A stretch of 64,000 nucleotides of DNA from Aliiglaciecola sp. LCG003 (GTDB lineage Bacteria; Pseudomonadota; Gammaproteobacteria; Enterobacterales; Alteromonadaceae). The notes under the pieces were generated by a model. The model saw only the letters and a program-made list of their open reading frames with translations, searched no databases and was not told the DNA's origin. Numbering within the stretch: the stretch's first letter is position 1; the number at the start of each line of letters is the position of its first letter. The DNA lies in the NCBI RefSeq assembly GCF_030316135.1, contig NZ_CP128185.1:1612001-1676000 (forward strand), in the 5' to 3' direction. Shown here piece after piece: positions 1 to 64,000 of the stretch. The position numbers and the translations under genes are program-made.

Positions 1-1529
1 TTGTGAAGCTTATCTTTTAGATAGTCGATTATATGCTCGGCAGTAAGTTCAGCGCCATCGCTTAGCACCACTATTAATAATGGACGTTCTGTCCATTTAG
101 GATGATAGCGCCCGATGGCGGCTGCTTCAGCAATTAATGGGTGGCTTGCGGCGGCGTTTTCAATTTCAATTGAACTGACCCATTCTCCGCCGGTTTTAAT
201 CACATCTTTGGTTCTATCTGTTATCTGCATAAAGCCATCAGGATCGATAGTGGCCACATCACCAGTATTTAACCAGCCGTCCTCATCTACTGGGCAGCCT
301 TCGCTGCCAGGTACTTGTGACATGCCATAGTAGCCTGTTGCAATCCAAGGACCTTTCACCTTAAGCGCGCCAAAAGCCACGCCATCCCAAGGGAGTTCGT
401 TATTGTCATCGTCAACAATTTTCAGCTCGACGCCAAACACGCTGCGTCCTTGCTTGGCTTGCAGATCAATAATTTTTTCGTCGGGTAAATCTTGCATGCC
501 TGGCTTTAAACTAAACAAGGTCCCAAGTGGGCTCATTTCGGTCATGCCCCAGCCTTGCAGGACTTTAGTATCATAGTCATACTTGAAGCGTTCGATGATC
601 CCCCTTGGACAGGCCGCCCCCCCGGTACTAGCGACTTTCAATGAATCAATTTTTTTGCCTGACTTATCCAGATAGTCTAACAATGCCATCCAGATCGTGG
701 GGACACCGGAACTGTATGATACTTTTTCATTTTCAATCAAATCTTGAAGAGTTTCGCCGTCGGCCATTTTCGGGCCGGGCATCACCAATTTTGCACCGAC
801 CATGATAGATGCATAAGGGATCCCCCAAGCATTGACGTGAAACATCGGAACTATAGGTAGGCAGACATCCATATTTGATGCATTAGTAGCATCTGGTAAA
901 GCGCCCGCGTAGGCGTGTAAGAGGGTAGAACGATGACTATATACTACACCTTTAGGGTTACCAGTGGTGCCTGAGGTATAGCACATACCACAGGCGGTAT
1001 TTTCATCAAATTCTGGCCAGATATAATTATCACTTTGCTGCGCAAGCAATTCTTCGTAACAGAGTACATTCGGTAAGCTTGTTTTTGGCATGTGCGCTTT
1101 ATCCGTCAGCACTATGATTTTTTCGACACTTTCAAAATTTTGATGTAAGGCTTCAACTAAAGGCATAACCAAGACATCGACAAATAAGAATCTGTCTTGT
1201 GCATGATTGACAATATAATTGACCTGCTCAGGGAAGAGTTTAGGGTTGATCATGTGACACACCATGCCTGTGCCTGATACGCCGTAGTATAGTTCCAAAT
1301 GGCGATAATCATTCCATGCCAATGTGCCAATTCGATCGCCAAATTTAGCCCCTAAACCCTCCAGCGCATTGGCCAACTGGCGGCTCCGCTTGGCTAATTC
1401 TGTATAAGTATATCTATGTCTTGGATTGTCGGCCGTGACTGAAACAATTTGCTGATTTGGGTAGTTTTTCTCAGCATGTCTTAAAATTGACGATATCATC
1501 AATTGGGTATTCATCATTAACGCTTTCAT
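1..1529 (-). CDS. AMP-dependent acyl-CoA synthetase, C-terminus beyond window
   Basis: Activates a fatty or other carboxylic acid to its CoA thioester through an acyl-adenylate. The visible 509 codons translate without interruption from ATG at 1529, which has AAGGAA seven bases upstream. The adenylate-forming P-loop ([11 protein letters not shown]) is near residues 184-194, followed by the GWGMTEMSP motif, the TGD motif and the hinge/A8 region ([13 protein letters not shown]). About 30-40 C-terminal residues are expected to lie left of the window, given the usual 540-550 aa length. It is the last visible gene of a minus-strand operon after the dehalogenase and SDR (39-bp gap). Chain-length preference cannot be read from sequence; medium/long-chain or an alkyl-derived acid is the inference from the beta-oxidation genes alongside. 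Confidence 0.92.
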
Positions 1530-1568
1530 TATCTTGTTCCTTCGCTCTACACATTAATTAATAGTCTA

Positions 1569-2336
1569 TTACCAGGCACTTACTGCACCATCAATAGCGA
1601 TAGTTTGGCCACTCATATAAGAATTACCCGGAGACAGAATCAAGATCATGGTGTTGACGATCTCTTGCGGCTGGGCAAGGCGACGCATTGGGCAACCGCG
1701 CGCCAGACGTTGCTGACTTTCTTCGGTATCGAAGCCATCTTGGGCTAAAATATTGGTCGGGCTATAAAATGGACAAATAGCGTTGGCTCTAATGCCTTTT
1801 CTCGCGTATTCCACTGCCGCAGTGCGGGTTAAGCCAACAACTGCATGTTTGGCTGCTGAATAAGCCGCCCCTTTTGGCGCTCCACCTATCCCGGCCATGG
1901 AACTTAGATTTAAAATATGTCCCGATCCTTGTTTTAGCATCACTTCAATTTGATGTTTCATGCCAAATAGAACGCCATTAACATTGACAGCCATTTGACT
2001 ATCCATAGTGGCTTTTTCAATTTCGTGCAATGGCGTCATGGAATGGGCTATACCGGCATTATTTACCCCGATATCAAGGCGACCGAAATTTGACATCGCC
2101 GCATCTACCATAGCTTTGACTTGGCTTTCATCGCTAACATCACAGGCCAATGAAACCACTTTATTGTCTTTTAATTGAAGAGATGACACCGTATTTTCGA
2201 GTTCTTGTTGATTAATGTCACCGATAACAAGATTACATCCTCTGGCGGCAAGCCCTTGCGACAACAGTCTACCGAAGCCACTTGCAGCACCAGTGATCAT
2301 TGCAACTTGGCCGCTAAAATCGAGTAGTGAATCCAA
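1569..2336 (-). CDS. Short-chain dehydrogenase/reductase (SDR)
   Basis: Classical NAD(P)-dependent SDR of 255 aa that oxidises or reduces an alcohol/carbonyl. Visible motifs are the nucleotide-binding TGAASGFG (15-22), NNAG (92-95), and catalytic Ser146, Tyr159 and Lys163 in a YSAAK box. Asp40 at the end of the second beta strand favours NAD(H) over NADP(H). The start is a TTG with AAGGAG seven bases upstream; no ATG fits as well. It sits 29 bp after the haloalkane dehalogenase and 39 bp before the acyl-CoA synthetase. The order suggests a route from halide to alcohol to carbonyl to acid to CoA ester, although the aldehyde-to-acid step is not encoded here. Confidence 0.9.
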   Translation of the reverse strand: MDSLLDFSGQVAMITGAASGFGRLLSQGLAARGCNLVIGDINQQELENTVSSLQLKDNKVVSLACDVSDESQVKAMVDAAMSNFGRLDIGVNNAGIAHSMTPLHEIEKATMDSQMAVNVNGVLFGMKHQIEVMLKQGSGHILNLSSMAGIGGAPKGAAYSAAKHAVVGLTRTAAVEYARKGIRANAICPFYSPTNILAQDGFDTEESQQRLARGCPMRRLAQPQEIVNTMILILSPGNSYMSGQTIAIDGAVSAW

Positions 2337-2365
2337 ATGCTTTCTCCTTAAAATAGGGTTATTAA

Positions 2366-3274
2366 TTATGGGTTATTCTGAATAAATTGAACGACAATTT
2401 GAGCCAATCTTGGTCCCTGATCCTCTTGTAAAAAATGCCCGCCATTTACGACTGTGACATGCTCTTGGCCAGCGCATCCTGGAATTCGTTGTTGGAATAT
2501 TTTATCCGCTGCTTGGGTAACAGGATCCGAGTCACTAAATGCGGTTAAAAAGGGCTTCTGCCATTGGGCGAGTGTTTTCCATGCCTGACGATTTGCCTCG
2601 GATTCAGGGCTGTCTGCGGTGGCGGGAACTAAGTTTGGGAACGCCCGAGCACCGGCTTTGTAGCGCTCGTCAGGGAAGGGGGCATCATAACCAGCCAAAA
2701 CCTGCGGAGATAACTCGGTTGTGGTGCCGCCTTTAATGATACCGCCGATAGGTAATTCTTCGACAGTTTGTGAGAATGTTTGCCACTTTTCAAAGGCTGC
2801 ACCCAAAGGCTCATCACCAGTGGGTAAAAACGTATTGGCAACACAAATTCGAGCAAATCGCTGTGGATTTTCCACTACCAAGCGTAGGCCTAGCAGCCCC
2901 CCCCAATCTTGGCATACTAAGGTGATTTGATTTAAATCAAGTTGGGTAAGGATGTTTTGTAACCACAGTAAATGACGTTGGTAAGTATAATCTTGCTGGC
3001 GAGTAGGCTTATCTGAACGACCAAAGCCAATTAGATCCGGCGCAATAACCCTATAACCTGCCTCCGTCAAAGGAGTGATCATTTTACGATATAGATAAGA
3101 CCAAGACGGTTCACCGTGAAGTAACAGTACCACTGCAGACGATTTATCCCCTTCATCAACATAGTGCATGCGCAGGCTGCCTTGCTCAGTGTCATCAATA
3201 TCTAAATAATGCGGCGAGAAGGGAAAATCCGTTAAGCACTCAAATCTGGTTTCAGGTGTGCGTAAAAATTCCAA
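2366..3274 (-). CDS. Haloalkane dehalogenase, DhlA-like (HLD-I)
   Basis: Alpha/beta-hydrolase that hydrolyses a carbon-halogen bond to an alcohol plus halide. Residues align with the DhlA subfamily: oxyanion motif HGEPSW (53-58), nucleophile Asp123 followed by halide-binding Trp124 (QDWGG), catalytic acid Asp250 (SDSDPVT) and base His280 (NGGHFLQED). A second halide-binding Trp is probably Trp164. The length of 302 aa is typical. The start is TTG; the ribosome site is weak, and the next in-frame Met (36) would remove the conserved N-terminus. First gene of the minus-strand operon, divergent from the FadB-like gene. Many genome-annotated HLD-I proteins have never been assayed, so the halogenated substrate is uncertain. 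Confidence 0.85.
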   Translation of the reverse strand: MEFLRTPETRFECLTDFPFSPHYLDIDDTEQGSLRMHYVDEGDKSSAVVLLLHGEPSWSYLYRKMITPLTEAGYRVIAPDLIGFGRSDKPTRQQDYTYQRHLLWLQNILTQLDLNQITLVCQDWGGLLGLRLVVENPQRFARICVANTFLPTGDEPLGAAFEKWQTFSQTVEELPIGGIIKGGTTTELSPQVLAGYDAPFPDERYKAGARAFPNLVPATADSPESEANRQAWKTLAQWQKPFLTAFSDSDPVTQAADKIFQQRIPGCAGQEHVTVVNGGHFLQEDQGPRLAQIVVQFIQNNP

Positions 3275-3520
3275 AATGTCTAACCTGTTAAATCAATGTT
3301 AACTTTATGTGTACCTTAGAAAATCAGATGAGTTTGCTAAAGTCAATATAATTAGATGGGCCGGATGCAGGGCAAAGAGCATAAATTCAAGTAATTCAAA
3401 GGATAGGAGTATTATCAATTTGATTTATTTGTCCGGATAAAACCAATAAATTTGGCTGATTGGGCCAGCTGTCCTAGTATCTGCTGTCTAATCATTTTAC
3501 TGATTCAATTTGAGGTTAAT

Positions 3521-5641
3521 ATGAGCGCTGAAAAGTCTGCTGCAGTAGTAAGCCAAAATCAAGGCAATATCGCTATAGTACTGATGCAAAATCCACCGGT
3601 TAATGCGTTATCAAAAGCAGTTCGAGTGGGGTTGATTTCCGAAATTAAAGCGGCATTGCTTGACCCATCAATCGAAGCTATCGTTATTTCTTCCCAGCAG
3701 GCTTTGTTCTCTGGCGGAGCAGATATCAGCGAATTCTCAGGCAATGACTTCGAGCCGCCATTACCTGAAGTGTTGGATTTAATTGAAAATGCCAGTAAAC
3801 CTATCGTTGCAGTATTGAACGGGCCAGCCTTTGGTGGTGGGCTTGAAGTCGCTTTGGCTTGCCACTACAGAGTGACATTTTCGGCCAATAAAGTAGGTTT
3901 ACCTGAAGTGAATTTAGGGATTTTACCTGGGGCAGGGGGAACCCAAAGGTTGCCCCGTCTTGCCGGTGTTGAAACAGCCCTGAGCATGATTGTATCTGGT
4001 AAACCGGTAGCCGCAAGCAGTGTCAAAGGTGTGTTTGATGTTCTGGTCGAAGATCCACAGGAGTTACTCGATAAAGCAATGGCCTTTGTCCAAAAACTAA
4101 TTGTCAATGGCGAAAAGATTCGACGGACTAAAGATCTTAATATTGATCCGGCTTCGGCACCGGCTGAGTTATTTGCGCAATACCGTCAGGGCATTGCCAA
4201 GCAAGCCAGAGGATTCTTTTCGCCAGAGCGTTGTATTCAAGCGGTCGAAGCTGCGGTGGAGTTACCTCTGGAAGAAGGCCTGCAACGAGAATCTGAATTG
4301 TTCATGGAATGTATGAGATCACCTCAAGCCCGTGCTCAACAACATTTTTTCTTCGCTGAAAGAGCAGCGGGGCATGTAGCCGATTTTGATAAAGCGACAC
4401 CTGTTAGAGAGATTAAAAAGGTAGGGATCATTGGGGCTGGCACCATGGGGGGGGGGATCGCAATGAATTTTGCCAATGCTGGTATCCCTGTAGTGTTGCT
4501 AGAGCTTAAGCAAGAAGCATTAGATAAAGGCCTTGCTGTTATCCGCGGTAATTACGAGAACTCAGCCAAAAAAGGTAAGTTATCCCCGCAAGATGTTGAA
4601 GAACGGATGGCTTTATTGGTCGGTGCGACTGACTATCAAGAATTGGCCGACGTGGATCTAGTCATTGAAGCAGTATTTGAAAAAATGGAAGTTAAGAAAC
4701 AAGTCTTCAGCAAGTTAGATGAGGTGTGTAAAGCAGGGGCAATATTAGCTTCAAATACATCGACCCTTGATTTAAACGAAATTGCAGCCTGTACTTCACG
4801 TCCACAAGATGTGATTGGCCTGCACTTTTTCAGTCCTGCCAACGTAATGAAACTACTTGAAGTGGTCAAAGGCGAAAAAACCTCTGCAGATGTGATTAAA
4901 ACCTGTATGCAAATGGCGAAGAAGATCCGCAAAGTTGCCGTTTTGGTCGGGGTATGTTTCGGCTTCGTGGGCAACCGTATGATCGAACCTTATGGTCGTG
5001 AGTCTAACCGATTACTACTTGAAGGGGCATCACCTGAGCATGTTGATAAAATCATTTATGATTTTGGTATGCCAATGGGGCCATTCACCATGGGTGATAT
5101 GGCGGGGTTGGATATCGGTTATTTCGTGCGTCAATCAAGACATGAGTTCATCTCCCAAGACCCAAGTTACTGCGTGGTCGCCAATCGTCTAGTTGAAGAT
5201 GGTCGCGTTGGCCTGAAAGTGGGTAAGGGTGTGTATCTGTATGAACCAGGCAATCGCAAACCGATTCCTGATCCTAAGGTGCTTGAGGTCGCTAAACAAG
5301 AAGCGCAAAAGTTAGATATAGAACAACGTGAGCATAGCGAACAAGAGATCTTAGAACGCTGTATTTTTCCACTTATCAATGAAGGTGCTCGTATTCTCGA
5401 AGAAGGGATAGCTGCTAAATCTAGCGATATTGATGTGATCTATGTTTATGGTTATGGCTTTCCAGTCTACCGCGGTGGCCCTATGCAGTATGCAGACGAA
5501 ATTGGACTAGATAAAATATACGATGCGATGTGTAAGTATCGTGATGAGTTGGGCGATTATGGAAAAATGTGGTTCGAACCTGCCCCATTACTCAAAAAAT
5601 TAGCAGAGCAAGGCAAACGTTTTGTCGATTATAAAAACTAA
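3521..5641 (+). CDS. Bifunctional enoyl-CoA hydratase / 3-hydroxyacyl-CoA dehydrogenase (FadB/FadJ-like)
   Basis: Performs the second and third steps of beta-oxidation. The N-terminal crotonase domain keeps both catalytic glutamates (Glu109 in GGGLEVALA and Glu129 in GLPEVNLGILPG). The NAD-binding 3-hydroxyacyl-CoA dehydrogenase domain begins near residue 297 with IGAGTMGGG, followed by the GLHFFSPANVMKL catalytic-His segment and a duplicated C-terminal domain. The protein is 706 aa from ATG 3521, which has GAGGTT just upstream. The reading frame is open back to 3452, but that extension lacks a ribosome site and homologous character. Thiolase follows after 48 bp, then an acyl-CoA dehydrogenase, so the three form a beta-oxidation operon. 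The short form resembles multifunctional enzymes of specialised catabolic clusters more than E. coli FadB. Confidence 0.93.
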   Translation: MSAEKSAAVVSQNQGNIAIVLMQNPPVNALSKAVRVGLISEIKAALLDPSIEAIVISSQQALFSGGADISEFSGNDFEPPLPEVLDLIENASKPIVAVLNGPAFGGGLEVALACHYRVTFSANKVGLPEVNLGILPGAGGTQRLPRLAGVETALSMIVSGKPVAASSVKGVFDVLVEDPQELLDKAMAFVQKLIVNGEKIRRTKDLNIDPASAPAELFAQYRQGIAKQARGFFSPERCIQAVEAAVELPLEEGLQRESELFMECMRSPQARAQQHFFFAERAAGHVADFDKATPVREIKKVGIIGAGTMGGGIAMNFANAGIPVVLLELKQEALDKGLAVIRGNYENSAKKGKLSPQDVEERMALLVGATDYQELADVDLVIEAVFEKMEVKKQVFSKLDEVCKAGAILASNTSTLDLNEIAACTSRPQDVIGLHFFSPANVMKLLEVVKGEKTSADVIKTCMQMAKKIRKVAVLVGVCFGFVGNRMIEPYGRESNRLLLEGASPEHVDKIIYDFGMPMGPFTMGDMAGLDIGYFVRQSRHEFISQDPSYCVVANRLVEDGRVGLKVGKGVYLYEPGNRKPIPDPKVLEVAKQEAQKLDIEQREHSEQEILERCIFPLINEGARILEEGIAAKSSDIDVIYVYGYGFPVYRGGPMQYADEIGLDKIYDAMCKYRDELGDYGKMWFEPAPLLKKLAEQGKRFVDYKN

Positions 5642-5689
5642 TAACAGTGCGAAAAGTTTGCGCTTAACACAGAATTTGAGGAATAAATC

Positions 5690-6871
5690 ATGAAAGAAGC
5701 TGTAATAGTCTCCACCGCTCGCACGCCAATCGGCAGAGCATACAAAGGTGCATTTAATAACTTAGAAGCACCAAGCCTAGCCGGGCATGCCATCAGCGCC
5801 GCAGTGCAGCGTGCTGGTATTGATCCTGCCAGTGTCGATGACGTTATTTTAGGCAGTGCCTTGACCCAAGGTTCTGGTGGAATGAACATCGGCCGTTTAG
5901 GCGCTTTAGCCGGTGGATTACCGGTAACTGTTTCAGGTATGACACTTGATCGCCAATGCAGCTCTGGTATGTACGCAATTGCCACCGCCGCTAAACACAT
6001 TATTACTGATAATGTACCAGTCATGGTTGCTGGTGGTCTTGATTCAATTAGTTTGGTTCAGAATCAACATATGAATACTCACCGGATGGTTGATAAAGCA
6101 CTAGTTGCCAAGCATAAAGACATTTATATGCCTATGCTGCAAACCGCAGAAATAGTAGGTAAACGTTATGGGATCAGTCGCGATGCCATGGACGAGTATG
6201 CATATCAAAGTCAAATGCGTACCGCCGCTGCCCAGCAAGCCGGTAAGTTCGACGATGAAATTGTGGCGGTTACGGCGACAAAAGTGATTGTTGATAGAGA
6301 AACCAAAGAACAAAGTTTTCAAGAAGTAACATTAACTAAAGACGAAGGGAATCGAGCTGAAACAACCCTTGCCGGATTACAATCTCTTAAGCCAGTTATT
6401 GAAGGCGGAACCATTACTGCGGGCAATGCTAGTCAGTTATCTGATGGTGCTTCAGCCAGTGTGATGATGGACAGTAAATTAGCTGAGCAGCAAAATTTAA
6501 CCCCATTAGGCGCTTATCGTGGTATTGCGGTTTCAGGCTGTGAACCGGATGAAATGGGCATAGGTCCAATTTTTGCGGTTCCCAAGTTGCTGAAACAGCA
6601 TGGCTTGACCATGAATGATATTGGCTTGTGGGAGCTAAACGAAGCTTTTGCAGTACAAGTACTCTATTGCCAGCAAAAATTAGGTATTCCAGATGAGCTG
6701 CTAAATGTTAACGGAGGCGCGATTTCAATTGGTCACCCTTATGGCATGAGTGGCGCAAGAATGGTGGGGCATGCGCTGATTGAAGGCAAGCGCCGTGGCG
6801 CTAAATACGTAGTTTGTACTATGTGTATTGGCGGTGGCATGGGTGCTGCTGGTCTGTTTGAAGTCTATTAA
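5690..6871 (+). CDS. Acetyl-CoA acyltransferase / thiolase
   Basis: Thiolytic cleavage of 3-ketoacyl-CoA to acetyl-CoA and a shortened acyl-CoA, the last beta-oxidation step. All three catalytic residues are present: Cys90 (DRQCSSG), His349 ([10 protein letters not shown]) and Cys379 ([10 protein letters not shown]), plus NEAFAVQ. At 393 aa it has the standard length. GAGGAA precedes the ATG at the usual distance. It lies 48 bp after the FadB-like gene and 26 bp before the acyl-CoA dehydrogenase, consistent with one transcript. A degradative role is inferred from the neighbours; biosynthetic acetoacetyl-CoA thiolases share the same motifs. Confidence 0.93.
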
Positions 6872-6897
6872 GCTGTAATTATAAGGTAGTCTGAATT

Positions 6898-8697
6898 ATG
6901 CAAAATTTTAAATCTCCCGTCCGTGACACACTTTTCGTCATGAACGAACTGCTAGGCTTTGAAGCCCATTATAAAAAATTAGGTTTTGATGACGCTTCAC
7001 CGGATATGGTTGAAGCAATTTGTAGTGAAGCAGCTAAATTCACCGATAACGTGTTAGCACCGATTAACGCTATCGGTGACGAAGTGGGTTGTAAGTGGGA
7101 AGACGGCGTGGTGACCACACCACCTGGATTCAAAGAAGCTTATCAAACCTATGTGGAAGGTGGCTGGCCCTCTATGACTCATCCAGAAGAGTATGGTGGT
7201 CAAGGTTTACCTTACTCTCTTGCTTCATCCATTGCCGAATGGTTTTCCGGTGCAAATCACTCTTGGGCAATGTATCCAGGCTTGAGTCAAGGCTGCATCG
7301 CCACAATCAAAGAGCATGGTTCTGATGAGTTAAAACAGCGTTTCTTACCTAAATTAATTGAAGGTAGCTGGACAGGCACTATGTGCCTTACCGAATCCCA
7401 TTGCGGATCAGATTTAGGCATGCTGAAAACCAAAGCCGAGCCTAATGATGATGGTTCATATAGCGTAACAGGAACTAAAATATTCATCTCTGCTGGTGAA
7501 CATGATTTTGCTGACAATATCGTGCATATCGTACTTGCGCGCCTGCCTGATGCTCCTGCGGGTACCCGTGGTATTTCGTTGTTCGTTATCCCTAAATTTA
7601 ATGTGGGCGAAGATGGCGAAGCCGCTGCTAGTAACGGCGTTAGCTGTGGTTCCATTGAACATAAGATGGGTATCAAAGCCAGCGCGACCTGTGTGATTAA
7701 TTTTGATTCAGCAAAAGCGTTTTTGATTGGTCAACCTAATCGTGGCCTCAACTGCATGTTCACTTTCATGAACTCGGCACGTATCGGAACGGGTTTAGAA
7801 GGTTTAGCAGGCACGGAAGCGGCATTCCAAGGTGCGCTTGCATATGCAAAAGATCGTTTACAATTTCGCGCGGCTAAAGGAGCGGTCAATCCAGACGGTC
7901 CAGCTGATCCCATTATTGTTCATCCAGATGTGCGCAGAATGCTGTTAACCCAGAAAGCCTTCAGAGAAGGAAATCGAGCTCTTGCCATTTATTGTATGCA
8001 AATGGTCGATAACACCTTGTACAGCGATAACGAACAAGAAAAGCAGATCGCTGAAGCAAAACTTGCGCTGTTGACGCCTATTGTTAAAGCGTTTTTAACT
8101 GAGACTGCTCAAGAGACAACCAGCTATGGTATGCAAATCTATGGCGGACATGGTTATATCAAAGAGTGGGGCATGGAGCAGTTGGCTCGTGATACCCGTA
8201 TTTGTACTATGTATGAAGGTACAACAGGTATCCAAGCCATTGATCTATTAGGGCGTAAAATCATGGGCTCTAAGGGTGAATTGCTCAAAGTATTTGTCAA
8301 AGAAGTGCAGGAGTATTGCGTCAGCATGCGTGACAAAGCACAGTTTAATGCTTGGTCCAATGCAATTGAAACTCATATTGATGAGTGGGTGCAGATCACT
8401 CAAGAAGTCTCTAAACGTGCTGCAGGCAATCCTGATGAAGTGGGCGCAGCTTCGGTCGATTACCTGATGTATTCTGGTTACATTATTGTTGGCTACATGT
8501 GGCTTAAAATGGCTGTTGTAGCGCAGCAAAGGCTAGATGAAGGCACATCTGATGAAGCCTTCTATCAGGCTAAGTTACAGACTGCTGGCTTCTACTTTGA
8601 CCGTTTGCTATCTCGTACTCGTTCATTGGTTTCGGCGATGGAATCTGGTGCTGATAACCTGATGACGATGCCAGAAGACCATTTCTTAGTTGGGTAA
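6898..8697 (+). CDS. Acyl-CoA dehydrogenase, DmdC/FadE-like 600-aa type (intact copy)
   Basis: FAD-dependent alpha,beta-desaturation of an acyl-CoA, the first beta-oxidation step. The 599-aa length, the N-terminus (SPVRDTLFVMNEL) and the C-terminal extension after the catalytic domain match the family that includes 3-methylmercaptopropionyl-CoA dehydrogenase. The catalytic base is expected at Glu440 in MYEGTTGIQ, with the FAD/substrate segment CLTESHCGSDLG near residue 163. This is the only full-length copy: from base 7176 onward the gene is repeated at 15358-16880, lacking its first 93 codons. A strong intrinsic terminator follows directly. The substrate is unknown; DmdC itself acts in DMSP breakdown, but no other dmd gene is seen. 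Confidence 0.92.
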   Translation: MQNFKSPVRDTLFVMNELLGFEAHYKKLGFDDASPDMVEAICSEAAKFTDNVLAPINAIGDEVGCKWEDGVVTTPPGFKEAYQTYVEGGWPSMTHPEEYGGQGLPYSLASSIAEWFSGANHSWAMYPGLSQGCIATIKEHGSDELKQRFLPKLIEGSWTGTMCLTESHCGSDLGMLKTKAEPNDDGSYSVTGTKIFISAGEHDFADNIVHIVLARLPDAPAGTRGISLFVIPKFNVGEDGEAAASNGVSCGSIEHKMGIKASATCVINFDSAKAFLIGQPNRGLNCMFTFMNSARIGTGLEGLAGTEAAFQGALAYAKDRLQFRAAKGAVNPDGPADPIIVHPDVRRMLLTQKAFREGNRALAIYCMQMVDNTLYSDNEQEKQIAEAKLALLTPIVKAFLTETAQETTSYGMQIYGGHGYIKEWGMEQLARDTRICTMYEGTTGIQAIDLLGRKIMGSKGELLKVFVKEVQEYCVSMRDKAQFNAWSNAIETHIDEWVQITQEVSKRAAGNPDEVGAASVDYLMYSGYIIVGYMWLKMAVVAQQRLDEGTSDEAFYQAKLQTAGFYFDRLLSRTRSLVSAMESGADNLMTMPEDHFLVG

Positions 8698-8719
8698 TAC
8701 CGGTTTTCGATAAAATATT

Positions 8720-8752
8720 AAAGGCGGATGCAAATGCATCCGCCTTTTTTTT
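8720..8752 (+). terminator. Intrinsic terminator after the beta-oxidation operon
   Basis: Perfect 13-bp inverted repeat (arms AAAGGCGGATGCA and its complement, 2-base loop) followed by an eight-T run. It lies 22 bp after the dehydrogenase stop. The T-run ends only 12 bp before the ATG of the next gene, directly against its GGGGAG ribosome site. Confidence 0.9.
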
Positions 8753-8764
8753 GGGGAGAAGTAC

Positions 8765-9673
8765 ATGGAAAGCAAACACATCCACGTCAATGGATGCCGA
8801 ATACATTATATGGAGGCGCTGCCGAAAAGGCCTTCGAAAGGTTGCATAGTCTTTCTACATGGGTTTCCAGAGAATTGGCAAACCTGGCGCAAACAAATTG
8901 CTTTTTTTAGTGCTGAATATCGTGTTATCGCTCCTGATTTACCCGGCTACAACCAATCTTCTAAACCTGAAAATTTGGCGTTCTATGCGGTACCTAATTT
9001 AATTGAAGTAATAAGGCAGTTCATTGAGACTGTGCAACACAGTCAGCAAAAAATAATATTGGTCGCCCACGATTGGGGAGGCGCTATCGCTTGGCCTTTA
9101 GTCGCGTTTAACCCTGAACTTTTTAGTCACCTGATTATATTAAATGCGGCTCACCCGAGCACCTTTACCCGTGAGATGATCTGTAATCCTGTGCAACGGC
9201 AAAAAAGTGGTTATATTCACCAGTTGATTGCTGATGATGCCGAGACCGTCATAGTACAGAATAGCTATAGTTTGCTTACAAATATGTTTGTCGATGAACA
9301 GCAAAACTCGGTTTTGACTGACAACGAGTTAAATGAGTATAGAAAAAGTTGGGCGAGACCTGCAGTGTTGATCTCAATGTTGAAATACTATCAGGCTATG
9401 CCGCAGTTAGCGCCGAGTCAACAGGATATCAACACCAATGGTCCTGTGGTGGAGCTAAGCAAGATGAAAGTGCCGAATATTCGTATAACGACTAAGACCC
9501 TTGTGTTGTGGGGCGAGAAAGATTTGGCTTTTGTGCCGCAATTGTTGGATGGCTTAGAAGAGTATGTGAAGGATGTTCAAATTGAAAAATTTGCTGAGGC
9601 AAATCATTGGCTGCACCATCAGTTTCCCGACTTAGTGAATCAACATATATTAACATTTATCGAATCCACATAG
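8765..9673 (+). CDS. Alpha/beta hydrolase, epoxide-hydrolase-like (unit 1 copy)
   Basis: Predicted to hydrolyse an epoxide (or, less likely, a C-halogen bond) through an aspartyl ester. Motifs: HGFPENW (32-38), DLPGYNQSSKP, nucleophile Asp103 in AHDWGGA, probable acid Asp253 (WGEKDL) and base His281 (EANHWLHHQF). HGFPE and the DWGG nucleophile are shared by soluble epoxide hydrolases and haloacetate dehalogenases; the absence of the typical dehalogenase halide residues favours the former. The protein is 302 aa with GGGGAG ahead of the ATG. A strong terminator occupies the whole gap to the upstream operon, so it needs read-through or an internal promoter. It is convergent with a DUF3718 gene, with a shared hairpin between. 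Confidence 0.82.
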   Translation: MESKHIHVNGCRIHYMEALPKRPSKGCIVFLHGFPENWQTWRKQIAFFSAEYRVIAPDLPGYNQSSKPENLAFYAVPNLIEVIRQFIETVQHSQQKIILVAHDWGGAIAWPLVAFNPELFSHLIILNAAHPSTFTREMICNPVQRQKSGYIHQLIADDAETVIVQNSYSLLTNMFVDEQQNSVLTDNELNEYRKSWARPAVLISMLKYYQAMPQLAPSQQDINTNGPVVELSKMKVPNIRITTKTLVLWGEKDLAFVPQLLDGLEEYVKDVQIEKFAEANHWLHHQFPDLVNQHILTFIEST

Positions 9674-9696
9674 ATTGACCAGTGTCGACACAACGA

Positions 9697-9722
9697 AAAA
9701 CAGCCTCAAAAGAGGCTGTTTT
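9697..9722. terminator. Bidirectional intrinsic terminator
   Basis: Perfect 11-bp stem (AAAACAGCCTC, AAAA loop, complement) with A-run on one side and T-run on the other. It can end the plus-strand hydrolase transcript and the minus-strand DUF3718 transcript. Confidence 0.82.
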
Positions 9723-9788
9723 CCGAGGACGTAGACAACGCATGTCTACTTACCATGTTGAACTGGTAGAGTTCATGTTAATCGATAA

Positions 9789-10184
9789 TTAGATACGGTC
9801 ATTGATCACAGCGTTAATGGCTGAGCCATCAAGGCCGTTCTCTGCTACCCAGGCTTGCAGGGTTTTGCCGTCTTGCTCAGGTGCTGATAAATCTGACTTA
9901 GGCATTTTCTTGACTAGCAAGGTACCGGTCTCAACGGCATCATTTAGCATAGCGGTGCGAATCAGGCTGTTACCGCCACAACTTACACCGGTATAGTAAT
10001 CTTTAAGTTTCAATCTGAAGTCAGACTCAACTTTTTTCATTTTCTTACGAAGCTCACCTTTGTCATCGGTTTTCACGATGGTGCAGATATTTTGCAAAGC
10101 ATCATTAATATCAGCTTGAGCGGTAGTGGTGAACAATAAAGATGTTGCTGCGATAGCGATAGAAGTTTTAACAATTTTCAACAT
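9789..10184 (-). CDS. Small secreted DUF3718-like protein, copy 1a
   Basis: 131-aa protein with a clear Sec signal peptide (MLKIVKTS, then a hydrophobic segment ending TTAQA). The mature part is about 107 aa, lysine-rich, with two cysteines (ICTIVK and VSCGGN) that could form a disulfide in the periplasm. The overall pattern resembles DUF3718 proteins common in Alteromonadales; that assignment is from memory of the family and not from a search. No function is known. The protein is identical to the one at 10606-11001. AGGAAT precedes the ATG. The gene has its own terminator, so it is probably monocistronic. Confidence 0.75.
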   Translation of the reverse strand: MLKIVKTSIAIAATSLLFTTTAQADINDALQNICTIVKTDDKGELRKKMKKVESDFRLKLKDYYTGVSCGGNSLIRTAMLNDAVETGTLLVKKMPKSDLSAPEQDGKTLQAWVAENGLDGSAINAVINDRI

Positions 10185-10605
10185 GGTTAAATTCCTCGAA
10201 TAAGTTAAATGTTAGGGGTTGCGTTTCAACGAGATCAATTAAACCCCAAACTCAGGTTAACTAAAATCTAATAGCTGATACTTAGGGATGAGTTCTTATA
10301 CCAATAGCGCCTGATTTTGACCGCGTTATAGTATTTAGTTTATGTATTACAATGGGTTAAGGTGTATTTATGACTAGGGTAAAAATCTTGATTTAACCTG
10401 TTTATCCTAATGATCTACCTTTGCTAAGGTTAATGGGAGTCGCTGTGGGGCCAAGCATAATGAACAGGGAAGGTGGGCTAGATGAGTGTTAAAGGAATTG
10501 GCAGGTACAACGAAAAACAGCCTCAAAAGAGGCTGTTTTCCGAGGACGTAGACAACGCATGTCTACTTACCATGTTGAACTGGTAGAGTTCATGTTAATC
10601 GATAA
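10185..10605. other. Intergenic region between the two DUF3718 genes (unit 1)
   Basis: 421 bp. It holds the upstream (promoter) region of the left DUF3718 gene and, at the right end, the 3' flank and terminator of the right one. I see no open reading frame worth calling in the unique middle part (10244-10506). Confidence 0.6.
10514..10539. terminator. Intrinsic terminator of the second DUF3718 gene
   Basis: Same 11-bp stem and AAAA loop as at 9697-9722, carried inside the duplicated cassette. Confidence 0.8.
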
Positions 10606-11001
10606 TTAGATTCGGTCATTGATCACAGCGTTAATGGCTGAGCCATCAAGGCCGTTTTCTGCTACCCAGGCTTGCAGGGTTTTGCCGTCTTGCTCAGGTG
10701 CTGATAAATCTGACTTAGGCATTTTCTTGACTAGCAAGGTACCGGTCTCAACGGCATCATTTAGCATAGCGGTGCGAATCAGGCTGTTACCGCCACAACT
10801 TACACCGGTATAGTAATCTTTAAGTTTCAATCTGAAGTCAGACTCAACTTTTTTCATTTTCTTACGAAGCTCACCTTTGTCATCGGTTTTCACGATGGTG
10901 CAGATATTTTGCAAAGCATCATTAATATCAGCTTGAGCGGTAGTGGTGAACAATAAAGATGTTGCTGCGATAGCGATAGAAGTTTTAACAATTTTCAACA
11001 T
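10606..11001 (-). CDS. Small secreted DUF3718-like protein, copy 1b
   Basis: Protein sequence identical to copy 1a despite two synonymous base differences near the 3' end (CGA/CGT for the penultimate Arg codon and GAA/GAG at one Glu codon). Signal peptide and two cysteines as in 1a. Its upstream flank diverges from that of 1a beyond about 60 bp, so promoter control may differ between the paralogues. The fully conserved protein suggests either a very recent duplication or gene conversion. Confidence 0.75.
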   Translation of the reverse strand: MLKIVKTSIAIAATSLLFTTTAQADINDALQNICTIVKTDDKGELRKKMKKVESDFRLKLKDYYTGVSCGGNSLIRTAMLNDAVETGTLLVKKMPKSDLSAPEQDGKTLQAWVAENGLDGSAINAVINDRI

Positions 11002-11229
11002 GGTTAAATTCCTCGAATAAGTTAAATGTTAGGGGTTGCGTTTCAACGGGATTAATTAAAGACTATTGAGGAAAGGATTAAAATCTATGTATCAATACTA
11101 AAGTATTAGTAGCTATACCTTAAAGGTAATAGAAAAATGTGATAGATCTTCGCTATTCGGCTGGTTGCTTATAACTGGGGCAATAGGCAAACAGAAAGGT
11201 AGTTCTGTTTGCCAAATAAGTTTGATAAG

Positions 11230-12135
11230 TCAGTGGGGATGGAGAAAAACGTTTGCTACTTCAGATATTTGTTCGCGCATCCATATATGAGCATGATCAT
11301 GGTCGGCACTAACATGCCAATATAAAAAATACTCGAGCGGAGACACGTGAAACGGCATCTCATAGATAGATAGCTCGTAGTGTTTAGCTAGGTGATAAGG
11401 AATACAAGAGATCAAGTCGGTTTTTACAATAGTACTTGGGACGGTTAAGAAATGCTGCCCACGCATAACGATTTTTCGACGTTTACCTATCTTATCCAGC
11501 GCGATATCAATCGGTCCAGCGCCGCTGCGTCTATGGGACACATTGATGTGACCTAAACGTAAAAAGGTGTCTAAGTCTAACCCTTGCTTCAAGTCGGGGT
11601 GGTTTTTTCGTGCCATCACCACAAATCTATCTTCCGCTATTTTTTGCTTGCATAAATGTGGATCAGTAAAGGTTGAGGCATCAGCATAGAAGTCTAAACT
11701 ACCACTGGCCATGGCTGAAACAACCGTATTGCGGGCCACTTCATAATTGGTAATAGTGATACGTGGGGAGCGACTTTGTAGGTTGGCTAGAAGACGCGGC
11801 ATGACGCTGGCTTCAAGTAAGTCCCGGGTGGCGAAATGGAAAGATTTTTCCGCGGTTTCCGGATCAAAGGTATGGCTGTCTTGTACGCTTTTGCGTAGCA
11901 AACCAAGGGCATTTCGAGCCGGGCCAATGATATTTTGAGCTACCGGTGTGGGTGTCATACTGTGTCCGGTTCTAACGAACAACGGATCATTCAGCATTTC
12001 CCGTAATCTAGCCAGAGAATTGCTCACAGCGGGCTGAGTGATACACAACACATCAGCAGCTTTGGTTAAACTTCCCGCAGTATATATTGCATCGAAAACA
12101 GCAAACAAATTTAAGTCTATTCGATTGAGGTTCAT
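11230..12135 (-). CDS. LysR-family transcriptional regulator, NodD/DntR-like (unit 1 copy)
   Basis: 301 aa. The N-terminal winged helix-turn-helix covers about residues 6-65 (DLNLFAVFDAIYTAGSLTKAADVLCITQPAVSNSLARLR); a periplasmic-binding-protein-like effector domain follows. The N-terminus beginning RIDLNLFAVFDAI is typical of the NodD/LinR/DntR branch, which often senses aromatic or hydrophobic effectors. It is divergent from the MaoC gene across a 171-bp AT-rich gap, the usual geometry for a LysR protein controlling its neighbour. The likely targets (MaoC, TonB receptor) are inferred from position only. Confidence 0.9.
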   Translation of the reverse strand: MNLNRIDLNLFAVFDAIYTAGSLTKAADVLCITQPAVSNSLARLREMLNDPLFVRTGHSMTPTPVAQNIIGPARNALGLLRKSVQDSHTFDPETAEKSFHFATRDLLEASVMPRLLANLQSRSPRITITNYEVARNTVVSAMASGSLDFYADASTFTDPHLCKQKIAEDRFVVMARKNHPDLKQGLDLDTFLRLGHINVSHRRSGAGPIDIALDKIGKRRKIVMRGQHFLTVPSTIVKTDLISCIPYHLAKHYELSIYEMPFHVSPLEYFLYWHVSADHDHAHIWMREQISEVANVFLHPH

Positions 12136-12306
12136 GGTTACCCTTTTATGCTATATAGGCTACTTGAGCCGCCTTTAGTGACGAAATCGAGTTAATTTCT
12201 ATTAGATATTTTGATAGTTTATTATACATAACATTCATTTCGTTAATAGTATGTAGATTGCTAAGATGTTAAAAAATGTTAATAAAACTAATCAAAGGGG
12301 CAGGGT

Positions 12307-12759
12307 ATGGGTAAGAATTTATCACAACTAGAAGATGGCGAAGACTTGGGTAGCACTGATTGGCTAACGATATCACAGCAGATGATAAATGAATTTGCTG
12401 ATGCAACAGGCGATCATCAATGGATCCATGTGGATCCTCAAAGATGCGCTGAACAAAGTCCGTTTAAAAAAACTATTGCCCATGGCTTATTATCTACGTC
12501 CCTTATGCCCAAAGTATTCTACAAGCTAATCCAATTAGATGCCAAGCAGCAAACCTTGTTGAATTATGGAATGGACTCATTGCGTTTTCTTGAGTCAGTT
12601 AGAGTAGACGACCGGATTCGCTATCATGTGAAGTTAGATAGCACAGAAGTAAAAAACAGCGGTATCTTGTATCGCTTTGATTGCCAAGTAGAAATAGAGA
12701 ATAGAGAGAAGCCTGCAATGGTCGGAAAGTTTCTTATGCTGCTGATTTCTGGGGAATAA
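12307..12759 (+). CDS. MaoC-like (R)-hydratase (unit 1 copy)
   Basis: Hot-dog-fold enoyl-CoA hydratase of 150 aa. The hydratase-2 signature is present: FADATGDHQWIHVDP (30-44) with catalytic Asp36 and His41, and IAHGLLS (57-63). It would hydrate a trans-2-enoyl-CoA to the (R)-3-hydroxyacyl-CoA, distinct from the (S) product of the FadB-like enzyme. AAAGGGG precedes the ATG. It stands between the LysR gene (divergent) and the TonB receptor, 235 bp upstream of the latter. The role in this pathway is unproven; it may handle a branched or beta-hydroxylated intermediate. Confidence 0.88.
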   Translation: MGKNLSQLEDGEDLGSTDWLTISQQMINEFADATGDHQWIHVDPQRCAEQSPFKKTIAHGLLSTSLMPKVFYKLIQLDAKQQTLLNYGMDSLRFLESVRVDDRIRYHVKLDSTEVKNSGILYRFDCQVEIENREKPAMVGKFLMLLISGE

Positions 12760-12767
12760 AATTTAAC

Positions 12768-12778
12768 TGGTCGGTCCA
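12768..12778. promoter_or_regulatory. GGTCGGTCC motif upstream of TonB receptor
   Basis: CTGGTCGGTCC just after the MaoC stop resembles half of the TGACC-N4-GGTCA palindrome at 24385 and known TetR-family operators. No TetR gene is in the window, so this is weak. Confidence 0.2.
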
Positions 12779-12856
12779 TCTTAAAAATAAATGTTCACAT
12801 ATAAGTAACAGTATATTTACATATGGTTGTTCAACCCCTACCATTTATCTGCATGC

Positions 12857-12876
12857 TGCGCTGATTTGTCAGCGCA
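12857..12876. promoter_or_regulatory. Perfect hairpin in the TonB receptor leader region
   Basis: 8-bp stem (TGCGCTGA, TTTG loop, complement) about 120 bp upstream of the receptor start. No T-run follows, so it is not an ordinary terminator. It could be an operator or a leader structure. Confidence 0.35.
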
Positions 12877-12994
12877 AAGCATAAAGCACAAAACATAAAA
12901 CTAAAACTTATCGAATGCAGATATGACCTGACTGGATGGGTTCGGATCAAATGTCCAAGAGGTTGTGTTAGCCATTATGATTAGGGGACACACA

Positions 12995-15508
12995 ATGAAA
13001 CTAAAGACACGCGTAAGTGCGATTGCAGCTATTGTATCGTCGCAGTTACTTGCTATACCCCAGTACGCGGTAGCTCAAGAACAAGAACAGGACGGTAATA
13101 GTGAGATAGAGCTCATTATGGTAACCGGTAGCTTCGTGCGCCGTTCTGAAAATTTTGAATCACCCTCTCCTCTAGCAGTAATAGATAGCGTAGCGATTGA
13201 TGCTATCGGTGCGAAAAACATAGCAGATATTACCCAAACCCTGACGATTAATTCAGGCTCACAAAATAACCCAGATGCATTCACGCAAAATGCAACCGCT
13301 GGTACATCTAACATTAACTTACGCGGTTTGGGGGTTGCATCTACATTGGTGCTTCTAAACAACCGACGTCAGGTTGTGAATGCTCAACCTACCAATGATG
13401 GTCTAAATTTCGTTGATACCAGCTCCTTAGTTCCTATGATCGCTATCAATCGTATGGAAGTTGTTAAAGATGGTGCATCAGCATTGTATGGTTCTGATGC
13501 CGTTGCAGGTGTAGTTAACTTTATCACTAAACGCAATTATGACGGCGCGATGATGAGCTTTGATTACCAAGACGGTGCTCATGGCGATAACAAAGAATAT
13601 GTCATTCAGGGCCTTTGGGGAGCAGATGGCGAGAAAAGTAATGTAATGGCTGCGGTTAGCTATACCAATCGCTCGCCCTTATTTATAAGTGATCGTCGCC
13701 TTAGTCGTCCACAAGATGACACTAGTGCTTTAGGTAACCCAGGTTCATACTTTCTAACGATTCCAGGGGTAGGTACATTGCCTATTATTGACCCTTATGG
13801 TTGTGAAGAGTTTGGTGGATATCCTGACTTAAGAGCACCAAGTGGGACTATACCGGGACTCGAAATTGGACTTTGTGGATTTGATTTTGGCCCCTACTAT
13901 TCATATGTAGCAGATGAGTCGCGGACGAATATCTACGCCCAAGCGACTTTTGAAATTACCGATGAGTTAACTTGGACAACCGAGTTTGGCTATGCACGAA
14001 ATCGTGCCGAACGCGGCGGTGCGCCTAGTTTTCCAATCTTGACCTCTCCAATCGTACCTGCTGATCATCCACAAAATCCGTTCGGTGCGCCTGTTGCATT
14101 TTTCGGACGGGCAGAAGGGAATGGTTTTGAGGGCGACCCAGCCAATACAGAATCAGATACTTTCCGCTTTAATACCGCCTTACAAGGTGAGATGGATAAC
14201 GGATTTTGGGAAATTAGCTACACTCGTGCAGTGAATGACTTCCTATTTAAAGTGCCTGATGTGTTAAATACTGAGTTTAACCTAGCCTTAAACGGTTTAG
14301 GTGGCGGACAATGTAATCCATTAACAGGTACACCAGGTGAAGGGGATTGTGAATATTTCAATCCGTTTGCTAATTCATTTACGACTGCGCCAAATTCACA
14401 ATATGTTGTTGACTCATTTACCGGTGAAGAAGTCATAGATTCAAGGTCCGATTTAGAAGTGTTCGAAGGCTTTGCCTCATTTGAAGCATTTGAAATGGGT
14501 AGTGGCATGGCGTCTGTTGCTTTAGGGATGCAATACCGAGAAGAGAAACTTTCACAAGATTATGATTCTCTTGCTAACCAAGACAGCTTTACCTTTGTTA
14601 TAGGTAACCCTGATTTTGAAGGTGCTATCGATGTATGGGCGGCGTTTGGTGAGTTAGCATTGCCGGTCACTGAAGACTTGGATGTGCAAATTGCATTGCG
14701 TTACGAAGACTACGGCGGTGTAGTGGGTGATACCTTAGATCCGAAATTGGCGTTCTCGTATCGCGCAAGCGAAGATCTATCTTTCCGTGGCTCGATCTCA
14801 ACGTCTTTCCGAGCACCGACGGTATTTTTGCGTAATGGTGGAGCAACATCGCTACAGCAATTGGTTGATCCTGTTCAAGCGGCTCAGGCATTTGTGGCCG
14901 TAAGAGCGGAGGGTAATGAAAACCTTACCCCTGAAAAATCGAAAGCTTACAACCTTGGATTCTCCTTTGAGCCCGTTGATAACCTATCAATTGAAGTAGA
15001 TTATTGGAGCTTTGAGTTCAAAGACCTGATTATACAAGAAAATGCTCAGGCTATACTTAACAGTGATCCGACTAATACTGACCGAGTTATCCGTGCAGGT
15101 GATCCATTAACCGGACCTGTTCTGCAGATTAACAGTACCTACGTGAATGCGAATTCATTAGAAACTTCTGGTTTGGATTTTGTCAGTAGCTATAAAATTG
15201 AGACAGATGACGCGGGTACTTTTACGCCATCTATCAACGCGACTTACATTACTAAGTACGAGTTGGCTGATCCTCAGTCCGATGCCGTTATTGATGGTGC
15301 AGGCAGACGTAACTTTACTAACATTGGTGTATCGTCCCCTGAGCTTCGGATGAATCTGACTCATCCAGAAGAGTTATGGTGGTCAAGGTTTACCTTACTC
15401 TCTTGCTTCATCCATTGCCGAATGGTTTTCCGGTGCAAATCACTCTTGGGCAATGTATCCAGGCTTGAGTCAAGGCTGCATCGCCACAATCAAAGAGCAT
15501 GGTTCTGA
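12995..15508 (+). pseudogene. TonB-dependent receptor truncated at duplication junction (unit 1), chimeric tail
   Basis: Outer-membrane receptor with signal peptide (MKLKTRVSA to AVAQ), a probable TonB box near IELIMVTGS and a plug domain ([35 protein letters not shown]). The true receptor sequence stops at codon 787. Then it reads into acyl-CoA dehydrogenase sequence, in the dehydrogenase frame for six codons, until an extra T at about 15374 shifts it into an unrelated 45-odd-residue tail ending at 15508. The final beta-strands and the C-terminal Phe needed for BAM-mediated assembly are missing, so a functional receptor is unlikely. The start at 12995 is chosen for the signal peptide and AGGGGA upstream. 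Confidence 0.88.
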
Positions 15509-16880
15509 TGAGTTAAAACAGCGTTTCTTACCTAAATTAATTGAAGGTAGCTGGACAGGCACTATGTGCCTTACCGAATCCCATTGCGGATCAGATTTAG
15601 GCATGCTGAAAACCAAAGCCGAGCCTAATGATGATGGTTCATATAGCGTAACAGGAACTAAAATATTCATCTCTGCTGGTGAACATGATTTTGCTGACAA
15701 TATCGTGCATATCGTACTTGCGCGCCTGCCTGATGCTCCTGCGGGTACCCGTGGTATTTCGTTGTTCGTTATCCCTAAATTTAATGTGGGCGAAGATGGC
15801 GAAGCCGCTGCTAGTAACGGCGTTAGCTGTGGTTCCATTGAACATAAGATGGGTATCAAAGCCAGCGCGACCTGTGTGATTAATTTTGATTCAGCAAAAG
15901 CGTTTTTGATTGGTCAACCTAATCGTGGCCTCAACTGCATGTTCACTTTCATGAACTCGGCACGTATCGGAACGGGTTTAGAAGGTTTAGCAGGCACGGA
16001 AGCGGCATTCCAAGGTGCGCTTGCATATGCAAAAGATCGTTTACAATTTCGCGCGGCTAAAGGAGCGGTCAATCCAGACGGTCCAGCTGATCCCATTATT
16101 GTTCATCCAGATGTGCGCAGAATGCTGTTAACCCAGAAAGCCTTCAGAGAAGGAAATCGAGCTCTTGCCATTTATTGTATGCAAATGGTCGATAACACCT
16201 TGTACAGCGATAACGAACAAGAAAAGCAGATCGCTGAAGCAAAACTTGCGCTGTTGACGCCTATTGTTAAAGCGTTTTTAACTGAGACTGCTCAAGAGAC
16301 AACCAGCTATGGTATGCAAATCTATGGCGGACATGGTTATATCAAAGAGTGGGGCATGGAGCAGTTGGCTCGTGATACCCGTATTTGTACTATGTATGAA
16401 GGTACAACAGGTATCCAAGCCATTGATCTATTAGGGCGTAAAATCATGGGCTCTAAGGGTGAATTGCTCAAAGTATTTGTCAAAGAAGTGCAGGAGTATT
16501 GCGTCAGCATGCGTGACAAAGCACAGTTTAATGCTTGGTCCAATGCAATTGAAACTCATATTGATGAGTGGGTGCAGATCACTCAAGAAGTCTCTAAACG
16601 TGCTGCAGGCAATCCTGATGAAGTGGGCGCAGCTTCGGTCGATTACCTGATGTATTCTGGTTACATTATTGTTGGCTACATGTGGCTTAAAATGGCTGTT
16701 GTAGCGCAGCAAAGGCTAGATGAAGGCACATCTGATGAAGCCTTCTATCAGGCTAAGTTACAGACTGCTGGCTTCTACTTTGACCGTTTGCTATCTCGTA
16801 CTCGTTCATTGGTTTCGGCGATGGAATCTGGTGCTGATAACCTGATGACGATGCCAGAAGACCATTTCTTAGTTGGGTAA
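15358..16880 (+). pseudogene. Acyl-CoA dehydrogenase copy lacking its N-terminus (unit 2)
   Basis: Carries codons 94-599 of the dehydrogenase at 6898. The first in-frame ATG after the frame-shifting T is at 15453 (MYPGLSQG), giving at most a 475-aa protein without the N-terminal helical domain and with no evident ribosome site. The catalytic Glu region is retained, but the N-terminal domain helps to form the substrate and FAD site, so activity is improbable. Transcription could come from the upstream receptor promoter. Confidence 0.87.
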
Positions 16881-16902
16881 TACCGGTTTTCGATAAAATA
16901 TT

Positions 16903-16935
16903 AAAGGCGGATGCAAATGCATCCGCCTTTTTTTT
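16903..16935 (+). terminator. Intrinsic terminator (unit 2 copy)
   Basis: Duplicate of 8720-8752, here following the truncated dehydrogenase and abutting the ribosome site of the second hydrolase copy. Confidence 0.88.
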
Positions 16936-16947
16936 GGGGAGAAGTAC

Positions 16948-17856
16948 ATGGAAAGCAAACACATCCACGTCAATGGATGCCGAATACATTATATGGAGGC
17001 GCTGCCGAAAAGGCCTTCGAAAGGTTGCATAGTCTTTCTACATGGGTTTCCAGAGAATTGGCAAACCTGGCGCAAACAAATTGCTTTTTTTAGTGCTGAA
17101 TATCGTGTTATCGCTCCTGATTTACCCGGCTACAACCAATCTTCTAAACCTGAAAATTTGGCGTTCTATGCGGTACCTAATTTAATTGAAGTAATAAGGC
17201 AGTTCATTGAGACTGTGCAACACAGTCAGCAAAAAATAATATTGGTCGCCCACGATTGGGGAGGCGCTATCGCTTGGCCTTTAGTCGCGTTTAACCCTGA
17301 ACTTTTTAGTCACCTGATTATATTAAATGCGGCTCACCCGAGCACCTTTACCCGTGAGATGATCTGTAATCCTGTGCAACGGCAAAAAAGTGGTTATATT
17401 CACCAGTTGATTGCTGATGATGCCGAGACCGTCATAGTACAGAATAGCTATAGTTTGCTTACAAATATGTTTGTCGATGAACAGCAAAACTCGGTTTTGA
17501 CTGACAACGAGTTAAATGAGTATAGAAAAAGTTGGGCGAGACCTGCAGTGTTGATCTCAATGTTGAAATACTATCAGGCTATGCCGCAGTTAGCGCCGAG
17601 TCAACAGGATATCAACACCAATGGTCCTGTGGTGGAGCTAAGCAAGATGAAAGTGCCGAATATTCGTATAACGACTAAGACCCTTGTGTTGTGGGGCGAG
17701 AAAGATTTGGCTTTTGTGCCGCAATTGTTGGATGGCTTAGAAGAGTATGTGAAGGATGTTCAAATTGAAAAATTTGCTGAGGCAAATCATTGGCTGCACC
17801 ATCAGTTTCCCGACTTAGTGAATCAACATATATTAACATTTATCGAATCCACATAG
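16948..17856 (+). CDS. Alpha/beta hydrolase, epoxide-hydrolase-like (unit 2 copy)
   Basis: Protein identical to that at 8765-9673, with the same catalytic residues (Asp103, Asp253, His281). Unlike the unit 1 copy, the gene upstream is a broken dehydrogenase driven, if at all, from the receptor promoter. Read-through of the terminator could therefore couple this copy to receptor expression. Confidence 0.82.
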   Translation: MESKHIHVNGCRIHYMEALPKRPSKGCIVFLHGFPENWQTWRKQIAFFSAEYRVIAPDLPGYNQSSKPENLAFYAVPNLIEVIRQFIETVQHSQQKIILVAHDWGGAIAWPLVAFNPELFSHLIILNAAHPSTFTREMICNPVQRQKSGYIHQLIADDAETVIVQNSYSLLTNMFVDEQQNSVLTDNELNEYRKSWARPAVLISMLKYYQAMPQLAPSQQDINTNGPVVELSKMKVPNIRITTKTLVLWGEKDLAFVPQLLDGLEEYVKDVQIEKFAEANHWLHHQFPDLVNQHILTFIEST

Positions 17857-17879
17857 ATTGACCAGTGTCGACACAACGA

Positions 17880-17905
17880 AAAACAGCCTCAAAAGAGGCT
17901 GTTTT
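17880..17905. terminator. Bidirectional intrinsic terminator (unit 2)
   Basis: 11-bp stem with AAAA loop, identical to 9697-9722. Confidence 0.8.
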
Positions 17906-17971
17906 CCGAGGACGTAGACAACGCATGTCTACTTACCATGTTGAACTGGTAGAGTTCATGTTAATCGATAA

Positions 17972-18367
17972 TTAGATACGGTCATTGATCACAGCGTTAA
18001 TGGCTGAGCCATCAAGGCCGTTCTCTGCTACCCAGGCTTGCAGGGTTTTGCCGTCTTGCTCAGGTGCTGATAAATCTGACTTAGGCATTTTCTTGACTAG
18101 CAAGGTACCGGTCTCAACGGCATCATTTAGCATAGCGGTGCGAATCAGGCTGTTACCGCCACAACTTACACCGGTATAGTAATCTTTAAGTTTCAATCTG
18201 AAGTCAGACTCAACTTTTTTCATTTTCTTACGAAGCTCACCTTTGTCATCGGTTTTCACGATGGTGCAGATATTTTGCAAAGCATCATTAATATCAGCTT
18301 GAGCGGTAGTGGTGAACAATAAAGATGTTGCTGCGATAGCGATAGAAGTTTTAACAATTTTCAACAT
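17972..18367 (-). CDS. Small secreted DUF3718-like protein, copy 2a
   Basis: Third gene for the same 131-aa secreted protein. The DNA matches copy 1a including its ATACGG variant near the 3' end, confirming that it arose with the 8.18-kb event and not by a separate cassette duplication. Confidence 0.75.
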   Translation of the reverse strand: MLKIVKTSIAIAATSLLFTTTAQADINDALQNICTIVKTDDKGELRKKMKKVESDFRLKLKDYYTGVSCGGNSLIRTAMLNDAVETGTLLVKKMPKSDLSAPEQDGKTLQAWVAENGLDGSAINAVINDRI

Positions 18368-18788
18368 GGTTAAATTCCTCGAATAAGTTAAATGTTAGGG
18401 GTTGCGTTTCAACGAGATCAATTAAACCCCAAACTCAGGTTAACTAAAATCTAATAGCTGATACTTAGGGATGAGTTCTTATACCAATAGCGCCTGATTT
18501 TGACCGCGTTATAGTATTTAGTTTATGTATTACAATGGGTTAAGGTGTATTTATGACTAGGGTAAAAATCTTGATTTAACCTGTTTATCCTAATGATCTA
18601 CCTTTGCTAAGGTTAATGGGAGTCGCTGTGGGGCCAAGCATAATGAACAGGGAAGGTGGGCTAGATGAGTGTTAAAGGAATTGGCAGGTACAACGAAAAA
18701 CAGCCTCAAAAGAGGCTGTTTTCCGAGGACGTAGACAACGCATGTCTACTTACCATGTTGAACTGGTAGAGTTCATGTTAATCGATAA
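18368..18788. other. Intergenic region between DUF3718 genes (unit 2)
   Basis: Same content as 10185-10605: promoter flank of one gene and terminator flank of the other; nothing further seen. Confidence 0.6.
18697..18722. terminator. Intrinsic terminator of DUF3718 copy 2b
   Basis: Same hairpin as 10514-10539. Confidence 0.8.
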
Positions 18789-19184
18789 TTAGATTCGGTC
18801 ATTGATCACAGCGTTAATGGCTGAGCCATCAAGGCCGTTTTCTGCTACCCAGGCTTGCAGGGTTTTGCCGTCTTGCTCAGGTGCTGATAAATCTGACTTA
18901 GGCATTTTCTTGACTAGCAAGGTACCGGTCTCAACGGCATCATTTAGCATAGCGGTGCGAATCAGGCTGTTACCGCCACAACTTACACCGGTATAGTAAT
19001 CTTTAAGTTTCAATCTGAAGTCAGACTCAACTTTTTTCATTTTCTTACGAAGCTCACCTTTGTCATCGGTTTTCACGATGGTGCAGATATTTTGCAAAGC
19101 ATCATTAATATCAGCTTGAGCGGTAGTGGTGAACAATAAAGATGTTGCTGCGATAGCGATAGAAGTTTTAACAATTTTCAACAT
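18789..19184 (-). CDS. Small secreted DUF3718-like protein, copy 2b
   Basis: Fourth gene for the 131-aa protein, carrying the ATTCGG variant that marks the right-hand member of each pair. All four encode the same amino-acid sequence, so dosage is the only difference expected. Confidence 0.75.
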   Translation of the reverse strand: MLKIVKTSIAIAATSLLFTTTAQADINDALQNICTIVKTDDKGELRKKMKKVESDFRLKLKDYYTGVSCGGNSLIRTAMLNDAVETGTLLVKKMPKSDLSAPEQDGKTLQAWVAENGLDGSAINAVINDRI

Positions 19185-19412
19185 GGTTAAATTCCTCGAA
19201 TAAGTTAAATGTTAGGGGTTGCGTTTCAACGGGATTAATTAAAGACTATTGAGGAAAGGATTAAAATCTATGTATCAATACTAAAGTATTAGTAGCTATA
19301 CCTTAAAGGTAATAGAAAAATGTGATAGATCTTCGCTATTCGGCTGGTTGCTTATAACTGGGGCAATAGGCAAACAGAAAGGTAGTTCTGTTTGCCAAAT
19401 AAGTTTGATAAG

Positions 19413-20318
19413 TCAGTGGGGATGGAGAAAAACGTTTGCTACTTCAGATATTTGTTCGCGCATCCATATATGAGCATGATCATGGTCGGCACTAACATGC
19501 CAATATAAAAAATACTCGAGCGGAGACACGTGAAACGGCATCTCATAGATAGATAGCTCGTAGTGTTTAGCTAGGTGATAAGGAATACAAGAGATCAAGT
19601 CGGTTTTTACAATAGTACTTGGGACGGTTAAGAAATGCTGCCCACGCATAACGATTTTTCGACGTTTACCTATCTTATCCAGCGCGATATCAATCGGTCC
19701 AGCGCCGCTGCGTCTATGGGACACATTGATGTGACCTAAACGTAAAAAGGTGTCTAAGTCTAACCCTTGCTTCAAGTCGGGGTGGTTTTTTCGTGCCATC
19801 ACCACAAATCTATCTTCCGCTATTTTTTGCTTGCATAAATGTGGATCAGTAAAGGTTGAGGCATCAGCATAGAAGTCTAAACTACCACTGGCCATGGCTG
19901 AAACAACCGTATTGCGGGCCACTTCATAATTGGTAATAGTGATACGTGGGGAGCGACTTTGTAGGTTGGCTAGAAGACGCGGCATGACGCTGGCTTCAAG
20001 TAAGTCCCGGGTGGCGAAATGGAAAGATTTTTCCGCGGTTTCCGGATCAAAGGTATGGCTGTCTTGTACGCTTTTGCGTAGCAAACCAAGGGCATTTCGA
20101 GCCGGGCCAATGATATTTTGAGCTACCGGTGTGGGTGTCATACTGTGTCCGGTTCTAACGAACAACGGATCATTCAGCATTTCCCGTAATCTAGCCAGAG
20201 AATTGCTCACAGCGGGCTGAGTGATACACAACACATCAGCAGCTTTGGTTAAACTTCCCGCAGTATATATTGCATCGAAAACAGCAAACAAATTTAAGTC
20301 TATTCGATTGAGGTTCAT
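19413..20318 (-). CDS. LysR-family regulator, NodD/DntR-like (unit 2 copy)
   Basis: Identical 301-aa protein to 11230-12135, again divergent from a MaoC gene. Regulator and putative targets are doubled together, so stoichiometry between them is kept. Confidence 0.9.
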   Translation of the reverse strand: MNLNRIDLNLFAVFDAIYTAGSLTKAADVLCITQPAVSNSLARLREMLNDPLFVRTGHSMTPTPVAQNIIGPARNALGLLRKSVQDSHTFDPETAEKSFHFATRDLLEASVMPRLLANLQSRSPRITITNYEVARNTVVSAMASGSLDFYADASTFTDPHLCKQKIAEDRFVVMARKNHPDLKQGLDLDTFLRLGHINVSHRRSGAGPIDIALDKIGKRRKIVMRGQHFLTVPSTIVKTDLISCIPYHLAKHYELSIYEMPFHVSPLEYFLYWHVSADHDHAHIWMREQISEVANVFLHPH

Positions 20319-20489
20319 GGTTACCCTTTTATGCTATATAGGCTACTTGAGCCGCCTTTAGTGACGAAATCGAGTTAATTTCTATTAGATATTTTGATAG
20401 TTTATTATACATAACATTCATTTCGTTAATAGTATGTAGATTGCTAAGATGTTAAAAAATGTTAATAAAACTAATCAAAGGGGCAGGGT

Positions 20490-20942
20490 ATGGGTAAGAA
20501 TTTATCACAACTAGAAGATGGCGAAGACTTGGGTAGCACTGATTGGCTAACGATATCACAGCAGATGATAAATGAATTTGCTGATGCAACAGGCGATCAT
20601 CAATGGATCCATGTGGATCCTCAAAGATGCGCTGAACAAAGTCCGTTTAAAAAAACTATTGCCCATGGCTTATTATCTACGTCCCTTATGCCCAAAGTAT
20701 TCTACAAGCTAATCCAATTAGATGCCAAGCAGCAAACCTTGTTGAATTATGGAATGGACTCATTGCGTTTTCTTGAGTCAGTTAGAGTAGACGACCGGAT
20801 TCGCTATCATGTGAAGTTAGATAGCACAGAAGTAAAAAACAGCGGTATCTTGTATCGCTTTGATTGCCAAGTAGAAATAGAGAATAGAGAGAAGCCTGCA
20901 ATGGTCGGAAAGTTTCTTATGCTGCTGATTTCTGGGGAATAA
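20490..20942 (+). CDS. MaoC-like (R)-hydratase (unit 2 copy)
   Basis: Identical to 12307-12759 (catalytic Asp36 and His41 retained). This copy lies upstream of the complete TonB receptor and so represents the ancestral right-hand arrangement. Confidence 0.88.
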   Translation: MGKNLSQLEDGEDLGSTDWLTISQQMINEFADATGDHQWIHVDPQRCAEQSPFKKTIAHGLLSTSLMPKVFYKLIQLDAKQQTLLNYGMDSLRFLESVRVDDRIRYHVKLDSTEVKNSGILYRFDCQVEIENREKPAMVGKFLMLLISGE

Positions 20943-21177
20943 AATTTAACTGGTCGGTCCATCTTAAAAATAAATGTTCACATATAAGTAACAGTATATT
21001 TACATATGGTTGTTCAACCCCTACCATTTATCTGCATGCTGCGCTGATTTGTCAGCGCAAAGCATAAAGCACAAAACATAAAACTAAAACTTATCGAATG
21101 CAGATATGACCTGACTGGATGGGTTCGGATCAAATGTCCAAGAGGTTGTGTTAGCCATTATGATTAGGGGACACACA

Positions 21178-23880
21178 ATGAAACTAAAGACACGCGTAAG
21201 TGCGATTGCAGCTATTGTATCGTCGCAGTTACTTGCTATACCCCAGTACGCGGTAGCTCAAGAACAAGAACAGGACGGTAATAGTGAGATAGAGCTCATT
21301 ATGGTAACCGGTAGCTTCGTGCGCCGTTCTGAAAATTTTGAATCACCCTCTCCTCTAGCAGTAATAGATAGCGTAGCGATTGATGCTATCGGTGCGAAAA
21401 ACATAGCAGATATTACCCAAACCCTGACGATTAATTCAGGCTCACAAAATAACCCAGATGCATTCACGCAAAATGCAACCGCTGGTACATCTAACATTAA
21501 CTTACGCGGTTTGGGGGTTGCATCTACATTGGTGCTTCTAAACAACCGACGTCAGGTTGTGAATGCTCAACCTACCAATGATGGTCTAAATTTCGTTGAT
21601 ACCAGCTCCTTAGTTCCTATGATCGCTATCAATCGTATGGAAGTTGTTAAAGATGGTGCATCAGCATTGTATGGTTCTGATGCCGTTGCAGGTGTAGTTA
21701 ACTTTATCACTAAACGCAATTATGACGGCGCGATGATGAGCTTTGATTACCAAGACGGTGCTCATGGCGATAACAAAGAATATGTCATTCAGGGCCTTTG
21801 GGGAGCAGATGGCGAGAAAAGTAATGTAATGGCTGCGGTTAGCTATACCAATCGCTCGCCCTTATTTATAAGTGATCGTCGCCTTAGTCGTCCACAAGAT
21901 GACACTAGTGCTTTAGGTAACCCAGGTTCATACTTTCTAACGATTCCAGGGGTAGGTACATTGCCTATTATTGACCCTTATGGTTGTGAAGAGTTTGGTG
22001 GATATCCTGACTTAAGAGCACCAAGTGGGACTATACCGGGACTCGAAATTGGACTTTGTGGATTTGATTTTGGCCCCTACTATTCATATGTAGCAGATGA
22101 GTCGCGGACGAATATCTACGCCCAAGCGACTTTTGAAATTACCGATGAGTTAACTTGGACAACCGAGTTTGGCTATGCACGAAATCGTGCCGAACGCGGC
22201 GGTGCGCCTAGTTTTCCAATCTTGACCTCTCCAATCGTACCTGCTGATCATCCACAAAATCCGTTCGGTGCGCCTGTTGCATTTTTCGGACGGGCAGAAG
22301 GGAATGGTTTTGAGGGCGACCCAGCCAATACAGAATCAGATACTTTCCGCTTTAATACCGCCTTACAAGGTGAGATGGATAACGGATTTTGGGAAATTAG
22401 CTACACTCGTGCAGTGAATGACTTCCTATTTAAAGTGCCTGATGTGTTAAATACTGAGTTTAACCTAGCCTTAAACGGTTTAGGTGGCGGACAATGTAAT
22501 CCATTAACAGGTACACCAGGTGAAGGGGATTGTGAATATTTCAATCCGTTTGCTAATTCATTTACGACTGCGCCAAATTCACAATATGTTGTTGACTCAT
22601 TTACCGGTGAAGAAGTCATAGATTCAAGGTCCGATTTAGAAGTGTTCGAAGGCTTTGCCTCATTTGAAGCATTTGAAATGGGTAGTGGCATGGCGTCTGT
22701 TGCTTTAGGGATGCAATACCGAGAAGAGAAACTTTCACAAGATTATGATTCTCTTGCTAACCAAGACAGCTTTACCTTTGTTATAGGTAACCCTGATTTT
22801 GAAGGTGCTATCGATGTATGGGCGGCGTTTGGTGAGTTAGCATTGCCGGTCACTGAAGACTTGGATGTGCAAATTGCATTGCGTTACGAAGACTACGGCG
22901 GTGTAGTGGGTGATACCTTAGATCCGAAATTGGCGTTCTCGTATCGCGCAAGCGAAGATCTATCTTTCCGTGGCTCGATCTCAACGTCTTTCCGAGCACC
23001 GACGGTATTTTTGCGTAATGGTGGAGCAACATCGCTACAGCAATTGGTTGATCCTGTTCAAGCGGCTCAGGCATTTGTGGCCGTAAGAGCGGAGGGTAAT
23101 GAAAACCTTACCCCTGAAAAATCGAAAGCTTACAACCTTGGATTCTCCTTTGAGCCCGTTGATAACCTATCAATTGAAGTAGATTATTGGAGCTTTGAGT
23201 TCAAAGACCTGATTATACAAGAAAATGCTCAGGCTATACTTAACAGTGATCCGACTAATACTGACCGAGTTATCCGTGCAGGTGATCCATTAACCGGACC
23301 TGTTCTGCAGATTAACAGTACCTACGTGAATGCGAATTCATTAGAAACTTCTGGTTTGGATTTTGTCAGTAGCTATAAAATTGAGACAGATGACGCGGGT
23401 ACTTTTACGCCATCTATCAACGCGACTTACATTACTAAGTACGAGTTGGCTGATCCTCAGTCCGATGCCGTTATTGATGGTGCAGGCAGACGTAACTTTA
23501 CTAACATTGGTGTATCGTCCCCTGAGCTTCGGATGAATCTTGGTTTTAATTGGAAGAAAGATGCCCATGCCGCTAACATTTTTATACGCTATATAAGTGG
23601 TTATGATGATGATCAAAACTGTAGTGATGGAAGCTTAGCTACTGGTGGTGTGTGTTCAGTGGGTTACTATGAGGTCGACAGCCATGTAACTGTCGATGCC
23701 CAATACAACCTAGACTTAGGTGCGGTACTTGAAACTGATATGAAATATGTTTTATCAGTGGGTGGTATCAACCTGATGGATGAAGAGCCTCCTCAACTGT
23801 TCACTAACAGTGGTTTTGATTCTAAAGTACACGATCCACGTGGCAGACAAATCTACGCGAGATTAGCAGTAGAGTTCTAA
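21178..23880 (+). CDS. TonB-dependent receptor (intact copy)
   Basis: 900-aa outer-membrane active transporter energised by TonB-ExbBD. Signal peptide at 1-28, plug domain to about residue 200 ([30 protein letters not shown]), then the 22-strand barrel ending in [15 protein letters not shown] with the terminal Phe typical of barrel proteins. The NPFA-type and cysteine-containing loops suggest an organic ligand rather than a classical siderophore, but that is speculation. The start at 21178 (AGGGGA upstream) is preferred over an in-frame ATG 30 bp earlier. Its position after LysR/MaoC suggests uptake of the substrate degraded by the cluster. The truncated sister lies at 12995. Confidence 0.92.
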
Positions 23881-23902
23881 TACTATTATTTAGTAATCAA
23901 AC

Positions 23903-23931
23903 AATCCCCGACTTAGTTCGGGGATTTTTTT
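23903..23931 (+). terminator. Intrinsic terminator of the TonB receptor gene
   Basis: 9-bp perfect stem (AATCCCCGA and complement, 6-base loop) followed by seven Ts, 22 bp after the stop codon. It marks the end of the catabolic cluster. Confidence 0.9.
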
Positions 23932-24038
23932 GTAAAGATTCACTTCCGAATAGTCAAAGGCATTTTTTCACTGAAAGCTTTCAATCCACAGGGCTTTTTT
24001 CCACACTGATATTAATCAATCTAAAAGGACACTTGTTA

Positions 24039-24341
24039 ATGGCAGAAAAATACACCCAACAGCAAATAATGGACGCACTACTTGAGCTTAATAATGGTAA
24101 AAGCGACGAGCAGAAGTGGCAAGTTAATGGTGCGAAACTGGTGAAGACGTATAAATTCAAAAGTTTTATCAGAGCATTTGGCTGGATGTCTCAAATTGCG
24201 ATTTGGGCAGAAAAGCTTAACCACCACCCAGAATGGTTCAATGTATACAATAAGGTAGACGTTGTACTCACCACTCATGATGTGAATGGCCTAAGTGATT
24301 TGGACTTTAAACTGGCAAACAAAATGGATTTGTTTAGTTAA
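24039..24341 (+). CDS. phhB: Pterin-4a-carbinolamine dehydratase (PCD/DCoH)
   Basis: Dehydrates 4a-hydroxytetrahydrobiopterin during recycling of the phenylalanine-hydroxylase cofactor. The 100-aa protein has the family signature: [14 protein letters not shown] with active-site His62-His63-Pro64, and [17 protein letters not shown] with His80. AAAGGA lies ten bases before ATG 24039; an in-frame TTG two codons earlier is too close to that site. No phenylalanine hydroxylase gene is adjacent, so it stands alone here. The symbol is by family analogy; PCD paralogues in bacteria sometimes serve molybdopterin or other roles. Confidence 0.88.
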
Positions 24342-24384
24342 GGCAAGGGGGCTGGTTCGTTAATTGACCGTACTGCTTATCTAT

Positions 24385-24398
24385 TGACCAGTCGGTCA
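24385..24398. promoter_or_regulatory. TGACC-N4-GGTCA palindrome
   Basis: Perfect 5-bp arms in the gap between the pterin dehydratase and tRNA-fMet. The form resembles TetR-family operators; no regulator gene is nearby. Confidence 0.3.
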
Positions 24399-24438
24399 GT
24401 AATGTTGAAGTTTTATTGTGTTTTTATGCATATCGCTA

Positions 24439-24466
24439 TTGCGTAGTAGGTTTCGCTATGTATAAT
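24439..24466 (+). promoter_or_regulatory. Sigma-70 promoter of tRNA-fMet copy A
   Basis: TTGCGT, 16-bp spacer, perfect TATAAT, followed by a GC-rich stretch (CGCTCC) as expected of a stringently controlled tRNA promoter. It ends 58 bp upstream of the tRNA. Confidence 0.75.
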
Positions 24467-24524
24467 ACGCTCCTCTTGAGAAGGCAGGTAAGCAATTCAC
24501 CAGCCACTCAATAAAGATTTCAGA

Positions 24525-24601
<77 letters not shown>

Positions 24602-24610
24602 TAAACGATT

Positions 24611-24640
24611 AAGCCGATAAGTTACCTTATCGGCTTTTTT
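24611..24640 (+). terminator. Terminator of tRNA-fMet copy A
   Basis: 11-bp perfect stem (AAGCCGATAAG, TTAC loop, complement) with a T-run. Confidence 0.9.
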
Positions 24641-24865
24641 GTGTTTATAAATCATGATCTTTCTAACTCTCTTTGCCATATTAGTGATAGGCAGCAAGGT
24701 AAATAGCTAAAAGTGCTAAGATGATTCTGTTACATAGGGCCTGAACATTATGGACAGGCAACTACCTTGCACTGTTCGATCAATCTTTGTATTCATGCTC
24801 ACCGGCTAAATATAAATTTCAGTCACCCATATCGAAATCTAACTTGTGCAGCTTAACGGATCTTA

Positions 24866-25858
24866 ATGACTAAAAATATTGCCATCATAGGTGCGGGTTT
24901 AACAGGCTTAACCCTTGCCGAAAGTATGAAAGATTATGCAACTATCTCTTTATTCGAGAAAGCCCGTGGGGTGGCCGGACGTATGTCTACCCGTTACGCT
25001 GACGAATACCGATTCGACCATGGGGCACAATTTTTCACTGCACGCTCAAAGGGTTTTAAGCACTTTTTACAACCCTTTATTGAACAAAGGGTTGTGCAAG
25101 AATGGACGCCCAAAGTGATGACCTTAGAGCATGGTAAAAAATATTATAAGCGTGACTGGTTTGAACCGCACTATAGCGGCTCGCCAAACATGAATTCCTT
25201 ATGCCGTGCTATAGCCACTTCGCATAATGTTAACCTCAGAACCCAGATTGAGCGACTAAGCCAAGAAGCCCACGGCTGGTATTTAATCGATAGTGAAAAT
25301 TTATCTCATGGCCCCTTTGATTGGGTGATCAGCACTGCGCCATCGCCACAGGCTGCCAATCTTATGCCCTCGGAGTTCTCCGGTCATGCACTAATAGCAA
25401 ATACAAAAATGCAAGGTTGCTATAGCCTTATGTTGGGTTTCAACCATGACTTGGCCTTAAATTGGCAGGCCGCCAAGGTTAAAAACTCACCCATAGAATG
25501 GATCTCAGTCAACTCATCAAAACCCGATCGTAATCCAGACTATTCATTGCTTGTCCAAACAACCAATCAGTGGAGCGAGGCTCATCTAGAAGATGAGCAG
25601 GGCCAGGTCCGTGAGGTTTTACTTACTGAGTTAGAAAAGTTGTTAGGACGGGATATGCATGATGCCGCCTACCAAAGCCTGCATCGTTGGCGCTATGCCA
25701 ATACTCTCATTGATCAGAATGCAGAAAAAGGAGACGGCTTTTTCATCGACGAAAAACTCCAGCTTGGGGTATGTGGTGATTGGTGTTTGCAAGGTCAGGT
25801 TGAGTCCGCTTTCTTAAGCGCGCATTACCTTGCTGAGTCGTTAAAAAGCAAGTTGTGA
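24866..25858 (+). CDS. Renalase-like FAD-dependent amine oxidase family protein
   Basis: 330-aa flavoprotein. The N-terminal dinucleotide fold starts IAIIGAGLTGL with the second-strand acidic residue (LFEKARGVAGRMSTR), followed by the DHGAQFFTAR block typical of bacterial renalase-type NAD/FAD oxidoreductases. The C-terminal FAD motif GDWCLQGQVESAFLSA is near residues 302-318. There is no signal peptide, so it is cytoplasmic. Bacterial renalases oxidise abnormal dihydronicotinamide isomers; whether this one does so is unknown. It converges on the photolyase gene, and the pairing of two flavoproteins may be chance. Confidence 0.85.
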   Translation: MTKNIAIIGAGLTGLTLAESMKDYATISLFEKARGVAGRMSTRYADEYRFDHGAQFFTARSKGFKHFLQPFIEQRVVQEWTPKVMTLEHGKKYYKRDWFEPHYSGSPNMNSLCRAIATSHNVNLRTQIERLSQEAHGWYLIDSENLSHGPFDWVISTAPSPQAANLMPSEFSGHALIANTKMQGCYSLMLGFNHDLALNWQAAKVKNSPIEWISVNSSKPDRNPDYSLLVQTTNQWSEAHLEDEQGQVREVLLTELEKLLGRDMHDAAYQSLHRWRYANTLIDQNAEKGDGFFIDEKLQLGVCGDWCLQGQVESAFLSAHYLAESLKSKL

Positions 25859-25980
25859 ATTGCTTGGTCTTCTAAAGATGTAATGGCTTCATGTACGTTT
25901 GCACTCTGTATTGGCTGGTGCAAATTTTTACATCGACCCAAACCTTAGCCAGTGGAATAGCTGTTGACAGCTGGCTGAAA

Positions 25981-27513
25981 TCACACTCCTTCATTGTTCC
26001 CTAAAGCTCGTAAAAATAGTTGGCTATCATTTTGTATTGCCAGAATTTTTTCTTTGTCCATACGTTCTAGCGTTTGGTAAATCATTGCTAGCCGATGATT
26101 TCCCCGCAGTTTAGCTTGATTACGGATTAAAAAATCCCAGTAAAGGTAATTAAAAGGGCAGGCATCTGGCCCGATTTTTTTGCTAACCTTATACTTACAA
26201 CCTTTACAGTAATCCGACATTTTATTTATGTAGGAGCCGCTTGCTGCGTAGGGTTTCGAGGCCAAAAGACCCCCATCAGCGAATAAAATCATGCCGCTTA
26301 CATTGGGTAATTCCACCCACTGATAAGCATCGGCAAAAACAATCATATACCATTCATTTACCTCATCTGGATGTAGGCCAGCGATTAGTGCAAAGGTTCC
26401 AAGCACCATAAGTCGTTGAATATGATGAGCATAGGCATTTTGCTTAGTCTCTTTGACACATTGGCTAAGACAGTTCATTCTTGTTTTAGCGCCCCAATAC
26501 AGCGCAGGCAGCTTACGTTTGGCTTCTAACACGTTCACTGATTGGTAGTCGGGCATTTTCAACCAATAAATTCCCCGTACATATTCCCGCCAGCCAATGA
26601 TCTGCCGAACAAATCCCTCCACTGCATTCAACGGCGCATTACCGCACCGGTAAGCTTGTTCCGCCGCTTTTACACATTCCAGCGGAAGTAGCAGTCCACA
26701 ATTGATATAAAAGCTTAGATGACTGTGATACATCCATGCTTCTCCCTGAATCATGGCATCTTGGTAGTCACCAAAATTACACAAACGTTGTTGGATAAAT
26801 TTATCCAGCGCTTGCAAGGCCTGTTGCCTTGTCACAGCGAAATGAAAGGGCTCTAGATCACCAAAGTGATCAGAAAAGTGTTTCTCTACAAGGGCCATAA
26901 CCTCTTGTGTGATCGGGTCTGGCGTGGAGCTAAAGGTTGGCGGGATAGTGAGACCGTTTTTAGGCGGTTTTCGGTTTTGGTTATCATAGTTCCATTCACC
27001 TCCTTCAGGCTCACGGCCATTCATTAAGATGCCATATTGTTTGCGCATCTCCCGATAAAAGTATTCCATTCTCAGCTGTTTACGGCCCTTGGCCCAATCC
27101 GTAAAGCCTTGATGTGAGCACAAAAAACGCTGATCAGCACGGATCTGCACTGGAACGCTGCAATTCCAAGACTTGATGTCATTCAGTACTCGGTATTCCC
27201 CAGGCTCTGTGACTATTAGCTCTGTGGGGGCAAAGCGTTCGATAGCCCGTGTAACTTCACCAGAAAATGAACCTGTATTATCAACATCATCAAGCTGGGT
27301 GTAATGTACCTGATAGCCTTTTGCTCGCAGCTCTTGGGCAAAATGCCGCATAGCTGAGAAGATAAAAGCGATTTTCTTTTTGTGATGTTTAACATAAGTT
27401 GCTTCATCCCACACTTCGCACATTAAAATCACATCTGTGCTTTTATCCGTGTCGGCTAAACTCGATATGCTGTGACTTAATTGGTCACCCAAAATGAGGC
27501 GTAAACTATGCAT
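25981..27513 (-). CDS. Iron-sulfur (6-4) photolyase / FeS-BCP cryptochrome (PhrB-like)
   Basis: 510-aa member of the bacterial iron-sulfur cryptochrome/photolyase group, predicted to repair (6-4) photoproducts with blue light and FAD. The four [4Fe-4S] ligands of Agrobacterium PhrB (350, 438, 441, 454) have counterparts two residues earlier: Cys348, Cys436, Cys439 and Cys452. The conserved His-His pair (363-364, AHHIQRLM) matches the position of the (6-4) catalytic His. The N-terminal antenna domain begins LRLILGDQLSH. No recA/lexA-type neighbour is seen. The function is well supported by motifs; the antenna chromophore (dimethyl-ribityllumazine in this family) is assumed. Confidence 0.92.
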   Translation of the reverse strand: MHSLRLILGDQLSHSISSLADTDKSTDVILMCEVWDEATYVKHHKKKIAFIFSAMRHFAQELRAKGYQVHYTQLDDVDNTGSFSGEVTRAIERFAPTELIVTEPGEYRVLNDIKSWNCSVPVQIRADQRFLCSHQGFTDWAKGRKQLRMEYFYREMRKQYGILMNGREPEGGEWNYDNQNRKPPKNGLTIPPTFSSTPDPITQEVMALVEKHFSDHFGDLEPFHFAVTRQQALQALDKFIQQRLCNFGDYQDAMIQGEAWMYHSHLSFYINCGLLLPLECVKAAEQAYRCGNAPLNAVEGFVRQIIGWREYVRGIYWLKMPDYQSVNVLEAKRKLPALYWGAKTRMNCLSQCVKETKQNAYAHHIQRLMVLGTFALIAGLHPDEVNEWYMIVFADAYQWVELPNVSGMILFADGGLLASKPYAASGSYINKMSDYCKGCKYKVSKKIGPDACPFNYLYWDFLIRNQAKLRGNHRLAMIYQTLERMDKEKILAIQNDSQLFLRALGNNEGV

Positions 27514-27808
27514 AAATATCCAGCGTTAGGTGCTCAGTTAATAAAATAAGCTCGCGGCAGCTGCAAGCTATGGTGAATGATTCAGTCTATACCACAAATT
27601 CCCCCCGTGATGTTTACTGAACCGCCAGATTTAGCACTATTTGAGTCGCAATTATACGGCGCTAAGCAAAGGACAGATCAATAGCAATAGGCTGTTATTC
27701 AGGGCGTTGGATGATCCTCGGCTATACTAAAGTGTAATAGATAAAAATATTCAATCCTTTAATCTGCTCCAAAGGGATTAACGTGATGATAATTTTAGGT
27801 CGATACAT

Positions 27809-28525
27809 ATGAACATCTACTCAAAATCATTTTCTGTTTTTCTATGTTTGATCTTTGCAGATTTAGCACAATCACAGGACGTGGGGGAAGTTACTACCGA
27901 GAAAAAGATTAGGTGTGCCACCACGCATTATCCGCCTTTCGCTATCTTCGAGACACCGGGTCATGAGGTACGCGGTAGCGATGTGACAAAACTGCGTAAA
28001 CTGGCTATCGATTTTAACTGGAATATGAAAATTGATAATGTCCCATGGAGCCGTCTTAAGTTGATGCTTGGCACCTCAACCTACGACTGTTATTTTTCTT
28101 TGGGGGATTTTCCCTATCGTCGAGAGCTAATCAATTACACCGACTATCCTCTGCATGTCAGCCGATATGGACTCTTCTACAGAAAAGATTTTGCACCGAA
28201 AAATATCAACAACCTGGGCATAGTTCGAGGTATTCGGGTTCCTGAATCAATGTCATTATCAATGCATTTAGCGAGTGCCAATGTGAGCGAATTCCCCAGT
28301 AATGAAGTCCTACTGGGTATGTTGTTAAAAGGACGTCTCGATGCCTTTGTGACAAATTCTGCTTCTGGTAAATATTTGTTGGAACAGACGGGAGTAGAAA
28401 ATAGTGTATCTGTAGATACATATGATGGATATGCTTTACCTACATTTTTAGTGTTTAGTAAGCACTTTTCAAAAGAAATAAATCTGGAAGAGGTTAATGC
28501 CTGGTTGAAAAGCAACCTGAACTAA
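27809..28525 (+). CDS. Periplasmic solute-binding protein (family 3-like)
   Basis: 238 aa with an N-terminal signal sequence (hydrophobic core FSVFLCLIFADLAQS) and the SBP family 3 opening (RCATTHYPPFAI). It fits the periplasmic amino-acid-binding fold found widely as orphan proteins in Alteromonadales and Shewanella. No ABC permease or ATPase is adjacent, and there is no fused sensor domain, so it may feed a transporter elsewhere or be a stand-alone sensor. The ligand is not predictable. It lies just upstream of tRNA-fMet copy B. Confidence 0.75.
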   Translation: MNIYSKSFSVFLCLIFADLAQSQDVGEVTTEKKIRCATTHYPPFAIFETPGHEVRGSDVTKLRKLAIDFNWNMKIDNVPWSRLKLMLGTSTYDCYFSLGDFPYRRELINYTDYPLHVSRYGLFYRKDFAPKNINNLGIVRGIRVPESMSLSMHLASANVSEFPSNEVLLGMLLKGRLDAFVTNSASGKYLLEQTGVENSVSVDTYDGYALPTFLVFSKHFSKEINLEEVNAWLKSNLN

Positions 28526-28632
28526 ATTGCTAGCCAATTAGCTTGTGCTCTTGCTATCCCATTGTTGAGTTGAATAGTTCTGGTTATTACCGATATATTT
28601 CCACCACAAAGGTAATTATTTTCGAATCATCC

Positions 28633-28660
28633 TTGCACCATATTCTTGAGTATGTATAAT
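28633..28660 (+). promoter_or_regulatory. Sigma-70 promoter of tRNA-fMet copy B
   Basis: TTGCAC, 16-bp spacer, perfect TATAAT, then GCGCTGCC. Same architecture as the copy A promoter though the surrounding sequence differs, so both tRNA genes look expressed. Confidence 0.78.
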
Positions 28661-28718
28661 GCGCTGCCTAACGAGGGGATAGTGACATTTAGCACTCTTT
28701 CGTTGAGAAGATTTCAGA

Positions 28719-28855
<137 letters not shown>

Positions 28856-29699
28856 TTTACGGTGCATAATTTATAAATCCCTTTGCTGCAAGTGTAAGCT
28901 CACATCTATTGATATTGGCACTGGGCCGGTTTAGCAAGAAATGAGGTTCACGCTATCGCATAGCAGACCTAATTGCCCTTTTCGTACCCCACTATTTAGA
29001 TTATGCTCATCTTTGGCTTTAAAAACAGTGCTCCGGCAAATGACTTGGGCGATAACCGCATTGCGAACCCGCTTTACTAGCCGGTTTCGAAAGTGAACTC
29101 ATACAAGAGATCATAGATAAAATTGAAGATGGCTTGGCACTGAACTTAGGGTTGATGCCATGTGGATGATACTTATCATCGAATGGGTACAGGGCGACTA
29201 CGATTCATCTGATTTAACTTATACTTTTCATGGTTACTGGCCAAAAAATTGGACATCAGTAAAGTCTTTGTCTGCCCTGATGCAGGGTACTTTTTATTAA
29301 GGTAGCTAAGTATATTTTGAATTACAAACGGGTCTGTGATGCAAATTAACACCGTAAGACATCATAAAGAAACTTTGGACTGCACTGCAAATAGCGAAAC
29401 TGACGTAAATATTGTCTGGTCCACAGAAGTGGCCCATGTAAAAAGGAAGGGCGTCCTATCGATGGTGTTGCGAACCTCGCGAGGTACAATAGACATGAAT
29501 AAGTTGCCTATGCGATTGGTGTAAACTAAGCTGGCCGGAATGCCGAAAATACCTAGCGTTTCATGAGCTAATTAGCCACACAAGCGGCTCTAGATATCTA
29601 CGCAGGTTACGGCCTTAATCTCTTCCTTTAATGTATCTTTTTAGTAAAGACCGATGTGCATACAATATAAAATTACCATAACTAGCGAATGAGTCTATT
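28856..29699. other. Gene-poor stretch at the tRNA end of the island
   Basis: About 840 bp with frequent stops on both strands. Short open pieces (for example ELIQEIIDKIEDGLALNLG near 29100 on the plus strand) look like relics. A 62-codon frame at 29336-29524 has no recognisable family and no good ribosome site. I cannot assign any function. Confidence 0.55.
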
Positions 29700-30788
29700 T
29701 TATTCCATCAAAAACGCATTGGGATTCAAAACCACTTTATCAACATGATCCAAACTACCCCGTAATGTGACACGGTTGCTTGATTTGGAGATGATCTCAA
29801 CTTTATGGAATTTTATTTCTCCATTGCTAATGCCAATTACCGCGTCGTGACCTTCATGGTAACTGATAGCTGAAAGTGGGGCGCTCCAAACAGGATTAGT
29901 CTTTGCATCTGAATTGGTGTTGATAGCAACAGTCCCGCGCAATCCCGCTGGTAATTTATAGTCACGGTTATCGATTTCAGCTTCCACTAACATAGTTCCC
30001 GATTTTTCATCTATAAACTGAGACAACCGCATAATACGCCCCTTAGCAGTGACGCTCTGATAACCAATGAAATTGGCAAACACCTCATTGCCTACCACTA
30101 TGTTTCCTAGTTCATTTTTGGGGACACGAATGCTTAAACGTAGCCGTTGGGTATTGGCAATTTCAAAAAAGTATCTGTCGTTTTGTGAGCTATCTGCACT
30201 AGCAAGATCACCTACCTCGAGACCCTTTGCAACTATATAGCCTGCAAACGGCGCGCGGATCTCAAGCAAAGTTTGATGTGATAGATTTTCTTCCAATTGA
30301 GCTTCTAAACCAGTAATACTGGCTTGCGTCTTTGCGACTTGGAGGCGCAATCGATCTCGATCTGAACCACTAATCAAATTATCCGCTATCAATTGCTCAG
30401 CTCGCTGGAAATTTAGTTGGTTAAGTTCTAATTCGGCCTTTGCTGCGTTTATATCAGCTAGAATTTTTTTTTCCTGAGCCATAATTTGCGGATTATCGAT
30501 TATGGCCAATAACTCGCCTTTGCCAACTTTATCTCCTATATCAGCAAATATTGCGGTGATAAATCCGGAGGATCTGGAGAATAATTTTGCAGAGTGCATT
30601 GGTAGCGACAATGTTGGAAGGTTTACTATTTGTCCGGTAGCAGCGACTTCAAGACTCACTGTTTGTATATTCTGTATTTGTGACCGTAATGTAGATGCAA
30701 TTTTTTTCTGGCCAGCCTCTCGAGCGCCCGCCAAAGAGTGCATACTGACTGTCAATAATAGAATAAAACAATATAGCTTTAGGCGCAT
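29700..30788 (-). CDS. RND efflux periplasmic adaptor (membrane fusion protein)
   Basis: About 362 aa from ATG 30788, beginning MRLKLYCFILLL with a signal peptide ending LAGA. The order is the usual barrel-hairpin-lipoyl layout: beta half (LPMHSAKLFSRSSGFITAIFADIGDKVGKGELLAII), alpha-helical hairpin (AQEKKILADINAAKAELEL to QAQLEEN region), second lipoyl half (IRAPFAGYIVAKGLEVGDL), then beta-barrel. It links the inner-membrane RND pump to an outer-membrane channel, which is not encoded nearby (TolC assumed). The frame is open to 30830, overlapping the RND gene, but the signal peptide favours 30788, 13 bp after the RND stop. The gene order (pump before adaptor) is the reverse of acrAB. Confidence 0.88.
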   Translation of the reverse strand: MRLKLYCFILLLTVSMHSLAGAREAGQKKIASTLRSQIQNIQTVSLEVAATGQIVNLPTLSLPMHSAKLFSRSSGFITAIFADIGDKVGKGELLAIIDNPQIMAQEKKILADINAAKAELELNQLNFQRAEQLIADNLISGSDRDRLRLQVAKTQASITGLEAQLEENLSHQTLLEIRAPFAGYIVAKGLEVGDLASADSSQNDRYFFEIANTQRLRLSIRVPKNELGNIVVGNEVFANFIGYQSVTAKGRIMRLSQFIDEKSGTMLVEAEIDNRDYKLPAGLRGTVAINTNSDAKTNPVWSAPLSAISYHEGHDAVIGISNGEIKFHKVEIISKSSNRVTLRGSLDHVDKVVLNPNAFLME

Positions 30789-30801
30789 TTTTTTATGTGA
30801 A

Positions 30802-33800
30802 TTAAACAAGGGAACTTTCCTCAGCGTCATTGAATAGAGATTTAGTACGCATACTAAGTATTAGCGGAACTAGGGTTAAAGTTGCAGGGGTTCCTAAAAG
30901 CAGCCCCCCAATAACCGCTCTGGCTAATGGCGCATTCTGCTCAGCGCCTTCACCTAATGCCAATGCCATAGGGATCATTCCCATTAGCATGGCTATCGCA
31001 GTCATTATCACCGGTTTAAAACGAGTTCGTAGGGCACCTATTACCGCCATTTTCGCTGACTTTTTCAGCAACATTTCACTGCGTGCGAAACTGACCACCA
31101 ACACACTGTTTGCAGTGGTCACTCCCATAACCATAATCATGCCCATAAACGCAGACACACTAAGAGGGGTCTGCGACACAAGAAGTGAAATAAGTGCCCC
31201 GGTAATAGCAAGTGGCATTGCACTGAGTGCCACTAGTGGCAGCGCCCAGGATTGGAAATTGATTGTCATGAGTAGATAAACAAGCAGTGCGGCTATAATC
31301 ATACCTGCGGCCAGTTCTCCATATGCATTCAGCATATCTTTCGCCTGACCATCAACTGAGATAGAATTTCCTAGTTTCAGCTCGGCGCTAAATTTGTCAG
31401 TCAATGCAACAACGTCATCATAAACTCCTCCCAAATCCCGTTGCTCAACATTGACTAAAATACTCACAACAGGCGCGAGCATTTGCCGCTCAAACATAGC
31501 TGGCTGGGTACGCTCCTCTACCGTTACAACATTTCGTAGTAACACAATGTCATCAGCAAAAGTTTTTAACGGAATATTTAATAGTGAATTTAACGAATCT
31601 AAGCGGTGAGGGGGGATCTGTGCTGCAACGATATAGCTGATACCATTATTAGCCCAACTATTAGGGAAATACGATGCACTTGAACTCAAACTGACCAAAA
31701 TCGCACGACTAATATCAGTCACGCTCACCCCCAACTGTGCCGCACGGATACGATCTACACTGATATTTAAATCGGGCCAAGCCATAATTTGGCCAAGCAT
31801 GACATCGACTGCGCCGTCTACAGAGAGCAATTCATTTATTAGTTTGCTCGCGAGCTGAGTATTTTCTGGTATGTTTCTACCCTTAATATTAATTTCAATT
31901 GCAGAATCTGCCGTGCCATTAAGGGTTTGCGAGATAATATCTGCAGGTCGAAACAAAACGTCATATGTTGGGTATCGAATATTAAGTTGCTGCCTTATTT
32001 TACGAATGTACTCCTCGGTTGGTGAATGGTCTGGATTCAGTTGAATGAGTAGTTCACCTTCGGACGAGGCACTGATCATTGAGTTAATCCAGGTTCTGTT
32101 TATCGGATCTGGTGGGCCGATGTTCTCCACAATAGTGTGAAGTTCATGGACCGGAATCACTTCACGAATTAGGCGTTGGACATTAGCAAATTTCTTGGCC
32201 GTCTCCTCGAGCCGATTACCACTACCCACGCGCAAGTGCAGTCGAATAGCACCCGCATCTGATTTAGGGAAATAATCCTTACCTAAGGAAGATACTGCAG
32301 CGACCATGGTCACAGCGACTAGTAATAATGTCAGCAGTAGAATCCGACCTCGGTAGTCCATTAGCTTTCGTATATTTGCAGTATGCCTGTCAATGATACG
32401 ATCTAACTTTTCTTCGATTTGATGATGAAATCGCTGTAACGGTGAGGTTCGGATTGCTCGTAGCTCACGTTCTGCTGGCAACAGCATAAATGCAAGCGTA
32501 GGCACCAGCGTTCGTGACAGAATAAATGAGGCAAGCATGGATAACAGCACAGCCAAAGCTAAAGGTTCAAATATATACGAGCTTGTCCCTCCCAGTAAAA
32601 AAATAGGGATGAGCACGATACAAATACTTAAAGTAGAGACGAGTTCAGGAAATACTATCTGGCTGGCACTATCGATTACGGCCTTTCTAACAGACTTGCC
32701 GGAGTCAATATTACGGTTAATATTCTCAATTTCTACTAGGGCATTATCGACCAAAATACCAATTGCCAACCCCAGTCCGCCGAGAGTCATGAGATTGAGA
32801 GTATGACCCAATGCAGTCAATCCAATTACAGACGTTAATAATGCCAGTGGAATAGAGATCAAAACGATGACAGTACTGCGTAGACTGCCCAAAAATAATA
32901 ATACGACTGCTGCGACTAGCCCGGCCACCAGCAACGCCTCGGTAAGAACAGCGTCTCGAGATGCCAACACGAATTTAGACTGATCAAAAATGGGAGTAAT
33001 CGTTAAGCCCTGTGGTGTGTCTTTTCGGATCTGTGGCAATCGGTGCTTGATTTCATTGATGATATCAACAGTTGATGCTTGACCTAGTTTAAGTACGGAG
33101 ACGATGACACCGGCTTGCCCATCCACTCTGGCCATACTTGTTGCGACAGCTCCTCCATCGCGGATTTGTGCTACATCTCGCAATTGAATTAAACCGCTTT
33201 TGGTATACTTCACTGGAATGTCCGCGAACTCACTCTCATCGCTAGGGCTGGCGTTGGTTGAAACCGTGAATTCCAACTTCCCTTGTCGTAAAACCCCAGA
33301 AGGTAAAGTTACATTTTGTTGATGGATGGCTTGGGCCACATCTTGAGCCGTAACCCCATAGGCTTGCAAGCGAAGGGGGTCTATATCTATCATTAACTGT
33401 CGCGGTGCCCCTCCAAACGGCAAACTTAAACGTAGCCCAGGGATAGATTGTATCTGACGTCTAAGTGACAAGCGTGCATAGTCGTACAATTGAGATTGAG
33501 TCATATTGGATGACGATAGGGCTAATTGTAAGATTGGGACACTGGAGGTGGTGTAATTCACAACCAATGGTGGTGTCATGCCAGATGGTAAGCGCTTTAA
33601 TATGGTTTGCGACACACCTGTAATCTGCGTTAATGCCATTTCGAGTTTTGCATCAGGATGAAATTCTACCCGGATCAAGGAAAAACCATTACCGTTTTCT
33701 GAAGATATTTGCTTAACATCGTCAACATTATTCATGATGGCGATTTCACTGAATGAAGAAATTTTTGCCGCCATGTCTTTAGCACTGAGCCCAGGATAGG

Positions 33801-33948
33801 TCCACATGACATTTACGTAAGGTATGTCTATAGACGGCAGTACATCAATCGAGACCTGTTGCATTGAACGCCCACCAATTAGCAACAGCAACAAAACTAA
33901 AGCGCCAATGGTATAACGTTGACGTAAAGCAAATTTAACAACCCACAC
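30802..33948 (-). CDS. RND-family inner-membrane efflux transporter (HAE1/AcrB-like)
   Basis: 1048-aa proton-driven pump with the N-terminal TM helix (ALVLLLLLIGG), a large periplasmic porter domain, TM block 2-6 containing the GILVDNALVEIENI segment with the proton-relay acid, a second porter domain and TM7-12 (FMGMIMVMGVTTANSVLVV). The GTG at 33948, ten bases after AAAAGG, gives the canonical start MWVVKFALRQRYT; an upstream GTG at 33957 is too near the ribosome site. It is unusual in having Asn (TTANSVL) where the second half of many pumps has an acid. A PmrA/QseB-like box lies about 100 bp upstream. Substrate unknown; HAE1 rather than heavy-metal CzcA type by overall motifs. Confidence 0.9.
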   Translation of the reverse strand: MWVVKFALRQRYTIGALVLLLLLIGGRSMQQVSIDVLPSIDIPYVNVMWTYPGLSAKDMAAKISSFSEIAIMNNVDDVKQISSENGNGFSLIRVEFHPDAKLEMALTQITGVSQTILKRLPSGMTPPLVVNYTTSSVPILQLALSSSNMTQSQLYDYARLSLRRQIQSIPGLRLSLPFGGAPRQLMIDIDPLRLQAYGVTAQDVAQAIHQQNVTLPSGVLRQGKLEFTVSTNASPSDESEFADIPVKYTKSGLIQLRDVAQIRDGGAVATSMARVDGQAGVIVSVLKLGQASTVDIINEIKHRLPQIRKDTPQGLTITPIFDQSKFVLASRDAVLTEALLVAGLVAAVVLLFLGSLRSTVIVLISIPLALLTSVIGLTALGHTLNLMTLGGLGLAIGILVDNALVEIENINRNIDSGKSVRKAVIDSASQIVFPELVSTLSICIVLIPIFLLGGTSSYIFEPLALAVLLSMLASFILSRTLVPTLAFMLLPAERELRAIRTSPLQRFHHQIEEKLDRIIDRHTANIRKLMDYRGRILLLTLLLVAVTMVAAVSSLGKDYFPKSDAGAIRLHLRVGSGNRLEETAKKFANVQRLIREVIPVHELHTIVENIGPPDPINRTWINSMISASSEGELLIQLNPDHSPTEEYIRKIRQQLNIRYPTYDVLFRPADIISQTLNGTADSAIEINIKGRNIPENTQLASKLINELLSVDGAVDVMLGQIMAWPDLNISVDRIRAAQLGVSVTDISRAILVSLSSSASYFPNSWANNGISYIVAAQIPPHRLDSLNSLLNIPLKTFADDIVLLRNVVTVEERTQPAMFERQMLAPVVSILVNVEQRDLGGVYDDVVALTDKFSAELKLGNSISVDGQAKDMLNAYGELAAGMIIAALLVYLLMTINFQSWALPLVALSAMPLAITGALISLLVSQTPLSVSAFMGMIMVMGVTTANSVLVVSFARSEMLLKKSAKMAVIGALRTRFKPVIMTAIAMLMGMIPMALALGEGAEQNAPLARAVIGGLLLGTPATLTLVPLILSMRTKSLFNDAEESSLV

Positions 33949-34046
33949 GGAATCCACACCTTTTAAATGACGACAAGGGACAAACTTACGTCCACCAACA
34001 TTGAATGGTTACGTAAACAATTCAAAGTGAAAGATATCTAACCTAG

Positions 34047-34063
34047 ATTAAGTTCAGATTAAG
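34047..34063 (-). promoter_or_regulatory. PmrA/QseB-like box upstream of RND pump
   Basis: On the minus strand it reads CTTAAT-N5-CTTAAT, a perfect tandem half-site pair with 11-bp period as recognised by PmrA/QseB-type OmpR regulators. It is about 100 bp upstream of the pump start and between dsbG-like and RND genes. Confidence 0.55.
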
Positions 34064-34102
34064 GATCCGAGTATTTCCAAGTTAGTTTAACTGTATGGCA
34101 TG

Positions 34103-34867
34103 TTAGCGTTGCATCACAGGCCCAAATATTTGGCTTAATACAGATTGTGTAGGGAGGCCCATCTGTTGCTTGACGGCACCTGAGGCGCTACGGTAAAAGG
34201 TGGCGGGTGTGGCGCTGACACCGAAATCCTGCATAGTTTGCCTATTTTCCGTTAACTTATTGAGTACCTCGGCAGAAGCATTCTGCAAAGGTTTAAGCTC
34301 AGGGTCTAAATTTCCAGCTTCATGCTGGCCCAATATGGCAGAGGGATCGTCGGCAGTGAATATCGCGGCCGCTTTCCCATGACTGTCTGCGGACAAGATA
34401 CCGACCAGAATATGGCGGATTTGAACTTGACCTGAGGCGACCCAAGGACGGGCGCTTTGCCAGAATTTTTTGCAGTAGGGACAGTTAGGATCGGTAAATG
34501 TGTAAACTATGCGCTCTGCCGCTTCTGAGCCATCTGCAATCCAGTGACTGGACTCAAGCTGTTTCCACTCTTTGTCACTCTTAGGGCCAGTAATGTAGGC
34601 TTGTAGTGCCTGCTCACCTAGATTAATGCCCGTTGCATCAAGCATCGCACCTGTGAATAAATATTTCTTATCAGCAGTGACGTAAAGGGTCATAGCTTGA
34701 CCTCTAAAGTCTGCTATATAGCCCATTACACCGGACGGGGCATCGAACTGATCAACGATTTCAACGCCTTGCTGAGTCAGTAATTTAAGGGGGGCAGGTA
34801 AATCATCTATTCCTGCGATCGCGGTATTAGTAAATAGTATAAGGGTAACTAATCGTAAATATTTCAT
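34103..34867 (-). CDS. dsbG: Thiol:disulfide interchange protein, DsbG-like
   Basis: Periplasmic DsbC/DsbG-type protein of 254 aa. Signal peptide (MKYLRLVTLILFTNTAIA), N-terminal dimerisation-like region, and a C-terminal thioredoxin fold with the CPYC active site (Cys129-Cys132, in TDPNCPYCKKFW) followed by the cis-Pro loop (SATPATF). CPYC is the DsbG active site; DsbC has CGYC. It would protect or isomerise exposed cysteines. It overlaps the upstream TlpA-like gene by 4 bp, implying translational coupling, with that protein as the likely electron donor. The symbol is given on motif grounds; a ScsC-like role in copper stress is an alternative. Confidence 0.85.
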   Translation of the reverse strand: MKYLRLVTLILFTNTAIAGIDDLPAPLKLLTQQGVEIVDQFDAPSGVMGYIADFRGQAMTLYVTADKKYLFTGAMLDATGINLGEQALQAYITGPKSDKEWKQLESSHWIADGSEAAERIVYTFTDPNCPYCKKFWQSARPWVASGQVQIRHILVGILSADSHGKAAAIFTADDPSAILGQHEAGNLDPELKPLQNASAEVLNKLTENRQTMQDFGVSATPATFYRSASGAVKQQMGLPTQSVLSQIFGPVMQR

Positions 34868-35700
34868 GGCTTTTCCTTTGTTAGGCTCTCATTTGCTTTG
34901 AATAGCTGTAGATAATGGGAAAGGCTAGCATTCGATAACTCGCCCATGTGGCTGGCTATCAACTTCCCTGAAGCGTCGAAGAACAGAGTCGTTGGCAAAC
35001 CAGCCGCGCCGGATGCGCGACTCAACTGACTAGCTGGGTCATAAAAAATATTGTTCAAATGCAAGTCTTCTGACGCAAGAAAGCGCTCGGCCGCTATGTG
35101 ATCTTCGCCCTGATTAATGAACAAAAACGACATAGATGAATGGTGTTTCTGTGCAGCCTGCAAAACCGGCATTTCCCTGCGGCAAGGAGGACACCAAGAC
35201 GCCCAATAGTTAATTACTATTGGTTTACCGATATAAGTTTGTAAATTGACTAAAGTGCCGTTTTTTTCACGCACTGGGATCTGTGGGATTGTTACGTCAG
35301 AGCTATACCAATGCACGGCAATTTTTAATGGAAGGATCACACACAACGCACTAATGCTAGCTTGCAGATAGGTTTTGGATATGGCTTTTTTACCCCGGGA
35401 CGAGGCAATTAATACCACTATTCCTGCAAGCCAACCGTAGTAGGGTATAAATCCGCCGTCGCGAACATTCACAATCTGCCACCACTGCTCTTGATAAGCT
35501 GGCCACAACTTAATTATGAACCCAATTCGAGCAATTATAAAACCAGCCACTACTGCTTTGAAAATTCCATTCAGTGCCTGTGCGTGCGGTGGTTTGTTGT
35601 GTAGTAACCAGTGAGACAAGATCCAGAATATGATGATACCGACAGTGGTTATTAACAGCGATACTGACACCGCAATTGGCCCGAATGAAATACTTAACAT
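34864..35700 (-). CDS. TlpA-like thiol reductase with N-terminal LGT-like membrane domain
   Basis: 278 aa. Residues 1-130 hold about four membrane segments (PIAVSVSLLITTVGIIIFWIL and others) with a GGFIPYYGWLAG stretch reminiscent of prolipoprotein diacylglyceryl transferase. Residues 135-275 are a thioredoxin-fold reductase with WASWCPPC (Cys170-Cys173) and the cis-Pro loop GLPTTLFF. The active site would face the periplasm and could reduce the DsbG-like partner encoded 4 bp downstream; electrons might come through the membrane part, although no conserved membrane cysteine pair is evident (only Cys120). First gene of the minus-strand group, divergent from the response regulator. Confidence 0.82.
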   Translation of the reverse strand: MLSISFGPIAVSVSLLITTVGIIIFWILSHWLLHNKPPHAQALNGIFKAVVAGFIIARIGFIIKLWPAYQEQWWQIVNVRDGGFIPYYGWLAGIVVLIASSRGKKAISKTYLQASISALCVILPLKIAVHWYSSDVTIPQIPVREKNGTLVNLQTYIGKPIVINYWASWCPPCRREMPVLQAAQKHHSSMSFLFINQGEDHIAAERFLASEDLHLNNIFYDPASQLSRASGAAGLPTTLFFDASGKLIASHMGELSNASLSHYLQLFKANESLTKEKP

Positions 35701-35753
35701 GACTGACTTTTATCTTTTCTATGCAATTGATTGGCGCAGTTTGAAGTAATCAG

Positions 35754-35770
35754 ATTAAGTCTATATGAAG
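35754..35770 (-). promoter_or_regulatory. Second PmrA/QseB-like box, in the divergent promoter
   Basis: Minus strand CTTCAT-N5-CTTAAT, one mismatch from the box at 34047, about 55 bp upstream of the TlpA-like gene and 110 bp upstream of the response regulator. Confidence 0.45.
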
Positions 35771-35881
35771 AATAGAAAAAATTTTTACGGCTTCCCTATG
35801 TGGCCGATTAGCCCTTGTTCAAAGGGCGCAACCCAAGGTATCCTTTGGGCAGCGTAACCTAGTATAAAAAGAGTTCAGCCT

Positions 35882-36556
35882 GTGCATATTTTGTTAGTCG
35901 AAGACGATGAGGTAATTGCCGATGCAATTGTTACATATTTAACCACTGAGGGAATGGCAGTTGATCACGTAAGTACCTTGAATGCGGCAGGGACCTTTAT
36001 AAAAAGCAGTCATTTTGATATGTGCATACTCGACCTTTATCTACCCGATGGCGATGGGATAGATTGGCTGCTGTGGTTACGTAAGCAAAAATATTCGTTA
36101 CCTGTGTTAATACTTACCGCTAGGGACTCAATCGAATCTAAGGTAGCCGGCTTACAAAAAGGTGCTGATGACTACCTGTTAAAACCCTTTGATCTTCGAG
36201 AATTATTTGCGCGCTTAATTAGTTTGCAGCGCCGAGCAGCAAATCGTTTGTCAAATTCTATTCAGCATGGTTTGCTAAATTACGATGTGGAAAAACACAG
36301 CGCCATGTTCAACGGCATCCAGGTCTCCTTATCCCGCAACGAAGATTTACTACTTGCTACTTTTTTGAATAATCCCCAGCGAATTCTTACCGAAGGTCAA
36401 CTTAAAGATGTGTTGTATGGCGTCTCAGACGATGTAGCGAGTAATGCTTTGAACGTGCACATTTATAATTTGCGTAGAAAGTTAGGATCCCAAGCAGTTG
36501 AAACCATAAGAGGGATTGGATTTCGATTGGGTAAAATGGAATCGGCTCCCCTATGA
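35882..36556 (+). CDS. OmpR-family response regulator (QseB/PmrA type)
   Basis: 224 aa. Receiver domain with acidic pocket Asp8-Asp9 (Glu7 before), phospho-acceptor Asp51 (CILDLYLPDGDG) and the conserved Lys in DDYLLKPFD. The C-terminal winged-helix domain ends in NALNVHIYNLRRKLG and VETIRGIGFRLG. The start is GTG (GTGCATATTTTG) because no ATG precedes the receiver. Its stop overlaps the kinase ATG by 4 bp. It is predicted to control the divergent thiol/efflux genes through the CTTAAT repeats at 35754 and 34047; that is inference from the family's binding preference. Confidence 0.93.
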   Translation: MHILLVEDDEVIADAIVTYLTTEGMAVDHVSTLNAAGTFIKSSHFDMCILDLYLPDGDGIDWLLWLRKQKYSLPVLILTARDSIESKVAGLQKGADDYLLKPFDLRELFARLISLQRRAANRLSNSIQHGLLNYDVEKHSAMFNGIQVSLSRNEDLLLATFLNNPQRILTEGQLKDVLYGVSDDVASNALNVHIYNLRRKLGSQAVETIRGIGFRLGKMESAPL

Positions 36557-37890
36557 GTTTACGTTTACGTCTTACCCTTTTGGTCGCCGCGGTTTTTCTT
36601 GGCTTTTGGTTGGTATCGAGTATTTGGTTGGTGGCCGGCTTACGTAGCGAGTTGGACACCGCATTAGACCAACGTTTGCAATCTACGGCTTCTATGCTCA
36701 GTAATCTATTAGCGACAGTCCCAGAAAATGCATTAGGAAAAACTATTCCGTCCTTATTGCAGGGGAATGAATTCGGCAATGCTAAGGGGTTGTCTTGTCA
36801 AATCAGTTCCCTCTACGGCTCCGTTTTAGCCAGCAGTAATACCGAAATGCGGCTGGCAACCACAGAGATTAACGAAGGCTTTTCATTGATAAGTTCTGAG
36901 AATTCTCAATGGCGTACTTTTGCTCTACAGACTGACAAATTCATTATTACCATCGCAGATAGCATTAGTGAGAGAGAGTCCCTCCATTTTAATTTGTTAA
37001 AAAGTACACTTTTACCTCCGGTTATTGCCCTATTGGCATCTTTAGCGCTACTTTGGATCGCGGTTGGACGGGGGCTGTTGCCGATTAAAAATCTGGTTTT
37101 TGCAGTGGAAAGACGCGGAAGTGATGACTTGTCTCCTGTGGAACTGGATAAACCTTCGCCAGAATTGCAACCATTAGTTGCCAGCCAGAACGCTTTACTG
37201 AAGCGTTTGTCTGAAGGAATGCAACGAGAACAACAGTTTACCAATAGTGCAGCCCACGAACTTAGAACTCCGCTAGCTGGGATCTTATCTCAAATCCAGC
37301 TAGCAGAACTATCAACGGGCACTGCGCAGGCAAAGGCCCTGAAACAAGCTCACAAAAGTGCTCATCGTCTGCATAGCATCTTAGATAATCTATTGGCGTT
37401 GGCAAGAGTCGATTCAGATCAGGTTTTAATACCTGCTACATCTTGGTCACTGGGGAAAATGATTATTGATTTGGAACGGGAAGTATGTGTAGAAACACAT
37501 CAGATAAGCTATCAGGTCACTGCAGATTGTGAAATAAAGTTCGTCCCTAAACCTTTGATCGCAATTGTTTGTCGAAATGTACTGGAGAACGCGTTGAAAT
37601 ACAGTGTTCCAGACTCTGTGGTCACCTTATCGGCTCAGTCCACATTGCAGGGACTCAAAATAGAGGTGAGAAATACTGGAAACGTTAATCAAGAAGATAT
37701 ACCCCATTTGACTTCCCGCTTCTGGCGCAAAGGAGAGAGGCAAGGTGCGGGGTTGGGTTTGTCGATTGTGAATGCCATCGCGACTAAATATAACGGATCA
37801 CTTGGATTCGAAAATCAGGGGCCTGATTTTCTAGTCACATTTTATCTGCCTGCTGTAAGCACAGTTTATACTAAGCGACCGGCTAAATGA
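36553..37890 (+). CDS. Sensor histidine kinase (QseC/PmrB type)
   Basis: 445-aa inner-membrane kinase with TM1 at about 9-30, a periplasmic sensor of about 120 aa, TM2 at about 152-172, HAMP-like linker, and a DHp domain with phospho-His235 in FTNSAAHELRTPLAG. The ATPase domain has an N-box (NVLENALKYS) and G2 box (GAGLGLSIV). The G1 box reads VRNTGN, with Asn where most kinases have Asp, so nucleotide binding deserves a check, although similar variants exist in the QseC group. It is translationally coupled to the regulator. The sensed signal may be periplasmic thiol, metal or drug stress, judged from the target genes only. Confidence 0.92.
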   Translation: MSLRLRLTLLVAAVFLGFWLVSSIWLVAGLRSELDTALDQRLQSTASMLSNLLATVPENALGKTIPSLLQGNEFGNAKGLSCQISSLYGSVLASSNTEMRLATTEINEGFSLISSENSQWRTFALQTDKFIITIADSISERESLHFNLLKSTLLPPVIALLASLALLWIAVGRGLLPIKNLVFAVERRGSDDLSPVELDKPSPELQPLVASQNALLKRLSEGMQREQQFTNSAAHELRTPLAGILSQIQLAELSTGTAQAKALKQAHKSAHRLHSILDNLLALARVDSDQVLIPATSWSLGKMIIDLEREVCVETHQISYQVTADCEIKFVPKPLIAIVCRNVLENALKYSVPDSVVTLSAQSTLQGLKIEVRNTGNVNQEDIPHLTSRFWRKGERQGAGLGLSIVNAIATKYNGSLGFENQGPDFLVTFYLPAVSTVYTKRPAK

Positions 37891-38018
37891 TCTTGCGTAA
37901 GTCTAATTAAGATTTGCTCCATGCAAGCTGCATTAGTGCGATTAAAGACCTTGTTGACACGGCTTATAATAGACACCAGATAGCTTACGTCATTTAATTG
38001 CTTGACCTCTTCGATCTT

Positions 38019-38111
38019 AGGTCGTAGGTTCAAATCCTGCTCCCGCAACCATATACGATTAAGCCGATAAGTTACCTTATCGGCTTTTTTGTTTTTGGCT
38101 CGTTCATTTGA
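38019..38111. repeat. 93-bp direct repeat, right: tRNA-fMet 3' fragment plus terminator
   Basis: The last 33 nt of tRNA-fMet (to CCA at 38051) and its terminator, exactly as at 28763-28855. The 5' part of the tRNA is absent, so this is a displaced attachment-site remnant and not a functional tRNA gene. Confidence 0.88.
38061..38090 (+). terminator. Orphan tRNA terminator in the remnant
   Basis: Hairpin identical to 28805-28834. It now separates the kinase gene from the convergent 231-aa gene. Confidence 0.8.
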
Positions 38112-38167
38112 ATGGGGCAAATGATGTCGAGCGATATTTTAATGCAACTGCTTGAATAGCCGAGCTA

Positions 38168-38863
38168 TTAGGATTTTTCAACTGCTGGTACAGACATGTC
38201 GTTGACACCATCACCATCGGTATCAATTTCGACTCCCACATCGATAGCCCCTAGCGGGTTTAATAACCAGAGCCGTGTACTATTTTTGCCGAATTTTCGT
38301 ATGGTCCTGTCCAATTTCCCAGTTACGTTAGGGTTATCGACGAATGCCCGACGTCTGACGGCAGTGTATCCGTCGGAAAACTGATCCATCCAATAGATAC
38401 AGACCTCATCGCCTGATTTATCCACTCTGAGCAAAATAGAATGGATGGCACCGCTAATTGCTCCTCCAAAGAAGTGAGAGCCATCGGCTAAACTCTTGAC
38501 CTTTTGCTGCAGAGCCTGCTCAATTCCATCCACTTGCGAGCCATCTTCCGTTTGCCACTGCCCGTGTTTTGTTGGTCGGAATATCATCTCTTGGAAGACA
38601 ACGCCTTCATGGACAAGTGCTCTAAATACTCGGTCGATGGTGTTAAGATGACCTTCTTTTATACCTCTTTGGATTTCCTTTCGTCTTGCCCGTCTAAAAA
38701 ATGATTTATGGAATGGCCCTTTAAATCCAAAATCTTCACCGAAAAGCGCGCCTAACCCAATATATACTGCTTTCATGCATCCCCCTCTGGAGGTCGGGGC
38801 AACTTGGGTTTGATATTGCTTTCCGAGTTCGATTACGGCATCTTGGCTAAATATATGACTCAT
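38168..38863 (-). CDS. Unrecognised 231-aa protein with papain-like Cys/His/Asp pattern
   Basis: I do not recognise the family. Visible features: GGCMKAVYIGLGALFG with Cys29 at the start of a helix, HSILLRVD with His141, and IYWMDQFSDG with Asp160 about 18 residues later. This order and spacing resemble papain/C39-type cysteine peptidase cores (Cys helix, His strand, Asn/Asp before a Trp/Phe-Ser turn). A basic stretch (RRARRKEIQR, 57-66) and a Ca-loop-like DTDGDGVND (214-222) are also present. There is no signal peptide. GGAAG lies before the ATG. It follows the acidic and basic small genes by 119 bp on the same strand. Peptidase, transglutaminase-like or effector function is inference only. 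Confidence 0.65.
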   Translation of the reverse strand: MSHIFSQDAVIELGKQYQTQVAPTSRGGCMKAVYIGLGALFGEDFGFKGPFHKSFFRRARRKEIQRGIKEGHLNTIDRVFRALVHEGVVFQEMIFRPTKHGQWQTEDGSQVDGIEQALQQKVKSLADGSHFFGGAISGAIHSILLRVDKSGDEVCIYWMDQFSDGYTAVRRRAFVDNPNVTGKLDRTIRKFGKNSTRLWLLNPLGAIDVGVEIDTDGDGVNDMSVPAVEKS

Positions 38864-38982
38864 AATAAGCTTCCTTTCTTGACTAAAAACCGTTGAATAA
38901 GTTGGCTAAGTCAAGGCCTGACACCTTTACAAAAATGTCTTACCTTTTGCGATTAGCCAACAAAATTATTGCCTGATAGGGA

Positions 38983-39300
38983 CTAATTTAAAAGTGACTT
39001 CATCAGCGATTTGGTATCACTTTCAAGCTCGCAGAGGTATTCCTTAAATTCTGCTAGCTCTTGATCGTCCAGCTTTCTATCGTTAGACAGAGCTTGGTTT
39101 AAGATTTCTGAGATTGACAACAAATCAATCATGTTGTCGACTGCTTCGTAAAGTTGCGGTTCACTGGCTTTTTGTAAGGCACTGACAAGTAAATCATCCA
39201 CATCGTCATCCTGCAATGATTTGCCAACCACTTGATTTGCGACACGCATGCCAATACCTGTCATTACTTCGTCAATTTCATTATTGGTAAGATCAGTCAT
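38983..39300 (-). CDS. Small acidic protein coupled to the basic peptide gene
   Basis: 105 aa from ATG 39300, preceded by AGGAG seven bases upstream inside the previous gene; the stop of that gene and this ATG share a base (TGATG), so translation is coupled. Composition: 23 Asp/Glu against 8 Lys/Arg, net about -15, mostly helical by appearance, with one Cys and no signal peptide. No family recognised. The near-equal and opposite charge to the 73-aa product suggests direct binding, for example as an immunity, antitoxin or chaperone partner, but this is untested. A GTG one codon earlier is a possible alternative start. Confidence 0.65.
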   Translation of the reverse strand: MTDLTNNEIDEVMTGIGMRVANQVVGKSLQDDDVDDLLVSALQKASEPQLYEAVDNMIDLLSISEILNQALSNDRKLDDQELAEFKEYLCELESDTKSLMKSLLN

Positions 39301-39521
39301 CACAATACTCCTCGGGTTAGCTTGGCCAAAGTCGCGCCTGCTATAGGTCCGCCAAAGGCCGTTCCCCCGGAAGCGACGCCAGCGATGACTGCTCTTTTTA
39401 GGAGTTTTCTTCCGTGTTTTTGAGCCGTGCTAGATGCCCGTCTTGCCGCTGTTCGACCAATGCCAGTTGCGGTATGTTTAGCTTTATTAGCTATCCTTTT
39501 AATTTTACTAAATAAACTCAT
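39300..39521 (-). CDS. Very basic 73-aa glycine-zipper-like peptide
   Basis: Contains 15 Lys/Arg, two His and no acidic residue. Residues 1-43 are an amphipathic basic region (KIKRIANKAKHTATGIGRTAARR); residues 44-62 are a hydrophobic Ala/Gly stretch with repeated small-xxx-small spacing (VIAGVASGGTAFGGPIAG), like pore-forming or membrane-inserting peptides. A good ribosome site (AAGGA, 8-bp spacing) precedes ATG 39521. No double-glycine leader cleavage is obvious, although GG occurs at 52-53. First gene of the three-gene group. It could be a bacteriocin-like toxin, a phage-structural or DNA-compacting protein; I cannot choose from sequence. Confidence 0.65.
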   Translation of the reverse strand: MSLFSKIKRIANKAKHTATGIGRTAARRASSTAQKHGRKLLKRAVIAGVASGGTAFGGPIAGATLAKLTRGVL

Positions 39522-39730
39522 AATAATTATCCTTGCTCAAATATTATACTGAGATCCAATTTCTCAGTAGTGGTTCAAGACTCCGTCTGTAAACCACAGA
39601 TGTACATTAACGCTGCCGAAGTACGCTTGTGAAATGGAATAATTTAATCAGCCCATTAGCTAAATTAATCAGCCGTTGTGATGAGATGTTATGCAAAGCA
39701 ACATAATTTATTTATGGGTACAATTTTGCA

Positions 39731-40615
39731 TTATAAATCAGCGCATACAGAGGATTTGTTGAGGAAGTGTTGAGTATTGGAAACTATCGATTTAAGTACT
39801 TTTTGTTGCAGATGACTGAGGTACTGTCCTTCGAGATAATAGATAACAACTGGATTGGTAACCTGATTAGGATGTTCGATAATGGCTATTTCAGGGATGT
39901 CTGATATCAGATGATGAGATACCACCGCTTGACCTAACTGCATTTTAACTCCGTCAATGATGCCGTAAATATTGTCATAAAAGCAGCGATGTAGACACAC
40001 ATTCGGTTGTGCCTGTTGCTGAAAGAAATGATAGGTGGTCATGTCCTTCTCATCATGATCTAGAAAAGGCTGGTCTTGGCCCTGGTGATCTGTGTGTTGA
40101 ATGTGAACAATGGTTTCTTCTGCGACCTGTATTTTAACTAAATTGGGGATATCACTTATATAATCCAATAGAATAAAGTCCGCCTCACCGGATCGTAGCA
40201 TCGCTGGTAGATCTCTCATTTCTCGACAAAAAAACTCCACCTGCAAATCAGGACATTTAGCAATGAGCTCTTGCAGAGCGGGTATGATGGCGGAGCGCAA
40301 AATTGAGCTGTAAGTTGCGATGCGGATAATGCCATGGCTTTTTGTATCTTGGCGGCCAGAGATACGTTCCAGCACGTCCTCTTCCATTTTGAGCATATCC
40401 CGCACGTAGCCGAGCAATATATTTCCTGCAGTTGTGAGTGTGACCTCTTTGTCACCGCGGATCAGTAACGTTGTTTCAATTTCTTGCTCAAGTTTGATAA
40501 TACGTTGAGACAATGCTGATTGAGTGATAAATAAATTATCGGCAGCGCGGTGAAAGTTTTTACAAATTGCCACTTGATTGAATGCCAGTAAGCGGTCTTT
40601 GTTCAATGTTCTCAT
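39731..40615 (-). CDS. LysR-family transcriptional regulator
   Basis: 294 aa with an N-terminal HTH (LLAFNQVAICKNFHRAADNLFITQSALSQRIIKLEQEI) and a type-2 periplasmic-binding effector domain (IIRIATYSSILRSAIIPALQEL). It belongs to a different branch from the NodD-like regulator at 11230. It is divergent from the SDR gene at 40920 over 304 bp, suggesting that it controls that gene. Several cysteines in a row region (NVCLHRCFYDN) are unusual for the family and might be redox-related; this is only an observation. Confidence 0.9.
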   Translation of the reverse strand: MRTLNKDRLLAFNQVAICKNFHRAADNLFITQSALSQRIIKLEQEIETTLLIRGDKEVTLTTAGNILLGYVRDMLKMEEDVLERISGRQDTKSHGIIRIATYSSILRSAIIPALQELIAKCPDLQVEFFCREMRDLPAMLRSGEADFILLDYISDIPNLVKIQVAEETIVHIQHTDHQGQDQPFLDHDEKDMTTYHFFQQQAQPNVCLHRCFYDNIYGIIDGVKMQLGQAVVSHHLISDIPEIAIIEHPNQVTNPVVIYYLEGQYLSHLQQKVLKSIVSNTQHFLNKSSVCADL

Positions 40616-40919
40616 GGTTATTTGGCCTACGGGTGACCCTATGAGGTCAAGGTATTGAGTAGGAATAAGTGTGCTTGCAGCGTAAATATCGCTCTATCCT
40701 GTTAGGCTCTTAATGATTATAGTTGCTCTGCACAGAGTTGCTAAACTTAATCGAGTAAGTCATCCTCTAAAGCCGCATCGTTTAATACGATCCTATGTCA
40801 ATGGTATTCATTTAACTTATGGGCCCTCATCCACTGTCAAAAGTATTGTTAAAAAAGTCAATTTGCTAGGCTAATGCGCTATTTAGCAGATTACAAATAG
40901 CATTCAAGGGTTAGATTAA
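40616..40919. promoter_or_regulatory. Divergent LysR / SDR intergenic region
   Basis: 304 bp holding both promoters. AAGGG lies before the SDR ATG. No individual operator could be defined with confidence, and no small gene is seen. Confidence 0.5.
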
Positions 40920-41684
40920 ATGAAACAACAGCATCAATTTGATAATAAAGTGGTAGTGATCACCGGCGCAGCCGCCGGAATCGGCGCTGCAACTGCACTG
41001 GCTTTTGCCGAACAAGGCGCAAAGGTAATCCTGGCGGACATAGATCCCCTAGGTGAAACTGTTGCAGAACAAATTCGAGCTAAAGGTGGCCAAGGGGTAT
41101 TTCAGCGTTGTGATCTAACTGATACGGGCTCTACCGCACGCTTATTTACATTTATTAGTGAAAATTTTGGTGCAATTGATATGGCTTTTAATAACGCCGG
41201 CATTGATATCGAAACCACTAAGCTTGCCGATGGCACTGAAGCTGACTTTGATAATATTATGAATATTAATGTAAAGGGTGTATGGCTGTGTATGCAGCAC
41301 GAGATAAAAAGTATGCTCAAATCGGGCAGGGGAGCCATTGTGAATACTGCCTCTATTGCGGGTTTAGGGGCGGCACCTAAAATGAGTATTTACAGTGCCA
41401 GTAAGCATGCTGTTATTGGGCTGACCAAATCTGCAGCGATTGAGTATGCCAAGAAAGGTATTAGAGTGAATGCGGTGTGCCCAGCCGTTATTGATACCAA
41501 CATGTATCGTCGTGCCTTAGCCGGAGATCCTAGAAAAGAGCAGGCTATTTCCGCTATGCATCCTATCGGTCGGGTTGGTTCGGTAGATGAAGTGGTTGCA
41601 GCCGTTATGTACCTATGTTCTGATTCAGCTAGCTTTTCCACTGGAGTAGCATTACCCGTTGATGGCGGCTCCACAGCGATTTAA
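40920..41684 (+). CDS. Short-chain dehydrogenase/reductase (SDR)
   Basis: 254-aa classical SDR: cofactor motif TGAAAGIG (15-22), Asp at the end of beta-2 (LADID) favouring NAD(H), NNAG, catalytic Ser with YSASK (Tyr-x-x-x-Lys), and a PVDGGST C-terminus. It is about as similar in layout to the SDR at 1569 as family members usually are, with a shared SIAG-GAAPKxxxYSA(A/S)KHAVIGLT block, so the two may be paralogues with related substrates. It is monocistronic: a LysR gene lies divergently upstream and a strong hairpin follows. Substrate unknown. Confidence 0.9.
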   Translation: MKQQHQFDNKVVVITGAAAGIGAATALAFAEQGAKVILADIDPLGETVAEQIRAKGGQGVFQRCDLTDTGSTARLFTFISENFGAIDMAFNNAGIDIETTKLADGTEADFDNIMNINVKGVWLCMQHEIKSMLKSGRGAIVNTASIAGLGAAPKMSIYSASKHAVIGLTKSAAIEYAKKGIRVNAVCPAVIDTNMYRRALAGDPRKEQAISAMHPIGRVGSVDEVVAAVMYLCSDSASFSTGVALPVDGGSTAI

Positions 41685-41762
41685 ACGATCAGCCTATGAT
41701 TTGGTGGGGGCACCACGCTTCTTCAGCCTATCACTAATCAACCTGCCGTGAGACACAATAAA

Positions 41763-41792
41763 AAGCGGTCCTTTTAAGGACCGCTTATTTTT
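41763..41792. terminator. Bidirectional terminator between SDR and subtilase genes
   Basis: 11-bp perfect stem (AAGCGGTCCTT, TT loop, complement) followed by ATTTTT; A-rich on the other side, so it can also serve the converging protease gene. Confidence 0.85.
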
Positions 41793-41874
41793 GATTACCC
41801 ACTTAGCCGATTATCAATTTATATAGTACGACAATCAGACTAACTGGGTTGATGTTGCTTAATCATTTTAGCGA

Positions 41875-44373
41875 TTAAAACGACACCGTTACTTCTTCTG
41901 AACAGGCTGTAGTTTCATCACATACCATATAGGTAAATGACGAGCCTGATACACGGCGCTCTCTATCGCGATACACACCATTATTCTCTACCGTTTCAAG
42001 TAACACACCGTTGCGATAAATATCTACGGTCTCAGACGATGATCCAGACCAAGACAAATCAATGCGTAAGTTACCGAAACGGGATTGATAGGCTCTATCC
42101 ACCACTAAATCAATATCAACACTGGAAACATCAATTGTCACAGTGACCGTATCTGACATTCCTTCAGCATCAGTAGTGGTTAACGACACATTGTAACTAC
42201 CAGTGGCGGCGAAAGTATGCATTGGGTTTGTATCGGTAGATGTTGTTCCATCACCAAAGTCCCACATATGACTTACAATGTCGCCATTCACGTCTGTACT
42301 TTCATTAGTGAAGGTTACTTGCAGACCATCAGACTCATAGCTAAATGCAGCTACTGGGGCTGCAGGAAGCACATCGCCGATGCCGTTAATGATTAAATCC
42401 CAACCGTTAAGCGTGCCATTGTCACCATTGAAAGTATCAACAACATTTAGGGTCCAATCACCCGTTGCTACTTGGCCATTAAAGGCGCCGGTTGCAAAGG
42501 TTTCAACAATATCGTCTTCAGATCCACCAGAATTAGCAGTTAGTATGGTTGTAGTACCTGCTGGCGAGGTAAGAGATACAATTAAGTCACCACGATAAGT
42601 ATGGGTGATATTCACAAATGCACTAGTACCAAATACGGTCAAGGCATCTGGGACGTTGATAATTGAATCAATCCCTATGTTATCTGGATCATCTTCATTG
42701 GGCAGGGTTGGAATAGATTCGTTATTGCTATAAGTGAAGTCAGCTAACCCTTGTGGGAACACATATAAACCTAAGGATTTTTCTTTCACCAACTCACCAC
42801 TAGTGCCTGTCACGGTAAAGTCATAGTCACCGTAAGGTGTGTCATCTGCGGTGTTAACCGTTAGAGTGAAGGTATCACCCGGCATTACTGTTGTAGCGGA
42901 TAACTCACCTAATCCAGACGCATCGGTTAATGATAAAGTTACTTCACCTTCCCAATCTGAAATTGCACCAACTTCAAAGGTGTAAACCGCAGATTCACCC
43001 GCCGTGATTTCAGTATTCGTCGGAGTAACTGAGAATCTGAAGCTTGGAGTAGGATCGGCGTCAAGCATGGCTTGATTGACGTTCAGACGTTTACCCGAGA
43101 CGGTTCTGCCTAACATTACGGCATTGTCATCACCTGAGTTCATCAGCAATTCTTTCATCTCAACAGCAGTTAGATCTGGATTGATTGACCAAACCAAGGC
43201 TGCCGCTCCTGCAACGTGAGGGGTTGCCATGGACGTTCCAGAATAGGACGCATAGGAATTACCCGGTGTAGTCGACAGGATTGCCGAACCTGGTGCAGCC
43301 ATATCAACCGAGGTTAGTCCATAGGAATAACCAGAGTCACCGTCAGTGCGATTAACACTGGCGACGGCGAATACGTTTTCAGTTTCGTAACTTGAGGGAT
43401 AGTGAGGAGATACGTCATTATCCACGCCGCTATTACCTGCTGCTGCAACAAAGAGGATATCCGCTGCTGCCGCAGCTGCTATGGAATCTTCTAGTGCTTG
43501 GCTGAAGCCGCCTCCGCCCCAACTGTTGTTAAGCGCTCTGATGTTTACACCAGCATTTTTCAGGGCTACAAAGTAGTTGATACACTCGATGGCGCCATCC
43601 GTTGAACCAAATCCATCTGCGGCAAGGAATTTACAACCAGCTAAAGAAACTTGATGGTTAACGCCCACCACACCGATGCCGTTATTACCCGTCGCACCTA
43701 TAGTACCTGATACGTGAGAACCATGGGATTGGTCATCCATAGGATCTGAATCACCGTTGACTGAATCGATACCATAAATATCATCAATGTAGCCATTGTT
43801 ATCATTATCGATGCCATCATTCGGCGTTTCACCGGGGTTCATCCACATGTTGGCAGATAAATCCTCGTGGGTGTAGTCTATACCCGTATCTATTACTCCA
43901 ACAACAATACTGCTATCACCTGTACTAATTTCCCATGCTTCAGGAGCATCTATATCAGCATCCTCAACACCACCACTTTGGCCAGTGTTATTCAAGCCCC
44001 ATAAACTACCAAATTGGGGATCATCTGGGATCAAATCGGCTTTTACAATATAGTTTGGTTCTGCATATAGCACTGCCGGATGGCGATTGAGGGCTTCTAA
44101 CGCGTCTTTTACAGAGGTAGTGCGTAAACTTAATTTAGCCATACGCCCGTTTAATAGATGTTTGAAGCGATCATCCACCTCATCTCGATTTGCATCTGTT
44201 ATACGTGCATTAACAGCACTTCGAGCAGACACACGGTCACGGGGCGTAGCATTATCTTTGTAGACAACAATTACAGAATCTGATTTATACGTAGGCGCAT
44301 CAGCAGCTACCGCATGAGTCGCGGCAAGAGCAGGCAATAACGCCAAAGTTATTGCAGAAAGTTTGGCTTTCAT
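41875..44373 (-). CDS. Secreted subtilisin-like serine protease (S8) with P and PKD domains
   Basis: 832-aa exoenzyme. Signal peptide (1-24), inhibitor-type propeptide (about 30-112, ending HPAVLYAEPNYIV), and an S8 domain with catalytic Asp162 (VIDTGIDYTHEDL), His217 (SHGSHVSGTIG) and Ser381 (SGTSMATPHVAG). A calcium-loop-like DNDNNGYIDD lies at 189-198. Next come a linker Ig-like region, a proprotein-convertase P domain (HTYRGDLIVSLTSPAGT to GWDLIING), a PKD domain (MWDFGDGTTSTDTNPMHTF) and a C-terminal beta domain with a probable disulfide (VCDETTACSEE). Domain layout is typical of Alteromonas/Pseudoalteromonas extracellular proteases, with C-terminal domains often removed after secretion. 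Role: extracellular protein degradation. Confidence 0.94.
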   Translation of the reverse strand: MKAKLSAITLALLPALAATHAVAADAPTYKSDSVIVVYKDNATPRDRVSARSAVNARITDANRDEVDDRFKHLLNGRMAKLSLRTTSVKDALEALNRHPAVLYAEPNYIVKADLIPDDPQFGSLWGLNNTGQSGGVEDADIDAPEAWEISTGDSSIVVGVIDTGIDYTHEDLSANMWMNPGETPNDGIDNDNNGYIDDIYGIDSVNGDSDPMDDQSHGSHVSGTIGATGNNGIGVVGVNHQVSLAGCKFLAADGFGSTDGAIECINYFVALKNAGVNIRALNNSWGGGGFSQALEDSIAAAAAADILFVAAAGNSGVDNDVSPHYPSSYETENVFAVASVNRTDGDSGYSYGLTSVDMAAPGSAILSTTPGNSYASYSGTSMATPHVAGAAALVWSINPDLTAVEMKELLMNSGDDNAVMLGRTVSGKRLNVNQAMLDADPTPSFRFSVTPTNTEITAGESAVYTFEVGAISDWEGEVTLSLTDASGLGELSATTVMPGDTFTLTVNTADDTPYGDYDFTVTGTSGELVKEKSLGLYVFPQGLADFTYSNNESIPTLPNEDDPDNIGIDSIINVPDALTVFGTSAFVNITHTYRGDLIVSLTSPAGTTTILTANSGGSEDDIVETFATGAFNGQVATGDWTLNVVDTFNGDNGTLNGWDLIINGIGDVLPAAPVAAFSYESDGLQVTFTNESTDVNGDIVSHMWDFGDGTTSTDTNPMHTFAATGSYNVSLTTTDAEGMSDTVTVTIDVSSVDIDLVVDRAYQSRFGNLRIDLSWSGSSSETVDIYRNGVLLETVENNGVYRDRERRVSGSSFTYMVCDETTACSEEVTVSF

Positions 44374-44806
44374 AATTTAAGAATCCTAAATAAACACAAG
44401 TAAACTTAACCAACGGTTAAGCAATGGTTTGAGATCCTCCGATACAACTAGACTTTTTTCTAACATTTACACAACACAATTAACCTACCCTATGTTGACC
44501 TCCCTTGACTATCAAAAAGGGTAAAAATACTACTATTTTGGTAACTCGGAAGTGACTGTTGGTTAAAATTGGTACTAAAGGGTGAGGCTGGCGACCGACT
44601 TTGCCCTGTTTGTTTTTTAGCCTGAATCGACTTGTGGTACTAAAGTACCAGTCTAGCCGAGGTTTTCGACTTCATAAGTGCAAGGTATTGATAAAATTGA
44701 AATTTTTAAATACTACTTTAGGGCTATAGCAGCTAGGTGGCGAATAGGTTTACAGTTTGGTTGAGGTTACGGAGATTGTTTTTCGTGCACTAAGGAACAG
44801 TAAATT
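44374..44806. promoter_or_regulatory. Protease / csgB divergent intergenic region
   Basis: 433 bp without a gene. It contains GGTACTAAAG twice (44571-44580 and 44636-44645, 65 bp apart). The second lies in a small palindrome, GGTAC-TAAA-GTACC. The first is followed by GGTGAGG, which recalls the E. coli CsgD site (CGGGTGAG). Both could act on the curli operon; no firm -35/-10 pair is called. Confidence 0.4.
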
Positions 44807-45304
44807 ATGACTCACTACCACTTTCAGCTTTTGCCTATACTTAGTTCAGCTACATCAAAATGTAGCAACTTATTTAGGGTATTAATGCTGAGTGGTTCGT
44901 TGAGTATTGTTGCGCTTCCTGCCTTTGCCGCTGATTCATCTCCGGACCTAGTAGATTCCCCTTTGACTTTGAGTCTAGCCCGAACTCTCGATATAAATAC
45001 TGATTCCAGTGTGGTTACTATCGACCAGTACGGTATACACAACACAACACTAGTAATTCAATCAGCCAATTCAACAAACCTGGTTAATATCACCCAATCG
45101 GGTAATGACAACTATGCATCCATATCTCAACTTGGTATTGGTAATATCGTTGATCTTGTTCAAGATGGTAGCAGCAATAACTTTGAGATTATGCAACAGG
45201 GAGATTTTAATTCGGCGAACATTCATCAACTAGGTGAGCAAAGTTTTATCGTTCATCAAATTGGTAACGAAATGGTTGTAAATATTACCCAATATAAGAA
45301 GTAA
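44807..45304 (+). CDS. csgB: Curlin minor subunit / nucleator, CsgB-like
   Basis: 165 aa. N-terminal signal sequence with long n-region, hydrophobic core and cleavage near LPAFAADS. The mature part has curlin repeats of about 22 residues built around I-x-Q-x-G-x-x-N (ITQSGNDNYASISQLGIGN, DLVQDGSSNNFEIMQQGDFNSANI, QLGEQSFIVHQIGNEM). The last repeat ends in a basic tail (TQYKK), as the CsgB nucleator does for outer-membrane anchoring. AAGGAA lies nine bases before the ATG. It starts the csgB-A-E-F-G operon; it would nucleate amyloid polymerisation of the major subunit at the cell surface. Confidence 0.85.
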   Translation: MTHYHFQLLPILSSATSKCSNLFRVLMLSGSLSIVALPAFAADSSPDLVDSPLTLSLARTLDINTDSSVVTIDQYGIHNTTLVIQSANSTNLVNITQSGNDNYASISQLGIGNIVDLVQDGSSNNFEIMQQGDFNSANIHQLGEQSFIVHQIGNEMVVNITQYKK

Positions 45305-45333
45305 GATATTTATGATCTTCAATGGAGAAAAGC

Positions 45334-46791
45334 ATGAAGTTTAAGAAAACAATGATAGCCAGTTCAATACTACTTGCAGCTTTGACTGGTCAAGCATATG
45401 CCGCACAGACCACAGATCTGAAAGGCGATAATCCAGCTGTAAATTCTGATTTTATGATAGCTGCGGTAGGTAATGTAGCTAACTTGGTTCAATCTGCTCC
45501 TGAAGGAAATGCCGTTGGTAATGTGTCTTCAATTAGTCAAGAAGGCGATTTAAACGGTATTGATATTACTATTGTGGGTGATGGCAACGTTACCGATACC
45601 CAACAATTTGGTGAAGAGAATACCTTATTAGGCAATATCTTAGGTGATGAGAACAGCCTGACTGTTTATCAAGATGGGGATGGTAACGAAGCCGAAGCAA
45701 TTATTGAAGGTAATCTAAATGAAGTCGATATTTCCCAACTCGGAGATGGTGGCTCGTTTGGCATTACTAATCGTTCACTAAATGATGTGATAGGTGATGC
45801 AAACTCTATCGTAATTGATCAAGGTGATGGTGGCCATTGGGCTAACAATAGTATTGAAGGTAACGACAATGCCATTGAGGTTATTCAAAGTGGTGAATGG
45901 CACGAGTCATACGTCAGAGACCTATATGGTGATGGCAACGAAATAGATGTAGAACAACAAGGCTATTATAACGTTACCAATGTTTCCTTCGTTGAAGGTG
46001 ATGACAATGAAATTAATTTGGAATCAGACGGCGACAGAAATATTATCGGTGTCGCTATGGTAGGCTCTGACAACGATGTCGATTTTGAATTGACGGGTAA
46101 CTATAATAATGCAAGTTTTGGTATTTTCGAAGGTGACGGAAATAACGCCGAAATTACTCAAGACGGTGACTACAACATAGCTACCATTGATGTGATAGGT
46201 GACGATAACTATATTGAAATCGACCAAAATGGTGACTTCAATGAAGCCTATGCGGGTGCCGTCGGTGGAGACAATGATTTAGATGTACAGCAAGACGGGG
46301 ACTTCAACCTTGCCAGCACCGTCATTTTTGATGGTTATGAGAATGAGGTTTCGTTGTCGCAAGACGGTGATGATAATATTCTTTTGGCTGAACTTGGTGT
46401 AGGTGAAGAGGGCCCAAGTGGTACTTACACTGATGAAAATACTATTAGTATGAGCCAAGACGGTGATCAAAACGACATAGTAGTGCGTGTTGGTGGCTCT
46501 GTTGATAGCTTTAGAAATACCTTAGACGTGGTTCAGGATGGTGATCTGAATATTCTTGATTTGTTAATTGATGGTTCAGACAATATGATTAACATTGCGC
46601 AAGAAGGTATGGGTAACTGGGTTGTTGGTGAAGATGAATTCGCGATGACCATCACCGGTGACAACATGAGCTTAATGGTGTCACAAGTTGGTAATGACAA
46701 TTTGGTTACAGGCAGTATGACTGGCTCTGATGGCAGTATATCTGTTTCACAAATTGGTGATTACAACGTAGCTGATATTACACAGCAATAG
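45334..46791 (+). CDS. csgA: Large acidic major curlin, CsgA-like with about 18-20 repeats
   Basis: 485 aa, about three times the length of E. coli CsgA. Signal peptide MKFKKTMIASSILLAALTGQAYA. The rest is a continuous run of curlin-type repeats alternating Q-D-G-D-x-N and G-D-x-N-x-I/V units (for example ITQDGDYNIATIDVIGDDN, IDQNGDFNEAYAGAVGGDN, VQQDGDFNLAST). Asp/Glu far outnumber Lys/Arg, whereas canonical CsgA is only mildly acidic; fibres would be strongly negative or cation-binding. ATG 45334 is chosen for the GGAG and signal peptide; an ATG 12 bp earlier is in frame. The tandem repeats should fold as a long beta-solenoid. Gene symbol by synteny. Confidence 0.83.
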   Translation: MKFKKTMIASSILLAALTGQAYAAQTTDLKGDNPAVNSDFMIAAVGNVANLVQSAPEGNAVGNVSSISQEGDLNGIDITIVGDGNVTDTQQFGEENTLLGNILGDENSLTVYQDGDGNEAEAIIEGNLNEVDISQLGDGGSFGITNRSLNDVIGDANSIVIDQGDGGHWANNSIEGNDNAIEVIQSGEWHESYVRDLYGDGNEIDVEQQGYYNVTNVSFVEGDDNEINLESDGDRNIIGVAMVGSDNDVDFELTGNYNNASFGIFEGDGNNAEITQDGDYNIATIDVIGDDNYIEIDQNGDFNEAYAGAVGGDNDLDVQQDGDFNLASTVIFDGYENEVSLSQDGDDNILLAELGVGEEGPSGTYTDENTISMSQDGDQNDIVVRVGGSVDSFRNTLDVVQDGDLNILDLLIDGSDNMINIAQEGMGNWVVGEDEFAMTITGDNMSLMVSQVGNDNLVTGSMTGSDGSISVSQIGDYNVADITQQ

Positions 46792-46801
46792 TAAGTAGGC
46801 A

Positions 46802-46833
46802 GTTATAAAAGGGGAGCGTTCCCCTTTTATAAC
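46802..46833 (+). terminator. Strong hairpin between csgA-like and csgE
   Basis: Perfect 14-bp stem (GTTATAAAAGGGGA, GCGT loop, complement) 11 bp after the curlin stop, followed only by a loose T-rich stretch. It is better read as a partial terminator or mRNA 3'-end stabiliser that sets structural-gene transcript above secretion-gene transcript. Confidence 0.65.
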
Positions 46834-46859
46834 TCAATATTGTGTTTTTGAAGTGAGTT

Positions 46860-47249
46860 ATGCGAGTAAAATATAAGATTATAATTTGGCTTTTTAGCTA
46901 CCTACTAATCACGCCAGTCCATGCAGAAGAACTCGTTTTAAGTGGCTTGTTACTGGACAATACCATTAGCCGACAAGGGCATGAATTTGCCAACCAGTTT
47001 GGTAAATATTGGCGGGAAATTCCGAGCTCAGTTGGTCAAAATGTACAAATCAAAGAAATAATCGTTCCTAAAGCGGGCACCAAACTTTCAGTTCACTTCG
47101 ATAATCGAATCGTCTACCAAACCTACATGGGGCGCAGGCAGACACCGATTAAACAGCGGGTTGAGAATGCAGTCGTTTTGCTAATTGAAGCTATTTCACA
47201 AGCAGATATCGAGCTGAACAATCCAGATTTAGCCGATGATGAGTGGTAA
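46860..47249 (+). CDS. csgE: Curli secretion specificity factor CsgE
   Basis: 129-aa periplasmic protein with signal peptide (IIWLFSYLLITPVHA). The mature sequence has the CsgE pattern: ELVLSGLLLDNTISRQGHEF, IKEIIVPKAGTKLSVHFDNRIVYQT, and a C-terminal acidic tail (NPDLADDEW). CsgE forms a cap on CsgG and directs curlins to the pore. The gene follows the csgA hairpin and lies 4 bp before csgF. Confidence 0.9.
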   Translation: MRVKYKIIIWLFSYLLITPVHAEELVLSGLLLDNTISRQGHEFANQFGKYWREIPSSVGQNVQIKEIIVPKAGTKLSVHFDNRIVYQTYMGRRQTPIKQRVENAVVLLIEAISQADIELNNPDLADDEW

Positions 47250-47253
47250 ATAA

Positions 47254-47706
47254 ATGAGAAAAAAAATAATAACAAGAGTGGGTCTAGCCATCGCGCTTGG
47301 ACTGTTTGGTGTCGGCGCTCAGTCAACTGAACTAGTCTACGAGCCAATCAATCCAAGTTTCGGCGGTAATCCCCTCAACGGTAGCTTTTTATTAAATAAA
47401 GCGAATAGTCAAAACACCCATACAGCCTCTACCAGTGACCGTACCTATGCAGAGCGTCTGCAAGAATCCCTTGAGCGCGCCTATATAAATCGAATTGTGC
47501 GAGAAGTCACAAATTTAGCATTTGGCGAGGTTGAATATGATGAAAACGGTGATCCCATCGAAAGTATTTTTGCCGATGATTCAACCTTTGTCAGCGGAGA
47601 CTTTCAAGTCGGGTTAATTACCAGTAACCCAGATAGTATCGTGATTGAAATAACCAATTTAATAACCGATGAAGTCACAATCGTCGAAATTCCAAGGTTT
47701 GGATAA
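47254..47706 (+). CDS. csgF: Curli assembly protein CsgF
   Basis: 150 aa with signal peptide and the CsgF hallmark directly after it: LVYEPINPSFGGNPLNGSFLL, the segment that inserts into the CsgG pore. The C-terminal region (FQVGLITSNPDSIVIEITNLITDEVTIVEIP) matches the family's beta domain. CsgF couples secretion to nucleation by CsgB at the surface. Gaps of 4 bp (csgE) and 2 bp (csgG) indicate a tight operon. Confidence 0.93.
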   Translation: MRKKIITRVGLAIALGLFGVGAQSTELVYEPINPSFGGNPLNGSFLLNKANSQNTHTASTSDRTYAERLQESLERAYINRIVREVTNLAFGEVEYDENGDPIESIFADDSTFVSGDFQVGLITSNPDSIVIEITNLITDEVTIVEIPRFG

Positions 47707-47708
47707 GT

Positions 47709-48488
47709 ATGAAGTCAGTAGCCGTAATACTTTGTTTAGTTGTTTTATCTGGATGTAGCGCTTTATCGAACGTGATCCCCCCATTTGAAGAAGCCGCTAT
47801 CGTAATTGAAGATTCTGCAACACTAAGGGAATTAAAAGCCTTACCTAAACCAATGGGGAAAATCCCAGTTTCTGTCTATGCATTTCGTGATCAAACGGGT
47901 CAGTATAAACCAAGTAGTGGTGCAAGTTCGTTTTCAACCGCCGTCACCCAAGGTGCCACTTCTATATTAATGCAGACATTGAGTGAGACAGATTGGTTTT
48001 TGCCGGTTGAACGTGAAGGTTTACAAAATATTTTAACCGAGCGTAAAATTGTCAGGGCGGCTAATCAAGCCGATAGTGAAGGGGAGGAAAGTCCCGAACT
48101 ACCGCCACTTACCACAGCTAAAATTATTTTGGAAGGCGGGATCATTAGCTATGATTCCAACATCAAAACCGGTGGTTTTGGCGCTGAATACTTTGGTATT
48201 AATGCGTCTGAGCTGTTCCGAGAAGATCAAATATCGGTTTATATGCGGGCAATAGACGTTAGAACCGGGCAAGTTCTGGTATCGGTTTCTACCAGTAAAA
48301 AGGTGCTTAGCAAAGAAATTAGGGCTGGATTATTTCGCTATATTAGTTTCAAACGATTAGCAGAAATCGAAGCTGGCTACACCACTAATGAACCTATGTT
48401 TGCATGTGTGCAGCAAAGTATTGAAAAAGCGATTGCCGAACTGATTGAAAAAGGCATAGAGAAAGGAGTTTGGAAAGCTCGGGCTTAA
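47709..48488 (+). CDS. csgG: Curli secretion channel lipoprotein CsgG
   Basis: 259-aa outer-membrane lipoprotein with lipobox LSGC (Cys16). CsgG core motifs are present: PVSVYAFRDQTGQYKPS, FSTAVTQGATSILMQTL, FLPVEREGLQNILTERKI, and the constriction-lining region GGFGAEYFGINASELFREDQISVYMRAIDVRTGQVLVSV. The nonameric pore exports curlins across the outer membrane. The start follows the csgF stop by 2 bp. Last gene of the operon, converging on the csgD-like regulator. Confidence 0.95.
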   Translation: MKSVAVILCLVVLSGCSALSNVIPPFEEAAIVIEDSATLRELKALPKPMGKIPVSVYAFRDQTGQYKPSSGASSFSTAVTQGATSILMQTLSETDWFLPVEREGLQNILTERKIVRAANQADSEGEESPELPPLTTAKIILEGGIISYDSNIKTGGFGAEYFGINASELFREDQISVYMRAIDVRTGQVLVSVSTSKKVLSKEIRAGLFRYISFKRLAEIEAGYTTNEPMFACVQQSIEKAIAELIEKGIEKGVWKARA

Positions 48489-48514
48489 TCGAGTTTTCCA
48501 TTTTAAATCACCAT

Positions 48515-49243
48515 CTAACAGGCCGTTTTAGCGGTCTGTTGTGACCAAGACATCAGTTCTACTCTATTTCTGCAATTGGTCTTTCTGAAAATACTGTAAA
48601 TGTGAGTTTTGACAGTATTCACACTGATATGTAATTGATCTGCAATTTCTCTGTTTTGCGCACCTTGACTGATATAAGTGACAATGGTCTGTTCACGTTT
48701 AGTTAAAGATTGTCGCCAAAATTCACTTTTACGGGTGTCGACCTGTTCGGCTGCAGTGCTGCTATCTTTCAGCAACTCATTGATGACTAATTCCATAGTG
48801 GAACGGCGAAACCATTTTTGCGCGGCTTTTATCTTCGAAATACCCTTCAGCACTATATCGAGTTTATCGGCAGCATAGAATAGTCCGTAGGCACCAAGTT
48901 TTATGGCATTTATTTCCAGCTCGGTGTCGTCCGAGGCGTTAAAAAACACCACTTTGGTGCTGTGGATATGCTTTATAATGGGCAACTTGTAAAAGGTGTT
49001 TTTATCCATCCCATCAGAATCAATAAAGACCACATCATATTCAGAGGTGTTTTCTGGGGAAAGGGGATATTGACCGATTTGTAAATCAAATCCGCAAGCA
49101 TCTACTAGATCGATGAAATGGCTTAAACTACAGTGTCTATTTTTTGCAATATCAGCTTTGGAAGGGGAAATAACGAAAGCTTTCAATCCATGCATATTCA
49201 ATCTATCCCTAAGACGCGCAACGCACTTTTTCATCCGCTGCAT
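48515..49243 (-). CDS. LuxR/CsgD-type transcriptional regulator
   Basis: About 242 aa. The N-terminal half is receiver-like (DVVFIDSDGMDKNTFYKLPII, then KVVFFNASDD and LGAYGLFYAADKLD) but lacks a full acidic pocket, as in CsgD. The C-terminal LuxR HTH reads LTKREQTIVTYISQGAQNREIADQLHISVNTVKTHIYSIFRKTNCRNRVEL. It is convergent with csgG and is the likely activator of the curli operon, so I regard it as a csgD functional counterpart without giving the symbol. The start is uncertain: ATGs at 49243 and 49195 are both plausible, the latter having AGGGA upstream. A TATAAT lies just beyond 49261. Confidence 0.82.
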   Translation of the reverse strand: MQRMKKCVARLRDRLNMHGLKAFVISPSKADIAKNRHCSLSHFIDLVDACGFDLQIGQYPLSPENTSEYDVVFIDSDGMDKNTFYKLPIIKHIHSTKVVFFNASDDTELEINAIKLGAYGLFYAADKLDIVLKGISKIKAAQKWFRRSTMELVINELLKDSSTAAEQVDTRKSEFWRQSLTKREQTIVTYISQGAQNREIADQLHISVNTVKTHIYSIFRKTNCRNRVELMSWSQQTAKTAC

Positions 49244-49342
49244 TTTTAACTTCGAGTACAATTATATACAAGGGGGTTCAGTGTGCAATGCTAATATAGA
49301 ATTAAATGCTAAGCCTTTGGTCGTACATGATTTAATCAACAA

Positions 49343-49356
49343 TTGATACAGATTAA
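49343..49356. promoter_or_regulatory. FNR-like box upstream of CDF gene
   Basis: TTGAT-ACAG-ATTAA, one mismatch from TTGAT-N4-ATCAA, about 130 bp upstream of the CDF start. Confidence 0.35.
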
Positions 49357-49487
49357 ATCCGATTTGGATTACATTACTATCTCTGAGATGAGAATCTTTG
49401 TCCTCACAAAGCGCAAGATGCAGAGTGGTATATTGTATTTAACAATATGGAAGGTGCTATTATTTTATTTATCAGGCTGTATTTAAT

Positions 49488-50330
49488 ATGAACGTTAAGC
49501 AGGTTTTGCTCATTGAAGGGGCGGTTAACCTTCTGATGACCCTATGCAAACTTGCCGTGGGGGTGATAAGTAATTCTGCGGCTATCATTGCCGATGCAAT
49601 GCACTCGTTAACGGATGTAGCTAATAATGGTATTGCCTGGTTAGCAAATAATATCGCTGAACAGGCCCCAGACAACGAACATCCATATGGCCATCGAAAG
49701 TTTGAACAGTTAGCGGTTTTTTTTCTCGCCTCACTGTTAACCATAGTGGCATTTGAATTACTGCTACATGCCATCAAACGCTTTGGTGAGCCGGTTGAGC
49801 AAAGCTTTGTAGGTTTATTTATTATGATATTCACTTTGGTGGCTAACATCGGCTTAACCCTGTGGGAGCAACATTGGGCGAAAAAACTGGATTCAGATAT
49901 ATTAAATGCAGATGCCAGTCATACTTTTAGTGATGTACTAACTACGTTAGTAGTGATTGTTGGATGGCAGCTTGCTTATTATGGATATTACTGGCTGGAC
50001 ACGGTATTTGCCGTCGCCATTGCCGCGGTGATCTTTTATCTTGCTTTCAATTTATTTCGAAGAGCGATCCCCATTTTAGTCGATCAACAGCGGCTTGATA
50101 CCCAAGCAGTCACAGATGAAATTGTTAAAATTCATGAAGTTAGTAGTGTTTTGCGAGTTAGATCGCGGTTTGATGGGAAAAAGATACTGGCCGATATAAC
50201 CGTAACCGTCGACCCAACAACAAGTACTATAGAGTCCCATGTTATCGCTGATAAAATCGAGGAGTTGTTAGCCGAGCGTTTTGCAGCCAAAGATGTGATG
50301 GTGCATATTGAACCTAAAAATAAGCAATAG
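49488..50330 (+). CDS. Cation diffusion facilitator (CDF) family exporter
   Basis: 280-aa inner-membrane proton antiporter for divalent metal (Zn, Fe, Mn or Co). Six TM helices; the metal sites HxxxD are seen in TM2 (ADAMHSLTD, His39/Asp43) and TM5 (DASHTFSD), a pattern of Zn-type CDFs. A short histidine-containing loop follows (NEHPYGHRKFE). The C-terminal cytoplasmic ferredoxin-like dimerisation domain begins near residue 200 (VTDEIVKIHEVSSVLRVRSR). Stand-alone gene; a hairpin follows at 50351. Metal specificity is not certain from two HxxxD sites alone. Confidence 0.92.
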   Translation: MNVKQVLLIEGAVNLLMTLCKLAVGVISNSAAIIADAMHSLTDVANNGIAWLANNIAEQAPDNEHPYGHRKFEQLAVFFLASLLTIVAFELLLHAIKRFGEPVEQSFVGLFIMIFTLVANIGLTLWEQHWAKKLDSDILNADASHTFSDVLTTLVVIVGWQLAYYGYYWLDTVFAVAIAAVIFYLAFNLFRRAIPILVDQQRLDTQAVTDEIVKIHEVSSVLRVRSRFDGKKILADITVTVDPTTSTIESHVIADKIEELLAERFAAKDVMVHIEPKNKQ

Positions 50331-50350
50331 ATCAGGAATGAGGGTGTCTT

Positions 50351-50380
50351 GCCGTTTACCTTCATTTCAAAGTAAACGGC
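50351..50380. terminator. Possible bidirectional hairpin after CDF gene
   Basis: 9-bp perfect stem (GCCGTTTAC and complement) with a 12-base loop, between the converging CDF and UspE-like genes. There is no long T-run, so efficiency is doubtful. Confidence 0.4.
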
Positions 50381-50507
50381 GCAATTAATTAAACTAGGCA
50401 CCGAGATCACAAACATTCAGGCTGTGTTGAAAGGATCCAGATGTAGATGATCTCTGAGAAAACCCATTGCTTCTTTCACACTTGCTTTTACGATCTATTT
50501 TCATTTA

Positions 50508-51425
50508 CTAAGATTTTTTGCTCTTATCCGGTTTTATGGCGAACACTTCGCATGTCAAATGAGATAACACTTTCTCCACTGTATTGCCAAAAAATGCGCC
50601 TGAGATACCACTTCTGCCCACAGTTCCCAGTACCACTAGCTGTGCTTCCAACTCTTCTGCCAGCTTATTTATACCCGTTTCGGCTGATGTTTCCAATAGG
50701 TGGATATTCTGCTTGGGAATATCATGTGTGGCTAAAAATGTGGTCATTTTATCTTTATGGAAATCCTCGGTAGCCTGTCTCATTTGTGGGTAATCAAAGT
50801 CGGGTAAGCCGTCTGGATATACTTGGGTGGGTGTTTCGAAGGTATTGACCACATGAACACTGCTATTGCCTAACTTAGCCAACATCTTCGCGCTTGCAAT
50901 TACCTTATTATTGAGTTGAATATGCTCGCTATCGGAAGTTGTAGGGTCAATTGCAGCCAATACAGGTCCATTGTCCCAAACGGATTTTTTAACTAATAAT
51001 AAAGGCGCAGGGCAGAAGCGCAACAAATGACGGTCAATCGGCATAGCAAAAGGATTGAGGGTATTAATGTCATCTGTGATCCGTTTAATTACTAGATCTG
51101 GTGCAAGTTCTGTTGCCGCAGTTTCTATTGCTTCTTCAAGGTCACGATGCCAAGTTACATGAATAGTACAGGCAATCCCTTGGTCGGTGATATCTTTTGC
51201 CACCGACTCCATATACAGTTGACGATCAGCTAAATACTCTCTTTTCATCTCTTTGCGATGTTCACTAGACAATACATCCGTCAGCTCCATGACTGGTTCA
51301 TAGATTGAGTTAAAAAGATGGATATGGATATCGTTATGTTTGGCAAAGGCCAGAGCTCTTTCTAATGCCGCGTGCCGTCTTCTCTTGCCACTTATAACAA
51401 CGAGTATATTTTTAGGTGTATTCAC
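50508..51425 (-). CDS. uspE: Tandem universal stress protein, UspE-like
   Basis: 305-aa cytoplasmic protein with two Usp domains (first about 5-145 starting KNILVVISGKRRRHAALERAL, second about 150-305 starting GPVLAAIDPTTSD and ending VLGTVGRSGISGAFFGNTVEKVLSHLTCEVFAIKP). The C-terminal GxxGxxxG-FGNTVEKVL nucleotide-binding motif is intact; the first domain lacks it, as in E. coli UspE. GTG 51425 is chosen because homologous sequence begins at VNTPKN and GAGAG precedes it; the frame is open to 51515. A perfect FNR box lies about 60 bp upstream, consistent with anaerobic or stress induction. Confidence 0.87.
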   Translation of the reverse strand: MNTPKNILVVISGKRRRHAALERALAFAKHNDIHIHLFNSIYEPVMELTDVLSSEHRKEMKREYLADRQLYMESVAKDITDQGIACTIHVTWHRDLEEAIETAATELAPDLVIKRITDDINTLNPFAMPIDRHLLRFCPAPLLLVKKSVWDNGPVLAAIDPTTSDSEHIQLNNKVIASAKMLAKLGNSSVHVVNTFETPTQVYPDGLPDFDYPQMRQATEDFHKDKMTTFLATHDIPKQNIHLLETSAETGINKLAEELEAQLVVLGTVGRSGISGAFFGNTVEKVLSHLTCEVFAIKPDKSKKS

Positions 51426-51483
51426 TGTCGTGCTCTCTGTATGGATTAATAGCTTAACTCTATGTGTTTTGCTGAGAGTTATT

Positions 51484-51497
51484 TTGATACAGATCAA
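51484..51497 (-). promoter_or_regulatory. Perfect FNR-type box upstream of UspE-like gene
   Basis: TTGAT-ACAG-ATCAA matches the FNR/Anr/EtrA consensus in all ten positions. Its centre is about 66 bp upstream of the GTG, and TAGAGT (51457-51462) would fit a -10 for a class II (-41.5) arrangement. Confidence 0.7.
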
Positions 51498-51623
51498 GCT
51501 TCCCCTAGGAAACACACAAAGTTAATAGTTAACAAATATTTATCTTGGATAACTATTTAAATTAAGCCGCACAACGACCAGGGTAACGTGAAAATTACGC
51601 AGCCAATAATGGTTGGTGATACT

Positions 51624-51923
51624 TCAGATAAATCGCTGCAGTTTTTGCTGCAAGCTTTGATTTTCTCTGCGTAATACTTCGTTTTGTTTCATTAATTCAA
51701 TTGCCAGGGCGGTTGCTACCCAATCAATTTCAAGTTCTTTTTTAAGTTGAAGTGCTTTTTTCAACCAATAAGCGTTTTCTACATCAAACACATAGGCTTC
51801 GTCTTCATCCGCTCGAATAGGGCTAGCAATGCCATATTCAACTATATCTACCACAACGGCTTGTTCAATGCGCTCCGAGTCACACAGGTCTTGAATCGAA
51901 ATATATAGGGTAATGTCAGTCAT
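51624..51923 (-). CDS. cbpM: Chaperone modulator CbpM
   Basis: 99 aa from ATG 51923, beginning MTDITLYISIQDLCDSERIEQ, with the MerR-like fold of CbpM (VVDIVEYGIASPI and YVFDVENAYWLKKALQLKKELEIDWVATALAIELM). It inhibits the co-chaperone and DNA-binding activity of CbpA by binding its J domain. GGAG within the cbpA stop region provides the ribosome site, leaving a 5-bp gap after cbpA. An earlier ATG overlapping cbpA is possible. Confidence 0.88.
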   Translation of the reverse strand: MTDITLYISIQDLCDSERIEQAVVVDIVEYGIASPIRADEDEAYVFDVENAYWLKKALQLKKELEIDWVATALAIELMKQNEVLRRENQSLQQKLQRFI

Positions 51924-51928
51924 TTTGG

Positions 51929-52873
51929 TTAACTCCATTGTGTACGGGGATCAAACTTTTGTTGTTGTTGTAGTTTTTCCCATAGTGCTTTGCTTTCAGT
52001 TGAGGTTTGAGTTGGCATAACTACTTTTAGGATAGCTAACATGTCACCAAATCCACTTTTGCTACGCAAGCCCTTACCTTTTATCCTGAGTTTTTGTCCA
52101 GATTGGCTATTGGGCGGTATGTTGAGTGATATTTTTCCTGTTAACGTTGGTACCGTAATTTTGGTACCTAACGCTGCTTCCCAAGGTGCAACAGGTACAG
52201 TCAACACTACGTTTTGTCCGTCAATATCAAATAATGGGTGTGGAACAAATCGAATATGCAAGTAGAGATCACCTGGGGGCGCATTATTTCTGCCGGGCGC
52301 TCCTTTGCCTCTAATCCTGATCCGTTCACCGTCGGTGATCCCTGCGGGTATTTTTACTTTCAATTTTTGTTTTAAGTGTCGTGTTTGCCCCTGCTCAATA
52401 ACCGGGATGCTGTACTCAATTTGTTTAGATTCAATACTCAGGGTATCTTCTAAAAATATAGGTACTTCGAGACTCAGATCTTGTCCTTTAAAAAAATCAG
52501 CATCGGTTTGTGTGGACGGACCATAACCCCCATCACCGCCAAAAACTGAGCGGAAAAAGTCGGAAAAATCCTGTGAAGAATAATGGCCGTCACCGCCTCT
52601 GCCGTCTCCTCTAGGTCTCCAACCTGGAGGCGGTTCGAATCCACCTGATTGAGAGTTTGAATAACTTCTTAATTGATCAAATTCGGCCCGCTTTTGGCTG
52701 TCTTTGAGAACCTCATAAGCCTCAGATACTTGTTTAAATTGTTCATCACCACCAGCCTCTGGGTTCATGTCAGGATGGTATTTTAATGCCAGCTTCCGAT
52801 AGGCTTTTTTTATTTCTTTGATATCAGCATCTTCTGCAACACCAAGTATTTTGTAATAGTCTTTAAACTCCAT
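51929..52873 (-). CDS. cbpA: DnaJ-like co-chaperone / curved-DNA-binding protein CbpA
   Basis: 314 aa. J domain at 4-69 with the HPD motif (33-35), a Gly/Asp-rich linker (about 75-130, [23 protein letters not shown]) and two C-terminal beta domains ([15 protein letters not shown], then [21 protein letters not shown]). No zinc finger, as expected for CbpA. Stimulates DnaK and binds curved DNA. Immediately upstream of cbpM and 43 bp after the ABC adaptor gene, so it may be transcribed partly from the ABC operon. Confidence 0.93.
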
Positions 52874-52916
52874 AAAATCATCCTAAAAGTGAGTGATAAA
52901 CTGGCTTATATCATGG

Positions 52917-54146
52917 TTACAGTGTATTGGTTTCAAGTGTTTGGATTGGAATAACCTTAACTCCGTCTATAATTTGATTATTCGGGTATTTAATGAATTT
53001 TTCTCCTTGTTTCAGGCCTTGGCGAATTTCGGCAAAATAGGCATTTTGCTGTCCAATCACCACTGAGCGTTTTTCGACTCTGTCATTGACGACTGCATAC
53101 AAAGCCCAGTCTTTGTTATCTCTAAAGAGGGCAGTGATGGGCACCGTTAGCAAATTCGTGCCTTGCCATAAAATAATGTCAACATCCAATTGATAACCAT
53201 GGCCAAGTTTAGACCAGGATCCGTCATCTTGAACAAAATCAATGATGACGTTCACCCGTTGTTCTTCAATTCCCAAGGCCGATACTTTTTTAAAACCGAT
53301 AGGCTCGATGCGATTTACAATACCTTTGAGTGGTTTGTCGCCTCCCCAATTGGTTAGATTTACCTGTTGCCCAGGTTCAACTTTGACCGCATCGAAAGAG
53401 AGCAATTCAACCACAATTTCTAATTCTTTAGGATCGCCGATTTCAATTAATGAAGTGCCTTGCTGCACTACGCCTTCACTTTTATTGATTATTTTTAAGA
53501 CTCGTCCATCTACTGGCGCAAAAATATACAGGCAACTGCAACTGCCGTGTTGAGCTTGGGTGATAGCAGGGGATAGCAGTTGGGCTTCCACACGCTTTAA
53601 TTCAAAGGTGCGCATCTGTAATGCCGCATTAGCTGTGGCTAGCGCTGCTTGCAGTGTTTTATAGGTACGGTTGGCTTCATCTAACTCTCGCTCAGAAACA
53701 CTATTTTGCTGTTTGAGTTTGCGCATTCGTTCAAGCTCTGATGCTGCGAACTCAAGCTCAGCTTCGGCCTGAGTGACTTGTGCCAATGCCAGTTGTCTAG
53801 ATGATTTTGCTGTTTCAATATCAGCCTGAGCTTGTAATTCGCTTCTCGGGTCAAGCAAACTTGGATCAAGAGGTTCAATCTCGGCAATAATCGTTTGCCC
53901 TTTGAGCACGGGGTCACCTACCTCTGCCTTAATGCGGCGCAAATAACCGGTTACTGGCGCCGACAGCAAAAAAATATCCCGTACCCGAGTTTTGCCCTCA
54001 TCAGAGACAGAGATGCTTAATTCATTTTTAGATAGGGTCGCTATGTCTGCGACTATCGCTTTCGGCCAAAGCATATATGTTATAAAGATGGCAAGTACCA
54101 CCAGGATACTTAGCCATAAAATACTGCGTGACTGACGACTTGGCAT
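52917..54146 (-). CDS. HlyD-type membrane fusion protein of ABC exporter
   Basis: 409-aa adaptor anchored by an N-terminal TM helix (SILWLSILVVLAIFITYML). Lipoyl half-motif (SAPVTGYLRRIKAEVGDPVLKGQTIIAEI), long alpha hairpin (about 95-190), second lipoyl half (YIFAPVDGRVLKIINKSEGVV, preceded by an unusual CSC pair in GSCSCLYIF), beta-barrel and membrane-proximal domain. It works with the permease encoded 2 bp upstream and an outer-membrane channel elsewhere. The Cys pair at the lipoyl junction is unusual for this family and could be redox or metal sensitive. Confidence 0.88.
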   Translation of the reverse strand: MPSRQSRSILWLSILVVLAIFITYMLWPKAIVADIATLSKNELSISVSDEGKTRVRDIFLLSAPVTGYLRRIKAEVGDPVLKGQTIIAEIEPLDPSLLDPRSELQAQADIETAKSSRQLALAQVTQAEAELEFAASELERMRKLKQQNSVSERELDEANRTYKTLQAALATANAALQMRTFELKRVEAQLLSPAITQAQHGSCSCLYIFAPVDGRVLKIINKSEGVVQQGTSLIEIGDPKELEIVVELLSFDAVKVEPGQQVNLTNWGGDKPLKGIVNRIEPIGFKKVSALGIEEQRVNVIIDFVQDDGSWSKLGHGYQLDVDIILWQGTNLLTVPITALFRDNKDWALYAVVNDRVEKRSVVIGQQNAYFAEIRQGLKQGEKFIKYPNNQIIDGVKVIPIQTLETNTL

Positions 54147-54148
54147 AA

Positions 54149-56536
54149 TTACTCCCGGGTTTTCAAAACTCTAATTAAGTCCAATTTATCCAGCCGCCGA
54201 CGCACAAGTGCAGCCGATACCGCAGCGGCTGCTAATACAAACAAAATGGCGTAGGCATAGGTAGATTGATGTATCACCAGCGGTACGCGATACATCTCGG
54301 TATCGAAAGATTGTGCCATCGACCAAACAAGGCCAAAACCAAACAAACAGCCAAAAGGAATACTCAGCACGACCAAAAACAGCACTTCCCCGAGCAATAC
54401 ATAGGATATTTCGGATTTGGAAAATCCTAACACACGCAAGGTGGCTAACTCTCTTCCTCGTTCGGACAAGGCGATTCGAGTGCTGTTATAGGTCACGCCA
54501 AACGCCAATAGTATAGCTAAGCCGGTAAACATTGAGATAAACACCATTAAATGCTCTATTAACGTTTGATTGAAAGAATCTAGGGCCGATTCTCTTAACA
54601 TAACAGCGCTCACTTTCGGGGTGTCTTTCAATTGACTAAACAAGGCCGGTTGCTGACTTTTATCAAGTAAAAGATTGGCATAGGTAAAACTTGGTGGTTC
54701 AACTAAATATCGGTTTAAACTGTCTAAGTCCATATAGACAGGAAGGCCTATGTAGGCTTCAAAAATGTGCACTATGGGTAAGTGTATTTTAGGACGGCGT
54801 CCTTCGAGTACTTCAACCCAGATCTTATCGCCAACGGCAACATTGAGTTTTTGTGCTAAGCGAGCTGCTATAACCAAGCCTCCTTTGGGTACATTTACTA
54901 TTTTGCCTTGCTTGTCGTCATAGATAGGTTGTAATTCTCCAGTGGGCAAAATTGCTTTTATCATTCCGCGATGGGTAATAGATGAGGCTTTAAAATCGGC
55001 ACTGACAAAACGCATCGGTTCGGCTCTAAGTACGCCAGGTAGCTTGGCAAAGTCATGTATACTGCGCATGGCTACAGGCTCGTAAACGCCTACCATGGCG
55101 TCTTGCCGTTGGGCGTCAAAGAAATAAACCTTGGCAAGATGGTTCAATGAATCACTCCACTGCATGCTTAAAATGATCAGGCCAATCGCCATGGCAACAC
55201 CAAGACTGGTTAATGCTGAACGCAATGGCCAACGTCCAATCTGGCGCAGGGCGATCCGGGTAGGTTGATCTAACCATGCAAACCACCTTTGACTCGAGAG
55301 TCGTGAGTGTCGATATATCGGAGGTGACGGGGGAGCCATCGCCGCTGCAGGGGGTAGTTGCACCGCAGTGCGCACAGCGCTCAACGCCCCTAGTATTGCT
55401 GCGGTGATACTCACCCCAGCTCCCATTAACAGCGAATCAAATCCCGGTTGGTAAATGAGCAATGGAAAGCGAAACATCTGCGCGTACATCGTGGTATTTA
55501 AGTGGCCAAAATAAGTGCCCAGCGCCGAGCCTAGAATGATGCCAATGATGCTGATAACCAATACCATTTTGGTATAGTGCCAACCTATGCGCAGACTACC
55601 GTAGCCAAAGGCCTTCAATAAGCCAATTTCGGCTCGTTCAGTGGCGATTAATCTGGCCAATACCATGTTAGTTAAAAACATAGAAACGGCGATGAAAATA
55701 GTCGGAAGAATAGTCGCCATGGTGCGCTGTTGAGCAATCTCATTCATCACGAACCAGTTGGATATTTGGTCTTTTCGAGGGATCGCACTGCTCCCTCCAT
55801 AGGGCTCTAAAATCCCGTCCAATTTATCTAATATAGGCTGCTCAGGTGTGTTTAATGAAAGGCTAAGTACCACATTGTTAAAAGATTCTTTTAGATCATA
55901 TGCGCCGGCTAAAATGTCACGACTTAGCCATAATACGCCGAACCTTTTGTCATCAGGTAACAGCGCCCCCGGACCTATGCTATAGATAAATTCTGGGCTC
56001 AGTGCTATTCCTACGACACTAAACTGACGCTTAGCGCCATTCATTATTACTCCTAATGTCACCCCAATTTGCAGATTATGCGCTTGGGCAAAGGGCTCAC
56101 TCACAATGACTTCATCGCTGTTTCCTTGAGTGATCCACCTTCCTTGTCGTAGAACAATTTGGTTGAGTAGCGGTTGGCCGTGTGCCGGAATAGACACAAG
56201 TTGACCAATGGTGGGCTGGTTAAATCCTTGAATATCTAAGGTCGCAAGGGTGGTGATACGTGTTTGCAGTGACTGCACGCCTTCTATTGCAGCAATTTGA
56301 TGACTAAGACGCTCTGGAACCCGTTTAGCATAGGCAAAGACGTCAGCAAAACGATATCGTTGATAATAGGTTTCTGTGGTTATTTCTAACGCTGAAATGG
56401 TACTTAGCGACATCACTAGTGTTGCTACGCCTGAACCGATGACCAAGGCGACGGCGAGCACTTGGCCGCGCAAGCGCCAAAGATCTCGGAATAGTTTTTT
56501 ATTTAGCGCGTTCACAAGACTACCAAACCAATTCAC
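54149..56536 (-). CDS. ABC exporter permease, FtsX/MacB-type with two FtsX domains
   Basis: 795 aa. Architecture: TM1 ([21 protein letters not shown]), a large periplasmic MacB-like domain (about 45-270), a first three-TM FtsX domain (about 275-395), a second TM/periplasmic block from about 440, and the terminal FtsX helices ([32 protein letters not shown]). The conserved [17 protein letters not shown] coupling motif contacts the ATPase. It overlaps the ATPase gene by 17 bp and abuts the adaptor gene. Function: lipoprotein, peptide or drug export/extraction; the two-FtsX duplicated form resembles DevC/SalY-type exporters. Confidence 0.9.
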
Positions 56537-57260
56537 TGGCCGGGCGAGGCTGTGTATTGACTGTGCTACCAGAGATTAAGCCATCTGAAATATACACAAT
56601 ACGATGGGCCATATCACCCACCACTGTATTGTGAGTAATAACGGCTGTGGCCGTGCCCAGTTGGCGATTAATATTTTCAATGGCTTCGAGGACCAAGATA
56701 CCAGTTTGCTGATCAAGTGCACCAGTTGGCTCATCACACAATAGTATATCGGGTTGTTTGGCAATGGCCCGTGCTATCGCCACCCGCTGTTGCTCTCCAC
56801 CGGATAGCTGTGCAGGAAAGTGATCTTTGCGGTCAGCCATATTGACCAGCGCTAGCGCATCCAGCGGACTAATAGGGTGCTGAGCAATTTCGGTAACCAA
56901 AGCAACATTTTCCAACGCAGTTAGACTGGGGATAAGGTTATAGAATTGAAACACGAAACCAACATGGTCCCGCCTGAAGCGGGTTAACTGGTTATCACTG
57001 GCTTTACTTAAATCGTGTCCTTGATAAATAACCCGTCCGGAGGTAGGGGTGTCCAATCCGCCTAAAATGTTGAGTAAGGTAGATTTGCCACTGCCTGAGG
57101 CTCCAAGTAATACCACCATTTCGTTGGGGTAAAGCTCAAAATCTACGCCTCTTAAGGCATTAATTTGCAGCTCGCCACTCTTATACACTTTGGTTAACTG
57201 ATGGGCTGCCAATGCTGGCGAGGGCAGTTTGTCACTCTGTGGGTTAGTTGGGTTGGTCAT
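56520..57260 (-). CDS. ABC exporter ATPase, LolD/MacB-type
   Basis: 246 aa with all ABC motifs: Walker A GASGSGKS (53-60), Q-loop [17 protein letters not shown], signature LSGGEQQR, Walker [13 protein letters not shown] and switch His in VITHN. The sequence group is that of MacB/LolD exporters partnered by FtsX permeases, and an FtsX permease follows with a 17-bp overlap. A one-mismatch FNR box (57315) lies 55 bp upstream of the start. Confidence 0.94.
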
Positions 57261-57314
57261 CTAGCCTGCCTTAGTGTTAAGGCTAGTATTATCAGGCTAA
57301 AAATGATGACCAAT

Positions 57315-57328
57315 TTGACCTAGATCAA
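57315..57328 (-). promoter_or_regulatory. FNR-like box upstream of ABC exporter operon
   Basis: TTGAC-CTAG-ATCAA, one mismatch from consensus, in the 152-bp gap upstream of the minus-strand ATPase gene. Confidence 0.45.
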
Positions 57329-57412
57329 ATTGCCAAGCTTCATTTGGATAATTACCCAAACGACTGACAAACAAGCCTGTCATCCTAATGGTTTGAGCTA
57401 AAAGGTATGGGA

Positions 57413-58609
57413 CTATTTCGGCGGCTCCAATGCGTTGTCAGCTTTGCCTATAGCTATACGGGTCAATATAGGTCCGATTAGCTCAAAGAAGATAGTTGAA
57501 CTAATCACCAAAGATAAAATCGTTTGCGCATATTCGGCAAACTGGTTAGCCGCAATTAACGCCATACCTATTTCAACTCCTGCTTGTGGCAGCATAGCCA
57601 AACCGATCCAATTGCGAACGACCTTTGGTGCTCCACTAATTTTTGCGCCCAGCCAAGCACCAAGATATTTACCTACTGAACGAAACGCCACATAAATGAC
57701 CGCCACCCAGGTAACGTCTTTCAAGGCACTAACGTCTAGAGACGCCCCTGCTAGTACGAAAAAAATAACCATAAAGGGCCATTCGATATTTTCAATTTCA
57801 TGGAATGGATATTCATGATGTGTTGCCATATTGGTGATCATCGCGCCCATGGTCATTACTGCTATCAAGAACGACACATCAAGCCAATTCGCCAAACCAC
57901 CACAGGTAAACACCAAGCCCAAAGCCTCGACCAAGGTGGGTTGCCCCGGTCTTATCCGACCGGTTAAATAGGCCGCAGGGATACCAATCAAGGTGCCCAA
58001 TAATAATGCCCCGAGTAAATGATAGCTGGCATGGAATAATGCATCCAAACCGCTACCTTCCCGATAAAACATGGTCATAGTCGCCAAGCCAATACTAAAT
58101 AATAGCAGTGCCCATATATCATCCAAGGCGACGATTTTCAGCAATAAGCTCGAGAATATACTCGGCTTCTGTTTCTCTAAAATGATGTCAACAATGGGAG
58201 CCGGGGCGGTGGCCGATGCGATGCTGGCCAGCAGAATAATTAAGGCAAAATCCAAATGGGTGAATAACAGGCCAAATGAGACAAACAATAGAGTAAATAA
58301 CGCGGCAATAATCGAAATCCACAGTATATCTTTGCTGCTTAGTTTCAATGCTTGTAATTCAAATTGTGCACCAAGTAAAAAACCAACTACCATCAAGGCG
58401 ATATTAGCGGCTAATTCAAAATTTTCGGTCAGCAAAGGCGGTATAATTGCCAGTCCGCGATCGCCAATTAAAATCCCCATCACCAGTAATAAGGTAACTC
58501 TGGGGAAGATACTGCGACGCCCAATAAAATCTACCGCTGCACCAACTAATAAAATGCCGCCAATCCCCACAAAAAATTGCGGTAACGCTAAGCTGATGTC
58601 TTGCACCAA
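57413..58609 (-). CDS. Monovalent cation:proton antiporter, CPA2 family
   Basis: 398-aa polytopic protein with about 11-12 TM helices and no C-terminal TrkA domain. The core shows the CPA2 signature including the discontinuous helix region IASATAPAPIVDIILEK, where the usual ND or QD ion-site pair would lie, and GAMITNMATHHEYPFHEIENIEWPFMVIFFVLAGASLD. It would exchange Na+ or K+ for protons across the inner membrane, apt for a marine cell. Stand-alone, 42 bp after the cytochrome c gene on the same strand, so the two may share a transcript. Confidence 0.87.
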   Translation of the reverse strand: MVQDISLALPQFFVGIGGILLVGAAVDFIGRRSIFPRVTLLLVMGILIGDRGLAIIPPLLTENFELAANIALMVVGFLLGAQFELQALKLSSKDILWISIIAALFTLLFVSFGLLFTHLDFALIILLASIASATAPAPIVDIILEKQKPSIFSSLLLKIVALDDIWALLLFSIGLATMTMFYREGSGLDALFHASYHLLGALLLGTLIGIPAAYLTGRIRPGQPTLVEALGLVFTCGGLANWLDVSFLIAVMTMGAMITNMATHHEYPFHEIENIEWPFMVIFFVLAGASLDVSALKDVTWVAVIYVAFRSVGKYLGAWLGAKISGAPKVVRNWIGLAMLPQAGVEIGMALIAANQFAEYAQTILSLVISSTIFFELIGPILTRIAIGKADNALEPPK

Positions 58610-58650
58610 ATGGTTTCCTTTCTATATAAAAGCACGCATGCAACTAGATA

Positions 58651-59112
58651 TTAGAGCTTGCGGTATTGACCATAGTGAGTGTAGGTAGCAGGTTTGACTT
58701 TATAATGAGGTTGTAAAAACGCCACTAAATCGATGAGCTCAGCCACTGTCATGACATCATTGACGTTACGCATTTTACTTTGCCCTTCAGAGTCAACGCC
58801 ATTTACTTTAAATCCACGAGCAACTTTATGAGAAGGATTGATAATAGATGTGACCAATTCTGCATAGGTAGTTACGCGAGTTGACTCGCCGCCCAGTGCC
58901 AATGGAGCCGATAGCTCTTGATCTAACTCTGCGCTATTTATTCCTTCAATCGAATGGCATGAAGTGCATTGATGCTTGAGGAATACCGTTTTGCCCATGT
59001 CAGCATTGCCTTCGGGGAGGCTGAAACCTCGGGGAGAAGAGGGGCTGGAATCACAGCCAACAATTCCCACCGTTATTGCTATGCCAACCGCCGCCAATAA
59101 TTTTATTTTCAT
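58651..59112 (-). CDS. Lipoprotein c-type cytochrome (mono-heme)
   Basis: 153 aa from ATG 59112 (AGGAG eight bases upstream; the frame is open further to 59187 but without signal peptide or ribosome site). Lipoprotein signal with Cys20 at the lipobox (GIVGC). One heme-binding CTSCH at 49-53 and a probable axial Met in GQSKMRNVND, followed by MTVAELIDLVAFLQPHY, a class I C-terminal helix. Expected in the periplasm, attached to a membrane. Divergent from cytochrome b561, suggesting an electron-transfer pair under shared control. Confidence 0.88.
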   Translation of the reverse strand: MKIKLLAAVGIAITVGIVGCDSSPSSPRGFSLPEGNADMGKTVFLKHQCTSCHSIEGINSAELDQELSAPLALGGESTRVTTYAELVTSIINPSHKVARGFKVNGVDSEGQSKMRNVNDVMTVAELIDLVAFLQPHYKVKPATYTHYGQYRKL

Positions 59113-59169
59113 GTGCTTGCTCCTAATTTTCCCAGAACAATGAGAATAGGCCACAGCAGCTATGGTGAA

Positions 59170-59183
59170 TTGATATAGGTCAA
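59170..59183. promoter_or_regulatory. FNR-like box near the cytochrome c start
   Basis: TTGAT-ATAG-GTCAA, one mismatch, 58 bp upstream of the cytochrome c ATG. Confidence 0.45.
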
Positions 59184-59238
59184 ACAAGCGGCAAGTATTA
59201 GTTAGGTGTTGTTCATAGTTGGATTTAATAGCTAAACT

Positions 59239-59252
59239 TTGATGTCAATCAA
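59239..59252 (+). promoter_or_regulatory. Perfect FNR-type box upstream of cytochrome b561
   Basis: TTGAT-GTCA-ATCAA, all ten consensus bases, centred about 65 bp before the b561 start. TAGACT at 59275-59280 fits the -10 of a class II FNR-activated promoter. Confidence 0.7.
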
Positions 59253-59310
59253 GTAACCAATAAGCATTAAGTTTTAGACTGCTGCAAAAGGCTTATGCAG
59301 AGGTTCAAAG

Positions 59311-59862
59311 ATGGATAAAATAGCATTCAATGGATTCAATCGTTACTCGCTTGCATTACATTGGTTGATGGCCTTGTTGCTTGCTGCAGTTTATGGCTGT
59401 ATAGAACTAAGAGAAATGTATCCAAAGGGCAGTGATCCGCGGGAGCTACTGAAAACCTGGCACTTTATGTTGGGGCTTAGCGTATTTGTATTAGTATGGT
59501 TGCGATTATTGGCGCGGTTAGTTTTTGCTAAACCGCAAATTATACCTGCTCCCCCTGTCTGGCAACGCTATCTTGCCAGCACCATGTACATCGCTTTCTA
59601 TTTGATAATGATAGGTATGCCTCTCGGTGGCTGGTTAATTCTTAGCGCAGAAGGGAAAGTAGTGCCATTTTATGGATTAGAATTACCTACTTTGATCGCT
59701 CCAGATAAAGATCTTGGGCATACAATCGAAGAAATTCACCAAACAGTAGGAACGGTTGGTTATTACTTAATTGGCTTGCATACATTAGCTGCTTTTTATC
59801 ATCATTATTTTAGGGGGGACAATACTTTGCAAAATATGTTGCCTAATTGGCTGCGCCGATAA
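59311..59862 (+). CDS. Cytochrome b561
   Basis: 183-aa inner-membrane diheme protein with four TM helices. Heme-ligand candidates are His17 (SLALHWLMAL), His in KTWHFMLGL, His in EIHQTVGTVGYYLIGLHTLAAFYHH. It transfers electrons between the quinone pool and a periplasmic partner or superoxide, as CybB/B561 family proteins do. Divergent from the lipoprotein cytochrome c gene over 198 bp containing two FNR-like boxes, so microaerobic control is likely. Confidence 0.92.
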   Translation: MDKIAFNGFNRYSLALHWLMALLLAAVYGCIELREMYPKGSDPRELLKTWHFMLGLSVFVLVWLRLLARLVFAKPQIIPAPPVWQRYLASTMYIAFYLIMIGMPLGGWLILSAEGKVVPFYGLELPTLIAPDKDLGHTIEEIHQTVGTVGYYLIGLHTLAAFYHHYFRGDNTLQNMLPNWLRR

Positions 59863-60169
59863 CTAGTTAATCTTGAACATAATTTCTTTTTTCCCAATTA
59901 AATGCCGCTTTATCTATCTCAATCAGGGGCAAAAAACACTGTTTTGCCGAGTATTTATTTTGGCGAGTTATTTTTTAACATCCATACTATTAATAGGGGA
60001 AGTTGACAGTTTATTTGCACTGGGGGGTATTTTGATTGACCGGATATTGACCGAGATCAATGTTTCAAATCTATATACTTGATTAAATAATGAACAGTCA
60101 ACGACTCGTATCGTAGTGACAAAAACTTGCCAAGGATTGCCTTATCTTTTTCAGCCAAAGAGAATTCCC
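59863..60169. promoter_or_regulatory. b561-glgC intergenic region with ATTGACCG repeats
   Basis: 307 bp, no gene called. Contains TTGACA at 60003-60008 (a possible -35 with poor -10), two ATTGACCG direct repeats one helical turn apart (60035-60042 and 60046-60053), and an FNR-like TTGAC-CGAG-ATCAA at 60047-60060 overlapping the second. Confidence 0.4.
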
Positions 60170-61555
60170 ATGACTAATATGTTATCCGATTCAATGCGCC
60201 AAATTTGCAATGATACATTGGTGCTAATCCTCGCCGGGGGCCAAGGAAGCCGTTTGCATGAACTTACCCATTCAAGAGCTAAACCTGGATTAGAGTTTGG
60301 CGGTAATTACAGAATTATTGACTTTCCATTATCGAACTGTATTAACTCTGGTCTGAAGCAAATCGGTGTTGTCACTCAGTACAAAGCCCGTGGATTAATC
60401 CATCATCTGGTGAATGGATGGGCCAAATCAAACCAACAATTTGGTCGGTCATTTGAGCTACTTCCAGCGTCGCAACAAAAATCAGAAAACTGGTATCAAG
60501 GTACCGCTGATGCCTTGTATCAAAATATTGAATTCATCCGCTCTGTCGCGCCTAAGTATGTTTTGGTGTTATCAGGAGATCATATTTACAAAATGAATTA
60601 TGCCGGTATTTTAAGTGAACATGTATCAACAGGGGCTGATTTAACGGTCTCTTGCATCGAAGTGCCGATCAAAGCAGCGGCAGGACAATTTGGTGTAATG
60701 GAAGTTGACTGCAACGACCGGATTATTGCTTTCGAAGAAAAACCTCAGCGGCCGAAGGGGTTGTGTGATTCACCCGATTTCGTGTTGGCCTCAATGGGAA
60801 ATTATGTATTTAACACCGACTTTTTGCTTGAACAGCTAAGTAGAGACGCTCAAATTGGCGATTCGGCCCATGATTTTGGAAAAGATATAATTCCTAGTGT
60901 TATTGCACAGTATCAGGTGCATGCACACAGGTTTCGTGACTCACGCAAAGAAACGGCGCCTTATTGGAGAGATGTAGGCACGCTTGACTCATACTGGAAT
61001 GCCAATATGGCCCTGCTCAGCGAGTCGCCAGAATTTGATTTACATGAGCCAGAATGGCCAATTTGGAGTTACCAACAATCCATGCCGCCGGTTAAATTTA
61101 TCGCGGGTAAAACAGGTATACAAGGAGCGGTCACTGATAGCTTGATTTCAAATGGGTGTGTTGTCACAGCAAGTCAAATCGAAAAGTCGGTATTATTTCC
61201 AAAAGTCTGCATAGAATATAGTTGTGTAATACAAGAATCTATCCTCCTGCCCGATACGAAAGTCGGCGAGGGCGCTATCATTAAGCGCGCAATTATCGAC
61301 CGCCATTGTCAGATCCCAGCAGGATTTCAGGTTGGGGTAAATGTAAAAGATGACATCAATAGAGGGTTTAGGGTCACTCAAGCTGGCGTTGTGTTGGTAA
61401 CGCAAAGGATGCTGGACAAACTGTCTGAAGAGCCCCGTCGGCTGCCTGATATCGGTATTGCTAGTCGAGCTAATCCACCGAGGTTACGTGCCGCAAACGT
61501 GATCCAACAATTCGATCGAGAAGAAGTTAGTTCGAATAAAAAATATCATGCTTGA
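60170..61555 (+). CDS. glgC: Glucose-1-phosphate adenylyltransferase
   Basis: Makes ADP-glucose from glucose-1-phosphate and ATP, the committed step of glycogen synthesis. 461 aa: nucleotide-binding LAGGQGSRLHELT (21-33), RAKPGLEFGGNYRIIDF, catalytic/sugar region (SGDHIYKMNY, FEEKP), WRDVGTLDSYW, and a C-terminal left-handed beta-helix (IEYSCVIQESILLPDTKVGEGAIIKRAIIDRHCQIP). ATG 60170 is preferred over a GTG at 60116 since the conserved N-terminus starts just after it. No other glg gene follows in the window, so it is a stand-alone copy. Confidence 0.95.
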   Translation: MTNMLSDSMRQICNDTLVLILAGGQGSRLHELTHSRAKPGLEFGGNYRIIDFPLSNCINSGLKQIGVVTQYKARGLIHHLVNGWAKSNQQFGRSFELLPASQQKSENWYQGTADALYQNIEFIRSVAPKYVLVLSGDHIYKMNYAGILSEHVSTGADLTVSCIEVPIKAAAGQFGVMEVDCNDRIIAFEEKPQRPKGLCDSPDFVLASMGNYVFNTDFLLEQLSRDAQIGDSAHDFGKDIIPSVIAQYQVHAHRFRDSRKETAPYWRDVGTLDSYWNANMALLSESPEFDLHEPEWPIWSYQQSMPPVKFIAGKTGIQGAVTDSLISNGCVVTASQIEKSVLFPKVCIEYSCVIQESILLPDTKVGEGAIIKRAIIDRHCQIPAGFQVGVNVKDDINRGFRVTQAGVVLVTQRMLDKLSEEPRRLPDIGIASRANPPRLRAANVIQQFDREEVSSNKKYHA

Positions 61556-61734
61556 ACTGATTGTTTATAATGCGACTGTCATATTTGTCATCAGGTCAGC
61601 ATCATACTGCACGTTAGGTAATTTAAAATCTTAATAAAGCCAATAATATCAAGCATATAGGTGTTTTTGATTAATTTGGCTTAAATTTTGCTATGTTGTA
61701 AATAATTACTTAGCATTAAGAGTTTTCAATCATT

Positions 61735-64000
61735 ATGAATCGATTAGCCGATAGTTTGGTCAGTTTCTGCACGGAAAAGCCAAAATTAATTTATATCCTG
61801 TTGTTGATATTGACTGTTTTGATTGGCAGTCAAATTCCACGGATTCAAATTGATACCGATCCGGAAAATATGTTGTCTGCTGAGCATCCAGCTAGGGTTT
61901 TTCACAATGAAACTAAAACCAAATTTGCCATGCATGACGCTATTGTGGTTGGCGCCATCAACACTAAAAATGAAAACGGTGTTTACAACCAACAGTCCTT
62001 AACGGCTATGCATCAACTTACTGATGCAATCATGCAAATTGAAGGGGTAATTAAGCCAGATTTGATGGCAATTTCTGCTGTGGACAACATCTCCCAACAG
62101 ACCGGTGGTGGTATTCGCTTTGAATGGATGATGCGTGAAGCGCCGGTTTCTGAGCCAGCAGCTTTAGCCATTCGTGACAAAATCGAGCGTTTGCCGCTTT
62201 TATATAACACATTAGTATCGGCCAATGGCAAAGCTGCTGCGATCTATGTACCTATATTAGACAAAAATCAAAGTTTCAATATTGCCCAGCAAATACGCAG
62301 TGAAATAGCCAAGCTGGATTCCAATGACGATTGGCACATTACCGGTTTACCTGTGGCTGAAGACCAATTTGGCTACGAGATGTTTGTGCAAATGGGCATA
62401 TCGGCACCACTTGCAGGGCTGATGATTTTCATTTTGCTATTTGTGTTTTTCCGCAATATCCCCCTTATTATAGCGCCGATGATTGTCGCTATGGCGACGG
62501 TTATTATTACCATGGGTCTGCTGATTGGCATGGGGTATACCGTACATATCATGTCGTCGATGATAGCTATTTTTCTGATGCCGATAGCGGTGGTGGATTC
62601 GGTGCATATATTGTCGGAATTTTCCGATCGATATAAGCCTGGTGAATCGTTGAAAGCCACCGTACGTCAGGTGATTGGGCACTTGTTTGTGCCTATGTTG
62701 TATACTTCCATTACCTCCTCCGTAGGTTTCTACTCATTAATGTTGACGCCTATTCCGCCTGTGCAAATTTTCGGTGCCTTTGTAGGCTCAGGTATATTAT
62801 TGGCATTTATTATCACTATAGTGTTCATGCCCGCTTATTTGTCACGGATGAGTGATGAGTCATTACAGAAACTGCAGGATTCATTACACAAAGATGAGGG
62901 AGGCTCTAGGATTGCTAAATTTGCCCGTGGATTGGGTAAGTTTGCCAGTGGTAATCAGCGAGTTCTACTATCCTTTTTCGCGATACTTTTTGTGGTATCG
63001 GTGTGGGGCGTTACCAAAATTCAAATTAATGATAACCCTGTTCGCTGGTTTAAACAGGATCACGAAATACGCGTGGCAGACAAAGTGCTGAATGAAAACT
63101 TTGCCGGTACTTATAATGCGTATCTGGTGTTTACTGATGAGCAACAGGTAAAAGGGCCTGAATTGTTGAGTCAGGAATTGCCTGCGCCGCCCCAAGCACT
63201 TAATGATTGGTTAGTGGACTCCTTTAGCCAATTACAAACGCTTTCTGTACCAGAGCAGTTGCAAGGCATGCTGTCTAATATTGATGACAAACTGTTTAGT
63301 GATGTTGATGAAGACAGTGCGACTTGGCTCGAACAATATCAACAATTAAACGAGCAAAGCTTGCACAACAGCAAGCGTTTTCAAACCCCTGCGGTACTGA
63401 GTTATATGTCCGAGTTACAAGTTTTCTTTCAGCAATCGGGTTTAGTCGGTAAATCTAATTCTTTGGCTGATGTGGTTAAAGTGGTAAACCGCGAATTACG
63501 CTCTGGGGATGCGCAAGATTATACCCTGCCGGACTCGAACAATGGTGTGGCACAGACCCTGTTGCAATATCAGTCGTCTCATCGACCTAATGATCTCTGG
63601 CACTTCGTGACCCCAGATTTTCGAGCAAGTCTGATGTGGTTACAACTCACCAGTGGTGATAATCAGGATATGACCAAGGTAGTAGAGCTACTGAATCAAT
63701 ACATTAAAACTCATCCATTGCCAGCGGGTATTACGGTAGATTGGGCGGGTAAAGCGTATTTGAATGTAGTCTGGCAAGAAAACATGGTGGCCGGAATGCT
63801 AGACAGCTTGATCAGCGCATTTGTGATTGTATTTATCATGATGATCTTGTTATTTAGATCCTTTGTCTTTGGGGTGCTAGCCATGTTGCCGCTAACTATA
63901 ACGATTAGCGCTATATATGGTCTTATTGGCTTTATAGGTAAAGATTATGATATGCCTATAGCCGTGCTGTCGGCGTTAACCCTAGGCTTGTCAGTGGATT
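61735..64000 (+). CDS. MMPL/RND-superfamily exporter, C-terminus beyond window
   Basis: At least 755 aa from ATG 61735. TM1 (LIYILLLILTVLIG), periplasmic domain (about 35-220), TM block 2-6 with IAIFLMPIAVVDSVHILSEFSDRY (proton-relay Asp), second TM7, second periplasmic domain, then TM8-10 up to the window edge (LSALTLGLSVD). This two-block SSD-like layout of about 770-880 aa matches the bacterial hydrophobe/hopanoid-exporter group of RND proteins rather than AcrB. Probably exports or moves lipids. Not listed as complete because it runs off the right end. Confidence 0.88.
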   Translation, partial: MNRLADSLVSFCTEKPKLIYILLLILTVLIGSQIPRIQIDTDPENMLSAEHPARVFHNETKTKFAMHDAIVVGAINTKNENGVYNQQSLTAMHQLTDAIMQIEGVIKPDLMAISAVDNISQQTGGGIRFEWMMREAPVSEPAALAIRDKIERLPLLYNTLVSANGKAAAIYVPILDKNQSFNIAQQIRSEIAKLDSNDDWHITGLPVAEDQFGYEMFVQMGISAPLAGLMIFILLFVFFRNIPLIIAPMIVAMATVIITMGLLIGMGYTVHIMSSMIAIFLMPIAVVDSVHILSEFSDRYKPGESLKATVRQVIGHLFVPMLYTSITSSVGFYSLMLTPIPPVQIFGAFVGSGILLAFIITIVFMPAYLSRMSDESLQKLQDSLHKDEGGSRIAKFARGLGKFASGNQRVLLSFFAILFVVSVWGVTKIQINDNPVRWFKQDHEIRVADKVLNENFAGTYNAYLVFTDEQQVKGPELLSQELPAPPQALNDWLVDSFSQLQTLSVPEQLQGMLSNIDDKLFSDVDEDSATWLEQYQQLNEQSLHNSKRFQTPAVLSYMSELQVFFQQSGLVGKSNSLADVVKVVNRELRSGDAQDYTLPDSNNGVAQTLLQYQSSHRPNDLWHFVTPDFRASLMWLQLTSGDNQDMTKVVELLNQYIKTHPLPAGITVDWAGKAYLNVVWQENMVAGMLDSLISAFVIVFIMMILLFRSFVFGVLAMLPLTITISAIYGLIGFIGKDYDMPIAVLSALTLGLSVD

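What the first reader, a model, noticed from the sequence alone, without database searches (positions are those of the whole stretch)
7176..23540. 8.18-kb perfect tandem duplication of a catabolic gene block
Two head-to-tail units, identical apart from one base next to the junction. Duplicated: hydrolase, DUF3718 pair, LysR, MaoC, and most of the dehydrogenase and receptor. The ends share only one base and no IS is seen, so it is an illegitimate-recombination amplification or an assembly artefact. If real, it is very recent and may reflect selection for dosage during growth on this pathway's substrate.
Basis: partly seen in the sequence, partly recalled or inferred. Interest (0 to 1): 0.8.

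Follow-up and report, generated by a model that had tools for sequence, protein, structure and literature searches.

The report
Likely untrimmed contig overlap, not duplication
A published marine bacterial chromosome holds an 8.2-kb stretch written twice in a row; the evidence points to the two overlapping ends of one circular assembly having been joined without trimming, rather than to a real gene amplification.

Summary
In detail: 7176-15357 (8182 bp) and 15358-23540 (8183 bp) are head-to-tail copies, identical except for one extra T at 15374/15375, 17 bases inside copy 2. The window comes from Aliiglaciecola sp. LCG003: the genome's length, 4,411,932 bp, equals the published one. That genome was made with PacBio RS II (~10-kb inserts), HGAP/Canu, manual circularisation and Pilon. 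The record begins exactly 100 bases before the dnaA ATG, so it was evidently rotated. Long-read contigs of circular DNA often carry near-identical overlapping ends. An overlap left in place before rotation would give this picture: one perfect tandem repeat of about a read length, a join inside two genes with 1 bp shared, and one uncorrected insertion beside the former contig end. No relative examined has the join, and the genus genomes that hold the block show it once. I judge artefact about 0.8, real duplication by illegitimate recombination about 0.2. Raw reads, which I could not reach, decide. If real, it raises dosage of a hydrolase, two DUF3718 genes, a LysR regulator and a MaoC hydratase only.

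The parts
7176..15357 (+). copy 1 of the repeated unit (8182 bp)
15358..23540 (+). copy 2 of the repeated unit (8183 bp); under the favoured reading 15358 is the first base of the original linear contig and 15357 its last
   Evidence: the contig reading is inference
15357..15358 (.). novel join: receptor codon 798 runs into dehydrogenase codon 93; 1 bp shared; reading frames in phase at the join
15374..15375 (+). extra T (T to TT), the only difference between the copies, 17 bases from the join; shifts the fused frame
12965..15508 (+). fused ORF, 847 aa: first 798 of 910 receptor residues plus 49 residues up to a stop; lacks the C-terminal 112 receptor residues
15453..16880 (+). dehydrogenase remnant of copy 2, ORF of 475 aa from an internal Met (native 599 aa)
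6898..8697 (+). intact acyl-CoA dehydrogenase, 599 aa, crossing the native left breakpoint
   Evidence: PF12806, PF00441, PF02771, PF02770
21148..23880 (+). intact TonB-dependent receptor, 910 aa, crossing the native right breakpoint
   Evidence: PF00593, PF07715
8765..9673 (+). alpha/beta hydrolase (second copy 16948-17856)
   Evidence: PF00561
9789..10184 (-). DUF3718 gene a (second copy 17972-18367)
   Evidence: PF12514
10606..11001 (-). DUF3718 gene b, same protein as a (second copy 18789-19184)
11230..12135 (-). LysR-type regulator (second copy 19413-20318)
   Evidence: PF00126, PF03466
12307..12759 (+). MaoC-like hydratase (second copy 20490-20942)
   Evidence: PF01575

Best explanation
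It is most likely an assembly artefact. A long-read assembler wrote the circular chromosome as a linear contig whose last ~8.18 kb repeated its first ~8.18 kb. The two ends were joined without removing the overlap and the sequence was rotated to 100 bases before dnaA, which moved the overlap inside the record as a perfect tandem repeat. In that reading the original contig began at window 15358 and ended at 15357 (genome 1,627,358 and 1,627,357), and the extra T is a residual error near the contig start that short-read polishing could not repair beside a false join. An untrimmed overlap between two contigs joined by hand would look the same. Shown: the repeat, its single insertion, the join, the start of the record at dnaA, the published method. 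Inferred: that the overlap was left untrimmed. The chromosome would then be about 4,403,749 bp and single-copy here.
For: Identity of the record: its 4,411,932 bp equals the length printed for LCG003 (passage). Method: PacBio RS II, ~10-kb inserts, HGAP and Canu, manual circularisation, Pilon (passages). Rotation: dnaA ATG at base 101, and 12 kb from each end of the record show no similarity to each other at E 1e-3, so the original contig ends probably lie inside the record. The Circlator paper says linear contigs of circular DNA often have near-identical overlaps at both ends, drawn as low-quality ends (passages); a second PacBio/HGAP paper calls such overlapping ends an artefact of assembly and trimmed them (passages). 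The overlap of 8.18 kb is of the order of the insert size. The join shares 1 bp, sits inside two genes, and has no palindrome nearby. The one difference lies 17 bases from the join; one random place would do so with probability 0.002, or 0.004 counting both ends. No alignment (E up to 1e-20) to a relative's locus crosses the join, while the native left boundary is crossed in 6 of 13 named loci and the native right boundary in 12 of 13.
Against: The authors say circularisation was manually checked and gave a single seamless chromosome, and Illumina polishing came last. No reads or depth were available. A 1-bp join with an extra base is also possible for real illegitimate recombination, and a fresh real duplication would be just as identical; perfect tandem repeats do occur in real genomes (a 1728-bp one in M. 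tuberculosis, passage). The insertion near the join fits a change made during a real event as well as a contig-end error. Relatives share only about 67-78% DNA identity here, so they cannot exclude a strain-private event, and most are drafts that could have collapsed a repeat; one of the genus genomes with the block once, G003, is a single contig.
Confidence: 0.8

Rival explanations
1. A real, very recent tandem duplication formed by illegitimate recombination (end joining or template switching with 1 bp in common), with a base added near the join, caught in the sequenced culture without selection.
For: The two copies are otherwise identical; no gene is lost, as each boundary gene keeps one intact copy; tandem duplications that need no homologous sequence are reported in E. 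coli (passage).
Against: In one E. coli study all 40 sequenced amplification junctions had microhomology; the complex ones had 3 to 30 bp, though three deletions there had 1 to 4 bp (passages). Here it is 1 bp, what random ends often give. Reads from ~10-kb inserts would barely bridge an exact 8.18-kb repeat, so a real one would more easily be collapsed than resolved (inference). Direct repeats of this size are expected to be lost by recombination (general knowledge; the paper I sought on this is not held).
Confidence: 0.17
2. A real duplication kept by selection for gene dosage during growth on the substrate of this pathway.
For: The strain was enriched with lignin as sole carbon source, and the block adjoins beta-oxidation genes (3452-8697).
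Against: The enzymes with the clearest catabolic roles (3-hydroxyacyl-CoA dehydrogenase/hydratase, thiolase, complete acyl-CoA dehydrogenase) are not doubled; the doubled genes include a regulator and two DUF3718 genes of unknown role. I found no link of the block to lignin: the LCG003 main text has 0 occurrences of beta-oxidation, acyl-CoA dehydrogenase and duplicat.
Confidence: 0.03

Closest known systems
Untrimmed overlapping ends of a linear contig from a circular chromosome (the problem Circlator addresses, PMC4699355)
   Same: Near-identical head-to-tail sequence of about a read length, arbitrary end points, residual error at a contig end.
   Different: Here the repeat is internal, as expected if the record was rotated; the failure to trim is inferred, not seen.
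Short-junction tandem duplications of enteric bacteria (name recalled; E. coli junctions seen in passages of PMC3161906)
   Same: Direct head-to-tail repeat, no IS seen, almost no shared sequence at the join.
   Different: All 40 amplification junctions sequenced in that study had microhomology; here one shared base, and no experimental evidence of the join.

Membership tests
Untrimmed contig-end overlap artefact | Perfect or near-perfect direct repeat, head to tail, with no extra sequence between copies | tested here: met
Untrimmed contig-end overlap artefact | Record rotated after assembly, so former contig ends can lie inside it | tested here: met
   dnaA ATG at base 101; no similarity between 12 kb at each record end; that the start was set on purpose is inference
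Untrimmed contig-end overlap artefact | Long-read overlap assembly with manual circularisation | tested here: met
   methods passages of PMC10821302
Untrimmed contig-end overlap artefact | Residual error at the former contig end | tested here: inconclusive
   a single extra T lies 17 bases from the join; whether it is an error or a real base is not known
Untrimmed contig-end overlap artefact | No raw read crosses the join; normal depth | not testable with these tools
   no reads available
Short-junction tandem duplication | Microhomology of several bases at the join (usual, not universal) | tested here: not met
   1 base; some reported events need none, so this only lowers the claim
Short-junction tandem duplication | Reads or PCR across the novel join, twofold depth | not testable with these tools
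   no reads available
Selected gene amplification | Dosage-dependent growth benefit | not testable with these tools
   needs the strain

The most novel reading that the evidence does not exclude
The duplication is real and the extra T is a second-step change: without that base the join would be in frame and encode a 1304-residue chimera of an outer-membrane receptor and a cytoplasmic dehydrogenase, plausibly harmful when exported, so a frameshift 17 bases after the join would have been favoured. The record would then have caught a duplication and the change that silenced its fusion product together.
Probability: 0.03. Interest if true: 0.5.

Novelty: not a real feature. Interest (0 to 1): 0.12.

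Why it matters
If it is an artefact, the reference chromosome of LCG003 is about 8.2 kb too long, carries false paralogues and one false fused gene, and should be corrected before anyone counts gene dosage or strain-specific genes. If real, it would be a fresh, nearly homology-free tandem duplication in a marine isolate with its join and a neighbouring change still readable.

Tried and rejected
IS- or repeat-mediated duplication: not supported; no transposase domain in the 20 proteins scanned between 1569 and 37890, no repeat at the breakpoints other than the unit itself, no perfect inverted repeat arms of 8 bp or more within 80 bp. Overlap at the record's present ends: none in 12 kb from each end. 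Plasmid copy: no megablast match in 72,556 plasmid records.

An inherited duplication: one search covered 9 genomes of the genus, the window's own included. Of the 8 others, 6 (G001-G004, G006, G007) show strong dehydrogenase and receptor matches once each (G007 on two contigs); G008 shows the dehydrogenase, DUF3718, LysR and MaoC matches once but no long receptor match; G005, 59% complete, shows only DUF3718 matches, a weak dehydrogenase match and one short receptor-region match. Weaker dehydrogenase-like matches (about 63-70% identity, presumably paralogues), short receptor-region matches and further DUF3718 matches occur elsewhere in several of them. One search gave 13 loci with a receptor relative: 12 at 71-90% identity (L008-L019), 1 at 30% (L020). 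In one search no alignment to these crosses the join (rows for L001 and L002, the window's own DNA, were left out of the print). Named and unnamed sets overlap: L008/L021, L009/L022 and L019/L024 give the same alignment figures, so the counts are not independent.

Another candidate source, Aliiglaciecola sp. SL4, was excluded: 40 contigs and 4,375,838 bp. Papers: whole text of PMC12509555; outline and passages of PMC10821302; passages of PMC11278965, PMC4699355, PMC3161906, PMC11111574 and PMC5393005; for the rest the search listing only; PMC2865909 is not held. The sister strain LCG002, described with the same pipeline, would be a good control; I made no call for its genome. A self-comparison of the whole chromosome for other tandem repeats was not done.

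Full report
Observation. The tandem repeat is in the record as described. Offset 8183 dominates the self-comparison. Copy 1 spans 7176-15357 and copy 2 spans 15358-23540; the only difference is one extra T 17 bases inside copy 2. The two native boundaries lie inside the acyl-CoA dehydrogenase gene (6898-8697) and inside the TonB receptor gene (21148-23880), so each keeps one intact copy, and the join creates an 847-aa fused ORF and a 475-aa dehydrogenase remnant.

Source. The window is bases 1,612,001-1,676,000 of a single 4,411,932-base contig. That length is exactly the one printed for Aliiglaciecola sp. LCG003, CP128185.1 (passages of PMC10821302), and the receptor's nearest named relatives are Aliiglaciecola (88-90% identity). 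I take the identification as firm, though it rests on length and kinship, not on an accession shown by a tool.

How the record was made. The paper reports PacBio RS II with ~10-kb inserts, HGAP and Canu assembly, a manually checked circularisation, and Pilon polishing at the end. The record starts exactly 100 bases before the dnaA ATG, so it was evidently rotated on purpose. The Circlator paper states that contigs of circular DNA often have near-identical overlaps at each end that need manual work, and draws them as low-quality ends (passages); another HGAP study trimmed such ends (passages).

Why the artefact is favoured. First, an untrimmed overlap inside a rotated record predicts one perfect head-to-tail repeat about as long as a read, with ends at arbitrary places. 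The breakpoints are inside two genes and share 1 base, with no palindrome beside them and no transposase domain among the 20 neighbouring proteins scanned. Random ends would share one base or none with probability about 0.84 (my arithmetic, equal base use). Second, the single difference lies 17 bases from the join, a place with a random chance of 0.002-0.004; contig ends are where consensus is poorest, and short reads do not align across a false join, so polishing would leave an error there (inference). A one-base insertion is also the typical raw PacBio error (recalled). Third, an exact 8.18-kb repeat is close to the insert size and would be hard to resolve if real (inference).

What this does not settle. 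A real duplication with an added base near the join would give the same letters. In E. coli, 40 of 40 sequenced amplification junctions had microhomology in one study, and three deletions there had only 1 to 4 bp (passages); other work reports duplications that need none (passage). The authors say they checked the circularisation by hand. Only reads, depth or junction PCR decide. The position of the insertion speaks against a later random mutation under either view, not against a change made during the event.

Relatives. Of the 8 other genus genomes searched, 6 show the dehydrogenase and the receptor strongly once each (one over two contigs), 1 shows the block without a long receptor match, and 1, 59% complete, lacks the block; one of the 6, G003, is a single contig, so its single copy is less likely to be a draft collapse. 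Of 13 loci found with the receptor, 12 are close relatives. Among these 13 the native left boundary is crossed by an alignment in 6 and the native right boundary in 12, the join in 0. This shows the repeat is private to this record among those examined; it does not separate artefact from strain-private event.

If real. The arrangement raises dosage of the hydrolase, two DUF3718 genes, the LysR regulator and the MaoC hydratase. The fused receptor lacks its last 112 residues and would probably not insert properly (inference). Without the extra T the join would be in frame for a 1304-residue chimera, which is the basis of the bold reading given in the section on the most novel reading.

Verdict. 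Most likely an artefact of circularisation or contig joining (0.8). Interest is low, except as a correction to a reference genome.

Noticed in passing
window 9690-11014 and L005 (G000 4,170,404-4,171,952): DUF3718 genes stand as tandem, nearly identical pairs at two places in this genome: 99.5% DNA identity here with the same protein, 100% at 4.17 Mb. Three Aliiglaciecola loci (L008, L009, L019) also carry pairs here, but less alike (86.3% in L008, 84.2% in L019; in L009 each copy is closer to an L019 copy), so recent gene conversion or re-duplication in this genome is possible.
   Followed up: partly
window 28719-38111: 93 bases holding the 3' part of a tRNA-Met gene and its terminator (28763-28855) recur exactly 9256 bases downstream (38019-38111), enclosing an RND pump, HlyD-like protein, thioredoxin-like proteins and a two-component system; it looks like a tRNA-bounded island, but no integrase was among the 6 proteins scanned there.
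   Followed up: partly
window 24514-28840: Two complete tRNA-Met genes with matching flanks (98% over 133 bp) are separated by 4.2 kb holding an FAD oxidoreductase, a photolyase-related protein and a solute-binding protein; in relatives L010 and L034 two tRNA-Met matches lie within about 350 bases.
   Followed up: partly
window 45322-48488: Curli-type genes: a curlin-repeat protein and CsgG.
   Followed up: no
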